From the IMG/VR virus record IMGVR_UViG_3300036881_000003, positions 1 through 27,138 of that record: 27,138 nt of DNA; one strand, written 5' to 3'. The stretch comes from a virus. The notes beneath the pieces are model-generated. The model was not told the DNA's origin and did not search any database. It was given only the letters and a program-made list of their open reading frames with translations. Below are positions 1-27,138 of this stretch, piece after piece (position 1 is the stretch's first letter; the number at the start of each line of letters is the position of its first letter). A program made the position numbers and the translations under genes.

Positions 1-1
1 C

Positions 2-217
2 CACGGCATCTACCTGGAGGACCTCTACGTCCGCCCCGAGGCGCGCGGCCTCGGGACCGGCCGGGCGCTCCTCGCTGCCCTGGCCACCGTTGCCCACCGC
101 TCCGACTACACCCGTATCGACTGGTCGACTCTTGCGTTTGGTAACCAGAGAGAGCTACCCTGGTGGCATGACCCAACAACTGCGAGCTGCGATTTACTGC
201 CGGATCTCCAAGGCTAA
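2..217 (+). pseudogene. GNAT acetyltransferase, 5' end off-window, 3' end cut by the prophage
   Basis: Reading from base 2 gives an open frame that begins HGIYLEDLYVRPEARG and carries the GNAT motif A signature RGLGTGRALL, the acetyl-CoA pyrophosphate loop. In small-molecule GNAT enzymes this is followed by a segment like R-(L/I)-(E/D)-W-S-V-L-D-W-N and then a C-terminal strand with F-Y. Here the frame reads RIDWSTL and then changes to unrelated sequence, ending at a TAA at 215-217. GC is visibly higher up to about base 125 than after it. I read this as a host gene interrupted by integration, so the residues after about 43 are phage-encoded nonsense. The substrate cannot be told. The remaining 3' part of the gene should lie at the other prophage end. 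Confidence 0.8.
112..137. other. Probable prophage attachment junction (att site)
   Basis: The change from GNAT-like coding to phage sequence falls around GACTGGTCGACTC, at the codons for the conserved Asp-Trp-Ser of the acetyltransferase. It lies about 40 bases upstream of the integrase start, the usual place for a serine-integrase attachment site. The exact core cannot be fixed without the other junction. Serine integrases share only a short core, so the limits given are approximate. Confidence 0.6.
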
Positions 218-1688
218 GGGGACCAAGAAGACTCAGAGCGTCGAAGACCAGGAGCGAGACTGCCGAGACCTCTGCGAACTGAATGGTTGGCAGGTCGGTG
301 ATGTCTTCGTTGACAACGACATCAGTGCCGCCGATCCTGACAAGGCACGTCCGGCTTACAACGCCATGATGAAGGCTCTGGCCAAAGGTGGCTTCGATGC
401 TGTGGTCGTGACGATGGCCGACCGTCTCCACCGTCAGCCCAACGAACTCGGCCAGTTCGTGGACGCCTACCTTGAAACCGGCATGACGAAAGTGGCGACG
501 GTTCGAGAAGGTGACTTCGACATCGGCAACCCGAACGGACTGAAGAACTTCCGTGACGCAGGTAGCAGCGCAGAACGCGAGATCGGCATTCTGAAGATCA
601 GGGTCAAGCGCCAGAAGCAGAGTTTGGCCGACAGGGGTGAGTATGCCGGTGGCCGTCGGCCCTATGGGTACCGAGTGGTCACCAAGAAGCAGGAAGTGGC
701 CGGGTCGCCAGCAGGACTCTTCGTTGACGAGTCTGAGGCTGTCGTGATCCGTGAGTGCGCCACCCGTGTCATCGACGGCGAATCGCTTCTCAGCATCGTT
801 CGGGATCTCAACGGCCGGGCGGTGCCGACGGTGCGCGGCAGCCAGTGGAACACCACCACCCTTCGGGACATGTTGCTCCGTCCGTCCATCACTGGTCTGC
901 GTGTCCATGGTGGCGAGGTCATCGGTGAGGCTGCATGGGAGGCAATCATTGATCGTCCGACCTGGCAGCAGGTCACGGACATCTTGACCAACCCGGAGCG
1001 ACTGACACCGCGGGCGTCGTGGGAATATCCGCTCAGGGGCGTTCTCAAGTGCTCAGTGTGCGGTCGCTATCTCAGCGCCATGCCACGCAAGGGTCACCGG
1101 GCGTACGGGTGCCTGAAGATGGCTGGTGGCCGGATGACAGGGGCGTGCGGGACGATCTTCGCCAAGGCTGACACGCTCGAAGACTTCGTCTTCAGCCAGG
1201 TTCTACCGCTGGCCGATGCACCTGACCTCCGCGACGCTCTCCGTGCGGCAGAGCAGGGCAGCTCTGACGAGATTGCCGAACTGTCCAGGGCCAACGCTGA
1301 AGATTCCGCCATGCTCAGCGAACTTGACACCGACTACTACACACTTCGGCGGATCAGCCGTGCGACCCACCTGAAGCAGTCTGGTGCGCTCCGTGAGCTG
1401 ATCGAAGCCAGGTCCGCTCAGATTGCCACCATGCGGGGCCACAGCGTCCTAGATCGGCTTGGAGGCGATGTGGTGGCCAACTGGCCCACGATGACGGCTG
1501 ACGAACGCAAGATGATTCTCCAGGCCATGGTGGTCGACATCAGGGTCAAGCCTGCCGTCAAGGGATGCACCAAGTTCGATCCTGACCGCGTCGACATCGT
1601 GTGGAAGCTGTCGGCTCAGGCCATGCGCGTGATTGGGGACGCGGTGCGTGAGATCGAAGCACAGATGGTGGACGGGATGTTGGCCTAG
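168..1688 (+). CDS. int: Large serine integrase (phage site-specific recombinase)
   Basis: A 506-residue recombinase catalysing attP x attB integration through a phosphoserine intermediate. Domains: N-terminal resolvase domain (about 5-150) with nucleophile Ser14 in YCRIS and the DRLHRQ segment at 85-90; recombinase domain (about 160-275) opening with GRRPYGYR; zinc ribbon with Cys295, Cys298, Cys315 and Cys327; then a charged, probably coiled-coil stretch (about 365-425). Length is typical of phage large serine integrases. I chose the ATG at 168 because the frame remains open back to an ATG at 90, but that start lies in host DNA and would not exist in the free phage. A weak TTGCGT/TACCCT promoter-like pair (132-161) would give a nearly leaderless message. 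Its 3' end shares a CTAG with the convergent gene at 1685. Confidence 0.96.
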   Translation: MTQQLRAAIYCRISKAKGTKKTQSVEDQERDCRDLCELNGWQVGDVFVDNDISAADPDKARPAYNAMMKALAKGGFDAVVVTMADRLHRQPNELGQFVDAYLETGMTKVATVREGDFDIGNPNGLKNFRDAGSSAEREIGILKIRVKRQKQSLADRGEYAGGRRPYGYRVVTKKQEVAGSPAGLFVDESEAVVIRECATRVIDGESLLSIVRDLNGRAVPTVRGSQWNTTTLRDMLLRPSITGLRVHGGEVIGEAAWEAIIDRPTWQQVTDILTNPERLTPRASWEYPLRGVLKCSVCGRYLSAMPRKGHRAYGCLKMAGGRMTGACGTIFAKADTLEDFVFSQVLPLADAPDLRDALRAAEQGSSDEIAELSRANAEDSAMLSELDTDYYTLRRISRATHLKQSGALRELIEARSAQIATMRGHSVLDRLGGDVVANWPTMTADERKMILQAMVVDIRVKPAVKGCTKFDPDRVDIVWKLSAQAMRVIGDAVREIEAQMVDGMLA

Positions 1689-1882
1689 TCGCTCTGTGGC
1701 CCCCAGGGCAAGAACGCGGGCCAGTTTACCGCTCCCGGAGTCTCCAGCCAATCGGCTACGGCTCGTTTCAGGCGGGCGAGTTGCTGTGCGTCCTGATCTG
1801 CGGTCTCCCCACCATGGACGAAGTGGGCGGCTGCGTCCACCACTTCTCGCTCAACATTGTTCATGTACGTCAGGTATGTCAT
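1685..1882 (-). CDS. Small phage protein of unknown function (65 aa)
   Basis: No recognised family. The protein is acidic to neutral, probably helical in its second half (QQLARLKRAVADWLE), and has no membrane segment. The ATG at 1882 follows a short purine stretch (GTAGGTGC). It is the last gene of the leftmost minus-strand run and ends tail-to-tail with the integrase; the palindromic CTAG at 1685-1688 supplies both stop codons. No terminator separates the two convergent genes, so antisense overlap between them is possible. Confidence 0.6.
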   Translation of the reverse strand: MTYLTYMNNVEREVVDAAAHFVHGGETADQDAQQLARLKRAVADWLETPGAVNWPAFLPWGPQSD

Positions 1883-1898
1883 GCACCTACGGTAGCAG

Positions 1899-2015
1899 TC
1901 AGTTGTTCCCGAAGAAGTGATTCAGGATCAACATGCCAAGGAAGAGACAACTCGTTCCACCGACCAGCATGGCCATCTGCCAGTGCAACTCGGTCCACCA
2001 AGGTCTCTGGCTCAT
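1899..2015 (-). CDS. 38-residue single-pass membrane peptide
   Basis: A very short gene beginning MSQRPWWTELHW, with one hydrophobic segment (about residues 14-34) and a short HFFGNN tail. Its ATG at 2015 overlaps the TGA of the upstream gene (2012-2014) as ATGA, the same coupling seen throughout this prophage. This supports it over the longer competing 70-residue frame at 1879-2091, which lacks such coupling with the 2012 stop and has a low-complexity, Arg/His-rich composition. Role unknown. Single-span phage peptides can act in lysis or in modifying the host membrane, but nothing here decides between them. Confidence 0.65.
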   Translation of the reverse strand: MSQRPWWTELHWQMAMLVGGTSCLFLGMLILNHFFGNN

Positions 2016-2284
2016 GTCGCGGTTCCCGTACTTGGCGACGGCGATGTGCCGATGTCGCCATTCTCGGACTCGGGTAGTGCAGCGTCAACAATCGTCTTGA
2101 TACGGATGTAGTCGTGACCCACGTCCATGGTGTTGACGGCTTTGATCTCCCTCAGCGCCTTCAGGTAGTGGTCACGCTCGACGGTGATGTCCTCGGCGTG
2201 ATGACGTGCGACTTCATTGGATATTGCGATCACCCGTGGGTCATCCCACAGCGCACGTTCCTCGTCCGTCAGTGGTTCACCCAT
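2012..2284 (-). CDS. Small acidic protein of unknown function (90 aa)
   Basis: Starts MGEPLTDEERALWDDPRV and contains a probable long helix (AEDITVERDHYLKALREI). I chose the ATG at 2284 over the in-frame start at 2428 because AGGAG lies seven bases before it, and because the longer version would cover the upstream gene. It overlaps that gene's stop by eight bases and the next gene by ATGA. The C-terminal part (DVGHDYIRIKTIVDAALPE) is conserved-looking but not recognised. Confidence 0.7.
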   Translation of the reverse strand: MGEPLTDEERALWDDPRVIAISNEVARHHAEDITVERDHYLKALREIKAVNTMDVGHDYIRIKTIVDAALPESENGDIGTSPSPSTGTAT

Positions 2285-2489
2285 TGTCGGCTCCTGACAG
2301 CGCGTCAGCAAGGCGCTCAATTGCAGCGGCAAGTCGGTTCGTGGCGTCCACGCCAGGGTCTGGTAGCCCGTAAATCGTGGTCCTGGTCGTCGGTGGTGGC
2401 AAGTAACCCGATGCCTGCTGACCACCATGTGCAGGGCAGAGCGAGTGTGGCCCTACGTGGTTGCATGATCCGTCGCAAGTGCAGCACAT
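2277..2489 (-). CDS. Cys/His-rich small protein, probable zinc binder (70 aa)
   Basis: The N-terminus MCCTCDGSCNHVGPHSLC has five Cys and two His within 18 residues, with a further His at 21 (CPAHGG), suggesting a metal-binding knuckle. The C-terminal part (TNRLAAAIERLADAL) is a probable amphipathic helix. GAGGA sits about nine bases before the ATG. Its start overlaps the upstream stop as TGATG. Unknown function; such small zinc proteins are frequent in the accessory regions of actinophages. Confidence 0.7.
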   Translation of the reverse strand: MCCTCDGSCNHVGPHSLCPAHGGQQASGYLPPPTTRTTIYGLPDPGVDATNRLAAAIERLADALSGADNG

Positions 2490-2665
2490 CAGCGTTGGTC
2501 CTCGTTCCTCATGTAGCTACGTTCGCGTAGGTTGCAGAGCAAGCGCATCGGCCAGAGGGCGCGCTTCCATCCCCAGGGTGAGCCGTTGACCATGCTGAAC
2601 CCCGCACGGTGTCCGCACTCGTCTATCGAGTCAACGGCTCTCCAGTACCACGGTCGGCGGGTCAT
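2489..2665 (-). CDS. Trp/Arg-rich small protein (58 aa)
   Basis: Starts MTRRPWYWRAVDSIDECG and is rich in Trp and Arg, with no recognised domain. A longer frame begins at 2770, but the ATG at 2665 overlaps the TGA of the AP2-domain gene (2662-2664) as ATGA, and the longer form would lie wholly inside that gene. The stop overlaps the next start by one base. The segment SPWGWKRALWPMRLLCNL could lie against a membrane, but it has too many charges for a confident transmembrane call. Confidence 0.6.
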   Translation of the reverse strand: MTRRPWYWRAVDSIDECGHRAGFSMVNGSPWGWKRALWPMRLLCNLRERSYMRNEDQR

Positions 2666-3237
2666 GCCGTCGACCACGCAGTGACCGGGCGGTTGTATAT
2701 CGTCACCCGGCAGTTCTCGTTCAGGCTCGACTCCCACCACTGCACGTCCAGGACGACGCTGTGTGTCCACTCACAGCCCTCTTGGTGACAGAAGGTCTCC
2801 AGGTAGCGCTTGGCCAGTTCGACACGCTCCAGGGCGAATGCTTCGGAGCTGAAGGCACCGACGAAGGCACCAACCAGTTGATTGGAACTGATCTCTACGA
2901 TCTGCACGTTCCTTGCACGCTGGTCAGCGAAGTCCCTCAACGGCTGAGCAACCAGGTGCTGCCACGCGTGGTTCGCAGGACCAAGGACGGGCTGAACCTT
3001 GGCGTGGATGGACGGAACAAAGGGGTTCACGATGGTGACGTGCTGGTGCGATCCGCCCGTGTGTGGCTTCTTCGGGGCGTTCTTCTTCAGGGACGCGTCA
3101 TAGGCAGCGCTGGCTTCCTCAGCACTGTCGAAGTAGCCAAGGCTGCGGTTCTTGCCCCCTAGCATCCGTTGGGCTTGCCAGCGACCCTTGGTCTTGTCGA
3201 AGCGGACCCCGGTGTACCCGGTGGTGACTCGAACCAT
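2662..3237 (-). CDS. AP2-domain DNA-binding protein
   Basis: Residues about 6-50 match the AP2/ERF fold as found in phage and homing-endonuclease proteins: TGYTGVRFD, RWQAQ, SLGYFDSAEEASAAYD. Three strands and a helix are implied, with the strands contacting DNA. In phages this domain usually accompanies an HNH nuclease. Here the remaining 140 residues show no HNH (no His-Asn-His spacing), only an unrecognised C-terminal domain (about 90-191) with CHQEGCEW. The ATG at 3237 overlaps the upstream stop as TGATG; a GTG one codon earlier is the alternative. It may be a regulator or a nuclease remnant. Confidence 0.8.
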   Translation of the reverse strand: MVRVTTGYTGVRFDKTKGRWQAQRMLGGKNRSLGYFDSAEEASAAYDASLKKNAPKKPHTGGSHQHVTIVNPFVPSIHAKVQPVLGPANHAWQHLVAQPLRDFADQRARNVQIVEISSNQLVGAFVGAFSSEAFALERVELAKRYLETFCHQEGCEWTHSVVLDVQWWESSLNENCRVTIYNRPVTAWSTA

Positions 3238-3518
3238 CACGGCTGCCTCAGGATCTCAACGTCCAGAACCTGACTAGCGACAAATGCAGAAGGCTGACCC
3301 CTCTTCGAGTAGCACTGAGCCTTCTGCTTGACCCTCACGCTCACCATCTGTCCCTCGGACAGTTCGGCCGGAAGGCCACTACGTCCGCTCTCGTAGAGCG
3401 TGATGCGCTCGATGGTGTACGGATCGACCCTGACGAGGAACGTCGAGTAGTGATCCTCCACGATCCCCTCGAACTTCCCGACGACGAACGTTCCCATCAC
3501 TTTGGTCTGTTGCAGCAC
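3237..3518 (-). CDS. Probable OB-fold-like small protein (93 aa)
   Basis: The pattern of alternating hydrophobic residues (GTFVVGKFEGIV, TFLVRVDPYTIERITLY, EGQMVSVRVKQKA, AFVASQVLDVEIL) suggests a small beta barrel of OB type, often found in nucleic-acid-binding proteins. No family is recognised. The GTG at 3518 is preceded by GGAG at seven bases, better placed than the internal ATG at 3497. It is the first gene of the leftmost minus-strand run; its promoter should lie in the gene-poor stretch upstream. Confidence 0.7.
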   Translation of the reverse strand: MLQQTKVMGTFVVGKFEGIVEDHYSTFLVRVDPYTIERITLYESGRSGLPAELSEGQMVSVRVKQKAQCYSKRGQPSAFVASQVLDVEILRQP

Positions 3519-4097
3519 TGGCTCTCTCCTCTACTCGGTGTGCAGTAGCACCTTCGGTCCGGTACGGACATCGGGTGCAGCGGCACTTCACTTACATGTC
3601 TTCTTCTCAACCACTACTCGCGACTGCCTTGTACTTCCTCCTACACAGCACCCCCTACCCCACCAAGCGGTGAGTAAGGGGCAGCGGTGTCTCCATTTAC
3701 CACTCGGAGCTTGGCCAGCAGGCGTTGATGCCTTCTGCCACCGGATCGGGGTTCCACACCGACCTCTCCTTGCAGGACCTCAGTTGGTTGCCCAACCAAG
3801 CAGCTCACACCCCGTGTTCAGCCCGGTCCTGATCAACCCGACTCTCGTCGGCGCTGGAGCGCTCAGCCACTGCCGTATCCGCATTCCACGGACTCTTGTG
3901 CACTCGTCCATCAGGTGATGTTGATGAGGTGGACCCGTCGGCTTCCTCGTCAGCTTGTTTCCTTCTCGGCGTCCTGGCTCTATACAGGACTAGCGCTGAC
4001 TCTCTCGTTCTCCAGTTGGCCGGGACTCGGCGTCTGTACCTTCTACATCCCTATCGGAGATAATCCCCACCGAACTCCAGATTTCTTCTGACCGGGC
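3519..4097. other. Gene-poor stretch (about 580 bases) with several hairpins
   Basis: I see no convincing gene here on either strand. It holds perfect short inverted repeats: GTCCTG/CAGGAC (3971-3990, eight-base loop), TTGGTT/AACCAA (3784-3799) and GCGCT/AGCGC (3851-3862). On the minus strand there are only tiny frames: one of 43 codons without a Shine-Dalgarno sequence, and one of 20 codons (starting MWNPDPVAEG) with AAGGAG before a GTG near 3753. A TATAGA on the minus strand (3979-3984) could be a -10 box but lacks a good -35. The stretch must contain the promoter of the run starting at 3518, unless transcription passes the terminator at 4098-4127. A structured leader or small RNA is possible. 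Confidence 0.5.
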
Positions 4098-4127
4098 GCG
4101 AAAGAACCCCCGGCCGAAGCCAGGGGT
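4098..4127 (-). terminator. Rho-independent terminator of cassette C
   Basis: The minus-strand RNA forms ACCCCUGGC-UUCG-GCCGGGGGU, a nine-pair stem with one G-U pair and a very stable cUUCGg loop. It is followed by UUCUUU. It lies shortly downstream of the SprT-like gene's stop. Confidence 0.9.
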
Positions 4128-4149
4128 CCTCTGCTTGTGGTCTGGTGAG

Positions 4150-4722
4150 TCAGGCTACGGACAGCGTGTCCATGCAGGCCGGGCACACTGGCGGGCCGGA
4201 CAGGTCAAGCCACTTCTGCGTGGTGCGCACGGTGTAGCCGCACTCGTCGCACTCGCACTTGATCATGCGGGTGGTCTGCGTCGGCTTGCGGCTGGTGCCA
4301 CCACCGACCGAGAAGACCGGGTGCGGGTACGGGCCGATCTTGTCAACCACCTTGGCGATCTTCGCCACCAGCTCAGGTGAAGCCGTGGTGCAGGTCATCT
4401 TGCCGACCAAGCCAATCTCAGTGGCCAGCTTGCGGAAGCCTGCACCGTGCTTGGCGTCGGGGCGGGCTGCGTGCACCAGCTCGTGCACCAGGACCGCGGC
4501 CACTTCGGTGGAGGTCGTCAACTTCGGGTGCACGAAGATGTGCGGGGCGTGGTCGTCGCTGGCCAGTGCGTTCCAGCACTCCCCGATGGTGTTGGACCGG
4601 CACCCGTTGGACGGGAATCCCGTGCTCAGGTGCAGGGTCTCGGGCAGCTCTCCCAGGTACCAGGGGCGTACCGCCTGCGTGAACTTCTGAAGCCATTGCT
4701 CTCTCGTGCTGGTCTTGGTCAT
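4150..4722 (-). CDS. SprT-like zinc metalloprotein
   Basis: A 190-residue protein with the SprT-like signature: VLVHELVHAA supplies HExxH (His80, Glu81, His84) and KHGAGF the third ligand (His92). A C-terminal zinc ribbon follows (CECDEC at 156-161, CPAC at 180-183). SprT/Spartan-type proteins are zinc proteases or nucleic-acid-associated proteins; eukaryotic Spartan degrades DNA-crosslinked proteins. Phage versions have no settled role. I chose the ATG at 4722 because GGGAGG lies nine bases before it. The in-frame ATG at 4749 is only seven bases from the -10 box and could be used only leaderlessly. It is the sole gene of cassette C, with its own promoter and terminator. Confidence 0.9.
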   Translation of the reverse strand: MTKTSTREQWLQKFTQAVRPWYLGELPETLHLSTGFPSNGCRSNTIGECWNALASDDHAPHIFVHPKLTTSTEVAAVLVHELVHAARPDAKHGAGFRKLATEIGLVGKMTCTTASPELVAKIAKVVDKIGPYPHPVFSVGGGTSRKPTQTTRMIKCECDECGYTVRTTQKWLDLSGPPVCPACMDTLSVA

Positions 4723-4755
4723 CTTGGTTGCCTCCCGTGTAGTGGTCATATCGCA

Positions 4756-4785
4756 AGACTACTCTTGCCTGTTGACACAAGTCAA
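4756..4785 (-). promoter_or_regulatory. Promoter P1 (cassette C) with overlapping palindrome
   Basis: On the minus strand TTGACT (4780-4785) and TAGTCT (4756-4761) are 18 bases apart, a sigma-70-like promoter. A 14-base palindrome, TTGACACAAGTCAA on the plus strand (4772-4785), covers the -35, as expected of a repressor operator. Near-identical copies occur at 6203-6232 and 8200-8229, and the GTTTACACGCA on the upstream side is shared with the copy at 8200. Confidence 0.85.
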
Positions 4786-4820
4786 CCTGTTTACACGCAT
4801 TCCTGGACCTTCTCCGGGCG

Positions 4821-4854
4821 CGAAAGATCCCCGGTCAACAAGTGGCCGGGGACC
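4821..4854 (-). terminator. Terminator of cassette B
   Basis: The minus-strand RNA pairs GGUCCCCGG with CCGGGGAUC (nine pairs including G-U) around an 11-base loop and runs into UUUCGCGCCCGG. The distal GGGCGCGAAAG (plus strand) is shared with the terminator at 4098, marking a repeated cassette end. Only about 25 bases separate it from the far side of promoter P1. Confidence 0.85.
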
Positions 4855-4878
4855 TTCGCTCAGGGTGTTGCAGTGGGG

Positions 4879-5496
4879 TTAGCTGACTGCGATGGTCACC
4901 GCGGGCGAGATACCTTCGCACGCACTCTGGTTCGTGGTGCCGGTCAGGTCCTTGAGCCAGATGGTGGAAGCAGCCGTGTTGACCGCTCCCGTAAGAGTCT
5001 GGCCGTTCCCGTAGCCCGTGAACAACGTAGGCGTCAGAGTGGACGGTGCCTGGCCCGGCAGGACTGACGTTTGCGTGTTCACGATGAACCACGCAGCCAG
5101 ACAACCGACCACGGGAGCGTCAGCGTTAGCAGCGTTCAGGACGTTGCCACTTCCGTCTGTCGACACCGTCGCCACCACTGTTGAGACGTGCGTGGTTCCA
5201 GGCGTAGACACGTTCGCTGAGACGATCTGCTCATTTGTGGCAACGGGTGTCGTGCCGACCGTTGGTGTCAGGCCAGCAAGCGTGCCCGACATCTCGATGG
5301 TCGTACCTGCTGTCACCGTGAGCGTCACTGGTGCGGCCGTGCCGGTTGTCGGATTCGACGCAGGACCGGTACCGGTACCTTCACCGAAGAACACCGCCGC
5401 CGCGACACCTGCAAACAGCAACACGCCGATGACCGGGAGTACCACCGTCTTGCGCATCCAACGCCGATGAGTCTTCAAATTCTGGTCTGCCCTCAT
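4879..5496 (-). CDS. Membrane-anchored surface protein, Thr/Val-rich (205 aa)
   Basis: A short basic N-terminus (HRRWMRK) precedes one hydrophobic segment (VVLPVIGVLLFAGVAAAVFF). Then come about 165 residues rich in Thr, Ser, Val and Gly, with only two Cys (VGCLAAW, QSACEG) that could form a disulfide. The topology implies a protein exported and anchored at the N-terminus, with a beta-sandwich-like outer domain. No family recognised. I chose the ATG at 5496; an in-frame ATG at 5577 lies within a strong intercistronic hairpin (5534-5582). As the last gene of a prophage cassette, it is a candidate for altering the lysogen's surface, for example to block superinfection. Confidence 0.75.
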   Translation of the reverse strand: MRADQNLKTHRRWMRKTVVLPVIGVLLFAGVAAAVFFGEGTGTGPASNPTTGTAAPVTLTVTAGTTIEMSGTLAGLTPTVGTTPVATNEQIVSANVSTPGTTHVSTVVATVSTDGSGNVLNAANADAPVVGCLAAWFIVNTQTSVLPGQAPSTLTPTLFTGYGNGQTLTGAVNTAASTIWLKDLTGTTNQSACEGISPAVTIAVS

Positions 5497-5533
5497 TGCT
5501 TCTTCTCTCTCTCCGATGACACGTTGCCAGCGG

Positions 5534-5582
5534 GTGAGACACCTGCTCGACCAGTGGGGGGCGCTGGGAGCAGGCATCTCAC
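5534..5582 (-). promoter_or_regulatory. Long intercistronic hairpin
   Basis: Plus-strand arms GTGAGA-CA-CCTGCTC-GA-CCAG and CTGG-GAGCAGG-CA-TCTCAC enclose a nine-base loop: 17 base pairs interrupted by two small internal bulges. It begins seven bases after the stop of the upstream gene and ends 37 bases before the next start. There is no U-tract. It could be an RNA-stability or processing element, or an attenuator setting the output of the surface-protein gene. Confidence 0.75.
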
Positions 5583-5588
5583 TCGCCG

Positions 5589-5900
5589 TCAGCGAGTTGG
5601 GGTCCTGTCTGAGACGTACTGCCGGGCCGTGAACGACATCGACGCTGTCGCGATGGCCATGGTGTCTGGCCTGAGACCGGGGGAATGCTGAACGACGCGG
5701 GCAATGCGGGCTGCCTTGTAGCGCGCGAAAGCTAGAAACACTTCCGACTCTCGTGCGTCAAGGACGAACGGCCCGATGCCAAACCGATCCGTCGTGATGG
5801 TCACGAGACCACCGCTACTCGTTGCCCGGACCGCACCATACGGTCCAGGCAAGCCGTTGTGCGTGATGGTCACGATGCCGCCAACCAAGGCAGGCACCAT
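5589..5900 (-). CDS. Small protein of unknown function (103 aa)
   Basis: Begins MVPALVGGIVTITHNG and contains two related beta-hairpin-like segments (GGIVTITHNGLPGPYG and GGLVTITTDRFGIGPF), followed by a helical stretch (SEVFLAFARYKAARIARVV). No recognised family. The start overlaps the end of the upstream gene by about 31 bases; a GTG two codons earlier is an alternative. Middle gene of cassette B. No export signal, so it is probably cytoplasmic. Confidence 0.55.
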   Translation of the reverse strand: MVPALVGGIVTITHNGLPGPYGAVRATSSGGLVTITTDRFGIGPFVLDARESEVFLAFARYKAARIARVVQHSPGLRPDTMAIATASMSFTARQYVSDRTPTR

Positions 5901-6163
5901 GAGCACGGCAGGGCGTGAAACTGGCCAGAGCCGTCACACAGAGGGCACTCGTGGAACCTCCGGTCAGGTGTGTCCCGGAAGTGCTCGCGGCGGTCGTTCG
6001 TGCGCCGGTCCTGAGCGACCAGGCGAGAGACCTCGTCCTGACGGAGCGGACGGTAGCTCTCGCACTCCTCGAACTGGTAGGGATTCGACCAGCCCGGTGC
6101 AGCGGTCTTCTCCACATTGAGTGCCAGTTGTCTGGCCATGAACTGTGGGTCATGTAGAACCAT
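5870..6163 (-). CDS. Zinc-knuckle protein with DnaJ-type CxxCxGxG motif (97 aa)
   Basis: The C-terminal part reads HECPLCDGSGQFHALPCSWC, with Cys73, Cys76, Cys87 and Cys90 forming a four-Cys zinc site of the kind found in DnaJ-like and other small RNA- or protein-binding modules. The first 70 residues are hydrophilic, with several Arg/Asp-rich stretches and no known domain. The ATG at 6163 follows GGGGG at four bases. It is the first gene of cassette B, directly downstream of promoter P2. A related CxxCxGxG module is fused to the prohead protease of this phage. Confidence 0.75.
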   Translation of the reverse strand: MVLHDPQFMARQLALNVEKTAAPGWSNPYQFEECESYRPLRQDEVSRLVAQDRRTNDRREHFRDTPDRRFHECPLCDGSGQFHALPCSWCLPWLAAS

Positions 6164-6202
6164 GACGCCCCCAATCTTCCGACCACCTTGGCCGATGAGG
6201 CA

Positions 6203-6232
6203 AGACTAGGCTTGCCTGGTGACACAAGTCAA
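6203..6232 (-). promoter_or_regulatory. Promoter P2 (cassette B) with overlapping palindrome
   Basis: Minus-strand TTGACT (6227-6232) and TAGTCT (6203-6208) with an 18-base spacer. The operator-like repeat GTGACACAAGTCAA (6219-6232) covers the -35. It lies between the divergent genes starting at 6163 and 6255, so a factor bound here could affect both. Conservation with the other copies ends just upstream of the -35, where the Shine-Dalgarno of the divergent gene begins. Confidence 0.85.
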
Positions 6233-6254
6233 CCGATCTGTCCGGAGGTAGCCT

Positions 6255-6506
6255 GTGCGAATGCCATTCGAGAGCCGCCCCATCGACCCTCGTGCTTACC
6301 CTGCGCTAGAGCGCGCCGTGAAGGCCACGGCTGAGCTACGCAGTGGCGAAGCCAGGCACGCTCAGCTCATCCAAGACCGGGCGGAAGCCATCGGAGAGGC
6401 AAGAGGGCACGGATTGACTCTCGATGCCATAGCGACGCGCCTGGGCGTGTCTCGTGAGCGTGTGAGGCAGATGGCCAGCCCGAACGCGAAGAACCCCCGG
6501 CCGTAG
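6255..6506 (+). CDS. Small helix-turn-helix protein, sigma region 4-like (83 aa)
   Basis: Residues about 52-73 (HGLTLDAIATRLGVSRERVRQM) form a helix-turn-helix closely resembling sigma-70 region 4. The preceding 30 residues are a probable helix (GEARHAQLIQDRAEAIGEAR). The GTG at 6255 follows GGAGG at seven bases; the ATG two codons on is less well spaced. Apart from the integrase this is the only convincing plus-strand gene. It is divergent from cassette B, with promoter P2 in the gap of about 90 bases. Its last codons and stop lie within the shared terminator hairpin. It is a natural candidate regulator of P1-P3, though it is not a classical repressor. Confidence 0.8.
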   Translation: MRMPFESRPIDPRAYPALERAVKATAELRSGEARHAQLIQDRAEAIGEARGHGLTLDAIATRLGVSRERVRQMASPNAKNPRP

Positions 6507-6514
6507 CCAGGGGT
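6487..6514 (-). terminator. Terminator of cassette A, possibly bidirectional
   Basis: The minus-strand RNA is ACCCCUGGC-UACG-GCCGGGGGU followed by UUCUUCG, a UNCG tetraloop terminator nearly identical to the one at 4098. The plus-strand gene at 6255 ends inside it, so it may also stop transcription from that side, although the plus-strand tail (CCTCGTGTCTC) is only weakly U-rich. Confidence 0.85.
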
Positions 6515-6540
6515 CCTCGTGTCTCAGGTTTGCAGTGTTG

Positions 6541-6972
6541 CTACCGGCTCTTGAGCCACGCTTCTGCCGCAGCCCTACCTGCCTCTTCCGCACTACCCTG
6601 CCGATTCTTCAGCCACTCGGCACGAGCAGCCGCACCGTAAGCCTCTACGCTGTCGAACAGCGCAGGATTCGGAACGGTAATGACTGGCTTCGTGACGGTC
6701 GGAGTGGTGACCGTTCGCTTCGTGCCGCACTTGTTGGCTGCCTCTTGTGTCCGGTGATTGACCGAACACCCGGCATGGCGGTAGACAGGGCTGCGACGGC
6801 GTGGCTTCGTGTTGAGTTTGCGAGTGATGCTGTAGCCCGCGTTGCTAACCGGGTGCAGCGACCGGCGTGCTCTCTTGACACTCTTCGGAGTGGCGGCACG
6901 CTTCACTGACCGCACAGGATGAGCCACACGGCGCACCTTGCGGGGGACGAGTGCTCTGGTCAGGAACCCCAT
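6541..6972 (-). CDS. Very basic protein of unknown function (143 aa)
   Basis: The first 80 residues are dominated by Arg and Lys (for example RKVRRVAHPVRSVKRA), suggesting contact with nucleic acid or with anionic lipid or wall polymer. A central HAGCSVNHRTQEAANKC with two Cys is followed by a Thr/Val/Pro linker. A helical C-terminus carries a repeated AEWLKNR / AEAWLKSR element. I do not recognise the family. Its start overlaps the lipoprotein stop as TGATG. Last gene of cassette A. Confidence 0.7.
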   Translation of the reverse strand: MGFLTRALVPRKVRRVAHPVRSVKRAATPKSVKRARRSLHPVSNAGYSITRKLNTKPRRRSPVYRHAGCSVNHRTQEAANKCGTKRTVTTPTVTKPVITVPNPALFDSVEAYGAAARAEWLKNRQGSAEEAGRAAAEAWLKSR

Positions 6973-7457
6973 CAGGACGCCGGGGGCAGACCGAGGTCAT
7001 GCCGCAGTGCCGAACTGTCAGCAGAAGCCGCAGCAAGGTCGGTATTCAGACCGGGGGTGTTCACTTCTAGGGCATCGGCTGACAACCGGTCAAGGTCGGC
7101 AACGAATGCCTTCGCGTCTGCCTGTGTATTCGCAGGGTAGGTCAGGACTTGCAACTGGTTAGCCGCAGTCTTGAAACACGCTGACAGTGCGGCATAGTTC
7201 GTCGTGCCGCTCTGTGCCGAATCGCAAGTGTTGAGCGTGGTCAAGATGCTCAGCACTTGCGGACCGACCGCCGTAGTCGTCGCAACCGGTGCGGGTGCCA
7301 CGGTGGTGGTCGGTGCCGGTGCTCTAGCAGTCACTGGCGCTGACGCCTTCGCTGCTGGCTTGGTTGCCGTGCTCGAACCACAAGCACCCACCGCGAGTCC
7401 GGCGATTGCCACGACCGCCAGGCTCACGACTAGCTTCTGAATCTTGCGGGCACTCAC
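6972..7457 (-). CDS. Prophage-encoded lipoprotein (161 aa)
   Basis: The N-terminus has a basic n-region (SARKIQK), a hydrophobic core (LVVSLAVVAIAGLA) and the lipobox VGAC with Cys26 as the predicted lipidation site. A Pro/Thr/Ala-rich spacer (about 30-65) leads to a helical domain (about 68-161) with two Cys (NTCDSAQ, SACFKTA) likely joined by a disulfide. Prophage lipoproteins can block DNA injection by superinfecting phages, but no specific exclusion family is recognised. The GTG start overlaps the upstream stop as GTGA. The first 37 bases nearly duplicate the 5' end of the preceding gene. Confidence 0.85.
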   Translation of the reverse strand: MSARKIQKLVVSLAVVAIAGLAVGACGSSTATKPAAKASAPVTARAPAPTTTVAPAPVATTTAVGPQVLSILTTLNTCDSAQSGTTNYAALSACFKTAANQLQVLTYPANTQADAKAFVADLDRLSADALEVNTPGLNTDLAAASADSSALRHDLGLPPAS

Positions 7458-7930
7458 GACGACACCGGTGCGGCAGGCAGACCGTTGTCACTGTTGGCGA
7501 ATCTGCGCTCGTACACCCATGCGACGATGCCGACGATGGAAGCAACGAGCGTCAACCAAAGGCCCGCCCCGACACTTGCACCGACCGTGGTGCCAAACAC
7601 CTGGGTGTGGGCGATAGTCGAGACATGGATGGTGTCATAGAGACTCGTGCCCAAAGCCACCAAGAGTGCGACCGGCACACCGACCTTGACCAAAATCTTG
7701 CTGACCATCTTCTCGACGTTAGTCCTGAGGTAGACCAACACGCCGACCAGTGCCACAGCGCCCGCAACCAAGGTGATGCGACCATCGCCTGAAGTCCCGT
7801 TCACGCTGAAGACCAGCACCGAAGCCCACGGCAAGAATGCACCGAGGATGATAGCGACGGCTGCTCCAAAGGCAGTCCAAACGGCTGCCTGGCTCACTAC
7901 TGTTGCCTTCTGAATCCTGCGGGCACTCAT
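7454..7930 (-). CDS. Four-helix membrane protein (158 aa)
   Basis: Four hydrophobic segments are visible: about 14-38 (VWTAFGAAVAIILGAFLPWA), 52-69, 77-96 and 116-144, with a short charged C-terminus (VYERRFANS). The first extracytoplasmic loop contains NGTSGDGRITL. This resembles widespread small actinobacterial membrane proteins whose FLPW and GTxGDG motifs flank the first loop; their function is unknown. The ATG at 7930 overlaps the upstream stop as ATGA. Its coupling with the lipoprotein gene suggests the two act together at the membrane. Confidence 0.8.
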   Translation of the reverse strand: MSARRIQKATVVSQAAVWTAFGAAVAIILGAFLPWASVLVFSVNGTSGDGRITLVAGAVALVGVLVYLRTNVEKMVSKILVKVGVPVALLVALGTSLYDTIHVSTIAHTQVFGTTVGASVGAGLWLTLVASIVGIVAWVYERRFANSDNGLPAAPVSS

Positions 7931-8157
7931 GCTGCTGCCTCCGGGTACAGGTACTTTGTCCGACCTTCAGTGACGAGACCCGATGCCATGATTTCGGCAA
8001 AGCCACTGGCAGGACGCTCCGGGACTTCTTCGGTGGCTTGGATCTTCTTGACGAACCGCTCGGCGCGGTCCTGGTCCCACCCGTGCAGGTTGACCATGTA
8101 CTCGACAAGGTTGTCGAAATCGACCTTCTTGCCCTTCTCTGCCTTGCGTCCGAACAT
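7927..8157 (-). CDS. Small charged protein (76 aa), first gene of cassette A
   Basis: Starts MFGRKAEKGKKVDFDNLVEY and is hydrophilic, with a probable helix (WDQDRAERFVKKIQA). No recognised family, no export signal. GGAGAG lies about ten bases before the ATG. It is directly downstream of promoter P3 and coupled by ATGA to the membrane-protein gene, so it may be a cytoplasmic partner of that protein. Confidence 0.75.
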   Translation of the reverse strand: MFGRKAEKGKKVDFDNLVEYMVNLHGWDQDRAERFVKKIQATEEVPERPASGFAEIMASGLVTEGRTKYLYPEAAA

Positions 8158-8179
8158 CTTGGACTCTCTCTCCGTTAGC

Positions 8180-8193
8180 GGGACTTGTGTCCC
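8180..8193. promoter_or_regulatory. Second operator-like palindrome below P3
   Basis: GGGACTTGTGTCCC is a palindrome with the same GACTTGTGTC core as the element over the -35 of P1-P3, in the opposite orientation. It lies just downstream of the P3 -10 box, in the leader of cassette A. P1 and P2 have no such second copy. Confidence 0.55.
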
Positions 8194-8199
8194 ACTGCA

Positions 8200-8229
8200 A
8201 GACTAGCCTTCCCTGGTGACACAAGTCAA
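8200..8229 (-). promoter_or_regulatory. Promoter P3 (cassette A) with overlapping palindrome
   Basis: Minus-strand TTGACT (8224-8229) and TAGTCT (8200-8205), 18-base spacer, with GTGACACAAGTCAA (8216-8229) over the -35. Upstream conservation with P1 extends through GTTTACACGCA. It lies between the end of the structural operon and cassette A. I see no convincing terminator for the structural operon before it, so read-through from the late operon is possible. Confidence 0.85.
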
Positions 8230-8247
8230 CCCGTTTACACGCAGGCC

Positions 8248-8418
8248 CTAGACGGCCCTGGAGAGCCGTGTGGGGCCGGGTTCGTGCCGAGTGATGGTTA
8301 CTACGTGACCTTGGTGTTCAAGGACAAGGACGAGCGCCTGTGCCGACTGGTGCAGGCTGAAGCGCTCGGAGTAGGCGCTGTCCCATTCCACCAACCAGTA
8401 CCGGTGCGCGGCGTACAT
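8248..8418 (-). CDS. Small protein at the end of the tail operon (56 aa)
   Basis: The frame starts MYAAHRYWLVEWDSAYSERF and ends with a basic PTRLSRAV; there is no membrane segment or known domain. The ATG lies two bases after the upstream TAG with no Shine-Dalgarno sequence, so translation is probably by reinitiation. Amino-acid use looks protein-like (aromatic-rich N-terminus, amphipathic middle), and no other frame in this gap does. It is the last structural-operon gene before promoter P3. Confidence 0.6.
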   Translation of the reverse strand: MYAAHRYWLVEWDSAYSERFSLHQSAQALVLVLEHQGHVVTITRHEPGPTRLSRAV

Positions 8419-8420
8419 GG

Positions 8421-8636
8421 CTAGACACTGGTCACTGTCTCGTAGTGGGCAGCTCCCCCGACCACCAGCTTGTTCAGTGTGGTGTCGAAGTAGAGAAACC
8501 CTTTGACGTACGCGGGTCGCGCAGCGGTGGTGTATTGGGGCGGACGCCAGTTGCGCTCAAGGTGAGCAATCCGCTTCTCCATGTCCTTGATCTTGGCGAC
8601 CAGGAAGCTGGACGCTGGCAGGTTCAGTTGTCCCAT
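8421..8636 (-). CDS. Small tail-associated protein (71 aa)
   Basis: Residues about 12-30 (LVAKIKDMEKRIAHLERNW) form a short coiled coil. The C-terminal half, with AYVKGFLYFDTTLNKLVVGG, resembles the peptide-like repeat at the end of phage fibre and appendage proteins (FDTTLNKL is typical of tail-fibre segments). The ATG at 8636 follows GAGG at five bases and lies eight bases after the hub gene. It could trimerise as a small fibre or as a chaperone for one. Confidence 0.7.
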   Translation of the reverse strand: MGQLNLPASSFLVAKIKDMEKRIAHLERNWRPPQYTTAARPAYVKGFLYFDTTLNKLVVGGAAHYETVTSV

Positions 8637-8643
8637 GGTGACC

Positions 8644-11600
8644 TCATGTCGGTGGTGCTGAGATGGTGGCACTCGGAGGAAGGTTGAAGGTGAGCGTGAC
8701 CGTGGAGACGCCTTCTTCGGTGATGGCGTAGTCCAGGCCGACGATGCGCCAGTCAGAATCGTTGCCGTCAGGGAATCGTTCGTCAGGCTCGATGATCCAA
8801 CGCACGTCGTCACCGAGTGCGTATGCAGTCGGGTCCGGGTCGCTGAAGAGTGGCATGATCAGCGTCGGCACCGTGATCGGGTACGCCTGCATGGTCAGGT
8901 CTTCATCGACCACAGCGGCAAGCACATCTGCACTGAGGATGTTGGTGTACGAAACCACCTGCTCAAGTCTCGGCCAGCCTTCAGAGGTCGGCGTGATGGG
9001 ACCGGGGACGTATTGGGTCAGCGCTATAGCAGAGCCAGAACCAGTGCCATGGATGGTGGAACCTTGCGAGGTTGCATCCTGAGGGTACGAGTAGTCGTGC
9101 GTTGCGGTGGTGACGATGGTGATGCTGTCGACGTTGGCGAGTCGACCCCGGCGCGGATACGCCATGTTGAGTTTCAGAGTCGGCACGCCACTGGTGCTGT
9201 AAGCAACGTCGATGGCATAGTCGAAACCGACTCCGTAGCCCATGGCCGTCAGGCTGGTGACGATGGAGTCGACCGTGGCGATAGACGAGAGCGGGTAGGT
9301 CTCCACCACCCAATCACCCGTGGGGCCAGTACCACCAGGCGTCGGAGATCCGTTGTTCTGGTTGATGGCGAGTGGGAATCCGGTGGTCGAACCGAACGCA
9401 GAATCCGGCAGACTTGTGACGGGGTCTGTGGTGGCCAAAGCATCGGAGATGACCTGAGCAGCAATCGCCATCGGGTCCCCACCCGCGGCCCACGTTGCGG
9501 TGTAGTCAGCAGCTTGGACCCTACTGGCGAAGTAGGACCAGAATTCCTTGCCTTGAATCGGCACCGCGTCAGCACTGGACCTCTGGAAGTTGACGGTCCA
9601 AATCAGGAACCCGGCAAGCAGGTGTCCCGCGTAGTCGATGAACAACGCGGTGCGACCGGGCTGAATGATCTGTCCAGGGAACAGCTTGCGAACCTTCGGG
9701 TCCAAGAAGTTCAGGGAAGCAGAGAAGGTGCCGGGCGTGTTCAGTCTCTGCGACCATGTGACGCCAGTGAACGGCAACTCTGCGAGCATGTCGCCAGTCA
9801 TCACATCGAACAGCAGGTACGTGATCGGGTTGGTCGTCGGCGTCTTGATGGCCAACGGCAGTGGGCCAGGCGGTGGTGGTGGTGGAATGGCAGTGAGACC
9901 GTTGGCGATGCTCGTGAAAGAGACAATGCCGTAACCATTGCCCGTGCCAGGAACCAAGCCAGCAGCGGTCGCCACGAACACAGCAGAGGAAGAAGCAGAC
10001 GGTGCCACGACTCCCGCTGCTGTAGCAGTCACCGTTGTTGCAGTGAACGAACCTGCGCCCGTAGCCCTGTTGGCCAGCAAGACGTTCTCACCAGCAAAGT
10101 AGGTCGGCAGTACGTCGTAGGCGTAGTCACTCTCATCAGTGACATAGATCAGGTTCGCGCCGAGAGCAACGCTCGCGAGCATCTGCGTCGTGGCGTTGGC
10201 CAGTGGGGTGGCCTGAACGATGTGGCAGATGAGAATGCCAGCGTTGGTGTAGCTAGGCGGTGGGTACAGCAGGAAGTTCGCGTAGATGTCCTCGAAGACA
10301 CAGATGCCGTCGCAAACGGTTGGAGAAATGTAGCCGGGGTCCGGGGTCGTACCGGGGTTGAGAATCGTTTTGGAACCAGCGTGCGCAGCGTGCACGAAAG
10401 CAGTCAGGGTGGTGTAGTACGCCACCTTCGTGGACAGAGTGCTTCCCTCATCGAAGAAGATGCTGTGGATGCCGTAGAGGGTTGACCACTTCGTGACCAT
10501 CGCCTCAACGGTGCCGGTCGCTGTGGCACCGTAGTTGGTGGGCACATAGCCAAGGACTGTCCAACCAGCAGCGATGGCAGCAGCGATTGCCGTGGTGTAG
10601 TCGGAGTCAACTACCGTGCCGGGTCCACTGTTGACGTTGGCGATGACGTAGCCGCGGCCACCAGAAGGTGAACCAAAAGACGCACCCCACATGCCAACCG
10701 TTGGGTACTGGTAAGCAGGGATGATGTACGTGGCGTCCAGAGGAATGCCCGCATCGTTGTAGCTCGTGATGGTCTGCGAACCACTGGCGGGCAGACTGAG
10801 CGCACCAACAGCCAACGCGGTGACGGTCGTGTCGCATTCAGCCAAACCGGAGACGGCGGGCGTGCCGACTGCCGACGCGGTGACGGCGACAGTGAGAGCA
10901 CCCATCGACCGCCATGTGCCGACGGCAGTTGCGGTGACGCTGACTGTTCCGGGAGCGGTGGCTAGGTCAGGGTTCGGAGCATCGAGCAGGACGTTCTCGT
11001 TGGTGAAGTAGCCCGGCAACACGTCGTAGTTGCCATCAGACTCATCGGTGACGTACTGAAGTGTTGCCCCGAGTGCTGCGCTGGCTGCGATCTGACTCAC
11101 TGCGTTGATGATCGGCACATTCTGAACAATGTGGCCGATCATCACAGGCGAGCCGGTGTAGTTCGGAGGTGGCGTCGACTGGAACGTCGCGTAGGTGTCC
11201 TCGAAGACGATGAGTCCGTCACAGACTGCCGTGGCGAAGTAGCCAGAGTTCGGAACCGTGCCAGTGTTCAGGATCGACAGCGAACCACCATGTGCAGCGT
11301 GCACGAAAGCAGTCAGCGTCGTGTAGTACGCGACCTCAGTGGACAGCGCGCTCGCGCGGTCGAAGAAGATGTCGTGGACACCGTAGAGAGTCGACCATCG
11401 AGTGATGTTGGTTTCGACGGTGGCAGATGCTATGCCGCCGACGTTCGTGTCGACGTAACCAAGCACTCGCCAACCAGCAGACCGTGCATTAGCGATGGCA
11501 GTCGTGTAGTCGGAGTCGACCGTTGTGCCGGGACCAGAAGCCGGGTTGGCGATGACGTAACCGGGGTATCCGTTCGGAGCGTCGGCATAGAGCGTCGGCC

Positions 11601-11715
11601 ACAGTCCGACAGTCGGGTACTGGTAGGCCGGGATGATGAAGGTGGCAGCCACCGGCACGCCAGCACTGTTGCGGGTCGTGATGGTCTGCAAACCTGTGCC
11701 TGCAAAGGTAGTCAC
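8644..11715 (-). CDS. Tail hub protein with two N-terminal spherulin-4 (GH135-like) glycosidase domains
   Basis: A 1023-residue fusion. Domains at about 8-245 and 311-548 match the spherulation-specific family 4 / GH135 fold: IIPAYQYPTVG, GPGT-VDSDYTTAI, VLGYV-TN, WSTLYG, IFFD, ILN-GT-P, VFED-YA. Conserved acidic/amide positions occur in both copies (Asp119, Asn150, Glu172; Asp422, Asn453, Glu475) with identical spacing, so both look catalytically competent. Each domain is followed by degenerate VTATAVG-type linker repeats. A polyproline hinge (611-617) leads to a C-terminal hub domain (about 630-1023) of the siphovirus Gp37-like kind (SQRLNTPGTFSASLNF, GFLIWTVNF). GH135 enzymes cut galactosamine-containing polysaccharide, so I infer a virion-borne depolymerase. 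The start is a GTG after AGG. Confidence 0.88.
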   Translation of the reverse strand: MTTFAGTGLQTITTRNSAGVPVAATFIIPAYQYPTVGLWPTLYADAPNGYPGYVIANPASGPGTTVDSDYTTAIANARSAGWRVLGYVDTNVGGIASATVETNITRWSTLYGVHDIFFDRASALSTEVAYYTTLTAFVHAAHGGSLSILNTGTVPNSGYFATAVCDGLIVFEDTYATFQSTPPPNYTGSPVMIGHIVQNVPIINAVSQIAASAALGATLQYVTDESDGNYDVLPGYFTNENVLLDAPNPDLATAPGTVSVTATAVGTWRSMGALTVAVTASAVGTPAVSGLAECDTTVTALAVGALSLPASGSQTITSYNDAGIPLDATYIIPAYQYPTVGMWGASFGSPSGGRGYVIANVNSGPGTVVDSDYTTAIAAAIAAGWTVLGYVPTNYGATATGTVEAMVTKWSTLYGIHSIFFDEGSTLSTKVAYYTTLTAFVHAAHAGSKTILNPGTTPDPGYISPTVCDGICVFEDIYANFLLYPPPSYTNAGILICHIVQATPLANATTQMLASVALGANLIYVTDESDYAYDVLPTYFAGENVLLANRATGAGSFTATTVTATAAGVVAPSASSSAVFVATAAGLVPGTGNGYGIVSFTSIANGLTAIPPPPPPGPLPLAIKTPTTNPITYLLFDVMTGDMLAELPFTGVTWSQRLNTPGTFSASLNFLDPKVRKLFPGQIIQPGRTALFIDYAGHLLAGFLIWTVNFQRSSADAVPIQGKEFWSYFASRVQAADYTATWAAGGDPMAIAAQVISDALATTDPVTSLPDSAFGSTTGFPLAINQNNGSPTPGGTGPTGDWVVETYPLSSIATVDSIVTSLTAMGYGVGFDYAIDVAYSTSGVPTLKLNMAYPRRGRLANVDSITIVTTATHDYSYPQDATSQGSTIHGTGSGSAIALTQYVPGPITPTSEGWPRLEQVVSYTNILSADVLAAVVDEDLTMQAYPITVPTLIMPLFSDPDPTAYALGDDVRWIIEPDERFPDGNDSDWRIVGLDYAITEEGVSTVTLTFNLPPSATISAPPT
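10072..11694 (-). repeat. In-gene tandem duplication of the glycosidase module (period 909 bases)
   Basis: The two spherulin-4 domains are direct repeats offset by 909 bases (303 codons). Near-identical DNA persists in places, such as CAGCGTGCACGAAAGCAGTC at 10386 and again at 11295. Elsewhere the copies have diverged, more at the nucleotide than at the protein level. Confidence 0.9.
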
Positions 11716-11728
11716 GCTGACCTACGGA

Positions 11729-12862
11729 TCAGGTCTTGACGAAGACGGCGACACCCATGGACGGCTGAAGGTTGTTGTGGCCCCAGCCCGCAACAGATAC
11801 ACCGTCATCGGTAGTACCAGAGATCCCAACAGTGAAACCGTGATTATGGTCTGTGTTGTTCGGCCCCATGTTGCCCGACTCTGACCAACCCCACGTCCCC
11901 GTGAAGGCAGGCAGTTTCCAACCGCTGCCAGGCGAATCGAGCAGGACGTTCCAGCCAGGGGAGTGGATGTGTGTTGCAGACTCTCCACCAGTCGTGCCAG
12001 CACCGGAACCAGAGACATTGTGATAATGCGGAGCCAGTTCGGCTTGGCTCAGTGTGTGCACAGCCTCACCTAGCACACCATTGCCATACACCCCACCGAT
12101 GGTGAAGGACGGTGCTTGGTTAGAGCCGACAGAACCGACACCGACACCGACCACACCTCGCCTATCAGGAACGTTGAACGTGGTCGATCCGTCACCGGGA
12201 CCGTAAGTGGTGCTGATGGCAGCGAACAGAGCCGCATAGGTTGTGCGGCTGTAGGCCGTGCCGTCGCAGTAGAGCCAACCGGCCTGCGATGCCATGGACG
12301 CAGATTCCTTGTAGTCACCAGGTCTCCACTGACCTGAGCTGATGATCTCTCGGTTGTCGCCTGAGGTGTAGGAAGCCGACGAACTTGCCGATGCCGGGAT
12401 GAGCCAGGTGCTCAAGAGCAGACTGTTGTGCGGAGTGGCGGGCACGAGCGGAGTGGCGGCGGGCGTTCCGTAAGTGACAAGCAGTCCCCACTGGTCAGAG
12501 CCACCAGGCAGCGTCGGATTGCCAGCCGGGTAGGTGGTGTCGTTGACCGTTGCCGTGATGAGGACGTACATCGGCTCTGAGCCGTTCGGGGTGATGGGCA
12601 GATTGACAGTCGCATCATTGAATGCGAAGTACAGGCCCTGATATGGCCCCTGTGTGCCAGGAATCCACGCCTGTCCTTCGGCCACGTTGATGGAGTTGCC
12701 GGTGCCAGCAGAGCAAGCCAAGTCACCTGCGTTGACGACGCCACCAAGCGCGCCCGTCAGTCCACCGATCCCCGGTGGCAGCAGTGAACCAAGCGCGAGT
12801 CGGAAGAGTTGCGCGGAGTGGTACTGATCTTCAATTGCGAAGGGTGGATTCTCAGCAGTCAT
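11729..12862 (-). CDS. Tail fibre / receptor-binding protein with collar domain
   Basis: A 377-residue protein. The centre (about 190-235) carries the phage tail collar domain: GWLYCDGTAYSRTTYAALF and FNVPDRRGVVGVG. The C-terminus is rich in His pairs (HYHN, HIHS, DHNHG), typical of metal-stabilised trimeric fibre tips, and ends NLQPSMGVAVFVKT, a common collar-family ending. The N-terminal part probably attaches to the baseplate. AAGGA precedes the ATG by nine bases. It sits between the distal tail protein and the hub, so a receptor-binding or adhesion role is likely; the receptor is unknown. Confidence 0.88.
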   Translation of the reverse strand: MTAENPPFAIEDQYHSAQLFRLALGSLLPPGIGGLTGALGGVVNAGDLACSAGTGNSINVAEGQAWIPGTQGPYQGLYFAFNDATVNLPITPNGSEPMYVLITATVNDTTYPAGNPTLPGGSDQWGLLVTYGTPAATPLVPATPHNSLLLSTWLIPASASSSASYTSGDNREIISSGQWRPGDYKESASMASQAGWLYCDGTAYSRTTYAALFAAISTTYGPGDGSTTFNVPDRRGVVGVGVGSVGSNQAPSFTIGGVYGNGVLGEAVHTLSQAELAPHYHNVSGSGAGTTGGESATHIHSPGWNVLLDSPGSGWKLPAFTGTWGWSESGNMGPNNTDHNHGFTVGISGTTDDGVSVAGWGHNNLQPSMGVAVFVKT

Positions 12863-12880
12863 GTTTGTGGTTCCTTTTGG

Positions 12881-13819
12881 CTAGGTCAGCGACACGAATG
12901 CCGGTGCATACGCAATCGAGCACGTAGGTGCGGGAGATGGCAGGGACGGGTCTTGAGATGAGAAGTCGATGAAGGACAATCCCGGTGGCAGGTCGAACCA
13001 CTGCGAACCGGACACGAGCCACCCACGTCGGCTAGAAGCGACCGCTGAACCGCTCGCAGTGAACATCACTTCGTGGCTGTCGGTGTCGATGGTTAGGGTG
13101 TCGCCTGCATTGAGTGTGTACCCGGCACCTTGAAGGGGGTTGTAGAACGTGAGCGATTCACCCGTGGTGGCGTTCGTGACAGTCGGAGTTGTCACGGGAC
13201 CGGTGATGGTGATGACGGGCAGGCAGTTGATGTTGCCTGAGTTGGTGACTTGCATGGAGCCGTATGGCGATGCAGCACCGAATGTCACATTGAAGGTGAC
13301 CGGGAACGTCAGTCCACCGGAGAACGCCGGTAGTGCCACTGAGCTGACCGCGGAAGGTCCATAGATGCGCGGGTCGGTAGCGTGTAAACCGACTATGACG
13401 CTCTTGGCGAAGCTGCCCGTCGTCCATGCCAGATCAATGGGAATCGCGCGCTTGCGCACACGACACATCGACACGAGCTGCGGAAGGTCAGGCAGCTTCA
13501 CCCACAACGGTGTTTCAGTTTGCCCGTCTGGCGGTGGCACCGTTGCAGCGGCCATCTTCGTCAATGCGCTCTGCAATGAGACCCCATCCGACGCCGAGTC
13601 CAGCGTCAGTGTGATGTCTCGCCCACCTAGCAGGTCGAGTCCGGCAAATTCCCCGACTGTTCTCGGACGCGCGATGTCACCGGTACGAACCGTGGGCAGG
13701 TCCAGACCTTCGATGCCGAGAATGGCGTAAGCGGTTCCAGCGCCCATCTTCAATCCGTTGTAGGAGATTTGGAAGTCTGCGAGAACTGGCGGGGTGATGG
13801 ATGGTGACGGGAAACTCAT
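12881..13819 (-). CDS. Distal tail protein (siphovirus Dit-like)
   Basis: A 312-residue protein lying directly after the tape measure, where Dit proteins are found. Features of the family include an N-terminal beta domain, a central segment with WTTGSFAKSVIVGLHATDPRIYG, and the C-terminal SGNINCLPVITITGP ... DTLTIDTDSHEVMF block typical of siphovirus tail component proteins. Dit hexamers join the tail tube to the hub and carry the receptor-binding apparatus. The ATG at 13819 is used; the longer frame back to 13951 would read into the tape measure gene. Confidence 0.85.
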   Translation of the reverse strand: MSFPSPSITPPVLADFQISYNGLKMGAGTAYAILGIEGLDLPTVRTGDIARPRTVGEFAGLDLLGGRDITLTLDSASDGVSLQSALTKMAAATVPPPDGQTETPLWVKLPDLPQLVSMCRVRKRAIPIDLAWTTGSFAKSVIVGLHATDPRIYGPSAVSSVALPAFSGGLTFPVTFNVTFGAASPYGSMQVTNSGNINCLPVITITGPVTTPTVTNATTGESLTFYNPLQGAGYTLNAGDTLTIDTDSHEVMFTASGSAVASSRRGWLVSGSQWFDLPPGLSFIDFSSQDPSLPSPAPTCSIAYAPAFVSLT

Positions 13820-13832
13820 GGGGTGCCTTTCA

Positions 13833-16292
13833 TCAGACAGCCGCCACGCGGAGTGCCCAGCCAACCTCAGCGGCGATCTGATAGGGGTCTGCCTGGCTCG
13901 CGACGTTGACCTCAACGTTGTTCGTGGTCGACTCCCCACCCATCGCGCCACCTAGCTGGTTGTTCGGAGTTATGGTGCCTGAGGTTGAAGGGGTGAACAG
14001 TTCCATTCCCTTTTCACCGACCCATGCCGTTTGACCAGCAGCCAACGGACCACCCGTAGCCAAGTGTGGAATTTCAGGGATTAGTTTGGAAGGAGCGTGC
14101 CAGCCGAGAAATGAAATGCTCGCAACGGTACTGTCAATCGGGTCGATGATGCCGGAGTTGATGGCGCTAATGATGCCGTTGACAATGGTCGTGCCTATGC
14201 CACTGAATACGCCGCCTACGGCACTGGCTGCACCAGAGATGGCACTCCCGATGTCACCTGGCAGCTTCCCGAATCCCGACACGATGGGGTCGTAGACGTT
14301 CGTCTTGATCCACGTCCATGCACCAGAGAGTCCACCGAACACAGTGCCGACGATGTCGCCTAGACCGGCTAATAGTTTGCCGGGAATACCGGTGAAGTAG
14401 CTAACCAGCGGAGTCGTGACGTTCGTCTCAATCCATTGCTGAGAGGTAGTAAGTGCGTGCCAGATGGTGGTCACGATGTCGCCCAGACCAGTGACAAATC
14501 GAGCGGGAATTCCAGTCACGTAGGTAATCAGTGGGGCGATGACATTCGAGTCGATCCATTGAACGGAGTTCTTCAGTGCGCCCCAAATGGTGCCGACGAT
14601 GTCACCGAGGCCAGTCACGATCTCGCCCGGCAGAGCGGTGAAGAAGCCGACCACATCAGAGATCAGCTTGGACACGTCGGAGCGGATCGTGTTCCAGTGC
14701 TTGACGATCTCAAGCACGAGCAGACCGAGTGGACCGGTCACCACTGTGACGATGATCGGGATGATTGTGGACAGGTGATCCTTGACCCAATCCCAGCAGT
14801 CCTTGACCGCGCCCTTGATGTCCCTCCAAACGTCGTCAAGCAGCTTCTTGCAGAGCTGCCAGTGCGTCACAACCAACATGGCGACGATGAGCACCAGGCC
14901 GATGGGACCAAGCATGGCGGACATGCCCTCTCCACCGGCCGTGCCTGCTTCTTCCATCGTGGTGCCAGTCTCTGTGGCAGCAGTGCCCATGCCCTCGAAG
15001 GACAGTTGCGTCTCTTCACCAGCAGCGGTGGATTCTTCGGCCTGCACTGTTTGCGCCCGGCCTAGTCCTGCGATCTTTCCCACCAGGTCACCGATGGCCT
15101 TGCCAGCCTTGCCGACGCTACTGATGGCGTCTCCGGTCGCCTTGACGAATTTGGTGCCCATACCGATGATGTAGACCGCGATGGCTGTTGCCAAGATTCC
15201 GCCGATGACAGCACCGAGTGCTTCAGCGATGACTTTGTGTTTCGTCAGCCACGTCACGATGTCAGTGACCACTTTGATGGCCTTGGTGATCATCGGAATC
15301 AGAACTTCGCCAAACTTAATTCCCAAATTGGTTACGGATGCCTTGGCAATGTCGAGCTGACCACCGAGTGTTTCGCCGTAAGCCTTGGCAGCACCATGCA
15401 CCTTCTGGTCAATGGCGTCGAGAGTGGAACCGCCTGCCTTCTGGTCCTTGGTCAATTGCTGCTGCGAAGCGTCGACCTTCAAGTGAGCAGCCCGAAGCGC
15501 GTCCTGCGCCTTTGCTCCGGTCAGCGTCCCGCTGTTGACCTGGTCCTGAGTGCTGAGCAGACCAAGGTTGGCGGTGGCCAGATTCTTCTGGTCGGTAGCC
15601 AGTGTCTTGGCCTTGTCCGAACCAACGTCGATGTTGATGCCGAGAGACTTGAGACCCTTTGCGTTTCCCTGGTACGCCTTGGTCACCAGGTTGGCAGCAT
15701 CGGTGAGCGAGATGTTCTTGGCTCGCGCAACGTCCATTTCCGTGTTCAATAGCTTGGTCTGCGTTGCCTGGTCCTTGGTGACTCGCACGTTGACGGTCGC
15801 AGCACTAGTGACTGCGGTCTGGTTGAAACCGTTGGCCTGTCCAGCCGCGGTGTTCCGGTTCAACTCTCCCGTGTATGTCTTGGCGGATTCACCATTGTTC
15901 TTGGCAGCTACGTCGTACTGCGCAGCGGCCTTGTTCTGGTCCTCTGCCAGCTTCGTAGACTCAGCGCCAACAGCAGCTAGACCCGCGACACCAGCGATGG
16001 TGGCGACCTTTCCTAGCTGAGTGAACTTGGCAGTGAGACCCGCGACGCCACCTCCAGCCTTGTCCATTTCGGTGCCGATTTTCGAGACAGAACCAGAGAA
16101 TGGGATGCCGAAGCTGCCCATCTTCTGGCCCAGCTTGTCGAAGAAGCCACCGATCTTGGAGGTGGAGGAATCCATTGCTGCTTGACTCTTCTTGGCAGCC
16201 GCGTCAGCAGCAACACCCGTCTCCTCGAATGCCTTGACGGCACCCGTGGACGATCCGCTGATAATTGCGCGCAGGGTGACATCAGAACTCAT
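13833..16292 (-). CDS. Tape measure protein
   Basis: An 819-residue protein with a helical, Ala/Lys/Gln-rich N-terminal half, hydrophobic segments at about 355-380, 460-476 and 508-530, and three 41-residue tandem repeats at 556-678 (consensus GLGDIV-TIW-AL---QWI-TNV--PL). The C-terminus has LATGGPLAAG ... VGEKGMELFTP, a standard tape-measure ending. It sets tail length and is ejected with the DNA; by the usual rule of about 0.15 nm per residue it implies a tail near 120 nm. GAGGA lies about nine bases before the ATG. Confidence 0.95.
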   Translation of the reverse strand: MSSDVTLRAIISGSSTGAVKAFEETGVAADAAAKKSQAAMDSSTSKIGGFFDKLGQKMGSFGIPFSGSVSKIGTEMDKAGGGVAGLTAKFTQLGKVATIAGVAGLAAVGAESTKLAEDQNKAAAQYDVAAKNNGESAKTYTGELNRNTAAGQANGFNQTAVTSAATVNVRVTKDQATQTKLLNTEMDVARAKNISLTDAANLVTKAYQGNAKGLKSLGINIDVGSDKAKTLATDQKNLATANLGLLSTQDQVNSGTLTGAKAQDALRAAHLKVDASQQQLTKDQKAGGSTLDAIDQKVHGAAKAYGETLGGQLDIAKASVTNLGIKFGEVLIPMITKAIKVVTDIVTWLTKHKVIAEALGAVIGGILATAIAVYIIGMGTKFVKATGDAISSVGKAGKAIGDLVGKIAGLGRAQTVQAEESTAAGEETQLSFEGMGTAATETGTTMEEAGTAGGEGMSAMLGPIGLVLIVAMLVVTHWQLCKKLLDDVWRDIKGAVKDCWDWVKDHLSTIIPIIVTVVTGPLGLLVLEIVKHWNTIRSDVSKLISDVVGFFTALPGEIVTGLGDIVGTIWGALKNSVQWIDSNVIAPLITYVTGIPARFVTGLGDIVTTIWHALTTSQQWIETNVTTPLVSYFTGIPGKLLAGLGDIVGTVFGGLSGAWTWIKTNVYDPIVSGFGKLPGDIGSAISGAASAVGGVFSGIGTTIVNGIISAINSGIIDPIDSTVASISFLGWHAPSKLIPEIPHLATGGPLAAGQTAWVGEKGMELFTPSTSGTITPNNQLGGAMGGESTTNNVEVNVASQADPYQIAAEVGWALRVAAV
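14259..14627 (-). repeat. Three 123-base coding repeats in the tape measure gene
   Basis: Residues 556-596, 597-637 and 638-678 are 41-residue repeats, each with GLGDIV near the start and a (T/S)NV motif near residue 28. The first two are closest (TGLGDIV-TIW-AL--S-QWI); the third is more diverged. Tape-measure genes often change length by whole repeats, which alters tail length. Confidence 0.85.
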
Positions 16293-16448
16293 GGATTCGC
16301 TTCCTCAGAGAGACAAAATGCCACCGACCATCGGCAGCATCTTCCTTGCGGAACACACCCATGGTTGGTGGCGATATGGAGTTGTGGGGCTATCTATGCC
16401 CGAAACCGGCTGCGGGGCACACGGGCAATCCTGTGCGGAGTGGTGGGA
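16293..16448 (-). other. 156-base gap before the tape measure gene
   Basis: In a densely overlapping operon this gap stands out. It holds inverted repeats on the minus strand (TGCCCG with CGGGCA; GCACA with TGTGC). A 26-codon frame starting MGVFRKEDAADGRWHF overlaps the tape measure start (16292) by eight bases. That frame has no Shine-Dalgarno sequence, so I do not call it a gene. The gap may be a translational control region or a decayed gene. Confidence 0.45.
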
Positions 16449-16904
16449 CTACGACTCCGTGTCCACGACTACCTCACCGACGGCTTTATCCATCACGTCA
16501 ATGATGGCTTGCTGAGCTGCTTCACGACCGACAGCGAGAGCGGGCAGCAGGAAGGGGTGAGCCTGGTGGTCGTACCAGTGCGACCGGTCTCCGAACAGCG
16601 GAGCACGAAACTTGCCCGGCGCGCCACCATGCTCGAACGGCTCAGCATTGGGGGCCTTCTTGCCACCGGCCACAACGGACACGGTGAAGGACGAAACACG
16701 GACCTTCACGGAAGCAGGGATCTTCTTCGAGTACGGAGCGACGTTGGCTCGTGCGATGGTGGCGACTTCCTCACCAGCACCACGCAGACCAATTTTGACC
16801 TCTTTGCCGATCATGGGTGCTTGCTTGCGCAGTGCCTTAGCGAACTTCTGGAAGTCGCGGCAGTCGAGTCCGCCAGTACCAGTCAGGGTGACAGTGTTGG
16901 CCAT
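16449..16904 (-). CDS. HK97 gp10-like morphogenesis protein (151 aa)
   Basis: The pattern matches the HK97 gp10 family: N-terminal helix (FQKFAKALRKQAPMIGKEV), ATIARANVAPYSKKIPASVKV, a beta segment (SFTVSVVAGGKKAPNAEPFEHGG), then HPFLLPALAVGREAAQQAIIDVMDKA. Family members are head-tail joining or tail completion proteins. The ATG at 16904 follows AGGGA at about five bases and overlaps the stop of the frameshifted chaperone as TAATG. Its place between the chaperone and the tape measure gene is unusual, since gp10-like genes normally sit between the connector and tail tube genes. Confidence 0.85.
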   Translation of the reverse strand: MANTVTLTGTGGLDCRDFQKFAKALRKQAPMIGKEVKIGLRGAGEEVATIARANVAPYSKKIPASVKVRVSSFTVSVVAGGKKAPNAEPFEHGGAPGKFRAPLFGDRSHWYDHQAHPFLLPALAVGREAAQQAIIDVMDKAVGEVVVDTES

Positions 16905-17394
16905 TACGATCCCTGTCTATTGATCGACTCGACGTTGGCAACCAGGACGGCCGTGTCACGGAAAGACAACCGGCCAAACTGCTCAGGTGTGACGCTGAAG
17001 TGGTATGCGAACGATGCCAGGTAGGTCAGGCGTCGGTGATGGAGAGATCCGGGGGTGTTCCAGAGACCTCCGGGTCTTTTGGGTCCACTGTCGCCGTGCC
17101 TCCACCGGACACCACGTCGTTATGGACACCAGGCGCGTCGTCCTCAACTTCGTCATCAACGAAGCCAAGTTCACCCATCTTGAAGTGGATGTCACCGACG
17201 CGGAGTCCAGGTTCGGTGCGTGACCTGAGCAACCACACCAGCGATGTCATCGCCTGCATGGAACCTTCAGTCAGCATCGTGTTCCAACGGTCGAAGGTGC
17301 ATCCCATCTGCTTCTCGATGGCCATGCCTTCGTCGTTGGTGATGTCAGCAGCATCGAACGCGTGCTCGACACCCTGAATGGAAATCTTCGCCAT
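16904..17394 (-). CDS. Tail assembly chaperone, -1 frameshift product (163 aa)
   Basis: A -1 slip on CCCAAAA (17077-17083) joins the first 106 codons of the 17026 gene to a 57-codon extension in the -1 frame that ends with TAA at 16904-16906. The extension, with RLTYLASFAYHFSVTPEQFGRL, resembles the T domain of lambda-type G-T chaperones. It is open from the slip site to the next gene. In known phages the long form recruits the tape measure protein while the short form coats it. The slip efficiency cannot be read from sequence. Confidence 0.88.
17026..17394 (-). CDS. Tail assembly chaperone, short form (G-like, 122 aa)
   Basis: This small acidic protein lies between the tail tube and tape measure genes, the conserved place of lambda gpG-like chaperones. 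It begins MAKISIQGVEHAF, has a central helical part (MQAMTSLVWLLRSRTEPGL) and a disordered acidic C-terminus. AGGAG precedes the ATG by about ten bases. A canonical slippery heptamer lies 16 codons before the stop and gives rise to the longer G-T form. Confidence 0.88.
   Translation of the reverse strand: MAKISIQGVEHAFDAADITNDEGMAIEKQMGCTFDRWNTMLTEGSMQAMTSLVWLLRSRTEPGLRVGDIHFKMGELGFVDDEVEDDAPGVHNDVVSGGGTATVDPKDPEVSGTPPDLSITDA
17077..17083 (-). promoter_or_regulatory. Programmed -1 ribosomal frameshift site CCCAAAA
   Basis: The minus-strand heptamer C-CCA-AAA has exactly the X-XXY-YYZ phasing relative to the zero frame (GAC-CCA-AAA). Re-pairing as CCC-AAA enters a frame open for 57 more codons. 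GGACCC/GGTCTC-like purine-rich and GC-rich sequence follows, but I did not establish a definite stimulatory hairpin. Confidence 0.85.
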
Positions 17395-17418
17395 GAATCT
17401 CTCTCCTAGTTGGTGGGG

Positions 17419-18471
17419 TCAGACTGCGACTTCGTTGGACACGTAGGCCAACTGAATGGCCGGGTCGCCAGCAGGGTCGACAAGTCCCGAGAATGGAACC
17501 TTGACGCTGATGACGCCGGGGCCGGAAGCAGCGGGCGTGTCGCCCTCGAACTTGATTGCCGGGATGGTGACGTACAGCCCGGCGTTGGTCAGAGAGCCGG
17601 TGCCACCGACTGTCGGTGAGGTCAGCGCAATCTGAATGGCCGTGGATGTGTCAGCAGCGAATGCCGTGTAGAAGTCGGCCAGGTTGGCGAACTCGATCTC
17701 AACGTCTCCGCTGATGTCAGAGAAGCCGTTGGTCAACTGCTCAGCCTTGACCTGAGACCCGAGAGTGAACCGGTCGGTCGCAAGGACGTTCGTGCCCTTG
17801 ATGCTGATGCTCTTGATGAGACCGGTCGGTGCAGCGCCACCAGCAACAGACACGATGCTCGATGCCACGGAGACAGTGCCACCAGTAAGCAGCGAGCCAG
17901 AACCCCAATTGAGCAGGTTCGGGGCAGACGCACCAGAGAGGTACGTGGCCGACGTGTACGCAGGCGAGCCAGTGGCTTCGGCCCATGCGTCGACAGTGAG
18001 GGACAGAGTGGCGATGCCACCCACGGCACATGCAATCGTCCAGTCGATCAGCTTCACCCCGTTGTAGCTGAACGCTTGGATGCCCTGGCCCGAAGTGAAC
18101 GGGATGCCCTTCTGAAGCGAGAGCGACTGTGCTTCGAGGAAGCCGGGGACGTGGCTCTGCGTGTACAGCGAGCCGTTGGCGATGGGAACAGCGACCGAAC
18201 CGATGCAGTGAGCCAGGATCAGACCAAACTGCTTGTCGGCCAACTCGTACTCGATGGAACCGGTGACGGCCTTCGACACGAGGACACGACGGTCAGCCTG
18301 CTTGAAGCGTGAACCTTGCAGGGCTTCGCTCTGCGCGGTGACCTTCTTGAGCACTAGCGGCGCGCTCTTGTGCGGCATCCACCGTGCGGGAGTGACGAAG
18401 GTGCCGACTGTTGCTTCAGCGGCCAAGCCGAGGGTTTCGCCTAGACCGGACGGGATGTAGGACTGAGTCAT
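17419..18471 (-). CDS. Major tail protein (tail tube)
   Basis: A 350-residue beta-rich protein in the tail tube position. It starts MTQSYIPSGLGETLGLAAEATVG, followed by TFVTPARWMPHKSAPL and the pattern SEALQGSRFKQADRRVLVSKAVTGSIEYEL, characteristic of siphovirus tube subunits (trigger loop and tube-forming strands). The late segments TFTLG-like (DRFTLGSQVKAEQL) and GVISVKVPFSGLVDPAGDPAIQL fit the C-terminal half of the family. Hexamers stack to form the tube. The ATG overlaps the upstream stop as ATGA. The gene keeps the compact low-overlap layout of its neighbours. Confidence 0.88.
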   Translation of the reverse strand: MTQSYIPSGLGETLGLAAEATVGTFVTPARWMPHKSAPLVLKKVTAQSEALQGSRFKQADRRVLVSKAVTGSIEYELADKQFGLILAHCIGSVAVPIANGSLYTQSHVPGFLEAQSLSLQKGIPFTSGQGIQAFSYNGVKLIDWTIACAVGGIATLSLTVDAWAEATGSPAYTSATYLSGASAPNLLNWGSGSLLTGGTVSVASSIVSVAGGAAPTGLIKSISIKGTNVLATDRFTLGSQVKAEQLTNGFSDISGDVEIEFANLADFYTAFAADTSTAIQIALTSPTVGGTGSLTNAGLYVTIPAIKFEGDTPAASGPGVISVKVPFSGLVDPAGDPAIQLAYVSNEVAV

Positions 18472-18683
18472 TGGGCGACTTCCTGATCTGCGTCGACTTC
18501 GACGGGTGCGGGTGCGGGCAATGCAATGGGTGCGACGTATGCGCCGACCTCTTGCAAGACCGGGTGGTTCTCGTAGTGATCACGAATCTCTTCAGGGATC
18601 TCAACAACGGCATCCGGCTCTACGACCTTGCCGGTGATGTAGTCCACGACCGTCTCCGGTCCAACGTTGCGGTACTGAGCCAT
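18468..18683 (-). CDS. Small protein before the tail tube gene (71 aa)
   Basis: Begins MAQYRNVGPETVVDYITGKVV, then VVEIPEEIRDHYENHPVL and a Pro/Ala/acidic tail. Similar-sized proteins with an N-terminal beta hairpin occur immediately before the tail tube gene in many actinophages; their role is unknown, possibly in the head-tail interface. AGGAG lies about nine bases before the ATG. Confidence 0.75.
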   Translation of the reverse strand: MAQYRNVGPETVVDYITGKVVEPDAVVEIPEEIRDHYENHPVLQEVGAYVAPIALPAPAPVEVDADQEVAQ

Positions 18684-18702
18684 GTTGCTGGTCTCCTAAG
18701 AG

Positions 18703-19152
18703 TTAGACGGTGACTCGCGCGGCGCACGAGAAGGCGAAGGTGACTGTGTGCAGCGCGCCACCGATTTCAGTGATTTCGTTGACCCCGTTGGCAGAGGCAG
18801 GCACGACCCACTCAACGATGTTGCCAAGTCGCTTGCCGTCCGCGATGACGGGAGTCATCACGTAGGACTGGTATGCCGCCCATGCGTCGTCGCGGGCCTG
18901 CTGAAAGTCCGTATCACCACGGAAGACACGAACACACCCCGAGAGGTTGTACGTCTCTTGGAAGGCGAACCATGGCAGCGACTCGATGTCGAAACGGTGG
19001 TTCTCGATCTCCGTGAGTTCGATGAAGGTGCCAGGAACGTACTTGCGGAGTTCGGCATCCACGACAGTGATGTCTGCCAAGGTGGCAGCGGCCTTGAACA
19101 AGTTGAGCAGGTAGTCGAACGCGGCGGGCGCGGTAGCGGTGACGTTGGCCAT
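18703..19152 (-). CDS. Tail terminator protein (149 aa)
   Basis: Sequence features fit the gpU / tail terminator fold: an N-terminal helix (APAAFDYLLNLFKAAATL), a central strand segment (FIELTEIENHRFDIESLPWF), a helix with FQQARDDAWAAYQSYV, and a final strand pair (GGALHTVTFAFSCAARV). Tail terminators cap the tube at the end joining the head. The ATG at 19152 overlaps the upstream stop as TGATG. The frame is open to 19533 but that extension covers the connector gene and is Arg/His-rich, as expected of a shadow. Confidence 0.75.
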   Translation of the reverse strand: MANVTATAPAAFDYLLNLFKAAATLADITVVDAELRKYVPGTFIELTEIENHRFDIESLPWFAFQETYNLSGCVRVFRGDTDFQQARDDAWAAYQSYVMTPVIADGKRLGNIVEWVVPASANGVNEITEIGGALHTVTFAFSCAARVTV

Positions 19153-19793
19153 CAGCCGATGACGAGGCGTCGGTAGGGCGCTATCCACGACTGAATTCGA
19201 TAGGGCACCCCGGCCCATAGAGCGGAACCAGTGTCGTCGCTGCTGTATATGTCGTTCTTGTTGATTGCAGCGGCCTGCTGCGTGTTCACCCAAATGTATT
19301 TGATGAGGTCGACCGTGGCCATCCACAGCACGGGCGGGATCGGGTTGTACCCGGCGATGTACGTGACTTCGACGTTGCGACGGCCAGGGAAGAACGGACG
19401 GGACCAGGAGTAGCCAGCGAACACGCGGCCAAGTTCTCCGGTGAGGTAGTTGACCTGCACACCATCGACGGGATTCTCGGGCGTGGACTCGGGCAGCTCG
19501 ATGAAGCCGCCAGTGCTCTGGTACTCGGCACACGACACCAGCTCGATGATCGGGTACTGATTCAGAAGGATCTGTGAGCCGGACCAGCCGTCGTGACGCT
19601 CTGTGTAAACGGTCGGCGCGACAGGTCGGTTGATCTCATTGCTGATCCACTCGCACGCCATGTCAATGACGCGTTGCAGCATCGGGTCCTGAGCGGTTGA
19701 GGCATTGGCCGGGAATTGCAGCCACGCCTTGACCTCGTCAATGTCGAGGTAGGTGACCCATGACTGAGATGAGGCAATCGTGGGGGTCGTCAT
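19152..19793 (-). CDS. Head-tail connector (gp6-like adaptor, 213 aa)
   Basis: YLDIDEVKAWLQFP, then LQRVIDMACEWISNEINRPVAP, matches the helical adaptor family that docks beneath the portal. The central part (LLNQYPIIELVSC, VNYLTGELGRVFAG, VEVTYIAGYNPIPPVLWMATVDLIKYIW) is also characteristic. The ATG overlaps the upstream stop as ATGA, with AAGGGG about six bases before it. I see no separate stopper gene between this and the tail terminator. Confidence 0.85.
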   Translation of the reverse strand: MTTPTIASSQSWVTYLDIDEVKAWLQFPANASTAQDPMLQRVIDMACEWISNEINRPVAPTVYTERHDGWSGSQILLNQYPIIELVSCAEYQSTGGFIELPESTPENPVDGVQVNYLTGELGRVFAGYSWSRPFFPGRRNVEVTYIAGYNPIPPVLWMATVDLIKYIWVNTQQAAAINKNDIYSSDDTGSALWAGVPYRIQSWIAPYRRLVIG

Positions 19794-20125
19794 CCGATGC
19801 CCCTTGCAGTGTTGGGAAGCAGCGTCGAGATGTCGACGGTGCCATCGACGGCAGCGTGAGGGATGACGATGCAGTAGTCACGCTCAGGCGCGCCCTTGAT
19901 TTTCTCGGTCACGGTGTACAGCGAGTCGACCGCGGTGTCATCGTTGGCCACTAGCACCTGAGAGAAGTGGCCTGTGTCGTCCAACACCACTTCTGTCGGC
20001 AAGGCGTTGAAGATGACGCCAGCATTCGTGATCGGCACACTCAGCTCGAAAGTGAGGGAGCCAGCGGAAGCAGTTCCGTCCACTTCGTTGTAGGTCCCGG
20101 TCAGGGTGACCAGAGTGGCGGTCAT
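19790..20125 (-). CDS. Small beta-rich head-region protein (111 aa)
   Basis: VTLTGTYNEVDGTASAGSLTFEL followed by PTEVVLDDTGHFSQVLVAND suggests an immunoglobulin-like or carboxypeptidase-regulatory-like beta sandwich, a fold used by head decoration and fibre proteins. No specific family recognised. It lies between the capsid and connector genes, where decoration proteins are often found. The start is one base past the upstream TGA, without a clear Shine-Dalgarno, so it is probably coupled. Confidence 0.7.
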   Translation of the reverse strand: MTATLVTLTGTYNEVDGTASAGSLTFELSVPITNAGVIFNALPTEVVLDDTGHFSQVLVANDDTAVDSLYTVTEKIKGAPERDYCIVIPHAAVDGTVDISTLLPNTARGIG

Positions 20126-20126
20126 G

Positions 20127-20441
20127 TCAAGCCGCGCTGTGGACAGTTACTCCCACAGAACCACCAGTGACGGTGGTTGTGATGACCGCCTGTACGAAGC
20201 GGGCAGCGGCAGTGACCGTGGTGGTGGTGACGCCTGCGGCAGTGAGTGTTGCCATGGCAGTCTTGAACCAGTTGACGCCATCCTGCGAGATTTCGAGAGT
20301 GACAACGCCACCGGTCGTACTGGCTGCGGCGGTGCACACGGCGGTGTGAACCGAACGAGGCTCACCGTTGTCTAGGACGACGGGAACGGTCGACGTTGCA
20401 GTAGAACCGGCTGGAATGCTTGCGACTGCGGCGATTCCCAT
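20127..20441 (-). CDS. Small Thr/Ala-rich head-region protein (104 aa)
   Basis: The core GGVVTLEISQDGVNWFKTAM and the ending RFVQAVITTTVTGGSVGVTVHSA form a regular strand pattern, again beta-sandwich-like; SxDGxNW-type segments occur in several phage structural proteins. With 19790-20125 it could be a decoration or head-fibre component. The ATG lies three bases after the upstream stop. Confidence 0.7.
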   Translation of the reverse strand: MGIAAVASIPAGSTATSTVPVVLDNGEPRSVHTAVCTAAASTTGGVVTLEISQDGVNWFKTAMATLTAAGVTTTTVTAAARFVQAVITTTVTGGSVGVTVHSAA

Positions 20442-20444
20442 AGG

Positions 20445-20585
20445 TCAGGTCCGTTCAGAGTGAGGGTGGGTGTTGACGGCTCTCTCAGCGAACGCATCAG
20501 GTGTGCGCGCGAGTGGCCGTTCATTGCGATGGATGCGACCACAGGACTGGCAGACTTCACCAGCAGGTCGGGGTGTGTTGGCCAT
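20445..20585 (-). CDS. Tiny CxxC protein after the capsid gene (46 aa)
   Basis: Begins MANTPRPAGEVCQSCGRIHR; the CxxC with nearby His suggests half of a zinc site, so it may dimerise or be a remnant. GGAGG lies four to five bases before the ATG at 20585. A longer frame to 20639 would start within the hairpin at 20610-20655 and is rejected. Unknown function. Confidence 0.65.
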   Translation of the reverse strand: MANTPRPAGEVCQSCGRIHRNERPLARTPDAFAERAVNTHPHSERT

Positions 20586-20609
20586 GAGACCTCCACTGTG
20601 TGTCCGGTG

Positions 20610-20655
20610 CAGGACAGGTGCCGCGTTGGGAGAGAGCAACGCGACACCTGCCCTG
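20610..20655 (-). promoter_or_regulatory. Very strong hairpin just after the capsid gene
   Basis: Two 19-base arms (20610-20628 and 20637-20655) pair completely in the minus-strand RNA, allowing two G-U pairs, around an eight-base CTCTCTCC loop. It starts 11 bases after the capsid stop and ends 24 bases before the next ATG. No U-tract follows, so it is probably a 3' stability or processing element, or a partial attenuator, that raises capsid output over downstream genes. Confidence 0.85.
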
Positions 20656-20666
20656 GACGGGGTCTT

Positions 20667-22166
20667 CTACGAAGTGAAGACCGGGGTCACAAGACCCGTA
20701 CCGGAGATGACACCCGTGGACTTCGGGTACCGATTGGCGGTGAACGCTGCGTACTCGTAAAGCTGCACGAGCACGGTGAGCTGGTTCCCCAGCGTCTGAG
20801 GCAGCGCACGGCTGATGACCGGGGACTCATACAGGATGCTGTCGTCTGCCTTGTAGACAAGGACGATGTCCTGGTTGGTTCCCACGCCAAGGCCCTGCGG
20901 GATGTTGAAGTCCTGAAGGGCGGTGAGACCCTGGACCCTTCCACCCGTGACACCCTCAGCCACTGCGGTGTCAGGCGACACCTGCGGGACGTTCCAGGGG
21001 CCATTGGACTGCGGCGAGAACAACGGACGGCCGTTGTCGTCCAACATGGACTCCAACCACTCCCAGCGAGCCGGGGTCATGGCCAGGTGGGTTGCGGGCA
21101 GGAAGCGAGCCGACGCGATCTGAGCCTTGGCGTTGGCGATCATGTTCCAGAAGCCGGGATACGCCGGGCTTGAGGTGGTCCACGTCACGGCAACGATGGA
21201 GCTGGTCTGCGTCAGTCCGAGGATGTCGCCAGAACCGGCACCTGCGATCACCTTCGCGTCGACCTTCTGTCCAAGGGCGAGCAGGAGGTCCTTGCTCGTC
21301 ACTGACGAGAAGTCGATGGGCGCACGCTCGATGAGCTGCAACGACACCGACTGCCCACCAGCAATGGTGACAACCGGGAAGGTGTCGTATGCAGTGGCGA
21401 GAGCGGTGTCACTGATGGCCACGTTCTGCGCTGTCGGGTTGCTACCCGTACCCTGGGTGTCAACGGTTGTTCCGCTGGTCACCTTTGGCAGATTGATCTG
21501 AAGCGTGCCCGGAGGCAGCTCGGCCTGCGTGACAGAGTCAGCCACGACCCGACCGGCACGCGCGAAGGGCACGTACTCGGCAACCTCGAATGCAGGGGGA
21601 ACGAATTCCCCACCAGCACCAGCAGCGGTGGACAGGTCACCGGTACGGGCCTGATACTCGCCCATCCCGGAAGCGCCCATGCCAGCACGCACCTGGGAGA
21701 TGAGGTAGGAGTCCAGGGGCGTACCCGAACCAGCGACGATGCGGCTACGAGCCGACTCGGCATCGACGGCGATCTCGCCAGCATGTCGGGCCAGACGCTC
21801 AGCAGCGCCACGGTTGCCGAATGCGTTCAGCGCCATGTCCTTCAGGTAGCTGACTTCGCCACCCTTGCGGTAGGTGCGCTCAGACGAGCGGACACCGACG
21901 TTGCCACCGGCATCGTTGGCCGACTGGTCACCAGTGCCATTGGCAACTCGTGCAGCAGCGGCAGTGCGAACCTGCTCGGCATCCTCGTCAGCCTTGGCGC
22001 TGATCGCGCGGGCATTCAGGGTTCCGGCCTGCCGGGCGAACTCATCACGAGTCGACACCTCTTCGACAGTCAGTTCGCGGGCTTCGGTCTCAGCCAGCGT
22101 GGCCAAGGCAGAGATGTGGGCAAGAACAGCAGTGCGCTGCTCCAGGATTTCGGTTGAGGTCAGCAT
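20667..22166 (-). CDS. Major capsid protein (HK97 fold)
   Basis: A 499-residue protein. The N-terminal ~110 residues are a charged coiled coil (LEQRTAVLAHISALATLAETEARELTVEE is its start region), the delta domain removed by the protease in HK97-type heads. The mature part has the family pattern: GGEFVPPAFEVAEYVPFARAG, QVAISDTALATAYDTF-like strand segments, SVSLQLIERAPIDFSSVTSKDLL, ILGLTQT and, near the end, ISRALPQTLGNQLTVLVQLYEYAAFTANRYP. AAAGGGA precedes the ATG. It follows a leader of about 180 bases with repeats and is followed by a strong hairpin, both likely to set expression. Confidence 0.95.
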   Translation of the reverse strand: MLTSTEILEQRTAVLAHISALATLAETEARELTVEEVSTRDEFARQAGTLNARAISAKADEDAEQVRTAAAARVANGTGDQSANDAGGNVGVRSSERTYRKGGEVSYLKDMALNAFGNRGAAERLARHAGEIAVDAESARSRIVAGSGTPLDSYLISQVRAGMGASGMGEYQARTGDLSTAAGAGGEFVPPAFEVAEYVPFARAGRVVADSVTQAELPPGTLQINLPKVTSGTTVDTQGTGSNPTAQNVAISDTALATAYDTFPVVTIAGGQSVSLQLIERAPIDFSSVTSKDLLLALGQKVDAKVIAGAGSGDILGLTQTSSIVAVTWTTSSPAYPGFWNMIANAKAQIASARFLPATHLAMTPARWEWLESMLDDNGRPLFSPQSNGPWNVPQVSPDTAVAEGVTGGRVQGLTALQDFNIPQGLGVGTNQDIVLVYKADDSILYESPVISRALPQTLGNQLTVLVQLYEYAAFTANRYPKSTGVISGTGLVTPVFTS

Positions 22167-22343
22167 GATTCCCTTTCAAGGAAATAGTGGGGGTGCCTTG
22201 CGGCGATTCTTTTGCTGCTGCCTCAAGTGGTGCATCCGGGTATCTCGGCTCGTTGAACGAGTGAGTGCATCCGGGTTCCGGCTTGCTGCCTGTTTCAAGT
22301 TCTCTACTACCAGCTTACCGCCGCGCCAGCAGCGCCAACAGAG
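22167..22343 (-). promoter_or_regulatory. Capsid gene leader with a 12-base direct repeat
   Basis: This is the longest gap in the head operon. GTGCATCCGGGT occurs at 22230-22241 and 22265-22276 (35 bases apart), flanked by related TTGCTGC..CAAGT elements. Between them lies CTCGTTGAACGAG, a small hairpin. I see no clear -35/-10 pair. An internal promoter, a protein-binding site or a structured translational leader for capsid is plausible. Confidence 0.5.
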
Positions 22344-23438
22344 CTAGAACGCGCGCTCCAACTCGTGCAGCAGGGCGCGAGTTTCGATGGCAGAGATGGG
22401 TGTGTACTTGCGCTGCTCGGCAACGGGAGTCTGCGAGCGAGGGCCAGCACCGTCATTGTCGAGAGCACCAGCAGCACTCGAACCACCGTTGGCGAGTCCT
22501 TCGCTCGAACCCTTGACACTGCCATCGGATGACGATGATGTAGCCGCGTCGTCGTTGTCGTCATCACCAGCAGCGTTCGAGTCGAGAGCCGAGTTGATAG
22601 CGCCCTTGGCGGCATCGTGCGCAGAGTCGGCAGAACCAAGCGCGTCGAGCGCGTTCTGCAACAGTTCGGCGTTGGCAGCAGAGATGGACTTGCCGGTGCG
22701 CAGTTCGGTCATAATCCCCGAGACTTCGAGAAGGCGCGCCCTGCCTTCTGTGCCTAGTGCGACCTGTAGGTCTGCACGCAGCGAGGCGGTCGTACCGGGG
22801 TTGGCCGGATACGTGACCACGCTCGCGTCGAACAACCGGGCTTCGTTGACATCCCTCTTGCAGTAGTCGGGAGACCACGAGTCCTTGACCGCTGCGAAGC
22901 TGAATGACATCTGCGACAGGTCTCCACGTTCGAGAGCGATGCAGATGTCCGAAGTCACCGACTGACGACGGTCTAGGTCAGCATCGACCTTCAAGCCAGT
23001 GCGGTCCTCTGTCAGCGTCATGGTGCCACCGGCAGTTGACGCGATGGGCAGTCCGCCATGGTTGAACAGCAGCGGAACGTTGCTGCCCTCACGAAGCGTC
23101 TTGGTGAACGCACCAGAACGGATCGTCTCGGCGTAAGACCCCATGAAGTCCTGTACGTCGTAGGGCTGGTCTGTGGTGCTCGCATAGCCACTGAAGTGTG
23201 ACGTGGTGCCATCGTCCGAGGTTCGGATCTGCACGTCACTCAGGTTGAATGAACGGGTCTCCACGGTCGTCAGCGGAATCTTGCGGCGCGAGGTGCCAGC
23301 GACGTGAGCAGACTTGCTCTCAACCGGGATCTTGCCGGTGGCATTGCAGTCGGGGCAGTCGCGGTTGCCTTCAAGGATCGTGCCCTTACCGTCACAGGTA
23401 GGGCAGTCCTTCGTTGTCGGGGCGGCAGAGTCGGTCAT
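22344..23438 (-). CDS. Prohead protease with N-terminal zinc module
   Basis: A 364-residue HK97-family (U35) protease that matures the head. Catalytic His127 (LLFNHG) and Ser178 (SQMSFSF) are present, with the LFDASVVTYPANP motif after them. Unusually, residues 12-35 carry CPTCDGKG ... CPDCNATGK, a DnaJ-like four-Cys zinc knuckle not part of the core family. The C-terminal 130 residues are low-complexity Ser/Asp/Gly, perhaps a scaffold-like tail, ending in a helix (IETRALLHELERAF). The ATG at 23438 follows GGAAGG; the longer frame to 23624 lies inside the portal gene. Confidence 0.92.
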   Translation of the reverse strand: MTDSAAPTTKDCPTCDGKGTILEGNRDCPDCNATGKIPVESKSAHVAGTSRRKIPLTTVETRSFNLSDVQIRTSDDGTTSHFSGYASTTDQPYDVQDFMGSYAETIRSGAFTKTLREGSNVPLLFNHGGLPIASTAGGTMTLTEDRTGLKVDADLDRRQSVTSDICIALERGDLSQMSFSFAAVKDSWSPDYCKRDVNEARLFDASVVTYPANPGTTASLRADLQVALGTEGRARLLEVSGIMTELRTGKSISAANAELLQNALDALGSADSAHDAAKGAINSALDSNAAGDDDNDDAATSSSSDGSVKGSSEGLANGGSSAAGALDNDGAGPRSQTPVAEQRKYTPISAIETRALLHELERAF

Positions 23439-23439
23439 G

Positions 23440-24705
23440 TCAGGGTCCTTCCGCTGTTGCGGGTTCGGCTGGTGCGGTTGAGGGCACACCAGCGATTGCG
23501 CTAGGTGCCCAATCGGGGGTGGTGTTGCTGTTGAGAGGAGCGAACAACGAGTTGGCAGCAGGCTCGGCACTCGGTGGCAGGTTGACGATGTGGCGCAACT
23601 CGTTCGGCGTGGCGATGGACGCATTACGCATCGAGGTCAGCAACATCGCGAGCATCTGCGAGTTCGTCTTGTAGATGTCGTTCAGGTCGCGGCGCACCAC
23701 ATAGCCCGGTGGCAGCAGCTTGGTATCAGCGATGTCGAGCCGCTTGACGTACCCCTTGAGTCCCGCGAGCACCCACGAGATGAGCAGTTCTTCAACACCC
23801 TTGATCTCAGTGGTTCCGCGCTCAGCAACGTCGCCCAGCAGCACAATTGGCACTCCGTAGAAGCCGCTGATCTCTGCCTTCGAGAATGCGCGCGATTCAA
23901 GAAGCTGCGCGGTGTCGGGGTTGATGCTGATGTTCTCCCACTTCGCCCCACCGTCGATCACAATCGGAATGTGACTGTTGGCCAGTCCACCGTGGTTGTT
24001 CTGCAACTCGCTCTGCAACCGTGTGGCATCAGCCGGAAGCAGTGGCTTGGTAACCGACAGGATGCCGCCAGGATTCAGGCCCTGCGCGAAGTAGCGCGAT
24101 GCGTACTCTTCAGCAGCGATGTTCGAGCCGAAGCCGCTGGCACCGATCTCGATGGGGTTCAGGCCGACCAACGAACCGGCGAGACTGACCCACGGTACGT
24201 GGATGATGTCCTTAGGGTTCAGCGGCTTTCCGGTAGCACCGATCTGATATGTCTTCACGCCCTGGACGCGAGAGACTTTCATCAGCGCGGGGTTCAGGTT
24301 CTCAATCAGCGTCGGGTTGCCCTGCGAGTCGCGGTCGATGACTTGCTTGTAAATGTTGCCCCCGAGTCCGAGTGAGGCAACCAGCTTGAAGGTGCCGGTG
24401 AACAGGTCGTCGTCCGCGTATGGATCGGTGATGATGAGAGGAGCATCGACTTCGAGGTCGTTCACGCCAACACCGGTCTTGCGGAAGACGTGCGGCTCCA
24501 GGTCGGCAACGATGTCGCCAATGATCCTGATGCAACTGAAGACCGACATCAGGCCGATGACAGTCCGCTCAGTGACAGCTACACCAGCAGTGGAATACCC
24601 CATTGCCGACGGCGGCGGAATGACGGACGGGTCGCCCATACCTCCCCACCAACCGGTGCCGGTGTTCATCCCTCGTTGCTGAGTTAGCGACCTGCGGATC
24701 GTCAT
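23440..24705 (-). CDS. Portal protein (HK97 family)
   Basis: A 421-residue protein of about the usual length. Family features: VFSCIRIIGDIVADLEPHVF, LVASLGLGGNIYKQVIDRD, DIIHVPWVSL, YFAQGLNPGGILSV, AFSKAEISGFYGVPIVLLGD, and the C-terminal RRDLNDIYKTNSQMLAMLLTS segment with TPNELRHIVNLPP. Twelve copies form the DNA entry ring at one capsid vertex. The C-terminus is a Pro/Ala/Thr-rich tail. The ATG overlaps the upstream stop as ATGA, with AGG at about six bases. Confidence 0.95.
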   Translation of the reverse strand: MTIRRSLTQQRGMNTGTGWWGGMGDPSVIPPPSAMGYSTAGVAVTERTVIGLMSVFSCIRIIGDIVADLEPHVFRKTGVGVNDLEVDAPLIITDPYADDDLFTGTFKLVASLGLGGNIYKQVIDRDSQGNPTLIENLNPALMKVSRVQGVKTYQIGATGKPLNPKDIIHVPWVSLAGSLVGLNPIEIGASGFGSNIAAEEYASRYFAQGLNPGGILSVTKPLLPADATRLQSELQNNHGGLANSHIPIVIDGGAKWENISINPDTAQLLESRAFSKAEISGFYGVPIVLLGDVAERGTTEIKGVEELLISWVLAGLKGYVKRLDIADTKLLPPGYVVRRDLNDIYKTNSQMLAMLLTSMRNASIATPNELRHIVNLPPSAEPAANSLFAPLNSNTTPDWAPSAIAGVPSTAPAEPATAEGP

Positions 24706-24992
24706 TCGAGACCTGCTTCGATTTTGCGGGCTTCTAGGTCAGCCACCGACTGGCGGATTTCCTGTTGCACCTTGCGTGCGTTCTTGCGTGCCTTGCGTGC
24801 CAACTTGTTCGTTCGAGTCGGCAGCGGCACGGACCAGACTTTGCCTGCCCATGAGAATTCTGCGAGACAGACTGCGACGAACGCACCGGTCAGCAGTGCG
24901 GGCGCTAATCCCACGAGCAGGAAGATTCCTGCGATGAGCAAGCCACCCGCGATCAGCTCCATGATGCTGTCGGCTGCGATTCTCAACTTCAT
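24702..24992 (-). CDS. Two-helix membrane protein between terminase and portal (96 aa)
   Basis: Two hydrophobic segments (about 11-30 LIAGGLLIAGIFLLVGL and 32-46 LLTGAFVAVCLAEF) are followed by a strongly charged C-terminal helix (KLARKARKNARKVQQEI ... EARKIEAGLE). This is the topology of a small holin, but membrane proteins in this position are also found without lysis genes nearby, and no endolysin is adjacent. GGGAGAG lies before the ATG, which overlaps the terminase stop as ATGA. Confidence 0.75.
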   Translation of the reverse strand: MKLRIAADSIMELIAGGLLIAGIFLLVGLAPALLTGAFVAVCLAEFSWAGKVWSVPLPTRTNKLARKARKNARKVQQEIRQSVADLEARKIEAGLE

Positions 24993-26653
24993 TGCTGTTC
25001 TCTCCCTGCCATTGCCATTTGTTGTGACAGCCAGCCAACGACTGGCTTCTCAGCAGATGTCTGCGGTCGTCCGTAGACGTGTGCGAAGTCGGCGTCTGCT
25101 ACTTGCTCGGCCTGCTCTGCCTGCTCTGCTTGTGCGTCGATGAAGTCCGACGGGAAGTAGACATGCGAGAATTCTTCGGGTTCGGACATGAGTGCACCTG
25201 CTCTAGCAAGTCCAAGCAGGGCTGCCACAGCAAGGTCGATCTTGTTCGCGCTGCCCTTCTTGTCCTTCATCAGACGCTTGCCGCGGGCGTCGTCCCGATA
25301 GATGGCATTGAGGACATGGCGGCGAAGTCGTGGGTCGGCGTCCTGAGTCATGCCGCCCGTTGCGATGAGGTCGTTGAAGCGACTGGTGCCGGGTGTCATC
25401 CTGTCGGCAGTCTGCGGAAAGCGTGAGACCACGCACCCTTCGTCTTCCATCTGTTGCAGCGGCAGTGACCAGCGGTAGGGGTCGGCTGTGAGTTCTGCGA
25501 CGGTGTACTTGACGCGGGCCTGACGAATCGTCTCCATGACATCCAAGATGTCGACTTCCCAATCGACCGGGCTGGCAGGCGTTCGTTCCCACGCGCCGAC
25601 CACGAAGACGTGTGGCTTCTCTTCGACGGTGATGCCAATGACCGCGGTGCTGTCGTTGTTGTACGAGCCGTCCAGCGCCAACACGATGCGTGCGCCATCT
25701 TCGGGATTCCTGCTCGGGTCAGCCAGTGCGTCCCAGGCGTTCGGCGTGGTGAACTTGTCTTCCGTCGTCCACGGCTGGTTGAGCCAATAGCGGCGGTTGT
25801 CCGACTCCCGATTCTGTGGGTCACGGAACATGGCGACTAGTCCGTCAATGTCCATCCAACTCGCAGCAGGCCCGTAGACCTCACAGAGCGCCTTGCGCAG
25901 AGCCACGTCGTCGGTGATGTCCGTGTCCAGCGGGGCCTGCTTGTGGTCGAACAGAACCGACTCGATCTTGTGGGCCGTCTTGTAGGTCTCTTCCGCCACG
26001 CTGTCTTCACCAGGTGCGAACATGGTGGACGTTTCGAGGCTCCAGCCGTCAGCAGCGGCACGCTTCAGCAGGTTTCGTGTGACCGTGGCGTGCAGCTTCT
26101 TGTGTTGCGGAAGCACGAGCAGGTGGCTCTCATCGAATACGTCGAAAGTGTCCTTGCCGCCTTCTTTCGAGGAAGCAGCCGAGGTCTGCGCTACAAGTTC
26201 GCCACCATCAGTCGTGAAGGTTCGGGTGAGTCCTACGTCGACTTCGTACTCATCGAAGACGGTTCCATTGCGGAGCATGTATGCAGCGGTGTCGTATGTC
26301 TGTGACGCCTGACCCTCAGCCGTAGCGAAGCACCGGACGAGAGGACTCGTGACGGGCTTACCCACCGGGTCACCTTTGGCATCCCACCCATCGAAGCGAA
26401 CCGGGCCAAGCAGCTCGGCACATGAGATCATCCCCGCGATTTCCGTTTTGGCCCTGCCCTTCGGTCGACTCAGAACCGCACGGCGGTAGAAGCGTCTGCC
26501 TTCGGGTGTGAGTTCGTAACAGCGCCAGATGAAGCCTCTGAACTCATCATCGAGTTCGACTGGCTGGCCTTGAATGTCACCGATGCCATGGACTAGAAAC
26601 TCTTCGATCCACCCACAGACCTCGAAGCCAAGCGATGGGCGTAGGACCGTCAC
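24989..26653 (-). CDS. Terminase large subunit
   Basis: A 554-residue DNA-packaging motor. The ATPase domain has a Walker A-like SRPKGRAKTE (62-71), the motif ATAEGQASQTY, and Walker B with catalytic Glu in VFDESHLL (Asp174, Glu175). The nuclease domain has LALDGSYNNDST (Asp328) and the C-terminal KIDLAVA (Asp473) as likely metal ligands. A QAEQAEQAEQ tract near the end arises from a short codon repeat. The GTG start overlaps the small-subunit stop as GTGA. The packaging type (cos or pac) cannot be decided from the sequence. Confidence 0.95.
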   Translation of the reverse strand: MTVLRPSLGFEVCGWIEEFLVHGIGDIQGQPVELDDEFRGFIWRCYELTPEGRRFYRRAVLSRPKGRAKTEIAGMISCAELLGPVRFDGWDAKGDPVGKPVTSPLVRCFATAEGQASQTYDTAAYMLRNGTVFDEYEVDVGLTRTFTTDGGELVAQTSAASSKEGGKDTFDVFDESHLLVLPQHKKLHATVTRNLLKRAAADGWSLETSTMFAPGEDSVAEETYKTAHKIESVLFDHKQAPLDTDITDDVALRKALCEVYGPAASWMDIDGLVAMFRDPQNRESDNRRYWLNQPWTTEDKFTTPNAWDALADPSRNPEDGARIVLALDGSYNNDSTAVIGITVEEKPHVFVVGAWERTPASPVDWEVDILDVMETIRQARVKYTVAELTADPYRWSLPLQQMEDEGCVVSRFPQTADRMTPGTSRFNDLIATGGMTQDADPRLRRHVLNAIYRDDARGKRLMKDKKGSANKIDLAVAALLGLARAGALMSEPEEFSHVYFPSDFIDAQAEQAEQAEQVADADFAHVYGRPQTSAEKPVVGWLSQQMAMAGREQQ

Positions 26654-27108
26654 ACCAACTCACCTTCGTGAACTTGCGGCAAGCGCGGGTCCGTCTTCGG
26701 TCTGCCTGCACGTCGTACACGTCCCGAATCCTGCGCAGCTTCCACCTGCTCAATCGACCACTGCAACGAACGGCGAGACATCGGGTCCAGGCCATAGGCG
26801 CGCCGTTGCAGTCGAATCTCTCCCGCCAACTCAGCCCGAACCTTCACTCGTGTTGGGTCCATCGTCCAGAACATTTGGATCAGCGTGGCGAGGATGTACA
26901 GACCGGTCAGGTCACTCTGGTCGTACTCGTTCGCCATCGGACTGGCCCACAGCGAGTCCCAAAACTCGATGGTCGCCAGGTGCATGTGTGCACGGTCAGG
27001 CAATGACGGGACGATGAAGGTGTCGGATACAGGGCTGAGAGCGTGAGTTGTCGATACCGTGTTGCGACGACGGCGCTGGTTGGCAGGCTTTGGCGCTGGT
27101 CCGCTCAC
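26650..27108 (-). CDS. Terminase small subunit
   Basis: A 152-residue protein with the family layout: a basic, Pro-rich N-terminus (MSGPAPKPANQRRRR), a central helical part (HLATIEFWDSLWASPMANEY, LTGLYILATLIQMFW), the segment LAGEIRLQRRAYGLDPMSRR and a final Arg/Lys-rich tail. It recognises viral DNA and presents it to the large subunit. The GTG start overlaps the stop of the preceding gene as GTGA, and it overlaps the large subunit in the same way. Confidence 0.85.
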   Translation of the reverse strand: MSGPAPKPANQRRRRNTVSTTHALSPVSDTFIVPSLPDRAHMHLATIEFWDSLWASPMANEYDQSDLTGLYILATLIQMFWTMDPTRVKVRAELAGEIRLQRRAYGLDPMSRRSLQWSIEQVEAAQDSGRVRRAGRPKTDPRLPQVHEGELV

Positions 27109-27138
27109 AGCGGCACGTTGATCGACGTGAACGAGACT
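27105..27138 (-). CDS. 3' end of an unidentified gene upstream of the terminase
   Basis: One minus-strand frame entering from the right edge reads VSFTSINVPL and stops at TGA (27105-27107), overlapping the terminase GTG start as GTGA. Only ten residues are visible, so no function can be given. By position it could be an HNH nuclease or a lysis gene. Confidence 0.55.
   Translation of the reverse strand, partial: VSFTSINVPL

What the first reader, a model, noticed from the sequence alone, without database searches (positions are those of the whole stretch)
8644..11715. Tail hub fused to two tandem GH135-like (spherulin-4) glycosidase domains
Spherulin-4 domains are known from fungal GH135 enzymes acting on galactosamine-rich polysaccharide and from secreted bacterial proteins. 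Here two complete copies precede a siphovirus hub domain in one polypeptide, joined by linker repeats and a polyproline hinge. Candidate catalytic Asp/Asn/Glu are kept in both. This implies a virion-borne depolymerase at the tail tip and so a galactosaminoglycan-like layer on an actinobacterial host, a link I do not know as established.
Basis: partly seen in the sequence, partly recalled or inferred. Interest (0 to 1): 0.9.

Follow-up and report, generated by a model that had tools for sequence, protein, structure and literature searches.

The report
Phage tail hub carrying biofilm-cutting enzymes
A virus of soil-type actinobacteria seems to have fused two copies of a biofilm-cutting enzyme (a relative of the fungal Sph3) to the protein at the centre of its tail tip, probably to cut through a galactosamine-rich coat on its host; each part is a known kind, but the combination has not been described as such.

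Summary
ORF 8644-11715 (minus strand, 1023 aa) has two Spherulin-4/GH135 domains (PF12138, E=8.8e-68) followed by a complete gp27-type tail hub (phrog_1885 E=1e-40; predicted fold Z about 22 to solved hubs). Copy 1 folds like Aspergillus Sph3 (Z 26.7, 2.1 A over 227 residues). The Asp/Asn/Glu triad is kept in both copies; dN/dS of 0.16-0.28 suggests both are constrained. No other hub gene is seen and no good internal start precedes the hub, so the glycosidases should be part of the virion. The nearest hub relative (60% identity) lacks the extension. A second hub (L085) carries two GH26-like domains in the same place. GH135 domains also occur in cultured Rothia and Streptococcus thermophilus phages. 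The window's copies branch with Acidimicrobiaceae, which encode PelF, Agd3-type deacetylases and GH114. Best reading: a virion-borne galactosaminan depolymerase. Activity, substrate and host are untested. The novelty claim is weakened: Spherulin-4 in actinobacterial GAG/Pel-like operons and in viral contigs (read there as a sporulation gene) is already on record. New variant of a known kind.

The parts
8644..11715 (-). CDS, 1023 aa, GTG start: tandem GH135 domains + linkers + tail hub
10999..11637 (-). GH135/Spherulin-4 domain copy 1 (residues 27-239)
   Evidence: PF12138 122 bits; predicted fold Z 26.7 to Sph3 5c5g, rmsd 2.1 A, 227 residues
10093..10725 (-). GH135/Spherulin-4 domain copy 2 (about residues 331-541), 64% identical to copy 1
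   Evidence: PF12138 114 bits; same element order in the tandem model at pLDDT about 80; dN/dS 0.28 (NG86) to 0.16 (YN00) between copies
11359..11361 (-). D119 codon (= Sph3 Asp166, proposed nucleophile)
   Evidence: invariant in 33 domains; Sph3 D166A is catalytically inactive (PMC8546845)
11266..11268 (-). N150 codon (= Sph3 Asn202 by alignment)
   Evidence: invariant
11200..11202 (-). E172 codon (= Sph3 Glu222, acid/base)
   Evidence: 32 of 33; Glu222 role from PMC12054363
10450..10452 (-). D422 codon, copy 2 nucleophile
10357..10359 (-). N453 codon, copy 2
10291..10293 (-). E475 codon, copy 2 acid/base
10786..10965 (-). linker between the copies with degenerate VTA-x-AVG repeats (residues 251-310)
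   Evidence: predicted disordered, pLDDT about 30
9835..10059 (-). second linker and proline hinge (residues 553-627; PPPPPP at 611-616, bases 9868-9885)
8686..9834 (-). gp27-type tail hub domain (residues 628-1010)
   Evidence: phrog_1885 E=1.2e-40; model pLDDT 86, Z 21-22 to Mu gp44 and similar hubs
11729..12862 (-). neighbouring tail-tip protein with phage Tail Collar domain, candidate receptor-binding protein
   Evidence: PF07484 E=1e-17; N-terminal half resembles its syntenic counterpart in L022 while the C-terminal half differs
12881..13951 (-). Dit-like distal tail protein (real start probably the internal Met near 13820)
   Evidence: PF22768 and phrog_5577; start inferred from sequence
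13833..16292 (-). tape measure protein
   Evidence: phrog_1272 and others

Best explanation
It is the tail hub protein of an actinobacterial siphophage with two GH135 glycosidase domains fused to its N-terminus. Hubs of this type are trimers, so each virion would carry about six GH135 domains on flexible, proline-hinged arms around the tail tip. They most likely cut an alpha-1,4-linked N-acetylgalactosamine-rich exopolysaccharide of the host (a Pel/GAG-like galactosaminan) so that the tip can reach the wall and its receptor; the neighbouring Tail-Collar protein is a candidate receptor binder. Shown computationally: GH135 homology and fold, kept catalytic residues, constraint on both copies, hub fold, single hub gene in the fragment, lineage-specific fusion. 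Inferred: trimer stoichiometry (from solved hubs), endo-galactosaminidase activity (from Sph3), substrate on the host surface, and a host in or near Acidimicrobiaceae.
For: PF12138 twice, E=8.8e-68. Sph3 by sequence, E=5e-12, and by fold, Z 26.7; the next best solved structures are GH191 galactosaminidases (Z about 15), and PelA (13.0-13.5) stands further down the list. D119 = Asp166, whose D166A form in Sph3 is inactive; E172 = Glu222. D and N invariant and E in 32 of 33 domains. dN/dS 0.16-0.28. Complete hub fold, Z 16.8-22 to Mu gp44, 80alpha, T4 gp27, Douge and Bxb1 hubs. The hub profile hits only this gene in the window, and no start codon with a good ribosome site precedes the hub part. 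L022, the nearest hub (60%), is 388 aa with the same Dit / tip-protein / hub order and no GH135. L085 carries two GH26-like domains, a proline stretch and the same hub. GH135 also sits in a fibre-like protein with a long extra C-terminal part (L011), proteins with collagen-like N-termini (L012, L014), a tail-region protein of Rothia phage Spartoi and a protein of S. thermophilus phage VA460. S. thermophilus needs a pel gene for biofilm (PMC7112168). Window copies are sister to Acidimicrobiaceae GH135 (100/97) and Spartoi's to Kocuria's (94/92). Acidimicrobiaceae genome G002 encodes PelF, a 9-TM protein, Agd3/CBM87 proteins and two GH114 in one cluster.
Against: No enzymatic data exist for any phage or bacterial GH135 that I found; Sph3 is the only characterised member cited in PMC12054363. 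The structure is predicted, not solved; copy 2 is modelled at lower confidence; I could not measure the cleft geometry. The nearest bacterial homologues (Acidimicrobiaceae) are secreted or surface-type proteins of unknown role. Pfam PelG was not found above cut-off in the bacterial genomes with GH135, so the polymer may not be canonical Pel. Those homologues are only 46% identical, and the host assignment rests on them.
Confidence: 0.74

Rival explanations
1. The GH135 domains act mainly as a binding module: they hold the virion on a GalNAc-containing polymer (adsorption or walking) and hydrolysis is minor or lost, at least in copy 1.
For: Copy 1 departs from copy 2 around the site (D-R, N-T instead of N-P). 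Tandem copies raise avidity. Many phage tail modules are pure lectins (general knowledge).
Against: The catalytic triad is intact in both copies, R after D is common in bacterial members, and dN/dS shows constraint on both. Loss of catalysis would usually relax the triad.
Confidence: 0.13
2. The substrate is another GalNAc- or galactosamine-bearing polymer of the cell wall (for example a wall teichoic or teichuronic acid or a glycosylated surface protein), not an alpha-1,4-galactosaminan exopolysaccharide.
For: Only one GH135 member, Sph3, has been characterised. PelG was not detected above cut-off in these genomes, so the polymer is uncertain.
Against: The closest folds are galactosaminidases of GAG/Pel type. 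GH135 genes in Actinobacteria lie in or near clusters with PelF, GH114 and Agd3-type deacetylases (PMC7229062).
Confidence: 0.1
3. The gene is an auxiliary 'spherulation/sporulation' gene that changes the host, as proposed for viral spherulation-specific family 4 genes in the Atacama study.
For: The Pfam family name; viral SSF genes (mean 1265 aa) reported next to viral hallmark genes (PMC8269230).
Against: Here the domains are covalently part of a complete tail hub in the tail operon, and the family is a glycoside hydrolase. Linkage to fibre-like or tail-region proteins recurs in other phages.
Confidence: 0.02
4. The target is not the host but environmental galactosaminogalactan on fungal hyphae, used to reach or travel along fungi in soil.
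For: Sph3 acts on fungal GAG; the window resembles soil-type actinophages.
Against: GH135 domains in phages branch with bacterial sequences of likely host families, and similar domains occur in phages of oral Rothia and dairy streptococci.
Confidence: 0.01

Closest known systems
Aspergillus Sph3 (GH135 endo-alpha-1,4-N-acetylgalactosaminidase; PDB 5c5g, 5d6t)
   Same: Same Pfam family, same TIM-barrel fold (Z 26.7, 2.1 A), same Asp/Asn/Glu positions
   Different: Sph3 is a single-domain membrane-anchored fungal enzyme needed to make GAG; here two tandem copies are part of a phage tail protein
gp27-type tail hubs (Mu gp44, T4 gp27, phage 80alpha, mycobacteriophages Douge and Bxb1; phrog_1885 in Streptomyces and Arthrobacter phages)
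   Same: Complete hub fold, same place after tape measure and Dit
   Different: The cultured Streptomyces and Arthrobacter relatives are about 370-400 aa with no catalytic N-terminal arm
L085 hub (IMG/VR contig 3300036828_000198)
   Same: Two tandem glycosidase-like domains, proline-rich stretch, then the same hub
   Different: The glycosidase domains are GH26-like (one stretch over the Pfam cut-off), not GH135
Viral 'spherulation-specific family 4' proteins (Atacama viruses, PMC8269230; BFVD entries such as ctPNJ4; A0A6J5SE07 annotated with a tip attachment protein J domain)
   Same: Same domain family in phage genomes
   Different: Interpreted as a sporulation gene in the paper; left as a family name in databases; only A0A6J5SE07 hints at a hub-type fusion (not examined here)
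Actinobacterial agd3 operons with Spherulin-4 and GH114 (Bamford et al. 2020, PMC7229062)
   Same: Same enzyme family, a likely source of the phage domains and the likely makers of the substrate
   Different: Chromosomal biosynthesis and remodelling genes, not virion parts

Membership tests
GH135 / Spherulin-4 (PF12138) | Sequence match to PF12138 above the curated cut-off | tested here: met
   122 and 114 bits against 30.2
GH135 / Spherulin-4 (PF12138) | TIM-barrel fold superposing on Sph3 | tested here: met
   Copy 1: Z 26.7, rmsd 2.1 A, 227 residues. Copy 2 same order of elements, lower confidence
GH135 / Spherulin-4 (PF12138) | Catalytic Asp (Sph3 Asp166) and Glu (Glu222), plus conserved Asn | tested here: met
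   Both copies; residue roles from PMC8546845 and PMC12054363 (that paper prints Asp196, the alignment and PMC8546845 point to Asp166)
GH135 / Spherulin-4 (PF12138) | Hydrolysis of alpha-1,4 GalNAc polymer | not testable with these tools
   Needs an assay
gp27-type tail hub | Hub fold over the whole domain | tested here: met
   Z 16.8-22 to Mu, 80alpha, T4, Douge and Bxb1 hubs over 300-345 residues
gp27-type tail hub | Gene position after tape measure and Dit; only hub gene present | tested here: met
   (the contig may be incomplete)
gp27-type tail hub | Trimer at the tail tip | not testable with these tools
   Inferred from solved hubs
Virion-associated polysaccharide depolymerase | Glycosidase domain covalently in a structural tail protein | tested here: met
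   One ORF, no good internal start before the hub
Virion-associated polysaccharide depolymerase | Degrades a host surface polysaccharide and eases infection | not testable with these tools
   No host in hand
Sporulation or auxiliary metabolic gene | Free protein acting in the infected cell | tested here: not met
   Domains are fused to the tail hub

The most novel reading that the evidence does not exclude
Phages of galactosaminan-making bacteria repeatedly take a GH135 enzyme, perhaps their own host's exopolysaccharide-remodelling gene, duplicate it in some cases and build it into the tail tip, so that viral 'spherulation' genes are an unrecognised class of Pel/GAG depolymerases and mark which uncultured bacteria make such a coat.
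Probability: 0.45. Interest if true: 0.75.

Novelty: new variant of a known kind. Interest (0 to 1): 0.57.

Why it matters
If active, this would be a ready-made, virion-displayed enzyme against Pel/GAG-type biofilm polymers, a substrate class for which I found no phage enzyme in the library searched. It would correct the reading of viral Spherulin-4 genes as sporulation genes, and it gives a genomic marker for galactosaminan coats on Acidimicrobiia and other uncultured actinobacteria. Cultured phages with the same domain (S. thermophilus VA460, Rothia Spartoi) make it testable now.

Tried and rejected
A single-protein viral scan with P0001 found only a contig identical over this protein (L003), which is probably the same population and no independent support. 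A second viral scan with the wider alignment A3 used almost the same pattern and found nothing new, so the count of viral GH135 is a lower bound. Most apparent N-terminal extensions of other hubs (L029, L062, L067, L072, L087, L095) were judged false readings of GC-rich upstream frames. PelG (PF16933) was not found above cut-off in nine actinobacterial genomes with GH135. Bacterial Agd3 homologue L121:99-2228 had no solved relative by sequence. GH135 and PelF co-occur in Acidimicrobiales (2 of 3 against 3 of 115, Fisher p=0.004), but without the genome chosen as centre p=0.07, so I do not lean on it. GH114 Ega3 (6oj1) was not in the list of fold matches shown, which proves nothing. The Sph3 paper itself (Bamford 2015) is not held. 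Micrococcaceae carry GH135 in 5 of 149 genomes, unnamed, so Rothia itself could not be checked. Self-BLAST of the whole protein printed only the full-length match; the repeat was measured by aligning the two copies instead.
Full report
WHAT IS THERE. The ORF 8644-11715 on the minus strand codes for 1023 residues from a GTG. Pfam finds two copies of PF12138, Spherulin-4, with a joint E of 8.8e-68. PHROGs finds phrog_1885, 'minor tail protein', over residues 628-1010 at E=1.2e-40. Upstream on the same strand lie a Tail-Collar protein (11729-12862), a Dit-like protein (12881-13951) and the tape measure protein (13833-16292), so the gene sits where a tail hub belongs. The record is a 27,138-base virus fragment. 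Capsid and terminase proteins are closest to actinobacteriophages: the capsid to Mycobacterium phages, the terminase to Arthrobacter and Gordonia phages.

IS IT GH135. By sequence the N-terminal copy matches Aspergillus clavatus Sph3, the founding GH135 enzyme, at E=5e-12. AlphaFold2 on residues 8-560, with an alignment of 32 rows (the tandem, the two window copies alone and 29 relatives' domains), gives copy 1 at pLDDT about 95 and copy 2 at about 80, with a disordered linker. VIA-align puts Sph3 first with Z 26.7 and 2.1 A over 227 residues; GH191 galactosaminidases follow at Z about 15 and PelA at 13.0-13.5 further down. D119, N150, E172 and D422, N453, E475 align with Sph3 Asp166, Asn202, Glu222. 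Across 33 domains from phages, bacteria and archaea the Asp and Asn are invariant and the Glu is missing in one. Sph3 D166A is catalytically inactive (PMC8546845) and Glu222 is named as a catalytic residue in PMC12054363. The copies are 64% identical; dN/dS is 0.28 (NG86) to 0.16 (YN00), so both have been under constraint since duplication. The Arg after D119 is also seen in Streptomyces GH135 and in the phage protein of L008, so it does not mark a dead copy.

IS IT A HUB. The C-terminal 405 residues model at pLDDT 86 and match solved hubs over about 300-345 residues: Mu gp44 Z 21.3, phage 80alpha 20.8, mycobacteriophage Douge 18.4, T4 gp27 17.5, Bxb1 16.8. It is the only hub hit in the window. 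In-frame ATG/GTG/TTG codons before the hub part lack a recognisable ribosome site, so the enzyme domains should be carried on every hub. Since such hubs are trimers (established for T4 gp27), six GH135 domains per virion follow by inference.

HOW THE FUSION AROSE. The nearest hub relative found, L022 (60% over the aligned hub), is 388 residues long, begins at the hub, and lies in the same order behind a Dit and a tip protein whose N-terminal part resembles the window's collar protein but whose C-terminal part differs. The GH135 arm is therefore a recent, lineage-specific addition. L085 shows the same design with two GH26-like domains (33% identical to each other over 160 residues) before a proline-rich stretch and the same hub. 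Hub-borne tandem glycosidases therefore seem to have arisen at least twice.

HOW COMMON IS GH135 IN PHAGES. Scans found nine other viral contigs. The domain sits in a 929-residue fibre-like protein (L011), behind collagen-like N-termini (L012, L014), behind another fibre-like N-terminus (L016), as short free proteins (L008, L013) and in a BACON-domain protein (L015). Cultured examples are Rothia phage Spartoi gp21, in its tail region with a separate hub gp17, and S. thermophilus phage VA460 AUN43448.1, between holin and lysin. PHROGs v4 gave no Spherulin-4 family for any of the GH135 proteins scanned. BFVD holds several 'Spherulation-specific family 4' siphovirus proteins and one with a tip attachment protein J annotation. 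The Atacama study noted three viral copies and took them for sporulation genes (PMC8269230).

SUBSTRATE AND HOST. On a maximum-likelihood tree the window copies are sisters (96/86), next to GH135 of two peatland Acidimicrobiaceae (100/97), then phage L008; the Spartoi domain pairs with Kocuria, of the same family (Micrococcaceae) as Rothia (94/92). This suggests, but does not prove, that phage GH135 follows the host lineage. Eight of nine actinobacterial genomes with GH135 also carry DUF3492 (PelF N-terminal) and eight of nine carry GH114. In Acidimicrobiaceae G002 one stretch holds PelF (NF038011, 172 bits against a cut-off of 100), a 9-TM protein, two 1750-residue proteins with Agd3/CBM87 domains and two GH114. 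In Pseudonocardia and Streptomyces, GH135 stands directly beside GH114 with epimerase genes nearby and, in Streptomyces, PelF and an Agd3-like protein. These are GAG/Pel-like operons, and Bamford et al. 2020 had already described their kind, with Spherulin-4 genes, in Actinobacteria (PMC7229062). S. thermophilus, host of VA460, uses a pel locus for biofilm in some strains (PMC7112168).

MECHANISM. Proposed: the collar-domain protein (or another tip protein) finds the cell; six GH135 domains on flexible arms cut an alpha-1,4-GalNAc-rich coat around the tip; the hub then meets the wall. Shown by computation: the anatomy, the fold, the kept residues, the constraint, the virion location by covalent fusion. 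Inferred: catalysis, substrate, host, order of events. The rivals are a binding-only role, another GalNAc-bearing wall polymer, an auxiliary gene, or fungal GAG as target.

NOVELTY. Virion-borne depolymerases are a known kind. New here are the GH135 family in that role with an argued mechanism, the N-terminal tandem arm on a hub, and the tie to actinobacterial galactosaminan operons. No paper in the held library described a phage galactosaminidase; that library is not complete.

Noticed in passing
L085:2427-6095 (IMG/VR 3300036828_000198): A 1223-residue hub protein with two tandem GH26-like domains before the same hub fold: a second, independent glycosidase-hub fusion.
   Followed up: partly
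L148 (G002:C61:67000-86500), Acidimicrobiaceae bog_536: A GAG/Pel-like cluster with PelF, a 9-TM protein, two 1750-residue Ig-repeat proteins carrying Agd3/CBM87 domains and two GH114; the same genome has five Spherulin-4 loci.
   Followed up: partly
L153:7863-9149, Streptococcus phage vB_SthS_VA460 (AUN43448.1): A 429-residue GH135 protein between holin and lysin in a phage of S. thermophilus, a species with known pel-dependent biofilm; annotated hypothetical.
   Followed up: partly
L005:6833-7921, Rothia phage Spartoi gp21: GH135 domain in a tail-region protein of a cultured oral actinophage, annotated hypothetical.
   Followed up: partly
L004:4840-6819, Virus Rctr41k_46: Predicted lipoprotein-type start followed by a repeat-rich region and a GH135 domain, on a contig with an integrase: possibly a lysogeny-expressed surface enzyme rather than a virion part.
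   Followed up: no
L126:6582-9785, Ilumatobacteraceae: Two adjacent Spherulin-4 genes, with a PelF gene (L150:1552-3105) upstream on the same contig.
   Followed up: no
window 90-1688: Large serine recombinase (Resolvase + Recombinase + Zn ribbon), so the phage is probably temperate.
   Followed up: no
window 1-8600: No endolysin was recognised among the ORFs scanned; small membrane-type and lipoprotein-type ORFs (6972-7930) follow the hub, so the lysis gene may be novel or outside the fragment.
   Followed up: no
window 12881-13951: The Dit ORF as listed has a spurious N-terminal stretch of about 44 residues overlapping the tape measure gene; the likely start is the internal Met.
   Followed up: no
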